Origin: Isoetes taiwanensis
Taxonomy: Eukaryota > Streptophyta > Lycopodiopsida > Isoetales > Isoetaceae
NCBI GenBank assembly: GCA_021234155.1
Contig: JAJEKV010000053.1
Coordinates: forward strand, 6,525,424 to 6,589,423
DNA length: 64,000 nt
Direction: 5' to 3'
This document shows positions 1-64,000 of this stretch, in pieces (the stretch's first letter is position 1; every line of letters begins with the position of its first letter). Position numbers and translations under genes: made by a program. The notes below the pieces were generated by a model. It did not search any database. It had not been told where the DNA came from and saw only the letters and a list, made by a program, of their open reading frames with translations.

Positions 1-2661
1 GATCATCCAATACACTTGCTAGAAGTTACACAGGTATGTTTTGATTCTTTTTTTTTTTGTTACTAATATGCCTATTCAGTTAGAACTAGTTTTCCAATTC
101 TAGAAAATGAGACCTGCGCTCTGAAGCTTGCCACAATCAATGTTTAGTCTGTAATTCTGACATTAGTATTGACAAAAAGATAGCATTTGAGTCAATCTTT
201 TTTGTTTTTAACATGCTTGTCTAGTTTCTGTAATTTTGACATTATTATCAGATCTGAATTCTCTTTTCTTTTTGTTCAGTTGCAGCTTTACCTTGCTTTT
301 CAAAAGGAACATGCTGATTTGAAGATATCCCAGCAGACTTTTGAGAGGTTGAAACCAAGCTATATCAGGAAGCTTCAAGAAAGAGAAACATGTTGCTGCC
401 AATACCATCTGCATCTTGAATTTGCCATGCAAGCAATAAATAAAATGAGGACTGATCTATATGGTGTACACAAAGATTGCAAGTGTAAGTGCAGAATTTG
501 TGGTTCAGGTCCAATATGTTTAGCTAAAGAACATACTATCAAATCCACTAGTGAATATTGGAGATAGATTGTGTGTTCAAAGGATGAGAATGAAGAATGG
601 TACAAGCATGCATGTCTAATGCAGACGTGTACTAAGTGTGGTTTGAAAAGGTAACGGCTCCTTTTCTTTTTCCTGTTTTGATTGTCTTTAATCTAATTTA
701 TTTGTTTACTGGCAGGCTTCCTACATGTCCTAGAGAGAAGGTTAAGAATAATAGGCAAGATGTTAATTGGAAAGTGTTTGAAAAGGTAAATGTAGTTTAC
801 ATTCTGCTCAATTTCATGTTAGTGAAGCAAAGAGGTCTGCTTAAAGCTGTTCACTTTTGCAGCAAGAAGTTCAGAACAAAAAAACCAGGTCTGGCAAGAA
901 ACCTGCAAAGGTTACCAGATTGGCATACAAATCAGGTTCTCCTTTTGAGTTCCATGAAGATGCCACTAAAACTTTGAAGACCTTTGTTCCACATAACTAC
1001 CGAGCACATTGGCAAGCCAAACAATTCAAGCAATGTTTGGCATCAATTCAAGAAGACACTATTGTGTCTGTAATAGATTTTGCAGAGAATTATGGATTCA
1101 AAATTCAGCAAGAAGCTCAATCATGCCATTGGCATACTGACCAAGTTTCTATTCTGGTGCACATCACTTACAGGAGAATGAGAAGATCAGAGGCAGAAGA
1201 AAGACAAAAGAAGGAAGAAGATAATAAAGAGTCCAAAAAGAAAAATGTTGCAAAAGAGAAAAGGCAAGACTCCTTGAAAGGAATTGTGAAGGAGACTCAT
1301 TTCTACATCAGTGATGATGACAAAACTCATGATACTGAGTTTGTTCAGCATTGTCTCCAAAATCATGCAGATTGGCTACAATCTATTGGAGTTAACTATA
1401 AAAAACATGTTTTTTGGAGTGATGGTTGTTCTGCACAGTTTACGTCTTCAACCATTTTACTTCCTTGGCAGGTTTCACAATCGACTTGAAAAGGATATTA
1501 TCTGGAATTTTTTTTCTAGCTCACATGGAAAAGGTGAGCATGATGGTGCTGGAGCTGTCATCAAGAGGATTCTAACAAAGGAACAGATGAAATATAATGG
1601 AAGGAAATTGCAATGTGCAAAGGAGGTGGTTGCATTTCTTAGGTGGCACTTCAGCAACAATCCTTCTGATAATGACTTATCAAGGTAAAATTTGCTTATG
1701 TTTTTCTGTAACCCTGTGAAGTGCTGAAGTGCTGCCAGCACTTCATCACATAAAGCACCTGTGTCTGAATTACTTCAAACAATAAATGGTTTGAACCTGC
1801 AAATATTGTTTGTAGCTATGGTTGTAATTTGCATATTACACACATTACAAGCAGGTTTCAGTTACTACTAAAGAATATTTGTTCATATTTTTACAGGTTC
1901 TTGTATATATTTTTTGACTATGTCAGCACTACAAGCACTTACAACACTTGGCACTTGTGCAGGTATTTTTGGGACATTGAATCCTCAAAAATAGACAGAT
2001 CAGACAGGTTTGATTGTCATACTTTGAAGGGAACCACACAACTCCACTGCATAAGACCATGTGACAGGGAGAACACTTTAAAGGTAGCTTATAGACCTCT
2101 TTCTTGCTTTTGTGAGAGTTGTGTTCAATTCCAATGGGACTTATGCAGCACCAAACCACGTATTGGTGGTTGGAAAACTTGTGAACTAAAACTGAAAGAG
2201 ATTAACTCAGCTAATGATGCTAATAAAACAACAGATGAGGACTTGCAGATAGAAGATGAACATGAAGAGGAGGAAGAAGAAGAAGACTATGACATAACTA
2301 GTTCTATGGTTGAGGTTGGAGATAACTTTCTTTGTCAATGCGTAAAGAAGGTAATGAAGAGGGAGTTGATTTTTATGTCTTAAAGTGCAGAGAAGCAAAA
2401 AACACATTGCTGGAAGACTATGTAGATGGATGGGGAAATGTATTTGGGGTTGAATCTGTTATTGTTTCAGGACATTATTATAAACAGCTGGGTGGTCTCC
2501 AATTTGAGCTACTGGATGACCAACCTGTGGCTAGTGTGTACAGCCATCTAGTAAGATTAGCTAACTTTGAAATGATTGCAGATGAAGAGAATTGTGGATT
2601 GTATACTATGGCTGAAGACACCTGCCAACAAATAATGTGTAACCTCCCAAACTCGGGTTGA
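1..2661 (+). pseudogene. DDE-transposase-like gene, spliced and broken; 5' end outside the window
   Basis: Exons inferred from GT-AG sites and a continuous reading are about 1-33, 280-650, 716-785, 863-1684 and 1963-2661. The product looks like an uncharacterised transposase-like family, recognised from memory, with segments of the type DFAENYGFKIQQEAQSCHW, VFWSDGCSAQF and SSSHGKGEHDGAGAVIKR; the Asp residues of the first two and an acidic residue near the third are plausible catalytic positions. Later segments (a Cys-rich SCFCESC block, then an acidic run, then VYSHLVRLANFEM) fit the same family's C-terminus. Breaks: an in-frame TAG at 565-567, a one-base frame change near 1445 between SAQF and FYFLGRFHN, and another near 2340. 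The splice sites and codon-level conservation around the breaks suggest recent decay or sequence error. The cytosolic or nuclear role and the target are unknown. Confidence 0.55.
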
Positions 2662-2864
2662 AGTTACAAATCAAAAAGCGTATGCAAGAGATAATGATTT
2701 AAAACATTCATCTTGATTTAAGCATTGTAAACTGAAGATTTATATTTATATCAAAATTTGTACATCAAAATTGTGGCTTGTAAAGCCTCATGTATTGTGG
2801 CCTGTATATTTGCAATGAAAAATTACAAGCACTGACCTACATGTCAAGAAACTTTTGTACCTTT

Positions 2865-3627
2865 TCACTGTTTTCTGAAAGTGGATAAGTCTCTCTTAGC
2901 CATTGTAGTTGACCATTGCAATAAATTTTCACCGATCTTTGATGTCTCCTCTCCCAATTGTTGCTCTGCCATTGTATCCAAAATGTCAAGTGCTTCCTCT
3001 GTGTAATCTTCTGGTCTGCAGTTTGCTTTCAGAATTTGTGTGAAGTCTTCAACCTGAGAAACATCTTTAAGCACCTGCATGTATTTGTCCAACATAGTAT
3101 CATCTGGATCAAGTGTGAAGGATGGTATCAAAGAGATGTGAATGGTGGAGAAGCAAAAGTTTTGTGAATGCTATCATCCAACAATATCGTGAGCCATCAT
3201 ATTGTGGGTAGTCAATCACAACTCTTGACAGAGGCTTCATGTACAATGGTTTTGAAGACTGAATTGGCCATCTAAATGGCATCTCCAAGCACTTAGACTG
3301 ATCCCATATGAATACAAAGTCTCGTCTAATGATTGGTGCTATCACATCTAGAACTTCATTCACATTGTGCTGGTTCATGGAAGACCAAATGGCTATATCA
3401 AAATGAGTCATTGCTTCTTTCAGGAATTCTCGTGCATTAGGCCTTACCACAACTAGTTTTCTGCTTGTTTTTGTGATGTACAGGCTATTGTCCACATGCA
3501 CTGGACTGTCCCTATGATAAGTCTTAACTAGAACACCATTAACATCTAATATGAGCAGTTTCCTCTTCATAGAGGACTGTCCTGTACACCTATCAGTCAA
3601 AAAACATAAAGTAAACATAAAGGACAC
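2865..3627 (-). pseudogene. FCP1/SCP-type HAD phosphatase-like domain, frameshifted
   Basis: Reading right to left, the first segment has a HAD motif I of the form LLILDVNGVL, with Asn where classical FCP1 enzymes have the second Asp. It then has VVRPNAREFLKEA and FDIAIWSSM, the usual FCP1-homology spacing, and FVFIWDQSKC. The motif with two Asp (ILLDDS, near 3178) lies in a second frame, and the C-terminal helix region (SFTLDPDDTMLDKYM, from about 3131) in a third, so two single-base frame changes separate otherwise continuous family order. Known relatives dephosphorylate RNA polymerase II CTD serines; the Asn in motif I makes catalysis uncertain, although plant paralogues with this change are familiar. 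It converges on the transposase-like gene; the two stop codons are about 200 bp apart. Confidence 0.6.
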
Positions 3628-3989
3628 TTATTAAATAAAAACACAACTTCAAAATTCCATTATATTAACCTGTATGGTACAAGATTCAATTGAGTGTTCA
3701 ATTTCTCAACATGTTCAATTTCTTCTTCCAATACAAGTGTACCTGAGCATTAAAACATTAGCTAATAGAAATTCTTAATAGATACATTATCATTGCCCTT
3801 CAGACACTCTATCATTGCTTTCAATCTCTCAGCTTTGTTACCTGTAGTCTTGTCAGAAGCCACCTGAGATGCCATGTCATTTCGGGCATCTTCAAATATT
3901 TCTTCATCCTCTTCAATTCGTGCATCTACCAATTCTTTTAGTTCTTGGTGGCCACAGAGCGAGTTTGCTTGCTACTGCGGCTTCTTGAT

Positions 3990-4370
3990 TCAAGTTTTAC
4001 CTTTCTGTATCGCCTTTTCCAAGTCCTTATCAAGTGCCCTCCTCCTGAAATTGTATTTCCTCTTCACAACTGATTCAATATTCTTTCCTTTCTTACTTGC
4101 TTTCTTAGCTGATTCTGTGTTCTTTGCTTTCTTCTTGTTTCCCATTTCAGTACCTGCACTTTTCCTCTTGGTTGCTGCCCTCTTCTCTCTAACAGGTGTA
4201 CTCTCTACCTCCTCATTGTCACCTGCATCCTTGTCAGCAGGTTCCTTATCCTCAGGACTTGCAATGGAAGCTTCTTCAGTAATTATCTTTCGACTGCTGG
4301 CTTTTCTCCTTAAGATCTTCCTAGGACTCGAGATCTTCCTAGGACTCATCATTAATTGGTCCATTAACAA
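3990..4370 (-). pseudogene. Lysine/arginine-rich exon, probably nuclear, of the RING-like gene
   Basis: A 126-codon reading with two tandem SPRKI units near its start, an acidic middle (EDKEPADKDAGDNEEVE) and several basic clusters such as KRKSAG and NKKKAKN that would serve as nuclear localisation signals. It lies in the same frame as the RING-like reading 28 bases upstream but is separated from it by stop codons, so it is probably another exon of the same gene or a decayed continuation. No enzymatic motif is visible. The bias in composition is protein-like, since it avoids stops only on this strand. Confidence 0.35.
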
Positions 4371-4397
4371 TTATTGTGCATTTCAGATATCGCTTCA

Positions 4398-5586
4398 CTA
4401 CTTGGTCTTAGCAGGTGTACCATGTTGATTTAGAGGACTCTCATCTACATGTGCTGCATCTTCTACAGTAGCCTTTCGCTGTGGCACATCTATTACTTTA
4501 GGCAATTCTGCTGTCATGCCCAGTTCAATATATAAATCTGGATGAATGGACACATCACATACCTTGCACTTACCTTCCTTCAATAAAGCTGCACATGCTA
4601 GATGGTATTCATGATCACAAAATAAGGTCAATGACAATTTGTACCTGTCATGGAAAGTTAGGCCACACAAACAGCAAGTACCAAAATTGCAAAGCCCTGG
4701 TAGTGTTCTCCTTATAGTGTTGATGCAGAAAGGTGTGGAAGTCACATGCTTCAGTTCTGTCAAATGGTTAAGGTACCCTCTCAATTCTGAAATTCTTTCA
4801 TCCTTGTCTTTTATCTCATCTTCTAACTTTTGCTTCCTCAAAATACTTGTTTCCTGATCTGCAGATGTGATAAGCTTCTCGAGTCTCTCGTGATATAATA
4901 TATCTCCATAGTGAGAGACATCTCAAGATCTTTTTCTGAAATGCTTTTTCATCATCCAATTCGAAAATTGAAATCTTCAAATTCTCAACCTTTGTCTGCT
5001 CTCTTCTAACTCGTGATAAATTTTGAATTGGATTTAGCTTCAGCTGACTAAATTGACATCAATTGCCCGCACCTCTTCAAACATTTTCGCCCTCTCATTC
5101 TCAAGTTTGTTTGCATTTAATTTGATCAACTCAAAATTCTCTATCAAAGCGGTGGTCTAATTTAGAGTTTTGGGTAGGAGTACCTTTGCTTGAACTTGCA
5201 ACTTCCCTCCCCTTTGACCTCTGCAACTTCTGTACTTCATAATTTGAGCTCCAAAAGACGCCCAATTGATCTTATGATTTTCAGGATTTGCAGCAGCCGA
5301 GTCACAATTCTCCCAAGCAAAAGCGTAAGCTACACCTTTCTTACTTCATTGTTGGGAATGTTTTTCGTTTGATATAGCTTCTTCAACAATGTATTCAATT
5401 TTTCCTTGAGAAATTTTGGACCATAAGAAGTTTCATCTTATTGTTTGGTGCTTCTTGCCAAACTGAGTACCATTGCGCATCTGTTACATTTTGTTCAAGC
5501 CATTTCTGTCTCAAAGATGGCTGAATTCCTTCTCCTGCCAAACCGTGAATGTCTATGAATTCCTGCTCTGTAACTGCTTCGGCCAT
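4398..5586 (-). pseudogene. Coiled-coil protein with RING-like zinc site, multiply frameshifted
   Basis: The likely start is the ATG at 5586 (MAEAVTEQEFIDIH), giving about 60 residues. A coiled-coil stretch follows, whose pieces sit in all three frames between about 5390 and 4841 (for example KLENERAKMFEEVRA and LEKLITSADQETSI). The last part (4841-4398) has CCLCGLTF, then CDHEYHLAC, then CKVC: paired Cys/His spacing that matches a RING-like zinc-binding fold. RING proteins are commonly ubiquitin ligases, but this assignment rests only on the Cys/His pattern. It sits divergently from nothing recognisable and upstream of the FCP1-like gene on the same strand; the two could be one gene or two ORFs of one mobile element. 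Confidence 0.45.
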
Positions 5587-8500
5587 GCTGAGACGATTGG
5601 ATCGAAGGATGAAAAGGAAAAATTGATTTCGTTGGAGGAGCTTTCGGAAATAGGGGATTCGAAAATTTGGGATCGAAAAAGGGGAAAGCCAGAAGCAAAA
5701 AGGCGCGCGGGAACCGAGGCAATCTGCGAGATTCTATGTATTATGGCTACTCGAATTTTAGATGGCTACTCGAATTTTAGGTGCGTCAAGTGCTTGGTGC
5801 TTTCGCTCAAAATTGGGTACCAATATCAAATTTACACCCAAAAAGCTCGCGACAAAAGCCACAAATTCATATTGTTCCTGCCTTTGCAGCCAAGATTTGC
5901 TTCTCCAGTTAGCTTCTGTGCAAGAGGAAGAAAACAGATTTCCTTCTCCGATTTGCTACTCCGACCAGCTTACAGTTGCTAGCAAAAGTAGCTTTATAAT
6001 TTTAAAGATGGTGTATGTAGTTCACGTGCTCTCCATTAACGCTTTATGTCAAAACTCCACAATTTAAAGGTGCAGCCCACTGCAGGACCACGACAACAAA
6101 GGTACATTATTTTGATACTTATATAGCATTCACCTCTTGAATCAGAACTGTACGTTATTCTCAAATTTGGCCACTGATATTCATTATTAAAGATTCACAA
6201 TCCAAGGTAACAGTTCTAAATGCTTCTTTTCGTATCCCTATAAAAAAGACACAGTTCATGGCCTTCAGTTTCATCCAGAATTTTAACTCCCAAGCTTCCT
6301 CATACAGTACTATCTCAGGAGAGCCTTTTCACTGGAATCCATGGACAAGAAGAGCAGATTGTAGCTCATTGTCTAGAAAAAAAACACATGACAATTTCTT
6401 AAGCTTTGATTGGTTCTTTAGACCTACAGTCATTTTCGCTTATTGCAAGGATCGTTTAGGCTGTACCTAAGCAACGCAAAACAGATATAAAACAGGCTGA
6501 TATGAGGCAAGATTGGATAGTCTATGACACAGATATTTTCTTATCCGTGAAGATTTTTCTTTGATATTCAATAGGATGATTACAATGGGCCAGCTTCCAA
6601 TGGATACCTGCGCAAGAAATAAATACATAGTCTCAGATTTGTTATACCCAATATTTCCTCTGAGACAAACTAATTTGGAGCACGTTCTTACTCTTTATGC
6701 ATTCTTTCCATGCACGTTGCCAACTTTGAAGAACAGCAGGACATTTCATCTTCACGTTGAAAAACTAACGCTCTTGCATAGACAATTAGCAAACTGTAGA
6801 TCATGTAGATATAACCATACGCTGTTGCCTATACCATTTGATGAGATTATTGAGCTCTTATCTTCAACCAGCATAATTGTTTACTCACTCAGAGCTCCTT
6901 GAAGCCAAGGGAATGCATTTGCTTTGATCAAAATGCCACAAAACCCATCTGCACACCAACTTATATTCGCACGGATTTATACTTGGGCTTTTGCATCAAA
7001 GCTTTCCACAACCACTGAGAAAATACGATTATTTATTTGCATGAAACAAGATCTGCTATAATCTGCTACTCACAATAAGCAATACAAACAATACACAACA
7101 ATATGAAAGCCAACATGAAACGTAGTTACGAATACAACGTAAATATCAAATGCTTATAAACAATACACATCCATTTCGTACATGTGAATTCCATCAAATT
7201 CAATTCCATCAAAATCGCATTCGAGCCAAATGCATACCATCACACAACAAATTGAATCAAATTGCATCTAGGAAAAAAAAGGCGGCCGATTTTCTAGTAT
7301 ATATATAATTACTCCTTCAATTTTTAGCACTCAAATAGCCAAAAACCTATTTTTTGGCAGCCAAAAACAATCCGAAGACGAAGGGCCTTCTATATAAACA
7401 CACCCCCGCCACCTGTTAACTTGCCTCCCTCCTGGCATTCACTCCAAAAAACGAACTTTTTGGAACCGGAAAAGCATTTTCCGGCGACGCCCTCCGCCCT
7501 CATACCACGGCTTTGGTTTCGTCCAGCCCCAGCAGCAGCAGCTTCAATTTGTGTGCTACCAGCGAAGGCAACGGTATGATCTGGCAAAGCGTTCTTTCCA
7601 AGAACTTCACATTAGAAGATTCTTCTAATCAAGACCAGAATGTTATTTCCCTCTCAAGCTTTTGTAACTAACCCAGTATCTTTGGGGCTTTTGTTATGGG
7701 CAGATCGGAAGGGCACAAACTCGGCCATTAGCTTGGATTTTTTTAGACATGAGCTTGGGTTTTTTGAACTCAAGCTTTTCACGGAATACCATATGGTTTG
7801 TCTTTGTCATGCATGCTGCGGAATCAAAGAATCAACAACAAATTCAACGTACCCATGAGCTCCTTGGCAAGTCAAGCGTTGCTGCGATGCTAATCCATGT
7901 AAGTACTAAGTTATTGAAATCCCGTGGCATTGGCATGGCATCAACAAAAAATTGAAAAGAAGCAATTCAAGGAGCTGAGAAGGAGCTGAGAAGAAGCTCC
8001 TGCTCTTGGATTGTATACCCAAGTAATAGGTGCTGCTCCAAGGCTCCAAATCATTTTGACCAAAACAGACAGCCCCTTGCTTCGAAGCTTATCCGTTCAC
8101 ATGTCTAAGAATGTAGTTCACTGTGTTGCTTGACAGAAAGCTACCCGCCGTCACTCCTTCCATTCTCAACTCTTTCACTTCTCTCTTTTCTCTCAAGCTT
8201 TCAAAACATTCGCGGCCACATATAGGAAGAAAGCATCATAATTCTCTCAGATGTATATTCCAAAATGTAAAGCATCTCACCTAAAATGTGGTCGTTGGAG
8301 CTGGATTTCCCTTGCAAATCACCCATTGAATGCCTCTTTCAAGGAAAAAGGGAGTCCACATTTGTTGCAACAATTACATCAACTGTATATTCACAGATCA
8401 GACAGAAAATGGCCTTATATAAAATCTCTATTTGCATATATTTGTAGAAGGAAGAGCATGGCCTGTAGATCCAGCAGTTCATGGAATGAGAGGGTAGCAA

Positions 8501-9714
8501 AAGAAGTTTGATAAAGGCACATTCTTCTCACAGAGCTTCTTCCTTTGAGATGTTCAGACAACGGGGTTTTAATGCAGTTAATGTCACTGATTGTTCTGTT
8601 CTGGGAACAGATTTGCTGGCAATAATCTTTGTAAAAGGAAGACCATAGCCTCACATCACTCTCAAATGACAGGATGATCATATATCTAGCTACTCAATGT
8701 ACAGTATATCTTGATACCTTCACTACAACATTTTGCTATGATGTTAGTAAATCCCACCTATATTGTCTTACGATGTTCATATTAATGCTACCATATGTCT
8801 ATATTTCATGACTGCTCATCTAGCTTCACTTATATGCAATATAAGACTTTCATTTCTCCAATCATCATTCACAAAAACCTCATGATTCACATGGAGCATT
8901 ACACGAAGGACTTCACACATGTACTATCTGCAGTGATCATATGCTAAATACCAGGAACAAAACTTATTGACAATCATCTAATTTCCAAAAGACAACTTGA
9001 CGTAAGAGAAAGCTTTACAAAAACTTCATTCTTTGATTCAATGTTGTGGCAACCTTATAAAATTGGCCGTATAATTATACGTTTAGCACCTCTCATGACC
9101 TTTTGTGGTATTAAATCTTAGGAACGTGGGCTTCTATCTTAGCAAACTTCTTGCATACATTAAAAAATCATGACTTTCTAACGTAAGCCAAACATTGCAA
9201 AATCAATCCATAGTCAGTTTCCATTACATACAAAAGCCAAAGCCTTTCAAACTCTCAAACACATGAGATATATAACGCATAACAATTTGCTTATAAAACA
9301 CATCTCAATACAATTCCTCTCAAATATAATCTCAAAAGCACATTAAGAAACACAGAGCCAAAACATCATAAGAAACCTAAATTCACTCACAATAATAACG
9401 TTACATGTCAGCACTTAAGCCAGTATTCGTTAATTTTATAAAATATCGTAATACTTAGAAAAAAGCCAAGTGAAGCAAAGTGCTTTTGCTCGATTTTGCT
9501 CCAAACTGAAATGGAATGAACATAGCTACCAGCAGTGGACAAAGCAGGCGCCATGGACAACAGACGATCCATGCATTGTGGCACACCATGTCTGTTGCAG
9601 CATCACCTTCCTCGAGCGGCATGCAGCCCTGGCGGCTGGTAGCCAACCTTGACTATGGTCAAGATGCTTGGTCATGAGCAACCTGCAAATGCCATAATTC
9701 AGAAAGTTAGTGAG
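5587..9714. other. Non-coding AT-rich stretch
   Basis: I see no gene here. The readings are short, lack family resemblance on either strand, and have no supporting splice pattern. Around 7380-7590 there is a more GC-rich patch, but no product is recognisable. Confidence 0.5.
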
Positions 9715-9903
9715 AAACTCATACCATTCTGAGCATTTTCCATGAGCCATGGCTCCTGGAAACTGCGTGATGAACAACTCATACCATTCTGAGCATTCTC
9801 CATGAGCCATGGCTCCTGGAAACTGCGTGATGAACAACTCAGACCATTCTGAGCATTCTCCATGAGCCATGGCTCCTGGAAACTGCGTGATGAACAACTC
9901 AAA
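9715..9903. repeat. 60-bp tandem repeat, three units
   Basis: Three consecutive copies with an exact 60-bp period start near 9715, 9775 and 9835 and differ at only two or three positions. Each unit contains the 12-bp perfect palindrome GAGCCATGGCTC. Because the unit is a multiple of three, the minus strand translates as a repeated peptide; I do not regard this as a gene. Confidence 0.9.
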
Positions 9904-11643
9904 TTATTCTTGCTGTCAGTTGGGCCTCCTTAGGATGAGCATCACAGTTTTCAGGTTTGCCCTGTATTTGCCCCTATCTGGGCTAATTATGCTGCTATTT
10001 TGCCTCTTACAGAACCGCTGCACGTGCTTCTCGACACTCCAACTGTCACCGCTTTGGCGTCTTACATTGCAGAGGTTCTTCATCGGTGGACTCAGCTGAT
10101 GTCCACTTGATGGCTAATGGCATCCTTCTGTACATACTTGAATATACTTCTATTCGAGGCTTATTACTGTCGAGATTCTTATTTACATCGGTGTGATTGC
10201 CGACTTTGTTCCAGAATGATCTTCAAAAACACAATTCATCGTCTTCTTGCCAGTTACTTTTGCTTCAATAACTGAGCTTTTAATGTCTTGTTACTGAAGT
10301 TACTTGACATGCTCATATTTGTTTCTTAGTTTCACTATGTTACTGTATGTTCAGGCTCTCCTATTATTGTTTTTGCTACTTTTGAAAGTCAATACAAATA
10401 ATTACATGTCTATATGGACATTGTTTTTTATTATTTTTGCACTAATATAGCATATAGTGGTATAACCTCCAGGTTTATATTAGATATAGGATCTTCATCT
10501 TCTATTACAAATGGACTTCAACATTTCTAGGGCTATGTTACATGTTTCTACCTATCTATGAGACGTTTATGAGTGGCCCAGACCATTCACTGGCCTTCAA
10601 ATCAAGAGTTAATGTTGATAATGAAACAGGTGCCAGCATCAACAATCTGTTCATAACACAAAGTGATTTTATAAGGTCATGGACTTGGCTACAATTTTGA
10701 TTTTTGTCAAATCGAAATACATGTTACATCAGATTATCAATGTCTTGTTGATTGTGTTGAAAACAAAACATACATTAATTTTGCTATCGGAGCCTGCACA
10801 TAAGCTTCATGTATTCAATGAACACATGTTAGCATTAATGCCACAGTTCATGTGGCGGATGAATCTCACAGTTCTTGTGCACCCGAACAACGTCTATAAC
10901 GTTCTCTGTGACACGTACGCTCTTCAAAAACACTTCATACTGGCATTGAGGAAACTGCAGACCTTAGACAGTTTTATGATTTCAAATATTTAAAATAACT
11001 GTATATCAAACTTTGTACTACTTCCCTCAAATGCTAATTTTACTAAATCTGCATATTACTTGAATGATTCTTCCTTAAAATAAAATAAGTTGCTTGCGTG
11101 TGGGAATATGGTGCTTGTTGTGGTGGATTTATGGTTTTGCACTTTTCAATATTTAGATTTTAACAAAGTATTTCGAGTGCATATCTAACTTTGAAACTCT
11201 ATAACAAGGTTCAGATAACAAAAACTCCAATTGAGATATTGAGAGAAAACATGTGCAAGCCAAAACGAATACAATTGTGCTCATCCCATAAGCAAATTAT
11301 CGATACTTCTGTATGATAGTAAATACATAAATTATGTCACATTCCTAGATCATGAATCACAATTGGAAACATTTATCTTGCTCCATTTAACCTCTGGAAA
11401 GCTGCCTCTGAGTGAGTGAGAGTAGTCCGTATCTTCGTTTTCTTCACCGTGAAATCGAAGCCATTCACTCACTTTGAAGCACTTCACACCTTTATTGCTG
11501 AGACATAAAAAAGGAATCTGATTGACATTGATAACAAGATTACCTTGCCTAGAAACATATCCCACTTATCATGTAAGTGAAGAAATTGAACCCATTGGAG
11601 AAATTGAATCCCATAATCATACTACTATAGTAGACAAGTATGT
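9904..11643. other. Non-coding stretch
   Basis: No gene or RNA gene recognised. AT-rich with short readings only. Confidence 0.45.
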
Positions 11644-12027
11644 TCAGACCTTGAAACCCTGCCTAGCCAGCATGCTGCTGTGATCTTTGTACAGGTTAGC
11701 ATCTGTACTGACTAATGGACATACTTGCAGCTGCACTCCCCATTTGGTGAGCCAACGGTCTCGTTTTGTCTGCCAACAAGCTTGAAGACGCTGGGGGCCC
11801 ATGGCCAAGGCATATGCAAGATGAGGGAGCCTTGTGTCGCCCATGCGGACCACCTTTTGGAAGTAAAGGATAGTGCACGAGGCCACCTTCTTAATGAGTT
11901 GACAAAGAACAGTATATGGGTTATAGTATTGAATTGAATTGAATTGAATTTTATCGTCCATGGAGACCGACTTCATAGTGTGAAGCAATCGTATTATCAA
12001 TAAAAAACCACGTGGCCTTTGCATCAT
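11644..12027 (-). pseudogene. Possible LINE-type retrotransposon 3'-ORF remnant
   Basis: A minus-strand reading of about 125 codons contains TRLPHLAYALAMGP followed by WQTKRDRWLTKWGVQ. This rhythm, with Leu-Pro then Ala and a later W..K..WG element, reminds me of the region after reverse transcriptase in plant LINE ORF2 proteins, but no catalytic motif is present and the resemblance is weak. A short GAATT simple repeat (about 11931-11951) lies inside it, and an 18-bp word, AAGGATAGTGCACGAGGN, recurs about 190 bp further on. It could equally be chance. Confidence 0.22.
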
Positions 12028-12689
12028 TTTCTTTTAATATGATTTTTATTGTTAGATAAAGGATAGTGCACGAGGGCATGAATACATAATTGTTATCCCA
12101 CAACATATAATATTTTCTGGACATATAATATTTTTCTTGATATCTGTTAATCGTATCATTCCATACTTATTACTTTTATTGTGTGGGGACAAGATGAAAG
12201 AGACCTCATTTAATTTTATTTAGTTTGTGTTGTATTTCTCACCTTTACCACATGGTTCGAAAAACTTTATAAGCCTTACCAGACAATTTGCCGCCTATAC
12301 CTAATATGTACCGGATTTAATAGATAACAAGATTCAAATATACCGGATTTTAAACTAAACTCTACTCTTTTGTACTGGAATTTTGCCAATCTAAAATGGA
12401 AATTTTGAATTCCAACCGGAATTTTAAGGGCCTAACCCTTACTTTTTCGAACCTTGCTTTACCATTGGATGAAGACAACTAGTCTTGTCCTACTAATAAA
12501 TGATTATCTAAACTTCCACATTTAGCATATATGCCTTGGTTAGTAGTTCCACTATGTCCAAGAATATATTTTGGTAAGGGACTCGCACAGAACACAGAAA
12601 ACCGCCGAAATAGATAGGCTTGGCATTCATCACAGCAGCAATATACAAGGGTTGGAAAAAACATGGAGTGGAGAGCTGACCATAGGAAC

Positions 12690-13895
12690 AACGTCGAGAT
12701 CCCCAAGATCTTCAACTGCAAAGTGTGGAGCATCCTGACGATATTGGTCTGCATGATGGCGGTACCGTTCCTGAGCCTGGACAAGGTGTCCCTGAAGATC
12801 ATCCTGGAGCTGACAAAGCTTGTCAAGTCGATCTTCGGCACTGGGGTTAATCGAATTAGAACCGGGAGCAATGAAGGACCAGCGCGGATGAGTAGCATAA
12901 TTCACAAAGAATGGCGTCTGCCTAGTGGAAGCATGAACTGAATTATTATAGGCAAACTCCGCCAACGGGAGCCAGGAAGTCCAGTCATCCTGCTGATAGC
13001 TGAGAAAACACCGCAAATACTGTTCCAGAGTCTGGTTGGTGCGTTCCACTTGGCCATTAGTCTCGGGGTGGTGCCCGGAAGACAGGTTGCGGTCCACTCC
13101 TAAGAGCTGCAGAAGCCGTTTCCAGAAACCGGCAACAAACTGGGGGCCCCGATCACTGATAGCAGAGTCTGGCAATCCATGAAGACGGACTACTTCCCGG
13201 AGGAACAGATCAGCCGTGCCTTCACTGGTGATGGTGGTACTGCATGGAATAAAGTGTGCCATCTTGGAGAACCGATCCACGACTACAAGGATGGCATCAT
13301 GCCCTTGAGAGGGTGGAAGTTCCACAATGAAATCTACTGAGATACTCTTCCATGGACCATCTGGGACTGGCAAGGGCTGGAGCAGACCGTGCAGGAGATG
13401 CTTAGGAGTCTTCGCCCGGCAACAAGTATCACAGGAGCGTACAAACGCCTCCACTGTGCGGCGGAGACCGGGCCACCAGTAATCTCGACCAATGAGCTCG
13501 AGAGTCTTGGCCACCCCAAAATGACCAGCTAGCGGAGTGTCATGACAGGACTGTAGAACTTGGAGCCTGGGATTCCCATCTGGGACATACAGGAGGCCAT
13601 TGCGGAACACGAGCCCATCCCGCACTTCAAACTGCTCATATTTCTCAGGGGAGGCGGCAGAAAACACTTCCTGAGCTAACGGGTCGGAGGGCAGAGCCCC
13701 CCGAACTGACTCCAACAGGACGGCATCATGAGGTCTGTCATATAAAGTGAGGGCCATGAACTGCAACCGGTCAGGTCCCAAAACCACCTGTGACTGTTGG
13801 TCAAATGCGGGATCTCCTGGCTTTGACTCGAGGGAGGAACGCCGAGACAAAGCGTCTGGCTTCCCCTGGAGTGCCCCGGGCCGATACTTGATCAC
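12690..13895 (-). pseudogene. Outer element integrase, C-terminally truncated
   Basis: Starts with the RNase H-integrase linker (KPDALSRR), then the zinc-binding HHCC module (HDTPLAGH ... CDTCCRAK). The core has the catalytic triad in order: Asp in SVDFIVELP, Asp in ISDRGPQF and Glu in HHPETNGQVERTNQ. It joins the element's cDNA to host DNA. After HFAVED (about 12710) the reading departs from the family, so the GPY/F region and any chromodomain are missing. The codon usage is GC-rich, unlike the flanking AT-rich DNA. Confidence 0.85.
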
Positions 13896-15035
13896 AAAGT
13901 CTACACGTGACAGACAACACCTGCGTGTCCCACCGTGCCTGACGCCAGTTCAGAACTCGAGCAGACTGAAAATACTCCAAATTCTTGTGATCGGTGTACA
14001 CAGTGACCTTGTGAGGGGACCCTTCCAAGAACCTCCTCCATTCGTCAAAACAATCAACTATCGCCATCAGCTCCTTGTCATAAATGGGATAATTGATCTC
14101 TGCAGCCTGGAATTTCCTGGAATGGAAAGCAATGGGGTGCAACTCATGGTCATCCCCCTCCTGTGACAGAATACCCCCAAGGGCAAAGTCGGATGCATCC
14201 GCTTCTACCACATACGGCCGTGAAGGATCCGCATGGGCAAGGACTGGTGCCGAAGTGAAAGCATGTTTCAGAATGACGAAGGCCGTCTCTGCTTCCACAC
14301 TCCATTCGAAAGGCACATCCTTCGACGTAAGGCGCTCAAAGGAAGCACAATCTCCGAGTAATCCTTAATGAAGCGGCGATAAAAATTAGCAAACCCCAGG
14401 AAGCACTGGATATCTTTGACTGAAGAAAGTGTCTCCCACTCAAGCACGGTTCTGACCTTTTCTGGATCCATCGAAACACCATGAGGAGAGATGCAATGCC
14501 CTAAGAACTCAACGTGATTTTGCTCGAACTGGCACTAGCCCATGTTCACGCAACTTCTGAAGAACCTTCCGGACATGTTCTTCATGCTCTTCCAAGGTCT
14601 TTGAATAAATCAAGATGTCATCCAGGTAGATGATCACAAACAAATCCAGGAACTCACAGAAAACGTCTGCGGGGGATTGGTTAGGCCGAAAGGCATGACG
14701 ACGTACTCAAAATGTCCATACCGGGTCCGGAATGCTGTCTTCCATTCATCACCTTCTCTGATCCGGATAAGGTTGTAGGCACCACGGAGATCAATCTTGG
14801 TGAAATACCGTGCACCTTGCAGCCGCTCAAGCAATTCTGGAATCAGAGGCAGAGGGTACTGGTTGCGAACAGTGATCTTGTTCAACTCGCGGTAATCTAC
14901 AACCAACCGCAAAGATCCATTCTTCTTAGAGAGAAGAAGATGGGAGCGCCAACAGGTGACTGAGAATGCCGGATAAAACCTGTTGCAAGATTCTCCTCAA
15001 TGTAAGTGCGCAGAGTCTCCAACTCTGTCGGAGAC
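13801..15035 (-). pseudogene. Outer element reverse transcriptase and RNase H
   Basis: In order from the right: [13 protein letters not shown], then [32 protein letters not shown] and the catalytic YLDD of [14 protein letters not shown] (near 14615). Next come the thumb region (FLGFANFYRRFI) and an RNase H with ADASD, YDKELMA and YTDHKNL. One-base frame changes occur near 14660, 14490, 14325 and 13900. The N-terminal end is cut at 15035 by the inner element, so this half has no start of its own. Confidence 0.85.
15031..15035. repeat. Target site duplication GAGAC, left copy
   Basis: GAGAC directly precedes the left LTR of the inner element and recurs at 28139-28143 directly after the right LTR: the 5-bp duplication expected for Ty3/gypsy integration. 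Confidence 0.93.
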
Positions 15036-16682
15036 TGTGACGCTCCCTGCTAAACATACGGCGCCCAGCCGTACGCTCGGCAGGAAATCCCCCATCCGGC
15101 TCACAACCGCCGCGGGCCCGCCGTCTACCCGCTCTCGAGGTGACCCTTAGTGCGGGGGAGGGAATCTGAAAGGTGTCTTGGCGCGCCCCTTCCCCTATGG
15201 GCTCCTATAACAGCGGAAGCGATAACACGTCAGAACTAGCATCAAACATATACGAATACTACCCCGAGGGGTAGTGCATCACACATATACCAATGCAAAG
15301 ATGATAATCATGAACCATAAAACATGAGAGCTCCTACCCTGGTTCAGACTCATAAGGAGGATGACTGACCGGCTAGGCCTCAAGATAGAGCAGACCGAGT
15401 CATGGCAATGGCGAGGGCTGGCATAGAACAATGGCTAGGGTTGACCACTCCATCCGCCCCTCCTGTGCATACTTTGCAGATGGGCTAGATCAGGCTCTGA
15501 CAGGACTCTAGCCTTCCGGAAACGCAATCCCATGGTATCACCCATCGGGACTACTCCAGGTTGCATCTCCCTGGTCCGATGAGGCAGGAAGGGTTGCATC
15601 TCCCCTTCCCAGGGTCTAGAGGTGCCGTGGGCGGCTAGAGAATCGTGGCGACACACACACGGTCGTGCCGGATGAACCCCCAAAACGAGAGCCAAGCCAT
15701 CACTTGCAGCTCTCGAGAGGCGTGGCAACACCATTGCCCGGGGAGGTGTCGGACCCATGCTCGCCCACTGCTAAGTGACCGACCATAAGCCTAGCCCACT
15801 ATGGGATCCCCCGAAGCCCCCACTCGGCAGGGATCCTCCCTCCACATTCCCTCTAGCCCCGTTATCCGGTCTTTGAGTCAGTATCATAGCCTCCATAGCC
15901 GGTGGGCTCCTATGCACAGGCCGCAACTAATAGGAACTAAGGGATCTACTCTAGGAACATACTACATATGGCCCTAGGTCTCTACCCCCCTTCCCAATAC
16001 AAGAGGAGCAAACATGATCAACCATCAACATATAATCATCACATCATGAGAATAATCATAAGAAGAACATCTTAACCTAATCATACAAATCTAACTAATA
16101 GTTAGGGTTCCTTGATTAGGGTTCAAGATGTTGAATATGGGCTCTAGGATGGCTCTACTCTAGATACAAGATACTAGCATATCTGGAATGCTAATTCCAG
16201 ATAAGCTATCACAACTGCTATCCTACATACCGCTCCCGAAGCTCTCCCCCGGATCCCGGGCCTCCATGGTCTTCGACTCACAAGCTGCTGTTCCTCCTCC
16301 AAGAACAGGTCTACCCTGCTGGGGCTGCTGCACCAGCCTATGCCACAACGAACGATGTTCGAAACGGGGTTTCGAACAAGTAGGTGAGTCTCTGGGTGCT
16401 AGGGCTGGAAAGAGGTCTAGGGTTAGGGTTTATGCCTATATAAGTTAGGTCCACCTAGGATGCCACGTGGCACCAATCGGGTGAGTCTTGTGTGGCGGTG
16501 CCCCAATAGGTTAAGGCCACATGGATAATGGCTTAACCTATGGTTGGCTAAGTTATGAGAATAACTTGGCCATGCCCCCTAGTGCCACCCTTATGGTATA
16601 CAAGGCTATGAATGATAGACTTGTATGGTGACGGATCCAGGAATATACGTATTTATAGCGTATATTCCCCTGGACCGTCACA
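15036..16682 (-). repeat. Inner element 3' LTR (left)
   Basis: 1647 bp, starting TGTGACGCTCC and ending GACCGTCACA on the plus strand. Nearly identical to 26497-28138. The differences are small indels and substitutions concentrated in GC-rich patches, for example near 15110-15185 and 16225-16260. Confidence 0.95.
16435..16444 (-). promoter_or_regulatory. TATA-like box in the left LTR
   Basis: CTTATATAGG on the minus strand, identical in position to the one in the other LTR. In this 3' LTR it could drive transcription outwards into the truncated outer element. Confidence 0.4.
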
Positions 16683-16695
16683 TTCTCCCCCCCTT
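16683..16695 (-). promoter_or_regulatory. Polypurine tract of the inner element
   Basis: Minus-strand AAGGGGGGGAGAA lies directly before the 3' LTR's TGTGACG and is the expected plus-strand primer site. A small stem-loop (arms AATGCTG and CAGCATT, plus-strand 16701-16718) lies just upstream in element sense; the same arrangement occurs at 31472-31508. Confidence 0.85.
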
Positions 16696-16718
16696 AGGAC
16701 AATGCTGTCCTCAGCATT

Positions 16719-17590
16719 GCGCTAAGGTGACGAACCTACCTTATACCTGCAACAAAACAACATGTCATAACCTTTAATTTTACTTTAGTAATCAAGTTTT
16801 ATTAGTTAAAGGTCAAAATTTAGGCTATATTTGTACTTATACAAAATTATATAGCCTTAACACGGTTATTTCCTACGATAATTCAAACATTATTATAAGA
16901 GTTATTAGGGTTCATAATCTAAATTATGGCTCCCCCTAGCTTCTCGTAACGCGCTCCTCGTTGAGGTCCTCCTTCTACTTGCCTGCAAAAAGGAGCACAT
17001 TACGTTAGTTTAGTTAATAATTTGTGGTTTTAGGGGACCACCCCCCTTACCTCCTTGAGCCGAACTACTGGCTCAAGGTTGTCCTACTACCTTGCCCAAG
17101 ATCATGGCCCTTTCGGATTTGAGCTTAGGGATCATTTAAGATGCTCCCATCATTGCCCATGATCGAGTGCTACCTTGTACACGATCCCCCGGATCGAGTA
17201 CACCCCAGTGCATCATGCCCCGAGGGTTTCAGCTAGGGAACGTCTCACGATCCCATCATCAGCAAGATGATCACTTAAGCTTCACCATGACCCTCCTACG
17301 GCCGGTGCGTGATTCCCGCATCGTGGCATAGAGATCATCCGATCGATGTCCCATCATCGCCCACCATGCCTCATTCCTCACTCACATGACCCTAATGGTC
17401 ATGCGCACCTCTTGGTGCGTGTGGCCTAGAGAATGCCCTAAAGGCGTATCCCATCATCGCCCCCACACGATCCAAGGTTCCGCACATGCACCCTCCTAAC
17501 TAGAATGCATCGCCCGGGCTCAAAGCTAAGCGCAACATACTAGCTAACCACCGGCAAGTCGGGGTCGACCAAGTTGGGAGACGACTTCGC
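16719..17590. other. Inner element region between pol and PPT
   Basis: About 0.9 kb without a supported ORF on either strand. It is probably the element's 3' untranslated region. Confidence 0.5.
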
Positions 17591-18202
17591 CCATCAAACT
17601 CCTTCATAAACTCGGGTATTGCTTCTCCAAATCCCGCTTCAATACCCACGCCGCATCTTCCACGGGTAAGTGCTTCCACTTAACCGGTATTGAGGAACTG
17701 AGACCTCCTAGTCTTCTTGAATGACTTATCAAGAAGTAACTCGGGGCACTATTTCTACTTGCTCCTCCGTCATTTCCAACAAGGTTGGAGTATCCAAAAC
17801 CTCCTCAGGGTTAGGATTGTGCCTTTTTAATAAACTTACGTGGAAGACCTTGTGGACCTTAAGATGGGCTGGAAGATCCAACTTATAGGCTTGAGAGCCC
17901 ACTCTCTCTAAAATCTTGAACGGCCCAGCCCACCTAGGGGCAAGCTTCTTGCAGCTCCCAATCCGCAGCTTGGCTTGCTTCACCTTGATCTTCAACCAAA
18001 CGGTATCTCCCACCTTAAACTCCCTTACGGTCCTGTGCTTGTCGGCTACACTCTTCTGCCGACTTCTTGCTGCCAATAAATAACCCCTTACTTCCTCTAC
18101 TAGTTGCTGCATATCCCCTAACATCTGTTGGGACACTTCTACCTTGGACACAGGATTGTGCCAGGTATCCGGGGTTAAGCACTGGTAGCCGTAGTTCACC
18201 AT
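17591..18202 (-). pseudogene. Inner element integrase C-terminus and chromodomain-like segment
   Basis: The first part has the C-terminal integrase pattern FKVGDTVWLKIK, then RWAGPFKILERVG and HKVFHVSLLKRH (GPY/F-type region). After a frame change near 17730 there is VKWKHLPVEDAAW, the W-rich core of a chromodomain-like module, closed by a stop near 17607. Chromodomains of plant gypsy elements bind methylated histone H3 tails and steer integration. This is striking here because the same element encodes an H3-like protein. The first aromatic position of a canonical chromodomain cage is not clear because of the frame change. Confidence 0.7.
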
Positions 18203-18209
18203 GAAAGGC

Positions 18210-18905
18210 TTACATCCGGGATGACTCCCCTTGCAAGTAATCGCTTTGTAGGCTTAATTCCACCAAGTGAATGTACTCATCCCACTTGGACTGCTTGTTC
18301 CACACATAGCTTCGAAGCATGTCCTCAATGATCCGATTGGTCCTTTCCGTCTGGCCATCTGTTTGGGGATGATATGCCGTGCTCATGGAGAGCTTCGTCT
18401 GAATGGTGCTAAAGAGATCCTGCCAAAAGGCACTCATAAACTTAGAATCTCTATCAGATATTATCTCCCGAGGCATGCCATGGAGTCTAAAAATCTCCCT
18501 TACAAATAACTTTGCAGTATCTAATGCGGTGTCAGTAGTTTTGCAAGGCACAAAATGCGCCATCTTTGATAACTTATCTACGACAACCATCAATGCATCC
18601 TTGCCTCGAAGAGTTCTAGGGAGACCTGTGATGAAATCCATGCTTATGACCTCCCACTTTGCATTTGGCACCCCCTAATGGCTCTAAAGCACCGGAATCC
18701 GTAGCTTGCTCGCGCTTGGTCTCGGGCTGACACAACTGGCAATCCCGAATATATGCAGCTATCTGCTTCTTCATACCTGGCCAGAAGTAGCTACTTCGAA
18801 TCTTGAAATAGGTCTTCATAAAGCCAGCATGCCCTGCTATTGGGCTGTTATGTGTGTCATGAAGAATTAACTTCCTTACCCCCGATGATAGGGCACACAC
18901 AACTT
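18210..18905 (-). pseudogene. Inner element integrase core and zinc module
   Basis: HDTHNSPIAGHAGFMKTY followed by CQLC provides the HHCC zinc site. The core carries Asp in SMDFITGLP, Asp in IISDRDSKF and Glu in HPQTDGQTERTNR. One frame change near 18670 separates the zinc module from the core and another near 18215 separates it from the C-terminal part. The family role is strand transfer of the element cDNA. Confidence 0.85.
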
Positions 18906-19631
18906 ATGCTTGTGATACAACAGTTGCCTTCCTTCTTATAATGTTTGAAGGCTTCCCGCTCCTTATATCCGTTTCGCTTCCTTGGAAAGACTTTCCCATA
19001 CCTCCTTGAAGTCTACATCTGTTGGCAAGGACTCTTCAATCTTCTTGCCAAACTCACTCGAAAGAGTGGAAATCGTGATTACAATGCGCCCTTGTCCGAA
19101 ATGGTCTCCCCGGAGAGGGCATCCGCTACAACATTAAGCTTACCGTGCTTATATATAATATCAAAATCATACTCCTCAAGGAATTCCATCCACCTCCTTT
19201 GCCTTAAGTTGAGGAGTGGTCGGGTGAAAAATATACCAAGGCTCGGTGATCAAGATCTAACTCAAACTTCCTTCCCAAAGAAATAATGCCTCCATATCCT
19301 CAATGCCCCGACAATGGCTAGCAGCTCCCGATCATGGGTTGGGTAGCGTTGTTCGGCGCCGTTCATCTTCTTCGAAGTCGAGGGCGACTACCCTTCCTTC
19401 TTGCATCAAGATCGCCTCTGTTGCTATCTTGCTTGCATCCGTTGCTATCAACTTATCCTTACCGGATCCGGAGAACAAGCACCGGTGTGCTGTTGTTAAG
19501 GCCTCTTTAAGCTTCTCAAAAGAAGCTTGACTTTTTCTAACCAATGGCTAGCCCAATCCTTAATCTTCTTGGCCTTAGTGAGGTCCGGACGGAGGGGACG
19601 CCCACCTAGCAAAGTCCTTCACTTTAACTTT
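18906..19631 (-). pseudogene. Inner element RNase H region
   Basis: A KLKEALTTAH segment then LIATDASK, the first catalytic Asp of Ty3-type RNase H. The downstream Glu and Asp parts are scattered over other frames between about 19330 and 18905. Low colinearity suggests decay or many sequence errors. Confidence 0.6.
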
Positions 19632-20340
19632 CTATAGTATCCCGCCAACCCGAGAAAGCTTCTTACTTCGCCACATTCCTTGAGCTGGCCAATCAACTAT
19701 TGCCTCAATCTTAGATGGATCTCGTGGAGATTCCCCTGATGTTACCACATGCCCCAAATACTCCACTCTACTGCTGGTAAAGTGGCACTTAGAGAGCTTC
19801 CCATACAACCTATGACGCCTCAACTTCTCCAACACTTTCCCGAGATGTCGACAATGCTCTTCCGGGGACTTGTCTGAGATTAGGATGTCGTCGAAGAAGA
19901 CAATAACAAACTCATCCAAGAAGTCTCTCAAGATATCGTTCATGAGGCGATAAACGTTAAGGGAGCGTTGGACAATCCAAAGGGCATTATCAGTAAACTC
20001 AAAATGACCATACCCGCTGCTCAAAGCGGCCTTATGGATGTCCTCTTCTTTTTTATTCTTATCTGATGGTATCCTGATCTTAAATCAATCTTAGAGAATA
20101 CCTTTGCTCCTTGTAGCTGATCCATTAGGTCATCCGCCCTTGGCAATGCATACTTATTCTTTATCGTCTGCTTATTGAGCTGGCGATAGTCTATGCACAT
20201 TCTTAAGCTCCCATCTTTCTTCTTGACAAAGAGTATAGGTGCTCCGAAAGGAGACACACTTGCTCTTATAAATCCAAGCTCGAGCAATTCTGCCACTGTT
20301 TCTTGAGCTCGGCCAATGCGGGATGCTCATTCTATATGGC
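19632..20340 (-). pseudogene. Inner element reverse transcriptase
   Basis: [20 protein letters not shown], then [28 protein letters not shown] and, after a frame change near 20022, YGHFEFT and VFFDDILI. The catalytic tetrad is FFDD (near 19885), where many family members have YxDD, typically YIDD or FFDD in Ty3 types. The palm-to-thumb region continues to VEYLGHVVTSGE. Single-base frame changes occur near 20022, 19975 and 19665. Confidence 0.85.
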
Positions 20341-20344
20341 GCTT

Positions 20345-22392
20345 TTATCGGTCGGCCAGATCCGGAGCCAATGTGATCTCACATTCCACACCCCTATAAG
20401 GTGGCAGCTGCCGGATTTCATCCGGAAATACATCCCTGAATTCTGAAATAAGCCTTGCTATCTGCCTGGGCAGCTGATTTCCCTTTGTGTCACTTCCATC
20501 CTGCTTGCCTGGCTCAACTGATTCCATCCTCAAGATGTAATCCACCTTATTCCTTTCTATACTCTTCCTTAGCTGCTTCAAAGAAATACACTGCATAGGG
20601 GATTCTAGCTTCTTACCTTTCACTATCAACTTGCTGCCGTCTGGTGCCGTCATGGTGACTTCGTTCCGGTCACAATCAATTACTGCTTTAGCTGGCTTCA
20701 AGAATTCCATCCCCACAATAAGATCATACCTTCCAATATCCATGACTTCTGCTCCCATCGGCCATTTAGCCCCACTAAGATCTATGTCAAAGATGATTCT
20801 CCTCCCCTTAGTGTGCCGGATGGCGCCGTTTGCCATAGCTACTGGCCTTGGCTTAGACTTCAATACCTTGTTCTTCATTAGAGCAGCCAGTCTAGGAGAT
20901 GCAAAATTATGAGAGCTACCTGTATCTATGAGGACTACATATGGCTTACTATCTATGATTCCCTCAGCCGCAATGACCGTTGACTGATTCTCTATATCAT
21001 CTGACTCAATGTTTGCACATATGTGGCACTCACCATCTATGAAGTCCTGGGCCTCCTGCTGTTCATCGTCCTCGTCCGCTTCTGTTGGGGAGTCCCAATC
21101 CATAAGCTCTGCCAAGGCTGACTGCATGACGAATGGACAATCATGTGTCCTGTGCCCTGGCTGGAAGCACCTGAAGCATAACTTCTTCTCAATGCATTCC
21201 TGTCTCTTTTCCTTCGGCAGACTGTCTAGGAGACGCTTAAGAGCACTTCCCCCTGATGCATTCTGTGGCTTACGGTCCCCAAAAGCTTTGCTCTTATCCT
21301 TACCTTGCTGCTGGCCCCCTGATGGTGTAGCTGCTGATTGCTTACCCTGATATTGTCCCTGATACTGCCCTGAACTCTTACCCCTGAAGGTTGACTGCTT
21401 CTCTGCTGGAGTTGCTGGTGCCTCCTCCAAACTTATAGCTTTATCTTCGGCCTCTGCAACTGACCTTGGGTTGATTGCTCTAACAAGCCTCTTGATATTG
21501 CTGTTCAACCCCTCAATATAGGTGTCCACTGCTTGCCTTTCTGATACTCCCGGGACATGAAGTCTAAGTCTCATGAATTCTTCGGTATACTTAGCCACTG
21601 ATAAGGTACCCTGATTCAACCTGTAAAACTGCTGAATCTGTCTACTAGTATGAGACCTCGGCACATAGTGCTTGCGGAAAGCCTTGCTGAAGGTCTTAAA
21701 CCTGCAATTATTCCTCTTCAGCTTGTTGGACTTAGCATATCCCTTCCACCAGATCCTTGCCGGTCCAATAAGGTTAGCTGTCGCGACTTTCCCTATGTCC
21801 TTGTCTTTCATACCGTATGAGTTGCCAAATTCTTCCATTTCATCCAGCCATGCTTCAGCCTCCATGCCTGATCTGTCTTTCCCTGAAAACTGGCCCAGCT
21901 TCCTTGTCTTCCACACATTGCTCATAGCACTATCCACCTTTTTCTGATAGTCATCCGTCTTTCTTGCCCTTTTTCTTGCCTTAGGTGTGTCGACTCACCA
22001 CCGTTTGAGCTAGAGCCGCGCCACCGGAAGAACTATCCGATGAGCCGGAACTAGATGATGATGGACTCCCCGGTTCTCCTTCTTCGTCTCTTGTCCCTGA
22101 CGTTGCCGTGGTTGCCCTCCCCTTCCTGCTGAGGGACTTCGTCACCACCCGGAACACAAGGTGGAGGCGGAGGACCATCTTCTTGTGCATTCATGAGAGG
22201 TGTCGCCCAGTTGATGAGATGTTGCATCTGATTCCTCATCTGTACCAACCTTGCATTAACCGGGCCCGTGACATATCCCCGCTCAAAGTCTTCCCCGCTC
22301 TCGCCGAACAAGTTCCTTGGTACCCAATTATGGTGGTCGGTGCTGGTCCCGAGACCCCGTGACTTGAGTTCCTTGCTGCAAGTATTGGTCAT
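20345..22392 (-). CDS. Inner element Gag and aspartic protease
   Basis: An N-terminal part (22392-22051) starts at an ATG and contains a proline run followed by an arginine-rich segment. Two frame changes (about 22050-21940) lead into the 530-codon reading that ends at 20345. This has the retrotransposon Gag core (TANLIGPARIWWKGYAKS, KAFRKHYVP, YTEEFMRLR), a CCHC zinc knuckle CFRCFQPGHRTHDC near codon 250, and an aspartic protease with LIDTGSSHNF. It packages element RNA and processes the polyprotein. Gag and protease are in one frame and run straight towards RT, so no programmed shift is needed at that junction. Confidence 0.85.
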
Positions 22393-22598
22393 TAATACGT
22401 GTTATTAAGTTAGGCAATGATCATTATTGCTTACAATTAAATTGTTGTTAGCCACAAAAGAAATCATATGAAAACTTCATTTATAGGTCAACATCATAGT
22501 AGTACATTAATTAGTATATAGGAATACATTCACTAGACTTCATGATAATACTTAAGAAGAATTACAATATACTTAAATCTTATGAGACAATTCTTCCA

Positions 22599-23264
22599 TC
22601 AATGATGTCGCTTGAAGAAGTTCTTGATTTTCTTGTATGCTGTGCCCTTTCCCATGTTCTCGCAAAGATTCTCGCCCGACCCTCCCTCTAATGCTCTTGC
22701 CACCTGTGGTGCTGGTAGTTCTGGTGCAGTTGCCGCTACCACTGACAAGTGCGCATCTCTGAGGTGGCCCCTTGCGAAGTCGAGGGCGTGAAGTGCTACT
22801 GCTCTCTTAAAGAGTATAACATGGTCCATTCCGACATCTATCTTGGCGTGATGCCCAAACCCTGTAAGCGCTATAAGGAGCGCCACTGATTCTTCACCTC
22901 TTGGGCTGAACTCCTTGTGAAAGACTATCATCTGACCTTGGCTAAGGGCCGGAAGATAGTACCTGAGTGATTTACCCCTATGTGGCCCCGTGGCTCCAGT
23001 GCCTTTCCTGCCCGCTGCCTGCCCGACGATGTCTATTGCTGTAAGATCTTCGTGGTCCCTCCACATTGTTGCTGCGTTTTCTAGATTAATGCTACTAGAT
23101 GCCTCGCGCATGCTCCTGGAGCGGACTGGTCGGCTCGAACTTGGGCCCCTTCCCGGCTTGTACAACCTGCTTTGGATCTCCTGAAATTCCTCCTCTGGAA
23201 TGTCGGGTTGTTTGTTCTTGAAACATCCGCCTTTATCTGGCTGGTGCGCTTGGATATCCGACAT
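22599..23264 (-). CDS. Unrecognised accessory ORF B of the inner element
   Basis: 221 codons starting MSDIQAHQPDKGG. Its start overlaps the end of ORF A by 32 bases in a different frame, so it may be a separate ORF, a frameshift product, or one ORF with ORF A broken by an indel. It has an Arg/Ser-rich early segment (SSSRPVRSRSMREASSS), a mid part GQMIVFHKEFSPRGEESVAL and a basic C-terminus (KKIKNFFKRHH). I see no zinc knuckle, protease, envelope-type signal or transmembrane segment and do not recognise a family. Confidence 0.6.
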   Translation of the reverse strand: MSDIQAHQPDKGGCFKNKQPDIPEEEFQEIQSRLYKPGRGPSSSRPVRSRSMREASSSINLENAATMWRDHEDLTAIDIVGQAAGRKGTGATGPHRGKSLRYYLPALSQGQMIVFHKEFSPRGEESVALLIALTGFGHHAKIDVGMDHVILFKRAVALHALDFARGHLRDAHLSVVAATAPELPAPQVARALEGGSGENLCENMGKGTAYKKIKNFFKRHH

Positions 23265-24117
23265 GGTTTCCTAGCAGGGAGGAATGTCGCTCGGCTACCT
23301 CCCTCGGGATCTCCTGATAGGAGTAGTCGATGAAGTCGCTACCCTGTTCCTGTGCCATTAGTCCTAGGAGCTCGTCTATCCGGAGGTTTTCCTCTTGGCA
23401 ATAGGGAAGGTTAAGGATGTCGGTGGCGAATATATACTCCTCTCCGTCAATGATCACTGGGGTGAGGGCCGTGATACCTATTGGCGGTTCGAAATCTCGC
23501 CTTAGCCCCTCGTGTTGCTGAGCTATACGCCTCTCCATCCTTCTTGCCTCGCTTATCTCCCAGCTTGGGTTCTCTTCCTCTTCTTCCTCATAGTCCTGCT
23601 CGATCTGCAGTCTAGGTGTTTCTGATGTAGACCCATGGTATTCGTATTGCGCTGTTTCGATCTCGAGGATACCTATCTGCTGCCTTCGAGTGTCGAGAGG
23701 AGCTAAATCCAAGGGTTGAATGGACGGCTCGCCTGGTTGGTTGACTGCTCTATACTGCATGAATAAGGCTAAAGCTGCCTGGTTTGAGACGTACCTATGC
23801 CTATGATGCTTACAGGTCATGTAGTCTGGCATGTTTCTGGTTCTATCCCACAACCTACTCTTGCCCCTAGATCCCCCACCTATGGCTTGGGCAAGGGTGT
23901 CTAAGGAGACCCATTTCCCCCCCCTAGGTGGCAAGCTGACCTCCCCGGGTAAAATGAGCTGATCATATTGACAAATGATGTCAGTGTAGTAAGGAGTTCT
24001 GGTTAGGGTGGCGTGAAGATCAAAGAGATGATCGAAGACATGAAAGGCTTGGTCAGCAGGGAGTTCACGGATGTGATTGGAATCATTGTACCATCTAACA
24101 AAGTTTGATGGTGCCAT
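23233..24117 (-). CDS. Unrecognised accessory ORF A of the inner element
   Basis: About 294 codons from the ATG at 24117 (MAPSNFVRWYNDSNHIREL). The upstream in-frame extension to 24264 lacks ATG support near it. Features: a Trp/Tyr/His-rich N-terminal half with MPDYMTCKHHRHRYVSNQ, which has a single Cys and several His but no clear zinc pattern; a glutamate run of about nine acidic residues in the middle; and an acidic C-terminal part (LRIDELLGLMAQEQGSDFID). No signal peptide or membrane segment. It lies between the H3-like ORF and gag in element orientation. I cannot assign a function. Confidence 0.6.
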   Translation of the reverse strand: MAPSNFVRWYNDSNHIRELPADQAFHVFDHLFDLHATLTRTPYYTDIICQYDQLILPGEVSLPPRGGKWVSLDTLAQAIGGGSRGKSRLWDRTRNMPDYMTCKHHRHRYVSNQAALALFMQYRAVNQPGEPSIQPLDLAPLDTRRQQIGILEIETAQYEYHGSTSETPRLQIEQDYEEEEEENPSWEISEARRMERRIAQQHEGLRRDFEPPIGITALTPVIIDGEEYIFATDILNLPYCQEENLRIDELLGLMAQEQGSDFIDYSYQEIPREVAERHSSLLGNHVGYPSAPAR

Positions 24118-24399
24118 TGAGCAGAGATGGCTGTGAAAAATGGCTGATGGAAACAAGTAGGGAGCTAGAAAATCGCCAAAGGGGCTGGGAGCACTTTTGA
24201 TGGGAAGAAAATGACAAATGGGGCCCCTTTTATAGACTAGGGGTGCCCGGGTTCGTGTGCACAAAGGCTCTTGATGGGAAAGACTCCAAATCTATGGCCT
24301 TGGGTGTCCAAATGAGCTACCATGAAGTGCAATTCTAAACAAAACAAGGCAAGAAACACTACATGGCAGTTTGTTGGGTCAAATTTGGTCAAGCTAGGC

Positions 24400-24687
24400 G
24401 AAGTTCGGGAAAATCGGTGGCGTCGCTACGGATGGGGTCAAGCGTCATGGGCAGCAGCGATTCGGCGCGACGGGACCCGATTTCGGGTTATTTCAACTTT
24501 TAGGAAAAATTTTAGGGTGTTAGAAGATGCTAATATGACTTTCTAGCATGATTCTGACTTAATTAGCAACTTTTATTACTTAATTTGGACATGACTTAGC
24601 TAAAATTTGGCGAAATCGGGTGGCGTCGCGCGGATGGGGTCTGCGTCGCGAGCGCAGGCGCATTCGGCGCGACGGGACCCGATTTCG
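24400..24687. repeat. Two copies of an about 80-bp direct repeat
   Basis: Copies at about 24400-24487 and 24607-24687 share GGCGTCG, GATGGGGTC and the 20-base word CGGCGCGACGGGACCCGATT, separated by AT-rich DNA. They lie in the untranslated gap between the H3-like ORF and ORF A and may be a promoter, an RNA structure or a reinitiation element. Confidence 0.75.
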
Positions 24688-24836
24688 GTTCCTGACCTAA
24701 AAAATTTTTTTAATTTCCTTTTCCTATTTAATTACTTAAACATGTTTTTACCCCTACTTTATATTTATTGCACAGTTTTACACAAAACTTTATATTTATA
24801 GGAAAATAATTACATTAGTTTGACAAAATTGCATCC

Positions 24837-25926
24837 TCAAGGGCGTTCCTTGCGGATGCGACGCGCCAAGTGGATGTCCTTGGGCATGAGGGTCACCCTC
24901 TTCGCGTGGATCGCGCAGAGGTTCCCTTCCTCAAACAACTGGGTGAGCTCGGCCTCAGCGGCCACTTGCAACACCCGAGTTGTAAGGGACGTCACCCTAT
25001 AGTCGGTGACGTACTCCGCCATTACCTCCCGCATAAGCCGCTCAAACGGCGCCTTCCTAATCAGGAGATTAGTGCACTGTTGAAAGTGCTTAATCTCCCG
25101 AAAAACTCGGGCGTGCGGGGAATTAGGTCCATGGTGGACCTTCTTGGGCTTCTCGGGCTGTGGCGGCGGCGGCTTGGGCTGGTTCTTTGGCGGCCGGCCC
25201 CCCTCCACTGTCCGCTGGACGTTCTGCCGGCAATACCAATCATTATACCTCGTCCACCGACGAAGGTATTCTTGGTATGCCTTGAGGCGGCGCTGGTAAA
25301 GGCGGTCCTCCTTCAAGGCGAAGCCTCGCTCGCCCGCCTTCTGCTTCTTTACCACCTTAGGTGGCTCGGGCCACACTGGATAAGGTGGTCTTGGTTCTGC
25401 CCCTTCCTCCTGTTCTTCTTCCTCCTCCTCCACTTCTTCCACCTGCTCCTCCTCCCGGCGGGGAGGCTCCTCGATGACGACGGTTCGGCGGGGACCGTCG
25501 TTCTTTCTTTCGTCCTCTCCTCACGCCCGCAACTCCTCCTCACGCTCCCTCTTCCTCCTGGCTGCCCTCTCCTCTGGCCACTCAGTGACCTTCTCCTTGC
25601 CCTTTTTCTTGGGCACCGAAGGCCCCGCTTCGTCCACCTGCTGCTGGACTTGCTCTTCCTCCTCTGTTCCCGCCGGTTATTGTCACGTGGCCCGAAGTGG
25701 CGTGGATTTCATCGGTTCTTTGTGTCCCCGCCGACGAGGGGCTGCTCTCGGCATCGTGGTAGGACTCGTCGCTGCTGCTGCTGCTGGTAGGGGGGAGCTC
25801 CTCTTCCCCCTTCTTGGGCCGTAGGTGCTCTGGTATCTTCTTCACATGGCGTCCCGCTGCTAGGTTCGCCATCGAGAGTGTGGGGCGCTGTCCTGGCTTC
25901 CTGTAGGTCTGTTTGGTCCTGGCCAT
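24837..25926 (-). CDS. Histone H3-like protein encoded by the LTR retrotransposon
   Basis: The ATG at 25926 starts [15 protein letters not shown], which aligns with the H3 tail: R2, T3, K4, Q5, T6, R8 and K9 kept, A7 to Tyr, S10 to Pro. [14 protein letters not shown] then matches the VKKPHRxRPG boundary of canonical H3. There follows a long insert (Ser-rich, then Lys/Glu-rich, Pro-rich and Tyr/Trp-containing, roughly 230 residues). From about 25120 to 24837 comes a complete histone fold: [10 protein letters not shown] (alphaN), [14 protein letters not shown] (alpha1), [16 protein letters not shown] (alpha2), then [20 protein letters not shown] and ARRIRKERP. By eye about 54 of 87 residues of the fold match canonical H3, with no loop-1 expansion of the CENP-A kind. 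One frame change (about 25670-25690) and an in-frame TGA near 25516 break the reading within the insert. Confidence 0.9.
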
Positions 25927-26482
25927 ACTTAACGGTCTAGAAAACGGGTGGGGATAGGCTGGTCAAGAGAGAGGTGGAGGTGTAGGGTTGGAGAGAGAAA
26001 ATGAGGTGTCAGGGATATTTAAAGAGGAGGGTCCCTTAGAATATTCTCCTATCATCATTACCCCTATTTATTAGCCCCCCCTTATTAATTACACCCTATT
26101 TAATAGTTATTTAATTATTAAAATATATACTAAAATTCGTATTATACCTGTAATTTTTCAATTTTCCTAATGGTTTGAGGTGTTAATTATGTATTTGCGC
26201 CATTTTTCACCCGGGTCTCCGATTGGCATGATTCTTCGACCCATTTTAGGTGAAATTTGATGCAGATGCATAATTTTCACTTCAAATTTACTAGAAGATG
26301 AGTTTGACTCACTCAAACCTTCGTCTAACACTTAACCTAAATCCTGACCCACTACCTAGGAGAAAAAATTTTTCCCCCATTTCCGCGGTTCAGTGGTGGA
26401 AATGTTCATTTCACACCTCTATAGGCCTGTTAGACTACTTCATGGTTATGGTCAGTGCTAGTTCTTGGTCAACCAAGAACAT
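25927..26482. other. Inner element leader between PBS and H3-like ORF
   Basis: Non-coding 0.55 kb, AT-rich in its middle; the H3-like ORF is therefore the first ORF of the element RNA. Confidence 0.6.
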
Positions 26483-26495
26483 GGCTCTGATACCA
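26483..26495 (-). promoter_or_regulatory. tRNA-iMet primer binding site
   Basis: Minus-strand TGGTATCAGAGCC, one base inside the end of the right (5') LTR. This is the standard plant primer binding site complementary to initiator methionine tRNA and fixes the orientation of the element. Confidence 0.95.
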
Positions 26496-26496
26496 T

Positions 26497-28138
26497 TGTG
26501 ACGCTCCCTGCTAAACATACGGCGCCCAGCCGTACGCTCGGCAGGAAATCCCCCATCCGGCTCACAACCGCACGGGCCCTTCGTCTACCCCGCACTCTGA
26601 GGTGACCCTTAGTGCGGGGAGGGAATACGAAGGTGTCTTGCGCGCCCTTCCCCTATGGGCTCCTATAACAGCGGAAGCGATAACACGTCAGAACTAGCAT
26701 CAAACATATACAAATACTACCCCGAGGGGTAGTGCATCACACATATACCAATGCAAAGATGATAATCATGAACCATAAAACATGAGAGCTCCTACCCTGG
26801 TTCAGACTCATAAGGAGGATGACTGACCGGCTAGGCCTCAAGATAGAGCAGACCGAGTCATGGCAATGGCGAGGGCTGGCATAGAACAATGGCTAGGGTT
26901 GACCACTCCATCCGCCCCTCCTGTGCATACTTTGCAGATGGGCTAGATCAGGCTCGACGGGACTCTAGCCTTCGGAAACGCAATCCCATGGTATCACCCA
27001 TCGGGACTACCTGTGTTGCATCTCCCCTGGTCCGGATGAGGCAGGAAGGGTTGCATCTCCCCTTCCTGTGGTCTAGAGGTGCCGTGGCGGCTAGAGAATC
27101 GTGGCGACACACACCATCTGCACTGACCGAACCCCCAAAACGAGAGCCAAGCCATCACTTGCAGCTCTCGAGAGGTGTGGCAACACCATTGCCCCGGGAG
27201 GTGTCGGACCCATGCTCGGCCCACCTAAGTGACCGACCATAAGCCTAGCCCACTATGGGATCCCCCGAAGCCCCCACTCGGCAGGGATCCTCCCTCCACA
27301 TTCCCTCTAGCCCCGTTATCTGGTGCTGAGTCGTATCATAGCCTCCATAGCCCGGTGGGCTCCTATGCACAGGCCGCAACTAATAGGAACTAAGGGATCT
27401 ACTCTAGGAACATACTACATATGGCCCTAGGTCTCTACCCCCCTTCCCAATACAAGAGGAGCAAACATGATCAACCATCAACATATAATCATCACATCAT
27501 GAGAATAATCATAAGAAGAACATCTTAACCTAATCATACAAATCTAACTAATAGTTAGGGTTCCTTGATTAGGGTTCAAGATGTTGAATATGGGCTCTAG
27601 GATGGCTCTACTCTAGATACAAGATACTAGCATATCTGGAATGCTAATTCCAGATAAGCTATCACAACTGCTATCCTACATACCTGCTCCTGAAGCTCTC
27701 CCTCCAGATCCGGGCGCCTCCATGGTCTTCGACTCACAAGCTGCTGTTCCTCCTCCAAGAACAGGTCTACCCTGCTGGGGCTGCTGCACCAGCCTATGCC
27801 ACAACGAACGATGTTCGAAACGGGGTTTCGAACAAGTAGGTGAGTCTCTGGGTGCTAGGGCTGGAAAGAGGTCTAGGGTTAGGGTTTATGCCTATATAAG
27901 TTAGGTCCACCTAGGATGCCACGTGGCACCAATCGGGTGAGTCTTGTGTGGCGGTGCCCCAATAGGTTAAGGCCACATGGATAATGGCTTAACCTATGGT
28001 TGGCTAAGTTATGAGAATAACTTGGCCATGCCCCCTAGTGCCACCCTTATGGTATACAAGGCTATGAATGATAGACTTGTATGGTGACGGATCCAGGAAT
28101 ATACGTATTTATAGCGTATATTCCCCTGGACCGTCACA
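26497..28138 (-). repeat. Inner element 5' LTR (right)
   Basis: 1642 bp, near-identical partner of 15036-16682, bounded by TGTGACG and CGTCACA. It should drive transcription leftwards through the H3-like ORF. Confidence 0.95.
27891..27900 (-). promoter_or_regulatory. TATA-like box in the 5' LTR
   Basis: CTTATATAGG on the minus strand, about 240 bp inside the LTR from its outer end; the likely start region for the element RNA. Confidence 0.45.
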
Positions 28139-28143
28139 GAGAC
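28139..28143. repeat. Target site duplication GAGAC, right copy
   Basis: Matches 15031-15035 exactly, directly outside the right LTR. Confidence 0.93.
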
Positions 28144-29285
28144 AAACCATAGATGGGACCATACGGTGGAGTCTCCCCTGGCTGAAGATCAATGGGGCAA
28201 TCATATGGACGGTGTTCTGGCAGCTTACTGGCTTTGACCTTGTCGAAGACGTCCGAGAAATCTTTGTACTTGTCGGGAAGAACCGGAGCAGCTGTGGCAG
28301 GAGTCGAACTGGTTGCCGGATGAACTTGGATTGCAAATACTGAACTGGGGTCTTCTTTTCCGGACTGAACAAACTTTTGCAGCGAGATTGTCGAAATACG
28401 GAGCCGAGGACGTGAAGACGACTTGGAAAGATCGCCATCGCGATCCTGGCGAGCAGGAACAGGAACAGGAACAGGAACGGGAGCCGGAACAGATGCAGGA
28501 ACAGACTTCGGAGCATGAGCAGGAACACGAGCAGGAATTTCCTTTGGAGCTGGAACAGGGACTGGAACAGGATCAGGACATGAAGCAGGAACAAGAGTCG
28601 GGACAGAGACAGGATCAGGAACAGGGATCGAGACGGGAACAGGATCAGAATCAGCAACTGGGACATGGCAAGAAACAGGAACAGGATTCGAGACAGCAGC
28701 AGAGACAGGGTCAGGAGACCAAGAGACTCTACGGGACGGAGATGGCAGAGCAGAGGCAGGGTTTGTCGAAGAATCAGAACTGGAGCAAGAATTATCAAAA
28801 CGGAATGATCTGGAGCGCCAGTTAATCTGCGGATTGTGTAGCTCAAGCCAAGGAAGGCCCAAAACTACAGGTGCATGTGGGCTAGCGATGAGGTTGAAGC
28901 AGACACTACAAGCTGCTCCATCAAACAGGAGTCGAACCGGCGCGGTACATTCAGTGACCGCGCCCGAGGAGACCTGCTGTCCATCGGCCATACCAACAGC
29001 ACTGGGTTGCGCAACCCTGCTTCTAGGGATGGCGTGCTTGAAAGCAAACGCACTGTCCATAAAGCAAGCGTTGGCACCACTATCAAGGTGCGCAGATGCT
29101 TCCAACTTCCTGACCCCTGACTCCAACACCACAGGAATGAAGAACTCCTTACTGACCTTGTCCGAGGGGATAAACCCTTCACTGCAACTGGGTGGAGCCT
29201 GAGGATTGACGGTCAGTCGGCGAGAGACTCCTACTCCGACCGACCGCTGAAGTTTTCCGAATGACTCGGGAGCTTGACTGGGCAA
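28139..29285 (-). CDS. Outer element protease and start of pol
   Basis: Protease motif HLDSGANACFMD with its downstream VVLGLPWLELHNP flap-and-fold segment is followed by an unusual Pro-Val-rich linker of roughly 100 residues with repeated PVPVPVP units (about 28440-28700). After it comes YDCPIDLQPGETPPYGPIYG, the usual N-terminal edge of RT. The reading then ends at the inner element. It overlaps gag by about 55 bases in the -1 frame. The plus-strand translation of the linker gives a long Glu/Gln repeat that I treat as a shadow. Confidence 0.85.
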
Positions 29286-30136
29286 CTACGAACCACATGG
29301 CCAGCCCCACCACAATAGAGGCAGAGGTTGGCCTCTCTTCTACGTTGCCTCTCAGCAGCTGACAAGGGACCCCGAACTGCTCGATCAATTTGCATCGGCA
29401 CCGGCCCTTCTGGCCTAGACGGCGGTGCCGAAACCGCTGTGACCACAGGGGTGTGAGAAGCCGGGGGCACATATTGACTCCGCTTTTCTTGCCTATGCTC
29501 GAACAAGCGGTTGTCGCACCGAACAGCAAACTTGATGGCCTCTGCTAAATTCTGCGGCTCATCCATACTCAACAGCATGTCCTTGACATCTTCCCGCAAA
29601 CCTCTCCGGAAACAATCCCGAAGAGCCACGTCGTCCCAGGTGGTATCAATGGCAATCTGACGGAACTCTGACGCATAAGCCGAAGCTGGTCGTGATCCCT
29701 GTCTAAGATTACTGAGCCGGTTCACTGCTGTTCGCTGCCGGTCAGTGTCACCAAAACATGCTTCGAGCTCCGCAGTGAAGCTAGCAAAATCCTGCAATTC
29801 TGGTGCTTGCTTCTCTAGCAAAGGGGCGAACCAACTGAGAGCCGATCCCGAAAGGAGGGAACCGACTAATCCAACCTGTTCACGGTCTGTGGGGTACCTA
29901 TGAGGATGGAGCTGGATAACAAGCCGGATTTGATTCAAGAAACCCCGAAGCTTGGACCGGGTGCCATCAAACTTCTCCGGCAAACAAATCTTTGGCTCAG
30001 ACACCTTCCTTCCAGAGCTAGAAGCTGACTCACTGGAAGTGAGCCGTTCCCTGAGTTCCTGATTATCCTGTTGCAATTGCTGGCAAATCTGCGCAAGCTG
30101 TTGCAGTTGCTGAGCATACGACGAAAGTTCCCCCAT
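29231..30136 (-). CDS. Outer element Gag
   Basis: Start taken at the ATG at 30136 (MGELSSYAQQLQQLAQ). An N-terminal Gln/Leu heptad region looks coiled-coil. Then comes the Gag core with FDGTRSKLRGFLNQIRL, SGSALSWFAPLLEK and SFTAELEACFGD, ending with zinc knuckle CLYCGGAGHVVRSC near the C-terminus. The core resembles Tf1/sushi-type Gag proteins. It stops in the overlap with pol; GGAAAAC (minus strand, 29258-29252) sits at the place where the frames exchange and is a candidate, not canonical, slip site. Confidence 0.85.
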   Translation of the reverse strand: MGELSSYAQQLQQLAQICQQLQQDNQELRERLTSSESASSSGRKVSEPKICLPEKFDGTRSKLRGFLNQIRLVIQLHPHRYPTDREQVGLVGSLLSGSALSWFAPLLEKQAPELQDFASFTAELEACFGDTDRQRTAVNRLSNLRQGSRPASAYASEFRQIAIDTTWDDVALRDCFRRGLREDVKDMLLSMDEPQNLAEAIKFAVRCDNRLFEHRQEKRSQYVPPASHTPVVTAVSAPPSRPEGPVPMQIDRAVRGPLSAAERQRRREANLCLYCGGAGHVVRSCPVKLPSHSENFSGRSE

Positions 30137-30917
30137 GAGGATTGATAATACCAAAAGCTACTCAGAGGGGTCGCCCAAATAATGCCAAATATGCTCCAAA
30201 AAAAATCACACCACAAGTGTACCCAAATACAACTCCCAAACCCCCCTGCTGGGGGAACAAAAACCCAAAAGAAAAATACCTGTACAAGATGCTACTCTGC
30301 TATCGAACAGAGCTAAAGAACTGACACACAGCAACATTTGGGCACCCCTAAAATTTCCACCATAGCTCGATCAACCCAAGTAATCACTTCATTAGTGAAC
30401 AGTGGATGTTCTTGTCTTGTGTGGCAGCTACAACCTGCAGATGTGTTGTCTTTTGTGATGACTATATCTGGTCATCCATTAAAAATTAGAATATTCCTGT
30501 TGAGTTTCTGATGTACTCGAACCTGCGCACACTATTACCTATACCTATTCCTCTCACACTTACCTCGAACCTCACGCAAATCCCTTTACCACTACAACAT
30601 TACATACTTAGCCATTTTCCACCTGTTCCTTCAAGAGGTGCGCTGCTGCCCGAAAATGAGTCTTAACTTTTGATTCTGAACCCGAAATCGGGTAGGAGCG
30701 CACCCATGCAAATTAAGGTTTCTCTAGCCAAATTTTGGCAGCACCTAGGTCCACATGATAGGCTAATTCGACCCTTGGGAGTCGGGGGAAACTGTCAAAA
30801 TTCACAAAAAAATTTACCAAAACTGCTAAGAGGATTGCGCCCAAGCTGAACTTCCCAAGCTGAACCACGAGCGAGCCCCAAGACAGATCCGAGCTAATGC
30901 TGGATTCCGGTTCAAAC

Positions 30918-31298
30918 TGTCATGAACCTACGCGAAGAACAGGGCAAATACACACAAGAAATACCAAAGAATCTTATATACAACAAAAGAATCTGATGTA
31001 CAATGGCCCGAGGGCGAACAAAAGAACAAGGCAGAAAAACAGGGTAGATGCGCGAAGGCGCTCAGGAACCATCAGGAACATGGCAAGAAACATGGCAGGC
31101 GCTAAGGAGGTTCAAGACTGGCGTTGAACCGGAATAGCGTGCCTCAAAAGAGGCTCTGCTATATATACCCATGACGACGGCCGAGATTGCGCCACACCAA
31201 TAGCTGCGATGACGCCAAGTGTCACCATGCATGCCGCCCGTGTGGCGACTATATTTGGTCAGAATACGCGTATTTGGTCAGAATACGTATGGTCGTCA
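30918..31298 (-). repeat. Probable 5' LTR of the outer element
   Basis: Minus-strand sequence from TGTGACGACCATACG at 31298 to ...GTTCATGACA at 30918, about 380 bp, with a TATA-like GGGTATATAT at 31170-31161 and a 17-bp internal direct repeat near the outer end. No second LTR exists in the window to confirm the borders, and no standard primer binding site follows, so the inner border is a guess. Tf1-like elements can self-prime, which would explain this. Confidence 0.5.
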
Positions 31299-31816
31299 CA
31301 GCCGCTGCGCTACAGAATGAGAAACCATGATGGCGTGAGACGGGATATTATCCCTATTGTGTTAATCTTCTTTGTTAATATTGTGTTCTATTTTGGGATA
31401 ATGATATTCTGTAATTACCGTATTGTTCGTTCTGTCTCGTTGTTAGCGTTGTCGTGTTCTTTTTCCTTCCTAATGCTGAGGACAGCATTGTTTTTAAGGG
31501 GGGGAGAATGTGACGTTCCATGCTTGTATACGGGTATTTTTACGATATTCGACATGACACGTCAATAGTTTAGCCTAGGGGTATTAATATGGGTAAGTAT
31601 CTTAGCCTTTAAGTGTGTCATTAATGTGTCTAATTAATGTCCTTAGCTAAGGTATGGGATTTCCACGTGGCCAAATCCCATTGGCCAGGTGAAACCCCAA
31701 TTCCATTAAAAAGGCTAGAAGCCTCAACGTCCCCTTTTTTTTCTGGAACCAAAGGAGTGCCATAGCCAGCGCCTTCTTGCCCAAGCGCCTGCCAGCCTAT
31801 TAGCCAATCGAGCTCC
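31299..31816 (+). mobile_element. 3' end of a plus-strand LTR element (PPT and partial LTR)
   Basis: A stem-loop with arms AATGCTG and CAGCATT (31472-31489) is followed by a polypurine tract AAGGGGGGGAGAA (31496-31508) and TGTGACGTTCC, an LTR start at 31509. The stem-loop, tract and first LTR bases match those of the inner element in mirror orientation, but the LTR body is different, so this is another family of the same lineage. Its right end cannot be set; a CACTA-like terminus begins at 31817. Confidence 0.6.
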
Positions 31817-32190
31817 CACTACTACAAAAATAGGTAGAAATGACACAAATTAGTGTCATTTTTTATGTACACAAATGGCACTTTTGATGTGTGCCATTTG
31901 TGCAAATTTATGCCCTTTATCCTCTCCCCTTTTTGTGCCATTTTAGTGTGGTCAAAATATTTGTCATTTAAGTGTCGTTTAATTGACCCGTTTGTGCCAT
32001 TTAAGTGACATGCATTCTGACATCTGTGACTTGGTTATGCCATTCATGTGTGTTCTAAATGACATGCATTGTGCTATTTAAGTGCCATGCAAATGACATG
32101 CACTTGGACATGTATATGTGATGCTAGTGCCACTCAAGTGCCATTCATATGACATGTATCGTGACATGGGTGTTTGGGGGAGATGTATTT
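31817..32190 (+). mobile_element. CACTA-type transposon terminus with subterminal repeats
   Basis: Starts CACTACTACAAAAATAGG, the standard CACTA-family end. It is followed by a dense series of 15-30 bp units built from GTGCCATT, AAGTG, ATGACATG and TGTGACAT words, typical of subterminal repeats bound by the transposase. No inverted partner end was found in the window. A related block occurs at about 36720-36860 in the same, not inverted, orientation. Confidence 0.6.
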
Positions 32191-32327
32191 TGACACCAAT
32201 ACGTGCTATACTATTATTTTTTATTAAAAAAGAATATACGTTATATTTCGTCATCAAAAGATAGAAATGGTTTTCCAAACCTCAACCTCTTCAAAATGAA
32301 CCAAGCTTTTGGCAGGCCAAGCGCATA

Positions 32328-35300
32328 ATGCAAATCGTCTGCTTGATCCGGAGCTATAGCCCGTTTGGCAGATGCAGACACTACCATCCTTCTCTCGGAC
32401 TATGGAGGGAACGATTTACATACCATGAGGATCCCGATAAACCGCCCAGGTTCTTAGTGGTCCAACCTCGTATTCATCCCAAAACTCTGCTGAAGGCTAG
32501 GTTGCTAGAGGCTCTCCCGGCTATGGATTCGGTCGATGGCCCAACTTATTTGCGAGACAAGGAAGAATTGCCTCCATTTGTATTAGTTCAAAGCCCCCCT
32601 CGTAATAGACAACTACACGCAGGTAAGAACAAAGTCTCTTCTTGAAAGTCTACTGATATATGCCACTTGGTAGCTATGCAATAGAACATTTCCAATTATT
32701 GCAATCCTGGATTGAGAAAACAATGTGCCAATATAGGCGTGTTGTAAAGTTGAGCGCTGTTTTTGCAGGTGCATATTTTGGACCCGGAACTGCTGATATT
32801 ATTCGCGCACATGTTGATGTGGCAACGGTTAAGGTGTTCATTCAGCTCAATTTTGTTTTCGAGTTTACTAGCTTTTAGTAAAGGAAGTTGAAATATTATC
32901 TAATTCGTGATAGTCATAGAACACATATGATTATGGACAGAACTTTAGAGGCATGATTTTGTAATTGGTTAATGTCATTTTCAAACTTTGCATGTAAATT
33001 ATGCACCAAATGCTAAACATTTATCTTGTATTCTCAGGGTGGTATTGATGCTGTATTTGTCAATGCATCTCTCTCTGGTGACCAACAAAGAAATTTGGAG
33101 GTGTTTCTGAAACTTATGCCGATTTTCTTAATTAATGTAGTTGACTGATAGTAATTTGCATGCACTTTCAACTGTCCTCCTAGTTTAGACTGTTTAGACT
33201 GTCCTCTTATATTCAATGCACGATAGGCATACATTGTTGTAAACTAAATCAGTATCTTATTGAAAAATTTGGTTAGGAGTTTTGTATGCTTACTAAACGG
33301 AAATATTTTCATGGCCTCGAGCTATGTAGTTCATGTTTTTCGTACTGGTATCATAACAATGTTCTTAGATGCTTGCAAATGATGAGAGTAAGGTAAGATG
33401 CATTCAGAGGTCTCAAAAGTCAATTGGTATTTTTTTTAGCACATCATAGTCCGTATTGCTTACTATACTTCTAGTAGTGTCTGAACCTGTGTGCATGGTC
33501 TGCTAGATAGGACTATGTAGATTCCTTCCTCTATATATACAATCTTATGTAATCTTTATGGTCTACTGATTTTACATGACAGTAGCGCGCATGGGGAAGG
33601 CCTGTACTTGATCGTGTAGGCCTTATCATTGAAATTTTTGGTGCACATGCGCAAACAAAAGAAGCTAAACTCCAGGTCTAGTTCTGCAGGACATGCATGC
33701 ACGCTGATTAGAAAAGCATATTTTTTTATTTTCTGGTTACATTTCTAAAGATTGGTGAATCCAGGTCGAATTAGCAGCATTAGATTATAAAAAATCTCGT
33801 TTGGTACGTATGATGGGGAAAAAGGGAATGCTTGGATTTGGCACACATGGTGAAGCAGAGGTTGTGAGTGCTCGTGGGTAATGTTCTGTACTTTTGGCTC
33901 ACAAGAAATTCAATTTTTTTTAATTTATTTTGGTTAATTATAGGAGAGCTAGTGGTAGTGGTGGACGGGGATTCATTGGTGGTGCTGGTGAAACAGAGAT
34001 TCAACTGCAACGCCGAAGGTAATATTATAGTTGACACCCACTTTCTGAACGATTGGCATGTGCTTTATTGCTTCTTTTTGCCCAGCCAACATGAAGGAAG
34101 CCACAATATGTGTTGAAATGGTTGTTGACATAGTGAACTAGGGTCCTTAGAATAAGAAGATTCTCGTTTCTATAGCATAGCAGCTATTCCACTTTCTGGA
34201 ATCATAGTTTTGTTGCTTTTGAAAATTATGTAACGTACACAATCATGATTTTACATGGAATTAATATAAATGCTGTTTATTTAATTCAGGATATCAGATC
34301 GTAGAACAAGGCTTTTAGCTTTGCTTTCCGAAGTTCGGCAAACTCGTCTGTTGCAGAGATCTAATCGTCATGGAGTGCCTGTTGTTGCCGTTGTGGGGTA
34401 CACAAATGCTGTACGTAGTTTCTGAAATTTCCCTTGTGAGTGGTGCAATAGGCAGAAAGAACTGCCAATATTTGGCACACGTGGTTACATGGCCATTCTG
34501 AACTGTTTAATTTTATTTTTGCATTAATAAATAGATGATAGCGAGTTTCCATATGTTAAACACAAAGTGTACGGGAGGCTTGCTGTAGTCTTGCTGACGG
34601 TCTTTCCACTGAAAGAATGTAATCTACCAAATAAGATTAATAAACAGATTATACATTCAGGAGGTTACAGCGCAATCTATTAATACTAAAGTTTGCACGT
34701 GAGCGTAATGTTCAAAGCTAGAAAAAATGTATCGGTTATTCCCTTCATACCCTCTAGCCTGAATTTGTATTTTCTTTTAATTGAGTCCCCTATGTTGCTT
34801 TGTAGGGGAAATCAACATTAGTAGGGCAGTTATCCAAAAGCAAAATTTACGCAGACGACAGGTTTGATATTCTACTCTTTTATTTTCCAATGTTTTGTAC
34901 CAGGTTTTAATTTATATCTTAAATATGATGTTGTAGACTCTTTGCGACACTGGATCCACAGCTTCGAAGTGTTATTCTTCCATCAGGGTACAAAGCTGTT
35001 ATTTAGTATGGATTTCTTCCTTTGTTCCTGTTCTAACTTGAAGTTTATAGGAGGAAAGTTCTTTTTAGTGATACAGTTGGTTTCATCTCAGATTTGCCAA
35101 CCCAGGTAAGATGCTTGTCATTGGGCTTGCATTGCCCATGTTGACCTAATAAATTGGTGCCATTTTTATCTATAGCTTGTGGAAGCATTTCATGCAACTT
35201 TGGAAGAAGTAGTGGAAGCAGACCTTATTTTGGTAAGTACAAAAAAGCAACACGTCTATACCAAAGTATTTACACAGAGAATGTTTCTGTCGTTTTCTTC

Positions 35301-35930
35301 CTTATGATACATGGGATTGTAACTCTGCGTCATTCTTCCAGCATGTTATGGATTATAGTGCCCCAAACATGGAAGAGCAACAACTGACAGTCCTTCAGGT
35401 CCTCAAAGATATTGGAGTCCCTGAGGAGAAGCTTGGAACTCATCTAGTGGAGGCGTGGAACAAGGTCATCAACTTTTATGCTACATTATTTGCTAAGTTT
35501 TGATTGCATTATTGGTCATTATTGGCTCGAGCACATTATTGGCTCGAGCACAATTTTGGTGGCTCAGGTTATTGATATACATGAAAGATGATGCTTAAGA
35601 ATTGCTGAAGGTATTCATGGTGTTATATGTGCAGGTTGATCTTGTTCAGAAAACATTGAAGGATGATGGAGAAGAGGAAAACAAATGCCCTTTGTTAGGT
35701 GGACAAACAGACGATGATGAAAACGATGATCAGGACACTGTAATAAATGAAGAGACATTAGAACGGTCGTGTAGTTACAGCTTCCCCTTGGAGGAAGGGC
35801 TGGGTGGTCGTCCTCCAGACTACATGGAAAAGTTTCTAGAGTTGCAGCATCTGCTATAAAGGGTATTGGATTACATGAGCTTCTAGAAGCAATTGATAAG
35901 AAGCTTGAGAAGATCTCAATGGCAACATGA
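32328..35930 (+). CDS. HflX/GTPBP6-like GTPase, 13 exons, N-terminus incomplete, last exon frameshifted
   Basis: Exons with GT-AG borders: 32328-32622, 32769-32833, 33038-33100, 33586-33675, 33765-33877, 33944-34018, 34290-34410, 34806-34861, 34937-34987, 35051-35105, 35176-35232, 35342-35464 and 35635-35930. The reading has the HflX N-domain (LDRVGLIIEIFGAHAQTKEA, GGAGETEIQLQRRR) and the G domain with GYTNAGKS (G1, split by an intron), DTVGF (G3) and NKVD (G4). HflX proteins bind ribosomes and split stalled ones; plant copies are usually organellar. The annotated reading runs into TAA at 35859. The family C-terminus (AIKGIGLHELLEAIDKKLEK) is in the next frame to TGA at 35930, so one base is off near 35830. 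The first exon starts at a weak ATG, with no clear targeting peptide. Confidence 0.85.
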
Positions 35931-37479
35931 TTCCTGTGTATCTTCCATGGCGTTGACGTTTTCTATCTCTCAGCTCTGTCCGGGTGGAAAGCCTGAAATG
36001 CATAGAATGGCGTTGCAAAGGAAAATTCACTTGTCTACACAAATCACAAACACAATCTCAGGTCTGAGTATTATTGGCGAACATTTGAAGAAAAAGCAAT
36101 GGAGTTTCTGCCAGATGAACAAGTAAAATCCCCCTTGCAATAAGCAGCACCTGGAGGAATTGGCCTTCTCTAAATGAGGACGAAATGTAGGATTTTGAAG
36201 GTACTGAACACGATGAAGTCTGAGTTTACACGTGCTTCACTGGGAATTACAATGTGTTTCATAAGAACTGGTTTTAGACTTCCTATAATGTGCTCTTGAA
36301 CTTATGATCTACTCTACATTACAAAGCGTAGAATGTTTGAGTTTGGTGCATGTCCAAATCAATTCAATGTATAATTCCAAAAGTTAGCTAACGATGAACT
36401 TCATGAGAAAAACTCAGGTCTAAGCCTTAGTTAAGTTATGAGCGTCATATGTCAGCAAGGAGTCTCCGTAATATACAAAATGATCAAATCATCGTCCAAC
36501 CCGTAAGGACAATTGTAATTGATTGCATGACCTTGTTCAATCCCAACAACTGCATTCATGCAAGGCTGTTAAAATGCAAAATGATCAAACTATCATTTTT
36601 AACAAAATGATCAAATTATCATTATCCAACTTCTAAGGACAACTGTAATTGATTGCACGGCCTTGTTCAATCCCAACAAGTGCATACATGCAAGGTTGTT
36701 CATACTTGGGCTTACCTGTATATGTGCTGATTGTGTCATTCAAGTGTCGTGTATATGTAGTGGTTGTGACATTCAAGAGGTATTGATATGACATGCATTA
36801 TGACACATTTATGTGAAGTAATTGCCAATTTTAAATTATTCAAGTATCATGTATTATCATGTTATACTATTTGTATGTTGGTCGTTTTACAGATCAAACT
36901 TATAGACAATATGAACAAGAAATAATCTCGATATCATTATAAAGAAAGAGGTTTACAAACTTGCAATAGCAATACATTCAACAAAGTGTCATAAATAAAG
37001 GCTCAATAGATTTATCGAGAAATATTACTTAATAAAGATAGTTGCCCCTTCTTCCTGTGTTGATAATTTGCTTTTGATCAGCTCGGGCCTTTTTGTTGCG
37101 AGTGCTTGAGTTCTAAAGAAAGCCAACTTAGTATTGCATCAAAATTATCCAGATGACGTAAGTAAAATGGTAAATTTACCTCTTAAGTTACATGGTTTGC
37201 AAACCTAGAACTATACCAAGAGAAATGTCTGTCAAAAAAAATTTGGCATCTTCAAATTCGATTTATTTAGATGTGACAGTGGAGTACCTTCTTGATGCTG
37301 CAAATAATGCATGTTGATAATGAACTGCCACTAGATAGCTCAATCAGGTCTTGCAATAAATCACATGTGGACAATCCTATAATGCCAAAAACTCGACAAG
37401 GAATGTTACCTATGTCAAGAAAACCAACTCCATTGGTGTCTCTGCAAGAGAGAAACCACTCGAGTTTATGCCTCCTCTT
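35931..37479. other. Non-coding stretch with a CACTA-like repeat block
   Basis: Includes the probable 3' UTR of the GTPase and, at about 36720-36860, repeats with GTGTCATTCAAGTG and ATATGACATGCATTATGACA that resemble the subterminal units at 31.9-32.2 kb. A 36-bp word (CCTTGTTCAATCCCAACAA...) recurs at about 36530 and 36660. Confidence 0.5.
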
Positions 37480-38530
37480 AACGATCGCGATCCGCATCTG
37501 GATAGCCCATCATACCAAGAGGATTGGCAACTGTTGCTTGTAATGCCATTTTCTACATTTTCAATGAAATATTTATAAATTGATGGGCACAAAAATTCTG
37601 AACATTTAAATCACCTGGAATGCTATCTGCTGCTGAGAATGCTTTAAAATACTTGCTTGATCTGGATTTGCTTGAGCATTTTGCACATTATATTATGTGG
37701 AAGCAATAGTAACCATCATAAATGACTAATCAATATGTAAACAATGGTTGCAATGCACAATACTTTGCGGGCCCAACCGAACGGTTTATTCCCCATTTTT
37801 ACACCAATAAGCACAAAGACATGCAACATCTTTCACGCTGAGGTTTCTACATAAGAGATGGTTTACAAATCCCAATATTTAAAACAAAACTAAAAGTAAG
37901 TTTTACAAACCTGATAGACACAAAATGCATATTCTACAAAATGCATATTCTTTTGAGGTCCCTGTATCACGATGAAGATTGAAACCACGCAAAGGCCTGG
38001 AAAGATCATAGATGCTACTAAATATAAAGAACATAGAAATCAAAAATACAAATAAATCGCCCTTACCTCAAAGATTCCAACAACTGTATTTCAGTTAAGT
38101 AAAAAAAAAAGGCCTCCAACAAACACTTGATCAGACCCATCAGCACTCTCAGCTGCATCGTTGAAAAACAAATCCAGTTATGTCCAATTGTTATTCACAT
38201 GTGTCATATGCAGAAAGGAAGTCAAATTACCGAGGCTTTGAACAACTGCAGCAAGATTCAAATTTTGTTTTGGCGCTGCCATGGGTTATAATCGCTTGGC
38301 CATGTTACACGCACTCATTGGAACACCTTGTAATTTAGGAGACAAATAAACACCAACGCAACCAAGATGGCATGTAAGTTTTAAATAAGATGCGCTTCAA
38401 ATATAATGCCATCTAAGCCATTGCATTGCTAGCTTCCTCAACTGTCCTCATTTCTACAAATGCAAACTTCTTTTCATGGTTGATGTACACATTGACCACA
38501 ACATCACCTGTTTATAAAGATATGCTACTA
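37480..38530 (-). pseudogene. U2AF65 (U2AF large subunit) gene fragment
   Basis: Minus-strand exons follow the U2AF65 order. VVVNVYINHEKKFAFVEMRT then VEEASNAMA is the end of RRM1 (about 38515-38420). PMAAPKQNLNLAAVVQSLG is the linker (about 38285-38232). SDQVFVGGL with FYLTEIQLLESL is RRM2 RNP2 (about 38140-38065). PLRGFNLHRDTGTSKEYAF is about 38005-37935 and ANPDQASILKHSQQQIAFQ about 37675-37617. U2AF65 binds the polypyrimidine tract at 3' splice sites. The start of RRM1, RRM2's second half and the C-terminal UHM are absent, and one-base breaks are present, so this is a fragment with its introns kept. Confidence 0.7.
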
Positions 38531-38596
38531 ATGTTCCCCATTTCAAGCAACCGCAAAAAGATCTAAATGATATACCTAAACACAATATAGGCAAAA

Positions 38597-38893
38597 TGAG
38601 ATGTAATTCTTGCAATGCTACAATCCACAAACCTTCCCAAAACCAAAACTAAAGAAGCGTACCTATTTGAGATACACAAAGTACTTCGAGTTTTTTATCC
38701 TTCCAATGTCAAAGTTTCCATAATCACTAAATAATGTTCTCTTATATTAGCGGGGTGCTTAGCAGAGAGAACATTATTTAGTGATTATGGAAACTTTGAC
38801 ATTGGAAGGATAAAAAACTCGAAGTAGGTACGCTTCTTTAGTTTTGGTTTTGGGAAGGTTTGTGGATTGTAGCATTGCAAGAATTACATCTCA
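38597..38893. repeat. Large inverted repeat (foldback) with 128-146 bp arms
   Basis: The left arm 38597-38742 is the reverse complement of the right arm 38766-38893, with a 23-bp spacer. The right arm lacks an 18-bp piece (TACTTTGTGTATCTCAAA) that the left arm and the second block copy (about 51077-51094) retain. The deletion is therefore specific to this arm and has TA microhomology. Confidence 0.9.
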
Positions 38894-38907
38894 TATCTCA
38901 ACTTCAG

Positions 38908-39306
38908 GTCTTTCAGGTAATGCCTCAAACGAATTTAGTGTCTTGGAATTCCATGGTAACGGCATATGCACAAAACTCTCATGCTAAACAAGCTCTCCAA
39001 CCAATTCTTTCAAAAAATGCAGCTGTAAGGGCTAATTCCAGATAAGCTAACGTTCATAAGTCTACTGAATGCTTGTGTTGCCCAGGAAGAATTAGCTCAG
39101 GGAATTAGAATGCACAAACTTATTGTAAAGGCAAGATTTGATTCCGATGTGGTCGTGAGGAATCTAAAAACATAACTCCAGATGATGTTACATGTGTCAC
39201 CATATTATCAGCATTTGCTATTGAGGAGGGTATTGCCAAAGGTAAGAGAATACATGCTCGGATTATGGGAATGAAGTGGATACTTGTTAAGAATTCCCTT
39301 ATGAAT
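38908..39306 (+). pseudogene. PPR protein fragment
   Basis: Starts after a plausible splice acceptor with VFQVMPQTNLVSWNSMVTAY, a PLS-type PPR motif with the NLVSWNSM signature. It continues through LLNACVAQEELAQGIRMHKL and PDDVTCVTILSAFA. Stops and an internal loss (after DSDVVVRN) break the array. Plant PPR proteins of this class bind and edit organelle RNA. It is fused without an intron to the next fragment at about 39307. Confidence 0.75.
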
Positions 39307-40121
39307 TGGTCCGGCTGGTGGGTCTTCATGGTTGCCTGCCTCTATTTCCAAGGTCGTGCATTCCACTGCTTTTTCCAGCCCAGCAGTGGTAGCAGCCTTT
39401 GCAGCCGCTGGAGTAACATTCTCGCCCCTTGGACAACATGGCTGGGCTAAGAATGACTTTTCCTTCAGGTTAGTCTACTTGATCCCAAGTTTTTCTCTTT
39501 TCTGTATCTTTTCTCTTTATTATTTTCTCAATCAAAACGAGAGCTTTAGATCGCCAACGAACTTGGCAATTTTGTTTGACATATGATAAATTCTTAGTTA
39601 GAGTTTCTACAGCATACTACATTGTCTGAAATTCAGATATATGTTGGATAGTTATTACAAATTGTTAAATCAAAGTAGAATGAAAATTGGTGTTGGATGA
39701 TTTTAGGGATTGGTCAGGAAACACTGTATACTGTGATGCAAGCATATATTCGGACAATGTGAAATGGGCACCAGGATTTTCTACTCATGAGAAATATAGA
39801 CGTGCCAACAAGACATATGATGTAGAGCTGAAGCCTCTGCTTTCTGCATTTACCCCGAGGCCATTGGCACTCACAGTTCTCCGGGCACTACTTATCAATT
39901 TTGGGCCATTGTTAGAGAATTTCATGCAAGTTGATGAAGATGACATGGAAGACTATGCAGAAAGGCCTCTACCCCCAGATTCTGCAGTCTTGTTGAAACG
40001 GTCTGGTACACACATTCCTCGAGAGGTATTTTCTTTCCCAACTGAAGACGGGGCTTCTAATATGGTTGTCACTTGCTGTTTAGAAGAGAAAGTAGGCAGA
40101 AGGATTATTTTTCCTACTGAT
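39307..40121 (+). pseudogene. Two-exon fragment of an unrecognised gene
   Basis: Exon 39309-39468 (PAGGSSWLPASISKVVHS ... GWAKNDFSFR) splices in phase to 39707-40121 (DWSGNTVYCDASIYSDNVKW ... GRRIIFPTD), where a GTAAGT donor follows. The second exon has an intact 138-codon reading with acidic VDEDDMEDYAE and DVELKPLLSAF segments. The composition and splice signals are those of a real gene, but I do not recognise the family. Neither end has its own start or stop, so it is an internal fragment. Confidence 0.6.
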
Positions 40122-40296
40122 GTAAGTATCAATTAGAAAGGTCTTTGGGCGATGGCAAGACAAAGGTTAGTCAAGTAGATATGCATAGCTTCTTCAACCT
40201 TTCTTTCGGAGGTTTGCGAAGGCCATTTCTACCGCTAGCCTTGAAAAGAGCCGACACACCTTGCCCTTCGTGTTCGTCGTCGTCTTCGCCCTCAAA

Positions 40297-40674
<378 letters not shown>

Positions 40675-41707
40675 GTAAGTGACTTAATGCTCCAAGTTTT
40701 CTTTTTCTGGGCATCTTGAATTTCACTTACTCTGCTTCAACAATGAGTTCTGTTGTCACACTCAACCCAGCAGCGATTAGTTTCGTTTCATTTTCGAGAA
40801 GCTAAGATTAGTGTCAATGTTAATATTTGCTTAGAGCATAGCACATCCAACATCTTTGCTAGGAGCATAACAGCTGAGACTCCATGAAACATCGTTGCTT
40901 GGAGCAGAGTAGTTGGACTCCAGATGGTCCAACGATTGCAATATTCTTTGCCCCTTTTGTTTCTCATTGTTATATTTTGAAACTTTTACTACAGTTGCAG
41001 ATGTCTTGGTTTTAGTTAAGTTACAGAGGCATAACTTCCAAATGCATAGGCAACAGGTTCATACAATAAGTTTGATCGGCCAGTAAGTGCAGATAGGCAA
41101 CTCTGCGCAACACAAATTGCAGAAAATGGAAACAGATATCAAGTACGAAGACTCCTATTTATAATGTCAAGTGCAAACCTTTACACTACTTCTGCAAATA
41201 GAGAGCCTCCAAGATTAATAGAAGCATCTGGAACTCATGCTTTACATATTCATAACATTTCCAAGGATTGAGAGTCTTGCCTCCTTGTGTATTTAGAGGA
41301 TAATTGTTTTGCTAATGCAAGCAGTGACCACAATTACAAACGGTTTTATTCTCGGCTTCTATTTGACGTGTTAACATTGGCATTGGTTTTGTAGCTGTGT
41401 TGAAATATCTGGGTTTTAAGTTTGTACAATATGAATGTGAATGTTTGGAGATATGGCTGCAGCAACAGGCCTAGGCACATAAGTTTGTATACCTAAATCT
41501 TAACTGCCATACCTTGTATCGCTAACGATCCTTTAGCAAGATACAAGGTTCCCTTAGTTGAACCTTACTGCCAAGATTGGTGCTTGAAGAGCCTACAAAA
41601 GTGGCAAGGCGTGGGCTTCATTCATGGTGTTCTTGACACTGAAATATATATGTATAGCTATAAAATTATTGCATTTCTCCAAGCCCTCTCACTCATTTTG
41701 CATGCAG

Positions 41708-42445
41708 GAACTATTGACGAGATTTGCATCAGTGACTGGGGCCACATTAAGAAAGGCATGGAGCAGGGATGTCACACAAATTATTGCCCGAACAGACCAA
41801 AATGGGTCTGCGAGGAGAACATTCAAATTTCTGATGGCGATATTGGAAGGAAAGTGGATATTCAAAACTGATTAAGCAGCATAAAAATATAAATTTGCAG
41901 TTTCTGCTAGACCAATATTTACTGGTCTCTGACATTTTGTACATCAAACAGGGATTCATGCATGCCTTACTAATGGGTGTTACGTCCATGAAGAGCAATT
42001 TGAAGTGAGCAATGACATACATGGAGTTGTAGGAGGACCAAAAAAGGGAAGGGCACTAGCTGCATCTAAGGTAAGACACAATTCCATCTTCTGTCTATAT
42101 TAAGCAACACAATATCCATAGTTTAATCATCATTCAATGTAATTGTGCATGCAGGGACCAAAGCTTTTTGATGGATTCAGCTTCTACTTTGTTGGTTCTT
42201 TTGAAGGATGTAAAGCAGATCTGCAAGCTTTAGTTGGCGCAGGCGGGGGAACTGTTTTGCACAGAAAACCAATTTCAACCGAGGAGAAATGTAGCAAGTG
42301 TTTAGTGGTATATGGTGAAGATGGCAAGAAGAGTGCAGAGGTGGAAGCAAAGGCAATTGCACATGCAGCAGGAGCAACTTTTGTTCCCCATAGCTGGCTC
42401 TTGGATTCTTTAGCTGCTTGTACATTACAACACATGCCAAGCTGA
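41708..42445 (+). pseudogene. BRCA1/BARD1-like tandem BRCT repeats, gene fragment
   Basis: Exon A (41708 to about 41874) reads FASVTGATLRKAWSRDVTQI then RRTFKFLMAILEGKWIFKTD, a first BRCT repeat with the GKW core. Exon B (41952-42070) reads IHACLTNGCYVHEEQFEVS and HGVVGGPKKGRALA, the inter-repeat linker. Exon C (42155-42445) reads LFDGFSFYFVGSFEGCKADL and SWLLDSLAACTLQ to a stop: the second repeat. Tandem BRCTs bind phosphoserine partners in DNA repair. The donor after exon A is not a clean GT. No RING or upstream exons exist here, so only the C-terminus is captured. Confidence 0.75.
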
Positions 42446-44370
42446 CCTCTGAGAGAGCTGATGGCTGCAAAATGTAAATTCTGTGTACATTTTAAAAATG
42501 GCCTTTTTTGGCTTAATTTTTCTGAAACACTGAAAAGCTAATCTGATTGCAAGAGCAATACGACGAATGAATGCAACCATGTCTTGAAATTCGGCATACT
42601 TGTTTGATTTAGAAGGGCATCTTGGTTCTGGTCAACGCTTTACAAATATCAAAATGTAGAGATAACGTTTTGCTTTGCACTATCTACTTCACAGTAAACT
42701 TGCTATAGAAATTGTTGGCTTACCACGTTGAATACCAATGCTTGATCTAGAAGATATATTGAGGAGGTTGCTAGGGGTCGCATCCGTATTTTTTTTGTGC
42801 TGCAAATTCGCCCAAATTCGCAATCTTCTCTGAACATCAGAATATAAACCCCAGAAAGTAACATGCTTATTAAAATACTGGTTGGATATGTAACTCATTT
42901 ATTCGCCCAAATTCGCAATCTTCTCTGAACATCAGAATATAAACCCCAGAAAGTAACATGCTTATTAAAATACTGGTTGGATATGTAACTCATTTATTGG
43001 ATATTTTGTTGAGATCGTGTATGGTGTTGTTCATGCTGTAGATTTCAGTGAACTTACTTTTGAAGTTGCGGCTCTGGTATGCATTCCACCAAGTAATTAT
43101 CTATGCTCTCAAATCCAAAGAGTTTGCACCCTAAGCACTTTAATTGGTTTATACCATTGCTGAGAACACGTATAAGATGGTTGCACAAAAAAGTGATGCG
43201 GGTTTGCTCTTGAAAATGGTAGATGAGCCATCCTTCATGTCGCTTAATGACCTTTTACATAAATAATTATGGGGCGTCTCACACATCTAAATAACAAACA
43301 AGGTCACTATTGCACCTTGAATTCAACCTCAATGCACACTACACCCTATTCACACCAATATTGCATTCTACAAATGATCTTGTAGAAGCTTGAAAATCAT
43401 CTCGCCTTAAAAGGGTAGTCCAAGAAAAATTCTTAGAAAACAAGTAGATACACCTTCCGAGTTAGTCAATGGTTTGTTACGGAAGTAATTCTATTAATCA
43501 AAGTATAGCCTTACTAAGCTCTAGATGATATGGTTTTTGAAGCTAATAACCTTTAAATGATTTGTTTTTGAAGCTAATAACCTTTAACTTCACAGGCATG
43601 AACTAGCTACATATGCACAAAATATTTTCACCTGACACGCATTCGAGACGTGCTTTATTTTAGTTTCAATATAAGAGGGGATACATTATCATTCATTACA
43701 CAATCGTTTCACAGTGCATAAAATGCACAAAAAATCTGCTATATTGTTAAGGATGCATAAGAAAAGTTTATAAGCCTATATTGTTAGGGGTGCATTAGAA
43801 AAGCTTGTAATCCTTAATGTGTCTCAAAATGCTTACAATATGTAAGCCGAGCTTTCCAGATCAAAAAGATCATAGTACGCCTACTCGAAAGACCAAACAA
43901 AGTATAGCACACATACTTGGATGCATGCAAATTGCAAGTCATAAATGTAGCTCGACCAATGCTTGAGACGATTTGCACTACTTACTTTTCAATTGCTATC
44001 ACTTGCATGCTATCACATTCTATACAACCCTTGCAAATGTAGCCCTAGCAACGTCCGGGCATAAACACATGAAACCCTTTGTTCAATTGTCCTACATCAA
44101 GTAATTTTGTTTTTTTACTTGAAGGCTTGATTCGCTTAAGGACGCACAACATGATGGGTCTAAACAAGACAATAGCACTTGAAGGGTGCAATAGAAATTT
44201 GATTTTACTTAAGAAATCAAGAACCTCTTTTAAGAGCAGCATGCAACGTGGGGAACCTACGACCAACGCATAGGAAACTCAAATATATAGGTTGTACCCT
44301 GTAAAAACGCTATAGCGTAGCACTAATGGGCTTGGTTTGCTATATCTATGTTAATTTTTAAATTAAAGCT
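42446..44370. other. Non-coding stretch up to the Helitron end
   Basis: AT-rich, with no supported coding potential. It contains the 95-bp tandem duplication listed separately. Confidence 0.5.
42806..42995. repeat. 95-bp perfect tandem duplication
   Basis: Two adjacent identical 95-bp copies, 42806-42900 and 42901-42995, each beginning ATTCGCCCAAATTCGCAATC. Confidence 0.95.
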
Positions 44371-44407
44371 CGATAAAAAGCCCAGCAACGCTGGGCACTT
44401 TTTCTAG
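44371..44407 (+). mobile_element. Helitron 3' terminus
   Basis: A 7-bp perfect hairpin GCCCAGC-AAC-GCTGGGC (44380-44396) is followed after seven bases by CTAG (44404-44407) and then T. This is the classical Helitron 3' end and insertion context. The 5' TC end was not located, so the length of the element is unknown; the gene fragments upstream on the same strand are the likely cargo. Confidence 0.75.
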
Positions 44408-44512
44408 TATTTATATAAAAAACCAATTTTTCCTTAAAACTCCGCAGTTTATAATTTGAAAACAATGTAACTTAAAAAAATGTTCAAGAAGAAATTACTT
44501 GAACAAAGTCTT

Positions 44513-44927
44513 TCAAAGTCTAAAGGACTCTCTACAATTCTCCAATACACCTCTCCTTCTCATCCATTCCTTGTAGAGAGATGACCAATCTACTTCTTCA
44601 ATGTTCTCTGGCCCATTTAGTGACATAAACATTAACATATTCAAGCTTTTGAAGCTCAATCTAATTCTATCCTCATCTTTGTATTGTTCAACTTTAAAAA
44701 CCCCTTGCACATTTCACTGTAGATGATGGAATCACTAGATTCATTTGTCGTAATTTCTTTATCTCAGGATACAATTGACCTAGGTCCAATTCAAGTCCGC
44801 TTAAAAGCAAACCTAGTGTAAAGACTTTCCTGGACAACGACCATGCATCCTCAAGGTGAAATCCATGTATTAACTCTACATTCCTTGCATCAATCTTTCC
44901 ACTAAACTTAGCAAGAAGCATTTCCAT
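44513..44927 (-). pseudogene. Short coding-like remnant, family uncertain
   Basis: Two overlapping minus-strand readings (KFSGKIDARNVELIHGF with LEDAWSLSRKVF, then DEDRIRLSFKSL with WSSLYKEWMRRRG) have a protein-like composition. The EDAWSL and LSFKSL words recall the NB-ARC part of NLR resistance proteins, but no P-loop or GLPL motif is present, so I offer this only as a possibility. Confidence 0.22.
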
Positions 44928-45344
44928 CTATTTATCACATGTTTCAGCATGCACATCATCATCATGTATGCTAATAATAATAAAATAAATTAAACATATA
45001 AAAGACATCATTGGGCCTTAAGAAAACTTTAAGGGTTTTGTAAAGGCTCGCCCTTATTTCCAAGGTTGATTATTATTTTGCCCTTTCATGGGGAAGGGTA
45101 TTTTTTTAATCTCGCCCTTATTTACAATGGCTATAAATTTTTTCCCTTCCTTTTTGAGGGCAGGAGGCCTCTGTAAGGGTGGGCAGGCCATGAAAGTTGA
45201 TCCATGAATGGAAGTTTTTTGATAGTTTGTCATGTTTCGTATCCTTTTCGATTTAATTCTTTGTCTTCGTTTTTGTTTAGGGTTTCTGCCCGACTACATT
45301 TGTCGGATCCTACACTATGGCAGGGAAGGAGTTTACACATACCT

Positions 45345-45597
45345 TTTATTTATCTTGGCTTTTGGTTTTATTCATGTTGGAGTGATCAGGCACTCTGCTT
45401 TGTGATGCTGAGGTGAACGTTGATATTCTTTTCAAGCATTCTCATAGTCATCGTCTTGATTGCTTGGAAACCAAGAAGGAGAATGCACATACGTATTGCT
45501 TATTTGGCTTTTGGTTTTATTTATCTTGGAGTGCGCAGGCACTCTGCTTTGTGATGTTGAGGTGAACATTGAGATTCTTTTCAAGCATTCTCATGCA
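45345..45597. repeat. Imperfect direct repeat, about 100 bp
   Basis: About 45345-45450 and 45497-45597 share GGCTTTTGGTTTTATT, GGCACTCTGCTTTGTGATG and TTCTTTTCAAGCATTCTCAT, with several substitutions between copies. Confidence 0.8.
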
Positions 45598-46297
45598 TGG
45601 GAACATGGTTGGCCTTATACGTTATCCTTTAAAAACTATGTGCATGTATTCGGAATTTATTTTTACAGGGAGCAGAACTGCTTAGTAATATTATCCATGT
45701 GCGATTCGGTCTTACGTTTCATGTCTTCGGCTTATGCCGACTGTTTCCTCGTAGATAGACAACCAGGCCTCAAACAGGTTAGATGCCATCAAAGCCATTC
45801 TTGCAGATTGTTCATTTGATAAATGCTTCTTCTTGATGTTTCAGGAAGTCATTCAGCAAACAAGAACTAGAAAGAAGACAAAGGTCGTGAGCAGCTACAG
45901 AGTCAGCAATTTTTTGGCTCTCTGTATTAACAGTGAATCTTTCTGTTCTCAATGTATCTTCATGTCCTTCTCTTTCATGACTTTCATCTATTTTATCCTT
46001 ATCTACCTTTAGATCAAACACCAATGTTAATGCTGTTTACTGAATCTGCATTGTTTTGTAAGAGGGGCTTTGTGTTTTAGTATACAAACACGGGGATCGT
46101 GTAGGAAATTAAGAGCTGCCTATGCTCATTAGACATTTCTGGTCCCTACCTACGGGCAACCTGTCTTAGTTGCGATAGCAACTTGTTTCTACTAAAGCTT
46201 GGTTCGGTTAAGATACTTGGAGTTGTCAAAACGTGTTGGAGCTGGTGAGTTGGTGACCTCTACTTGATATCTCTGTGACTTACTTTGGTGCAATTAA

Positions 46298-46412
46298 GAT
46301 GTTCTTAGCAGATATTTTAGAAGAAGATGCAACTAAGTATGTTCTTAGCAGATATTTTAGAAGAAGATGCAACTATGTTCGTAGCAGATATTTTAGAAGA
46401 AGATACATAAAA
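46298..46412. repeat. Three-unit minisatellite
   Basis: GTTCTTAGCAGATATTTTAG followed by AAGAAGATGCAACTA recurs three times, with units of about 38-43 bp that shrink slightly. Confidence 0.85.
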
Positions 46413-46544
46413 TCTGCTCTATCTGCATCTACAGCATCATGCAACCACGTTTAACCGGGAGCAGGTAAAGAGCAATTGGGAAAACGACTATATATTTGTG
46501 AATGATTATATGGAGCTATATTGGAAGCAGAAAGATGAGCATGC

Positions 46545-46672
46545 CTCCTTGAAATGGAGATGCTCTAGCCGTCGTCTACAATAAAAAATCGAAATGCTTC
46601 TAGCAGCATGCCTCCTTTTGAAACGGAGATGCTCTAGCCGTCGTCTACAATAAAAAATCGTTCACGCTGGTT
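46545..46672. repeat. Tandem duplication of about 65 bp
   Basis: Two adjacent copies share GCATGCCTCCTT, GGAGATGCTCTAGCCGTCGT and CTACAATAAAAAATCG. Confidence 0.85.
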
Positions 46673-47019
46673 TCACAAAATAAGAACTAACTGCCGAACG
46701 GTCCAAAATGAAGTTGTGAAAAAAAAACAGACGGCCGAGATGCTCTGCACACACTACATTTTGCTTTTATTACTATACTATATATAGATAGATATGTGAT
46801 TTTTTATATAAAAAAGGTGTCCTATGAAAAAAAAGGGTAGATATAATTTTAACCTACACACAAAAGGGCAACTCAAAATGTGCCCTTCAAAAAAAAAAAA
46901 GGTAGGGTATACCCTTATAAGTTATCCCTGCAACCACTGCAAGCGAAGCACCAGTTCCACATTTCAACAACGAAGTCTGCGTCAAGACTGAAGACGGCAC
47001 CGTGATTTCTAAGATTCGA

Positions 47020-50000
47020 ATGGCCGAGGCAATCAGCGATTACTTGTTTTCCAAGTTCCCGGGCAAGGCGACCGCCGTGGATAAGTGCATCCAGGCTCTA
47101 AGTTTAGAGGCTATTGAGTTTCTCAGCGAACTGAAGGAGTTCACGTACGATGAAATCTGCCAATTGGGGGTGCCCAGGCTTTTTGCCAAGCAGTTGGATA
47201 AAGAAGGGTACCTGAAGGCAACAGGTAACCCTCTCTCCCCAGATCTGATTTCTTCCCCGATGCTCTCTGTTAGTCTCTGTTGCCCAGAGCTGTGTACTTC
47301 TTGCGAAAGCCCCTTCGTGTTCCCAATTAGTCAGTTTTCTGAAAGCCCCTTGTTTCTTTCTCCCTCCCTTGTTCGCATTGTTCTGTGCATTTCTTGGATT
47401 GAAATCATGTTCTTTTGTCGAAATTAGTTGCATTTGGCCATAAAACAAGTGAGAAATCCTCGTAGTATGGATTGTTGGGCTCCTAATATCAATCAACTAA
47501 AAGGTACAGAACTCCTTTTTCTAACTCCTTTTCCCAAGGGTATTGGCCATAGCTATGGCATCTTTATACATAGCAGGTTTTCCGTTTTTTGCTGTTGATT
47601 TTTTTGTTTCTTTGTTTCTCATTCTAACTTAAATCTGTTTCGAATGTTGTAGGCCCAGTTGTTGGAGCCCCGGGATACGATAAGAACGTTTTTTGATTCC
47701 TTGGAAATACCATTTGTGTTTCTGTTTTTTGTTCTTTTGTGCATGTATTTTGTCCTGTGGGAATATAAGAAGATAGAATATGTTTTTCTCACCTCCTCCC
47801 ATTTTGTATATTCCATTCTTCTTACTTATAAGGTTATAGTCTGGAATATGTTGAGTCTGCAGTTGTGTGAATACTATGCCTGCAGTTGTTTCTTTCTCCC
47901 TCCCTTGTTGTTTGTGTTGTTTTTTTCTGATTTTCCCCTCCTTCTCCTTGTCTCACTGGCGTTTGGTTCATTCTTTAATGTGCAGTGGTCGGATCTGGAT
48001 TAGCCGTTTATGGCGTGCCTGGTAAGTAACTGCTGATTCCTATTGTAGTGCTGTCTTCCTGAGTTAGCTGTTTTGCTCTTTTTTGCAGTGCCAAAGCCCC
48101 TTGGAAATGATGAAATCTTAGCTTTACTTGACGATTTCTGTGACAAGAAACGCCCCTCCCTCAAAATGCTACCACACGATGAGAAGGATGACAAGGTCAA
48201 GTTTCCTTCTTCACAGGGAAATATCTGTTCTGTTGGTGGTCAACCGTGCTTGTTGTGGGAAGGTGTAGGCAGTGGCCTTGTGGAAGTGGATCCCAGTTTT
48301 ATGGCAATGAGCAGGCATTGACAGTGGTTTTAGCCCCAAGTGGATCAGGGAAAACAAGGACGCTGATTGAGTTAGCGAGTGAAAGGTTCTCTATCTTCCT
48401 TACTGGTAATCGTCCACAGAACGGATTTGGGGGTGGTTCTAGGGATTTGCAGGAATTGGCAAGGACTGTAGTACGTCTCTATTCAGGACAGACTGATTTG
48501 ATTGACAAAGGTGATGCTGGTGTGGGTTGTTGTGTGAATGCGTTGGTGCTAGAAAGGCTGTGTATTTTGAGGCTACTCAAAGAGTTGAAGCCAGATCTTT
48601 CTCCAAGAGATTGGGCCTTTTTCCAGCTAGAATATCCTGCTGTCCAGGACGTATTCAAAGAGCTTGCACAATCCCTGCTGTGCATTATTCATGACATAAG
48701 CCAGTGTTCGCATTATAAAAGTGCATTTGGGTCTCTCATTTGGGATTTTATACAGAAGGTGGATTGGAGGCATGGTTTGGTAGTCTTAGATGAAGCTCAA
48801 GAGTTATTGAAAGTTATGACTCGTCGCTTCACATCAACGGTCAAACTTGATGAGGGGCAGTCGTTGCTTAACCCTTTCGTGCGGGCTTTGAATGAGCAAG
48901 GCTTGCTCAGGAGTCCATTCTTTGTATCTGGAACAGGAAGAAGCATGATAACTGTGCGTGAACAATTCCTGTCAGGATGCATGAAGCCTTTCAATGTTCA
49001 GAATATCTACCAGATGGCAGGCTTTGACAACACCAATTTGCAAGCTTTCATGGAGAAATTCATCGATGTGTCTGCAGTGGACATGGAGGCCATTGTTCGC
49101 ACCTACGAGGGAAGAAGGCATTTGGTCACTTTGCATTGGAGCGCTTACATATGTGAAGTGAATCATGGGAGAGATTGGTTCATGCATTTCGCGCGAAGGA
49201 TGATATTAGAGACAGGTCATCAGTTGGGTGTTATCGTTCAATAGGCGACAAGTGCGGTGGGAGCTGGGCAAACAACGAAATTAGGCAAGTCTTTGGAGAA
49301 AATAGTATTTACATATTATTTGTCAGGTGGAGGACAGGTTATTTACCCTAGTGAAAGACGTATTTTGACACTTATAGATTGTGGCTTAGCAACCTTGCGC
49401 GAGAAGAAGAGGATGGATGATGGAATTGAAACTGGAATATACATGCCGTTGATTCCATGGATTCAGGGGTAGAAGGCATGAATGTTGATGAAAACCATGA
49501 AGTGGTCTTCTATGAGCCGTTAGTGATGAATGCTTTGTGGCAGCACATGCCAAGAGGTACAGTGTCACCCTATTTTACAAACATATCACAGGGAGATGCA
49601 GCAGTTGGTATCAATTATGAAAAGTACATTTGTCCCACCCTTGGGAGTGCTTTCAATGATAAGGTGCCTGCTGAGGTTATGGATGTTGTTGGAGCTGCAC
49701 AAGTATACTTGGAGAAGTATCAACTTCTTGAGTCTAGAGCCATTAGTCCGGTATTGGTGCAGTCTATCAATTCTGCTGGAGATTTGGATGCTTGGATAGA
49801 TAGTATCATGCTCGGGGATTCGTTCCCAACATATGCTCATACAGGGCCATTGAAGTTGAAAAATTTATCAGGCCCCGATATGATATTCATTCTTCACAAC
49901 AAAGTGCAGCAAAAGAAACTTCCCGTCTTTGTGCAGGTCAAGACGGGAGTAAATGTGGAGGCTTCTAAAGCTTTTAAATCTCTGGATGTTAGGAGTTTTG

Positions 50001-50272
50001 ATGATTCCCTAAATTCGACAGGGAGTGGTATGTTGAAGAGCTGGTGCAAGAGTGGATATATCCAGTTGATTTTTACAACTCCCTCACATCATATGCGAGA
50101 TTATTCTTTTGCAGAACGAAGATCAACTAGGAGAGTACAAAGTGATGTTCAGCCTCTGGCTGGTCTTTGGTCTGGTAACCGAATCGCTGGTCTGATGAGA
50201 GACGGAAAACCATTGGAATTGTCTGATGCAATGGAAGAGCTAAAAAGAAATGTGAAAAGGAAGAAAAATTAG
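47020..50272 (+). pseudogene. Crinkler (CRN)-like protein: P-loop ATPase plus REase-like domain
   Basis: Exons 47020-47224, 47986-48021 and 48089-50272. The first exon (MAEAISDYLFSKFPGK...) gives a small helical header. The large exon contains QFYGNEQAL, a Walker A APSGSGKTRT, a Walker B-like VVLDEAQELL and a later FFVSGTGRS segment: a P-loop ATPase. The C-terminal third holds GPDMIF followed by PVFVQVKTG, a D...QxK pattern seen in PD-(D/E)xK nuclease folds of CRN effectors. CRN-type proteins are known as host-targeted effectors in oomycetes and as resident genes in some plants and algae. Breaks: a frame change near 48295, a TAG at 49242-49244 and a frame change near 49465. The function here is unknown. 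Confidence 0.65.
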
Positions 50273-51001
50273 GATGAAACTCCTTTGTATTAGAATCTTT
50301 GTATTTCCTGTTACTTTTATAAAGCAGCTGATTTGATATAAATCCTATAGACTTGAAGAAGCTCAATTGTGAGACCCTATGTTGCAGTGCCGTTCAATCT
50401 CGCCCAGATGCTATGGCGCTCGGCGTAGTCAATAGCCTAAACTTTAGATGCATGCAAAGTTTCTACTTGGTTCAAACAATGTTTGGTATGAGATCAATCT
50501 GTCTTTACGTTATTCTTTTGAGATCTGTCTTTTGAGACGAGACTATGGCGCTATCTTAACATGGCAAAAAAAAAACTCTTATCTGAACAGTTGCTCTGTC
50601 AAAATACCGATTTGGTGCATTTCGTATGCTGCTTGCCAGTTTGGCGCTTGTGCAACATGCCGAGAAGATGTCTATACAGATTCTTTGGGTTCAGGTATAA
50701 TCTTGAGTTGCTTCCTGTGCATTCAAGTAGAAATGATGGATTCCTAACTCATAGAGCTATTGCTTTGCAAAAATGCCGGAAGGGATGTAAGCCTTGTTTA
50801 TTTCATATGCTGCTTATGTGGATGCTTATGCATCAAATTGAAATAGGTATGAAGCATCAAGGTTTCATCACATAGCAGGTGGGCTACCTTCAGGCTGCAA
50901 ATCACTATTAGAAACATTAGATCGCCTTCTTTTTGCTTGTCAATTGTTCTAGCTTTGAAAATGACCGATGTTTATGTTAGTTTCTGAAATACATTTGCAC
51001 A
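50273..51001. other. Non-coding stretch
   Basis: 3' flank of the CRN-like gene; nothing else recognised. Confidence 0.5.
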
Positions 51002-51154
51002 AGCGGGTGCTTAGTGAGAGAACATTATTTAGTGATTATGGAAACTTTGACATTGGAAGGATAAAAAACTCGAAGTACTTTGTGTATCTCAAATAGGTAC
51101 GCTTCTTTAGTTTTGGTTTTGGGAAGGTTTGTGGATTGTAGCATTGCAAGAATT

Positions 51155-51560
51155 ACATCTCATATCTCAACTTCAGGTCTTTCAGGTAATGCCTCAAACG
51201 AATTTAGTGTCTTGGAATTCCATGGTAACGGCATATGCACAAAACTCTCATGCTAAACAAGCTCTCCAACCAATTCTTTCAAAAATGCATTTGTAAGGGC
51301 TAATTCGGATAAGCTAACGCTCATAAGTTCATGAATGCTTGTGTTGCCCGTAAAGAATTAGCTCGGGGAATTAGAATGCACAAACTTATTGTAAAGGCAA
51401 GATTTGATTCCGATGTGGTCGTGAGGAATCTAAAAACATAACTCCGGATGATGTTACATGTGTCACCATATTATCAAGATTTGCTATTGAGGAGGGTATT
51501 GCCAAAGGTAAGAGAATACATGCTCTCGGATTATGGGAATGAAGTGGATACTTGTTAAGA
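51155..51560 (+). pseudogene. PPR protein fragment, copy 2
   Basis: Same segments as 38908-39306, including VMPQTNLVSWNSMVTAY, with additional small indels. Like copy 1 it runs without an intron into the unrecognised fragment. Confidence 0.7.
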
Positions 51561-52393
51561 ATTCCCTTATGAATTGGTCCGGCTGGTGGGTCTTCATGGT
51601 TGCCTGCCTCTATTTCCAAGGTCGTGCATTCCATTGCTTTTTCCAAAAGCCCAAAGAAGTGGTAGCAGCGCCTTTGCAGCCGCTGAGTAACATTCTCGCC
51701 CTTGGACAACATGGTGGGCTAAGAATGACTTTTCCTTCAGGTTAGTCTACTTGATCCCAAGTTTTTCTCTTTTCGTATCTTTTCTCTTTATTATTTTCTC
51801 AATCAAAACGAGTTTTAGATCGCCAACTAACTTGGCAATTTTGTTTGACATATGATAAATTCTTAGTTAGAGTTTCTACAAAGATACTACATTGTCCGAA
51901 ATTCAGATATATGTTGGATAGTTATTACAAATTGTTAAATCAAAGTAGAATGAAAATTGGTGTTGGATGATTTTAGGGATTGGTCAGAAACATCAGATAC
52001 CGTGATGCAAGCATATATATTAGGACAATGTGAAATGGGCACCGAGGATTTTCTACTCATGAGAAATATAGGCGTGCCAACAAGACATATGATGTAGAGC
52101 TGAAGCCTACGCTGCATTTACCCCAAGGCCATTGGCACTCCGCAGTTCTCTGGGCACTACTTATCAATTTTGGGCCATTGTTAGAGAATTTCATGCAAGT
52201 TGATGAAGATGACATGGAAGACTATGCGTGAAAGGCCTCTACCCCCGTGATTCTCAAGTAGCCTTGTTGAAACGGTGCGGTACACACATTCCTCGAGAGG
52301 TATTTTCTTTCCCAACTCAAGACGGGCTTCTAATATGGTTGTCACTTGCTGTTTAGAAGAGAAAGTAGGCGTAAGGATTATTTTTCCTACCGA
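51561..52393 (+). pseudogene. Unrecognised two-exon fragment, copy 2
   Basis: Colinear with 39307-40121, but the second exon is broken by several one-base changes (near 51990, 52108 and 52228), leaving no long reading. Confidence 0.55.
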
Positions 52394-52565
52394 TGTAAGT
52401 ATCAATTAGAAAGGTCTTTGGGCGATGGCAAGACAAAGGTTAGTCAAGTAGATATGCATAGCTTCTTCAACCTTTCTTTTGGAGGTTTGCTGGAAGGCCA
52501 TTTCTACCGCTAGCCTTGAAAAGAGCCGACACACCTTGCCCTTCGTGTTCGTCGTCGCCCTCAAA

Positions 52566-52942
52566 ATGGTAAGCTCGATACAATCTTCAAGGCAAAAAGA
52601 ACTAAGAAGGCTGGAATCATCGGCAAATATGGTATGATGGTTGCGTTCAATCTCAATTTATAGCGAGTATTTTCCTGTTAAATTTTATTGCTTGGGCTCT
52701 ATGTTGTAGGCACACGTTATGGTGCCGCCATAAAGCAGATCAAGAAAATGGAAGTTAGCCAACATTCAAAGTACTTACGCGAATTTCGTGGAAAGGTATC
52801 ATGATAGGATAAGTTATTTTTTTTGTTAGATTCTTTGGTAACATGTTGTTTTGGACGATTCGCAGTGAAGAGGAAGGCGTTGGGAATTTGGACTTGTAAA
52901 GACTGGTGGGAAGGTTAAAGTCGGTGGGGCTTACACATTAAA
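52566..52942 (+). pseudogene. RPL37A: eL43 (RPL37A) fragment, copy 2
   Basis: Same exon layout as 40297-40674. The third exon has lost both cysteines of the first zinc pair and the fourth has one-base changes, so it is less intact than copy 1. The last exon is again absent. Confidence 0.8.
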
Positions 52943-53974
52943 GTAAGTGACTTAATGCTCCAAGTTTTCTTTTTACGGGCATCTTGAATTTCACTTACTC
53001 GCTTCAACAATGAGTTCATTTGTCACACTCAACCCGGCCCGATTAGTTTCGTTTCATTTTCGAGAAGCTAAGATTAGTGTCAATGTTAATATTTGCTTAG
53101 AGCATAGCACATCCAACATCTTTGCTAGGAGCATAACATTTGAGACTCCATGAAACATCGTTGCTTGAGCGAGTAGTTGGACTCCCGGATGGTCCAACGA
53201 TTGCAATATTCTTTGCCCCTTTTGTTTCTCATTGTTATATTTTGAAACTTTTACTACAGATTTGCAGATGTCTTGGTTTTAGTTAAGTTACAGAGGCATA
53301 ACTTCCAAATGCATAGGCAAAGGTTCATACAATAAGTTTGATCGGCCAAGAAGTGCAGAGATAGGCAACTCTGCGCAACAACACAAATTGCAGAAAATGG
53401 AAACAGATATCAAGTAACGAAGACTCCTATTTATAATGTCAAGTGCAAACCTTTACACTACTACGCAAATAGAGAGCTTCCAAGATTAATAGAAGCATCC
53501 GGAACTCATGCTTTACATATTCATAACATTTCCAACGATTGAGAGTCTTGCCTCCTTGTGTATTTAGAGGATAATTGTTTTGCTAATGCAAGCGGTGACC
53601 ACAATTACAAACGGTTTTATTCTCGGCTTCTATTTGACGATGTTAACATTGGCATTGGTTTTGTAGCCGTGTTGTTGAAATATCCGGGTTTTAAGTTTGT
53701 ACAATATGAATGTGAATGTTTGGAGATATGGGCAAAGAATGTGCCTAGGCACATAAGTTTGTATACCTAAATCTTAATCGCCATACCTTGTATCGCTAAC
53801 GATCCTTTAGCAAGATACAAGGTTCCCTTTAGTTGAACCTTACCGCCAAGATTGGTGCTTGAAGAGCCTACAAAAGTGGCAAGGCATGGGCTTCATTCAT
53901 GGTGTTCTTGACAATCGAAATATATATGTATAGCTATAAAATTATTGCATTTCTCCAAGCCCTCTCACTCATTT

Positions 53975-54612
53975 TGCATGCGGGAACTATTGACGAGATT
54001 TGCATCGCTGGATCGGGGCCACATTAAGAAAGGCATGGAGCAGGGATGTCACACAAATTATTGCCAGAACGGACCAAAATGGGTCTGGCGAGGAGAACAT
54101 TCAAATTTCGATGGCGATATTGGAAGGAAAGTGGATATTCAAAACCGATTAAGCAAAGATAAAAATATAAATTTGGCCGCTAGACCAATATTTCTTGGTC
54201 TCGACATTTTGTACATCAAACGTGGATTCATGCATGCCTTACTAATGGGTGTTACGCCCATGAAGAGCAATTTGAAGTGAGCAATGACATACATGGAGTT
54301 GTAGGAGGACCAAAAAGGGAAGGGCACTAGTCGCATCTAAGGTAAGACACAATTCCATCTTCGTCTATATTAAGCAACACAATATCCATAGTTTAATCAT
54401 CATTCAATGTAATTGTGCATGCAGGGACCAAAGCTTTTTGATGGATTCAGCTTCTACTTTGTTGGTTCTTTTGAAGGATGTAAAGCAGATCTGCAAGCTT
54501 TAGTTGGCGAAAGGGAACCTGCTTTTGGCCACGTAAAACCAATTTCAACCGAGGAGAAATGTAGCAAGTGTTTAGTGGTATATGGTGAAGATGGCAAGAA
54601 GAGTGCAGAGGT
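53975..54612 (+). pseudogene. BRCA1/BARD1 BRCT fragment, copy 2
   Basis: Contains exon A and B remnants and the first part of exon C (LFDGFSFYFVGSFEGCKADL, from about 54426), then stops at the satellite junction, so the second BRCT repeat is cut in half. The exon C stretch that matches the 42240 region of copy 1 is altered over about 30 bp. Confidence 0.7.
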
Positions 54613-57600
54613 TTACGTTTCTGAGGCTCTATGCTTGTCAGATTTGACTAGGACCTTGCGCCGTGTTTGGCGCGTGGGGGGGTGTTGACCTTGAGCACGG
54701 ACCCTAAAAACCACCCGGGCGCTTTTGCCCCAAAAGTCCTCTCCGGAAGGCCACCGGCGACGGACGGGCAACTTCCCTCTCCGGAACCGCGGATCTGTCT
54801 CGCCAATGGATTCGAACGTCGACATTGCCCTAGGGACCAAGTTTTGTGGCGTAAGCCCACCCCTTCTCGAAGAAGCGTCAAACTATCTCATGTGCAACAC
54901 ACTCGTAGTCAATTGGCCTAAGAGGTGGGGCTGAATCTTTACCGCAATGTAGGGCGTAAGTGTTTCTTTCTTTTTGCAAAACTGACCGTGTAACTTGGTC
55001 CCTAGGGTAATTTTGGCATTAGGACGATGTGGCGAAGTCGGGATCGCATTTTGAACCTCCTCAATGTCGAACGACAAAACACTTTGGTTTCTACAATGTC
55101 GCCGCCTTAGACGCTTCAGCGGTTTGATATGTTCTCCCGGACGGATGTTGGATTTTTGAACCTTCTCGGACCAGGTTCCCGGAACAAAGGATTCAATGGT
55201 CGGATCACGGAGGCGAGATCCGGGAGTGTGGTCTTTAGCGTATGCCCCGGCGGGCTGCCGGAAAGGCTGCCTCGGGAAGCTTTTGGGGCTCGCCTCACGG
55301 GGTTCGGACTCTCCCTCTAATGAGGAGGCCTTGCAAGGTCCTGGCCTTGTTTGACTTGGGCAAGTGTGTGCTCGGCTGCCCAACAACAACAGCTGCCCCG
55401 GAATGTTCTAGTGCAAACTATTTGATCTAAACCTTATCAAAATTTTTTGAAAGCTGGCTGTATGTTGGCGATGACCTAGGAAGCTAGCTGACAAAAATCA
55501 GAATTTAAGTCCGTACTATGCATTAATTACGAATTTACTGAATGTCTTCTCTCTTCGCAAAGCGGGCCTTGACTTCTAAGCGCCACAACGGAGGAGTACA
55601 GGTCCAAACTCCATTCCGTCAGTTCCCCTTGCTTCGCGTTCTCAACTGCATGTGATCGGCCACGTCCCAAGTGCAAAAGACCAAAACTCGGCACCCAAAA
55701 CGCAAACCCTGCTAGAACCTGGCAACTCATAGGGTTTTCGTTTGGAGGCTCTATGCTTGTCGATTTGACTAGGACCCTTGCCGTGTCTTGACGTGGGGGG
55801 TGTTGGCTTGCGAGCACGGACCCTAAAAACCACCCGGAAGCAGCTTGCCCCAAAAGTCCTCTCCCGAAGGCCCTGGCGACGGACGGGCAACTTCCCCTCT
55901 CCGGAACCGTGATCTGTCTCTACCAATGGACTCAGAACGTCGACATTGCCCTAGGGACCAAGTTTTGTGGCCAGAAGCCCACCCCTTCTCGAAGAAGCGC
56001 CAAACTATCTCATGTGCAACACACTCGTAGTCAATTGGCCTAAGAGGTGGCTGCTGAATTTTGCAATGTAGGGCGTAAGTGTTTCTTTCTTTTGCAAAAC
56101 TGACCGTGTAATTTGGTCCCTAGGATAATTTTGGCATTCCGGACGATGTGGCGAAGTCGGATCGGCATTTCGGAGCCTCCTCAATGTCAGAACGACAAAA
56201 CACTTTGGTTTCTACACCGCGCGCTTGGGGACGCAGCGGTTTGATATGTTCTCCGGACGGATGTTGGATTTTTGGACCTTCTCGGACCAGGTTCCCGGAA
56301 CAAAGGATTCAACGGCCGGATACGGGAACCGAGATCGGGAGTGTGGTCTTTAGCGTCACGCCCCGGTGAGTCTTTGCCGCCGGAAAAGGCGCCGGGGAAG
56401 CTTTTGGGGCTCGCCTCACGGGTTTGGACTCTCCCCTCTAATGAGGAGGCCTTGCAAGGTCCACGGCCTTGTTTGACTTGGGCAAGTGCAAAAGCCCATT
56501 TCGGCTGCCCAACAACAAGTTGCCGGGACTGTTCTAGTGCAAACTATTTGATCTAAACCTTATCCAAAATTTTTGAAAGCTGGCCTGTATGTTGGCGATG
56601 ACCTAGGAAGCTAGCTGACAAAAATCAGAATTTAAGTCCATACTATGCATTAATTACGAATTTACGAATGTCTTGCTCTTTGCAAAAGCGGGCCTTGACT
56701 TCTAAGCGCCACAGCGGGAGGAGTACATGTCCAAACTCCATTCCGTCGGTTCCCCTTGCCAGCGTTCTCAGCGCATGTGATCGGCCCACGTCCCAAGTGC
56801 AAAGACCAAACTTCGGCACCCAAAGCGCCAAACCCTGCTAGAACACGGCAACTCATAGGGTTTACGTTTGAGGCTCTATGCTTGTCGAGATTTGACTAGG
56901 ACCTTGCGCGGTGTCTTGGCGTGGGGGGGTGTTGGCCTTGAGCACGGACCCTAAAACCACCGGGAAGCGGCTTGCCCCAAAAGTCCTCTCCGAAGGCCAC
57001 GGCGACGGACGGGCAACTTCCCTCTCGGGAACCGTGATCTGTCTCGCCAATGGACTCGGAGGCGTCGACATTGCCCTAGGGACCAAGTTTTGTGGCGAAG
57101 CCCACCCCCTTCTCGAAGAAGCGTCAAACTATCTCATGTGCAACACACTCGTAGTCAATTGGCCTAAAAGGTGGGCTGCTGAATACCGCAATGTAGGGCG
57201 TAAGTGTTTCTTTCTTTTGCAAAACCGGCCGTGTAACTTGGTCCCTAGGGTAATTTTGGCATTCCGGACGATGTATGAAGTCGGATCTGCATTTTGAACC
57301 TCCTCAATGTCGGAACGACAAAACACTTTGGTTTCTACGCTTTGTCGCCGCAGGGGCGCTTGGCGGTTTGATATGTTCTCCGGGCCGGATGTTGGATTTT
57401 TGGACCTTCTCGGACCAGGTTCCTGGAACAAAGGATTCAACGGTGGGATACGAGAACCGAGATCCGGGAGTGTGGTCTTTAGCGTCGCGCCCCGGAGCCG
57501 CGCCGGAAAGGCTGCCTCGGGAAGCTTTTGGGGCTCGCCTCACGGGTTTCGGACTCTCCCCTCTAATGAGGAGGCCTTGCAAGGTCCTGGCCTTGTTTGA

Positions 57601-60600
57601 CTTGAGCAAGTGTGCCGGCTCGATTTGCCCAACAACTTTTGCTGCGGGAATGTTCTAGTGCAAACTATTTGATCTAAACCTTATCCAAAATTTTTGAAAG
57701 CTGGCACGTATGTTGGCGATGACCTAGGAAGCTAGTGACAAAAATCAAATTTAAGTCCGTACTATGCATTAATTACGAATTTACGAATGTCTTTGCTCTT
57801 TAAAAAGCGGGCCTTGACTTCTAAGCGCCACAGCGGAGGAGTACATGTCCAAACTCCATTCCGTCAGTTCCCCTTGCAGCGTTCTCAAGCGCATGTGATG
57901 GCCACGTCCCAAGTGCAAAAGACCAAAACTTCGGCACCCAAAAGCGCAAACCCTGCTAGAACACGGCAACTCATAGGGTTTTACGTTTGGGCTCTATGCT
58001 TGTCGATTTGACTAGGACCTTTGGTAGGTGTCTTGGCGTAGGGGGGTGTTGGCCTTGAGAGCACGGACCCTAAAACCACCCGGGCGGCTTGCCCCAAAAG
58101 TCCTCTCCCGAAGGCCACGGCGGCCGGACGGGCAACTTCCCCTCTCAGGAACCGTGATCTGTCTCTCCCAATGGACTCGAGCGTCGACATTGCCCTAGGG
58201 ACCAAGTTTTGTGGCGGAAGCCCACCCCTTTCGAAGAAGCGCCAAACTATCTCATGTGCAACACACTCGTAGTCAATTGGCCTAAGAGGTGGGTTTCTTT
58301 GAATCTTTGCAATGTAGGGCGTAAGTGTTTCTTTCTTTTGCAAAACCGACCGTGTAACTTGGTCCCTAGGGTAATTTTGGCATTCGGACGATGTGGCGAA
58401 GTCGGATCGGCATTTTGAACCTCCTCAATGTCGAACGACAAAACACTTTGGTTTCTACAACATCGCCGCGGGGGGCGCTTGGCGGTTTGATATGTTCTCC
58501 GGACGGATGTTGGATTTTTTTGGACCTTCTCGGACCAGGTTCACGGAACAAAGGATTCAGCGGTGGGATCACGGAACCGAGATCCGGGAGTGTGGTCTTT
58601 AGCGTCGCCCCGGCGAGTCTTTGCCGAGAAAGGCTGCCTCGGGGAAGCTTTTGGGGCTCGCCTCACGGGGTTGGACTCTCCCCTCTAATGAGGAGGCCTT
58701 GCAAGGTCGGCCTTGTTTGACTTGGGCAAGTGTGCGGCTCATTGCCCAACAACAAAGCTGCCGGACTGTTCTAGTGCAAACTATTTGATCTAAACCTTAT
58801 CCAAAATTTTTGAAAGTTGGCACTGTATGTTGGCGATGACCTAGGAAGCTAGCTGACAAAAATCAGAATTTAAGTCCGTACTATGCATTAATTACGAATT
58901 TACGAATGTCTTGCTACTTGCAAAAGCGGGCCTTGACTTCTAAGCGCCACAACGGGAGGAGTACATGTCAAACTCCATTCCGTTGGGTTCCCCTTGCAGC
59001 GTTCTCAAGCTGCATGTGATCGGCCCACGTCCCAAGTGCAAAAGACCAAAACTTCGGCACCCAAAGCGCAAACCCGCTAGAACACGGCAACTCATAGGGT
59101 TTACGTTTGAGGCTCTATGCTTGTCGGTTGACTAGGACCTTGCGCCGTGTCTTGGCGTAGAGGGGGTGTTGGCCGAGCCACGGACCCTAAAAACCACCGG
59201 AGGCGGCTTGCCCCAAAAGTCCTCTCCTCGAAGGCCACGGCGACGGACGGGCAACTTCCCCTCTCGGGCCGTGATCCGTCTCGCCAATGGACTCGGAGCG
59301 TCGACATTGCCCTAGGGACCAAGTTTTGTGGCGAAGCCCACCCCTTCTCGAAGAAGCGTCAAACTATCTCATGTGCAACACACTCGTAGTCAATTGGCCT
59401 AAGAGGTGGCTGGCGAATCTTTGCAATGTAGGGCGTAAGTGTTTCTTTCTTTTTGCAAAAGCGGCCGTGTAACTTGGTCCCTAGGGTAATTTTGGCATTA
59501 GGACGATGTGGCGAAGTCGGATGCATTTGAACCTCCTCAATGTCGGAACGACAAAACACTTTGGTTTCTACAATCGCCGCCGCGGGGACGCTTGGCGGTT
59601 TGATATGTTCTCCGGGCCGGATGTTGGATTTTTGGACCTTCTCGGACCAGGTTTCTGGAACAAAGGATTCAGCGGTCGGATCACGGGAACCGAGATCGGG
59701 AGTGTGGTCTTTAGCGTCGCCCCGGGCGGGCTTTGCCGAGAAAAGGCTGCCTCGGGGAAGCTTTTTGGGGCTCGCCTCACGGGGTTTGGACTCTCCCCTC
59801 TAATGAGGAGGCCTTGCAAGGTCTGGCCTTGTTTGACTTGGGCAAGTGTGCGGCTCATTTGCCCAACAACAGGCTGCCCGGACTGTTCTAGTGCAAACTA
59901 TTTGATCTAAACCTTATCCAAAATTTTTGAAAGATTGGCTGTGTATGTTGGCGATGACCTAGGAAGCTAGCTGACAAAAATCAGAATTTAAGTCCGTACT
60001 ATGCATTAATTACGAATTTACGAATGTCTAACTCTTTGCAAAGCGGGCCTTGACTTCTAAGCGCCTGGCGGGGAGGAGTACATGTCCAAACTCCATTCCG
60101 TCGAGTTCCCCTTGCTTGGCGTTCTCAAGCTGCATGTGATCGGCCCACGTCCCAAGTGCAAAAGACCAAAACTTCGGCACCCAAAGCGCAAACCACGCTA
60201 GAACACGGCAACTCATAGGGTTTACGTTTGGAGGCCCTATGCTTGTCGATTTGACTAGGACCTTGCGCCCGTGTCTTGGCGTAGGGGGTGTTGGCCTTGA
60301 GCCGCGGACCTAAAACCACCGGGAGGCGGCTTGCCCCAAAAGTCCTCTCCCGAAGGCCCAGCGACGGACGGGCAACTTCCCCCCTCTCGGAACCGTGATG
60401 CATCTCTGCCAATGGACTCGAGCGTCGACATTGCCCTAGGGACCAAGTTTTGTGGCGAAGCCCACCCCTTCTCGAGAAGAAGCGTCAAACTATCTCATGT
60501 GCAACACACTCGTAGTCAATTGGCCTAAGAGGTGGGCTGGCGAATCTTTACCAATGTAGAGGCGTAAGTGTTTCTTTCTTTTGCAAAAACCGGCCAGGTG

Positions 60601-63600
60601 TAACTTGGTCCCTAGGGTAATTTTGGCATTCGGGGACGATGTGGCGAAGTCGGATCTGCATTTGAACCTCCTCAATGTCGGAACGACAAAACACTTTGGT
60701 TTCTACATGCCGCCGCAGGGGCGCTTGGCGGTTTGATATGTTCTCCGGACGGATGTTGGATTTTTTGGACCTTCTCGGACCAGGTTCACGGAACAAAGGA
60801 TTCAACGGCCGGATCTGGGAACCGAGATCGGGAGTGTGGTCTTTAGCGTACGCCCCGGCGGAGTCTTTGCCGGGGAAAGGCTGCCTCGGGGAAGCTTTTG
60901 GGGCTCGCCTCGGGGGTTCGGACTCTCCCCCTCTAATGAGGAGGCCTTGCAAGGTCCTGGCCTTGTTTGACTTGGGCAAGTGTGCCCATTTCGGCTGCCC
61001 AACAACAAAGGCTGCCCGGTTTGTTCTAGTGCAAACTATTTGATCTAAACCTTATCCAAAATTTTTGAAAGTTGGCTGTATGTTGGCGATGACCTAGGAA
61101 GCTAGCTGACAAAAAATCAGAATTTAAGTCCGTACTATGCATTAATTACGAATTTACGAATGTCTTGCTACTTTGCAAAAGCGGGCCTTGACTTCTAAGC
61201 GCCACAGCGGGGAGGAGTACATGTCCAAACTCCATTCGTCGGTTCCCCTTGCCAGCGTTCTCAAGCGCATGTGATCGCCCGTCCCAAGTGCAAAAGACCA
61301 AAAACTTCGGCACCCAAAGCGCCAAACCACCGCTAGAACACGGCAACTCATAGGGTTTCGTTTGAGGCCCTATGCTTGTCGATTTGACTAGGACCTTGCG
61401 GTGTCTTGGCGTAGAGGGGGGGTGTTGGCCTTGAGCCACGGACCCTAAAACCACCGGGCGGCTTGCCCCAAAAGTCCTCTCGAAGGCCTGGCGGCGGACG
61501 GGCAACTTCCCCTCTCGGAACCGTGATGATCTGTCTCGCCAATGGACTCGAGCGTCGACATTGCCCTAGGGACCAAGTTTTGTGAAGCCCACCCCTTCTC
61601 GAAGAAGTCAAACTATCTCATGTGCAACACACTCGTAGTCAATTGGCCTAAGAGGTGGGCTGCTTTGGAAATTGCAATGTAGGGCGTAAGTGTTTCTTTC
61701 TTTTGCAAAACTGACCGTGTAACTTGGTCCCTAGGGTAATTTTGGCATTCCGGACGATGTGGCGAAGTCGGATCTGCATTTCGGAGCCTCCTCAATGTCG
61801 GAACGACAAAACACTTTGGTTTCTACATATTATTCGCCTTGGGGCGGCTTGGCGGTTTGATATGTTCTCCGGGCCGGATGTTGGATTTTTGGACCTTCTC
61901 GGACCAGGTTCACGGAACAAAGGATTCAGCGGTCGGATCACGGGAACCGAGATCGGGAGTGTGGTCTTTTAGCGTCGCCCCCGGAGTGCTGCCCGAGGAA
62001 AAAGGCGCCTCGGGAAGCTTTTGGGGCTCGCCTCACGGGGTTGGACTCTCCCCTCTAATGAGGAGGCCTTGCAAGGTCCTGGCCTTGTTTGACTTGGGCA
62101 AGTGTGCCATTTCGGCTGCCCAACAACAATTTGCCGGACTGTTCTAGTGCAAACTATTTGATCTAAACCTTATCCAAAATTTTTGAAAGTTGGCATGTAT
62201 GTTGGCGATGACCTAGGAAGCTAGCTGACAAAAAATCAGAATTTAAGTCCGTACTATGCATTAATTACAATTTCACGAATGTCTTGCTCTTGCAAAAGCG
62301 GGCCTTGACTTCTAAGCGCCACAGCGGGAGGAGTACATGTCCAAACTCCATTCCGTCAGTTCCCCTTGCTTGGCGTTCTCAAGCTGCATGTGATCGGCCA
62401 CGTCCCAAGTGCAAAAGACCAAAACTTCGGCACCCAAAGCGCAAACCACCGCTAGAACACGGCAGCTCATAGGGTTTACGTTTGGAGGCCCTATGCTTGT
62501 CGGATTTGACTAGGACCTTGCGGGTGTCTTGGCGTGGGGGGTGTTGGCGCTTGAGCCACGGACCCTAAAACCACCGGGGCGGCTTGCCCCAAAAGTCCTC
62601 TCCAGAAGGCCACGCGACGGACGGGCAACTTCCCCTCTCGGAACCGTGATGCATCTCGCCAATGGACTCGAGCGTCGACATTGCCCTAGGGACCAAGTTT
62701 TGTGGCGAAGCCCACCCCTTCTCGAAGAAGCGTCAAACTATCTCATGTGCAACACACTTTCGTAGTCAATTGGCCTAAGAGGTGGGCTTTGAATCTTTGC
62801 AATGTAGGGCGTAAGTGTTTCTTTCTTTTGCAAAACTGGCCGTGTAACTTGGTCCCTAGGGTAATTTTGGCATTAGGACGATGTGGCGAAGTCGGATCTG
62901 CATTTTGAAGCCTCCTCAATGTCGGAAAGACAAAACACTTTGGTTTCTACTTTGTCGCCCAAGGGGGCGCTTGGCGGTTTGATATGTTCTCGGGGCCGGA
63001 TGTTGGATTTTTGGACCTTCTCGGACCAGGTTCACGGAACAAAGGATTCAGCGGTGGGATCACGGGAACCGAGATCGGGAGTGTGGTCTTTAGCGTCGCC
63101 CCCGTGTTCTTTGCCGAGGAAAAGGCTGCCTCGGGGAAGCTTTTGGGGCTCGCCTCTGGGGGTTGGACTCTCCCCTCTAATGAGGAGGCCTTGCAAGGTC
63201 CTGGCCTTGTTTGACTTGGGCAAGTGTGCCCTCGGCTGCCCAACAACAGGCTGCGGACTGTTCTAGTGCAAACTATTTGATCTAAACCTTATCCAAAATT
63301 TTTGAAAGCTGCTTTTGTATGTTGGCGATGACCTAGGAAGCTAGTGACAAAAATCAAATTTAAGTCCATTACTATGCATTAATTACGAATTTCTGAATGT
63401 CTTGCTCTTTGCAAAAGCGGGCCTTGACTTCTAAGCGCCACAGCGGGAGGAGTACATGTCCAAACTCCATTCCGTCGGTTCCCCTTGCCCAGCGTTCTCT
63501 CGCATGTGATCGGCCACGTCCCAAGTGCAAAAGACCAAAACTTCGGCACCCAAAAATGCAAACCACGCTAGAACACGGCAGCTCATAGGGTTTACGTTTG

Positions 63601-64000
63601 GAGGCCCTATGCTTGTCGATTTGACTAGGACCTTTGCGCCGTGTCTTGGCGTAGGGGGGTGTTGGCCTTGAACGGACGGACCCTAAAACCACCGGAGGCG
63701 GCTTGCCCCAAAAGTCCTCTCAGAAGGCCGGCGGCGGCGGGACGCTTCCCCTCCCTCTCGGGCGTGATCATCTCTGCCAATGGACTCGAGCGTCGACATT
63801 GCCCTAGGGACCAAGTTTTTGTGGCGAAGCCCACCCCTTCTCGAAGAAGCGTCAAACTATCTCATGTGCAACACACTCGTAGTCAATTGGCCTAAGAGGT
63901 GGGCTCTTGCGAATCTTTTGCAATGTAGGCGTAAGTGTTTCTTTCTTTTGCAAAGCTGCCCGTGTAACTTGGTCCCTAGGGTAATTTTGGCATTCCGGAC
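54612..64000. repeat. Satellite array, about 1.12-kb unit, at least 8 units
   Basis: The word CTAGGGACCAAGTTTT recurs near 54830, 55951, 57076, 58195, 59312, 60436, 61566, 62686 and 63804, giving periods of 1117-1130 bp. The array starts within a unit at the junction with the duplicated block and continues past the window. Conserved parts include CATGTGCAACACACTCGTAG, TGACCTAGGAAGCTAG and ACTATGCATTAATTACGAAT. Short readings on both strands change from unit to unit and do not persist, so I regard the array as non-coding. Unit differences are small indels in GC-rich places. Confidence 0.97.

Follow-up and report, generated by a model that had tools for sequence, protein, structure and literature searches.

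The window, by which we mean the whole 64-kb stretch of Isoetes taiwanensis DNA analyzed here, contains on its minus strand a 13.1-kb Ty3/gypsy LTR retrotransposon (15036-28138) that carries a histone H3-like gene (Table 1). This gene is the first open reading frame (ORF) of the element, and gag lies further downstream. An LTR pair, a 5-bp target site duplication (TSD), a primer binding site (PBS) and a polypurine tract (PPT), as expected of a Ty3/gypsy chromovirus, are all present, and the PBS is presumably of the tRNA-Met type. The limits and orientation assigned to the element in a preliminary description of this DNA are borne out, as the LTRs, TSD, PBS and PPT agree with one another and the gag, reverse transcriptase and integrase regions all point the same way. 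The coding order of gag, protease, reverse transcriptase, RNase H (a match below the cutoff) and integrase is that of Ty3/gypsy elements; a relative from elsewhere in the genome, L010, has the full gag-to-integrase order of a Ty3/gypsy chromovirus. The insertion site is the reverse transcriptase gene of another Ty3/gypsy element, also on the minus strand (12630-14996 and 28139-30157, gag at 30157-29231), which the H3-bearing element splits in two. Within the 64-kb window, an H3 match occurs only inside the H3-bearing element and none lies in the split one.

Table 1 Features of the H3-bearing element, in window coordinates.
Feature	Positions	Strand	Evidence
Target site duplication GAGAC, left copy	15031..15035		sequence read
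3' LTR (TGTGACG...CGTCACA)	15036..16682	-	LTR pair alignment
Polypurine tract AAGGGGGGGAGAA	16683..16695	-	immediately 5' of 3' LTR
Chromodomain C-terminal part, after integrase, broken frame	17607..17804	-	PF00385 partial, E 0.011, below cutoff
Integrase C-terminal SH3-like domain	17729..18253	-	PF24626 9.4e-24
Integrase zinc-binding and core domains, two frames	18210..18903	-	PF17921 3.1e-19, PF00665 4.6e-11
Reverse transcriptase and RNase H start, several frames	19335..20326	-	PF00078 in two frames; PF17919 6.1e-06, below cutoff
Gag and protease, single open frame	20345..21994	-	PF03732 5.5e-17, PF08284 2e-10
ORF B, extra gene between H3 and gag, two frames	22599..24117	-	no Pfam match
Histone H3-like protein, C part: linker and complete H3 fold	24837..25520	-	PF00125 2.4e-30
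Histone H3-like protein, N part, MARTKQT start	25582..25926	-	frame broken before C part
PBS-like primer binding site TGGTATCAGAGCC	26483..26495	-	one base from 5' LTR inner edge
5' LTR	26497..28138	-	LTR pair alignment
Target site duplication GAGAC, right copy	28139..28143		sequence read

The H3 tail start and full H3 fold that had been described on the coding strand of the element are found at 25926-24837 of the minus strand. The fold is unbroken, but the gene is not one open frame, as its N and C parts lie separate. The protein matches the Pfam Histone family (PF00125) with 105.7 bits against a cutoff of 26.4, and its 93-residue fold can be aligned gap-free with plant H3, with 55 identical positions. 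In this gapless alignment the αN helix, helices 1-3 and the loops have the lengths seen in H3, and a low-confidence structure model (pLDDT 49.8) places the predicted helices where they are expected. The solved relatives are of the H3 type among the best 60 of 176 matches, none of which carries the name CENP-A or CENH3. Loop 1 of CENH3 is longer than that of canonical H3; a CENH3 origin was rejected in view of the gapless alignment to canonical H3 and the absence of a CENP-A or CENH3 name among those 60 matches. The N-terminus is also of the H3 type, with K4 and K9 present. A tail query against 5.8 billion proteins, in which the 8000 candidates with the most words in common with the query were scored, gave no match at E 0.01, and scans of viral contigs found no relatives. 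The protein search also listed records of ~270-350 amino acids, and the seven inspected are tandem canonical H3 proteins.

Neutral simulations of the single window copy gave a mixed result and are insufficient by themselves to settle the matter of selection. The copy remained free of stops in 123 and 144 of 1000 runs, and its substitution scores were reached in 175 and 356 of 2000. The conservation of residues 108-131, a stretch picked post hoc, was reached in 1 and 0 of 2000 runs, and that of the best 24-residue stretch anywhere in 10 and 9 of 5000. The tail retains eight of nine residues, which alone is not significant (P 0.064).

A Pfam histone search of the whole assembly, 1,658,258,908 bases in 1110 contigs, returned at least 150 places; those listed are all above the cutoff, and five have a stop. 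Fifteen of the listed places score at least 164 bits and match positions 2-122; the eight of these that were fetched are canonical host H3 genes. Many of the remaining 135 listed places lie in longer open frames of up to 494 codons, and 20 were fetched. A search with the C part of the window protein also returned at least 150 places, one of them in the window, with identities of 75-100%; by a count made by eye, 128 of those listed are free of stops and 22 contain them, and the weakest listed match still scores 370 bits. The figures of 8704 and 13317 obtained at first look are numbers of unscreened candidates. The copies are spread over many contigs, and an artefact confined to a single place was rejected on this ground.

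The 20 pieces fetched around Pfam H3 matches, each ~9.9 kb long, are referred to as the long type; 14 have frames of at least 440 codons. All 20 contain the H3 fold ORF, by which they were selected. Window-LTR-related sequence lies upstream in 19 of the 20, gag-related ORFs follow downstream on the same strand in 19 (the other, L011, has a relative of ORF B only), and the exact PBS core is present in 12. The H3 region of L025 has on either side an LTR-like repeat with 97% identity. Among five further copies (C952, C996, C1039, C1042 and C1019), LTR-like pieces are found on either side of H3 in all five, those of C952 being partial. The PBS core stands at the LTR edge in four, the exact core being absent in C952, and exact TSDs were identified in C1039, C1042 and C1019, none being recognized in C996 or C952. 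Thus the search for additional copies between LTRs, a check put forward in the preliminary description, revealed many copies and LTR pieces flanking H3 in further ones.

A sample blind to H3 was assembled from 79 places located with the gag-protease region of the window. An H3 match is listed upstream of 20 of these, the window included, at 2.8-5.5 kb, 19 of them within 2.8-3.7 kb, by a distance measure that depends on strand. The other 59 places are not H3 negatives, because the H3 matches with which they were compared are the best 150 only. Eight of the 59, all within the 38 best gag matches, were fetched, and H3-like sequence is present at the expected position in all eight, as fragments only in L059; piece L064 stops short of the fold. 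Among the gag-linked copies examined (20 listed and eight fetched), none was shown to lack H3. Of the eight H3-blind pieces, six or more have broken or shifted frames, with split matches in L058, L059, L060 and L063 and stops in L062 and L065, and these breaks stem from assembly errors or decay.

The quality of the assembly bears on such breaks. The two LTRs of the window element differ in 82 alignment columns that form 16 clusters as printed, one of which is a flank base, and ten clusters alter the frame. An equal number of differences scattered at random is expected to form ~45 clusters, with a minimum of 34 in 1000 trials. The clustering looks like the consensus errors of noisy long reads, and frame breaks in this assembly are therefore weak evidence of decay. 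The insertion in the window is probably young, since no more than three of the LTR differences are single substitutions that stand alone. The published Isoetes taiwanensis assembly is described as 1658.30 Mb in 204 scaffolds and 909 contigs, built from Nanopore and Illumina reads (PMC8566536).

The element proteins follow two designs. Window-type proteins start with MARTKQT[A/Y]RK, and their folds are identical to host H3 at 52-62 of 93 positions (21 sequences). Long-type proteins begin with ~300 other residues, their starts including MPRFKLTVDLKK, METPKQVYKRKP and MANTKS, among others, and their folds are identical to host H3 at 76-82 of 93 positions (19 sequences; L027 is without the end). 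The N-terminal region of ~300 residues gave no Pfam match in L010, L018 and L028. As the long-type copies do not have the ARTKQT start, mimicry of the H3 tail is not general in the family. A midpoint-rooted tree of 42 distinct folds places the window type on one side of a fully supported branch (100/100), unites the long type in one weakly supported group (80/73), and groups host H3 with other eukaryotic H3 proteins (93/83). The comparison with host H3 that had been proposed thus sets the element H3 apart as a separate group. Synonymous sites are saturated between host and element H3, which indicates that the capture is old.

The H3-type start is a stable feature of the window lineage. MARTKQ can be read, in any frame, in 19 of the 20 fetched window-type pieces, L038 having MARRKQ instead, and in seven of the eight H3-blind pieces, one of which has a stop soon afterwards; the best scores in an opposite-strand control for chance are 3-5 of 10. 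In 16 of the 20 window-type pieces the frame is open from MARTKQ to the end, and all 16 start with MARTKQT[A/Y]RK. K4 is kept in all seven readable H3-blind starts; K9 is R in one and is removed by a stop in another. Across the 16 in-frame copies, residue 7 is either A or Y. Position 10, where H3 has a serine, is taken by P, F, T, A or Y and never by S, and other sequence replaces the segment in which H3 has K14-K36. Changes of A7 and S10 would be expected to weaken the reading of K9.

Selection was assessed from pairwise dN/dS values calculated by the Nei-Gojobori method. The median for the window-type fold is 0.079, and all 164 usable pairs fall below 0.5, 46 of the 210 pairs being saturated. 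The corresponding value for the long-type fold is 0.033 (88/88 usable pairs below 0.5; 83 of 171 saturated) and that for host H3 is 0.008 (17/17; of 28 pairs, 8 were saturated and 3 too close). The pooled ratio of the window type drops with depth, from 0.19 through 0.12 and 0.08 to 0.04, and that of the long type runs 0.03, 0.08 and 0.04 before saturation. In 16 window-type copies the first ten codons (Met and residues 1-9) have a dN/dS of 0.032 at a dS of 1.6; pooled over 16 copies, the ratio is 0.19 for codons 11-45, 0.11-0.14 for the middle part and 0.088 for the fold. All of these element ratios are somewhat lowered by the choice of copies, because the 20 window-type copies were picked free of stops, the 16 tail copies also had to be open from MARTKQ onwards, and the best-scoring histone matches were the source of the long-type copies. 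dN/dS across copies, named beforehand as a measure of function, is at 0.03-0.08 far below 1 and favors a selected gene. This family of chromoviruses is thus shown to maintain its H3 variant gene through strong purifying selection, and the H3-like gene is almost certainly a selected histone gene.

The residues that are kept agree with this assignment. All 19 long-type folds, and 20 or 21 of the 21 window-type folds, retain nine residues that we take to be H3-H3' contacts. Among the eleven arginines of the fold, nine (R49, R63, R69, R72, R83, R116, R128, R129 and R131) are conserved in both types, in 18-19 of the 19 long-type folds and in 20-21 of the 21 window-type ones. The poorly kept residues are R52 (10/21 window-type), R134 (6/19 long-type, 9/21 window-type) and K64 (6/19 long-type), and K56 and K79 are absent from all 21 window-type folds. 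The chaperone-recognition stretch, residues 86-90, reads SLTTR or PLMTR in contrast to SSAVL or STAVL in the eight fetched host H3 genes, and this patch is altered in 21 of 21 window-type folds. Its region is described as steering assembly (PMC9145170). As the stretch differs from that of the host, host chaperones may not accept the element H3. The residue pattern fits a histone that could form nucleosomes yet be deposited differently.

Plant transposon silencing works largely through histone H3 marks. Selection on the element H3 suggests interference with DNA packaging by the host, and the best explanation as a whole, to which we give an even chance, is a selected H3 variant that would enter nucleosomes and loosen silencing. 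The variant is the first gene of the element after the PBS and has been kept by purifying selection through many rounds of copying. Its protein would pair with host H4 by means of the preserved fold, make H3-H3' contacts through the preserved C-terminal surface, and enter nucleosomes on element or host DNA. Judged by the fold, action within nucleosomes is probable. Nucleosomes of the window lineage would have a long arm that displays the ARTKQT end, with K4 and in most cases K9. They would be poor substrates for K9- and K27-based silencing, with the K4 end still open to its readers, and for this reason might loosen the silencing of the element. This anti-silencing step is the reading we prefer, although its probability falls somewhat short of even. 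Tentatively, the family may make a nucleosome species of its own, in which element H3 with at least two N-terminal designs replaces host H3 at element DNA, and in which the window lineage presents the K4 end and escapes K9/K27-based silencing.

The same constraint could be turned to use off the nucleosome, by a soluble protein that binds H4, chaperones, or the readers and enzymes of the H3 tail and thereby lessens host silencing. Such a decoy would suit the first ten codons, the most constrained part of the gene (dN/dS 0.032), and the change of the chaperone patch in every window-type fold. However, it has no obvious need for most of the fold arginines and the putative H3-H3' contacts, which are kept. 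The long-type folds, in which 76-82 of the 93 host H3 residues are retained, also speak against a decoy, and we regard it as unlikely. The H3 fold binds DNA, and the gene is located inside the element ahead of gag, so the protein might instead aid replication by coating or compacting new cDNA together with host H4, or by importing pre-formed chromatin into the nucleus before integration. That role is quite improbable, as host H4 would be required in the particle or at the pore and selection on ARTKQT in the window lineage would be left unexplained. The view that a host H3 sequence was captured by chance and is carried without function draws on the well-known capture of genes by LTR elements in plants (PMC13317346) and on the broken frames of the window copy and most H3-blind pieces. 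It was rejected and is scarcely credible, given the low dN/dS, with many pairs near synonymous saturation, and the H3-like sequence in eight of eight gag-linked pieces taken regardless of H3.

The preliminary description also raised the idea of a targeting loop, in which the chromodomain of the element would recognize the element H3 tail and steer integration to chromatin that contains this tail. Methylated H3K9 is bound by three aromatic-cage residues. The chromodomain of L010 is full (PF00385 6.3e-08, above the cutoff), and that of the window is half a domain. By eye, the sole complete chromodomain appears to be without the first and last of the three cage aromatics, which weakens the idea and makes a direct loop between chromodomain and K9-methylated tail an unfavored one. 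The same cage residues are missing in type II chromodomains, for which the binding partner is described as unknown (PMC6317226), and the same two chromodomain groups are described in lycophytes (PMC3350952). The H3 gene and the chromodomain do share one element in L010, and the window element sits inside another Ty3 element; in opposition to the loop, the H3 of L010 itself does not have the ARTKQT start. We consider the loop very unlikely.

An element-coded H3 whose modifiable tail is under strong selection would counter silencing directly, at the nucleosome itself. The copies of element H3 are natural experiments on the H3 residues that silencing needs, and with them a core histone joins the list of genes maintained by retroelements. 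No retroelement with a core histone was found among the matches listed from open full-text papers.

The nearest precedents are fungal hAT DNA transposons with H3-like genes. In Pyrenophora tritici-repentis, as here, a mobile element bears an H3-like gene (H3L), whose N-tail contains insertions, whose fold agrees with neither H3 nor CenH3, and which is present in 26 near-identical copies with ESTs and an adjoining ORF of unknown function (PMC3538342). That element is a fungal DNA transposon with terminal inverted repeats (TIRs), for which the authors suggest drift, and the H3L passage of PMC3538342 contains no dN/dS test. In contrast, the Isoetes element is an LTR retrotransposon with several diverged H3 lineages and a dN/dS far below 1; it has LTRs and gag-pol in place of the hAT transposase and TIRs that define the hAT-borne H3L class. 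A core histone H3 is likewise amplified with a hAT transposon in Pseudocercospora fijiensis and its relatives, but all of the captured copies described are inactivated by RIP and most are truncated, so that they do not represent a maintained gene (PMC6710886).

A captured host regulatory gene is kept by a Ty3/gypsy lineage of Phalaenopsis as well, though it encodes an AlkB-type RNA demethylase, an enzyme that acts on RNA, and not a histone (PMC9289625). The same paper describes 15 frequent extra domains in 121 angiosperm genomes, and a histone is absent among the nine of these that its text names (PMC9289625). The bracovirus H4 is a histone of a mobile agent; it is incorporated into the nucleosomes of the host and changes expression by way of its N-terminal tail (PMC5423620). 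DNA viruses have single H3 genes, and in some viral H3 proteins the chaperone patch is likewise altered (PMC9145170). Unlike the Isoetes element, the carriers of these histones are not retrotransposons, and the main text of the viral histone review makes no mention of retrotransposons or retroelements (PMC9145170). Large Ty3/gypsy elements of the Ogre, Retand and Athila groups have an extra 5' or 3' ORF, as does the element described here; they are, however, non-chromoviruses with other domains, and no histone is described for them in the sections of PMC6317226 concerned. A 2026 review of plant gene capture (PMC13317346) and the genome papers on Isoetes taiwanensis (PMC8566536) and Isoetes sinensis (PMC10541799) do not use the word histone in their main texts.

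ORF B, the second extra gene of the window element, is split between two frames and comprises ~500 codons. A protein search with its N part gave no match at E 0.1, and the structure model of this part has a pLDDT of 33.6. Weak relatives (22-31 bits) are present in 13 of the 20 long-type pieces, some as one open frame of 482-507 codons. The gene is not always present, since in L010 only ~265 bases separate the H3 and gag-pol open frames.

Several features lie elsewhere in the window. At 54626-63903, about eight units of 1.12 kb are repeated in tandem, with 60-97% identity between copies in blocks aligned without gaps. A perfect 147-nt inverted repeat (38596-38742 and 51017-51163), with its arms 12.3 kb apart, possibly marks the ends of a mobile element. 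Two long ORFs lie on the plus strand at 48192-50272, of which the first weakly matches the P-loop family AAA_22 (E 0.00055, short of the cutoff), and an ORF on the minus strand at 3109-3627 encodes a phosphatase resembling NLI-interacting factor (PF03031, 4.8e-13).
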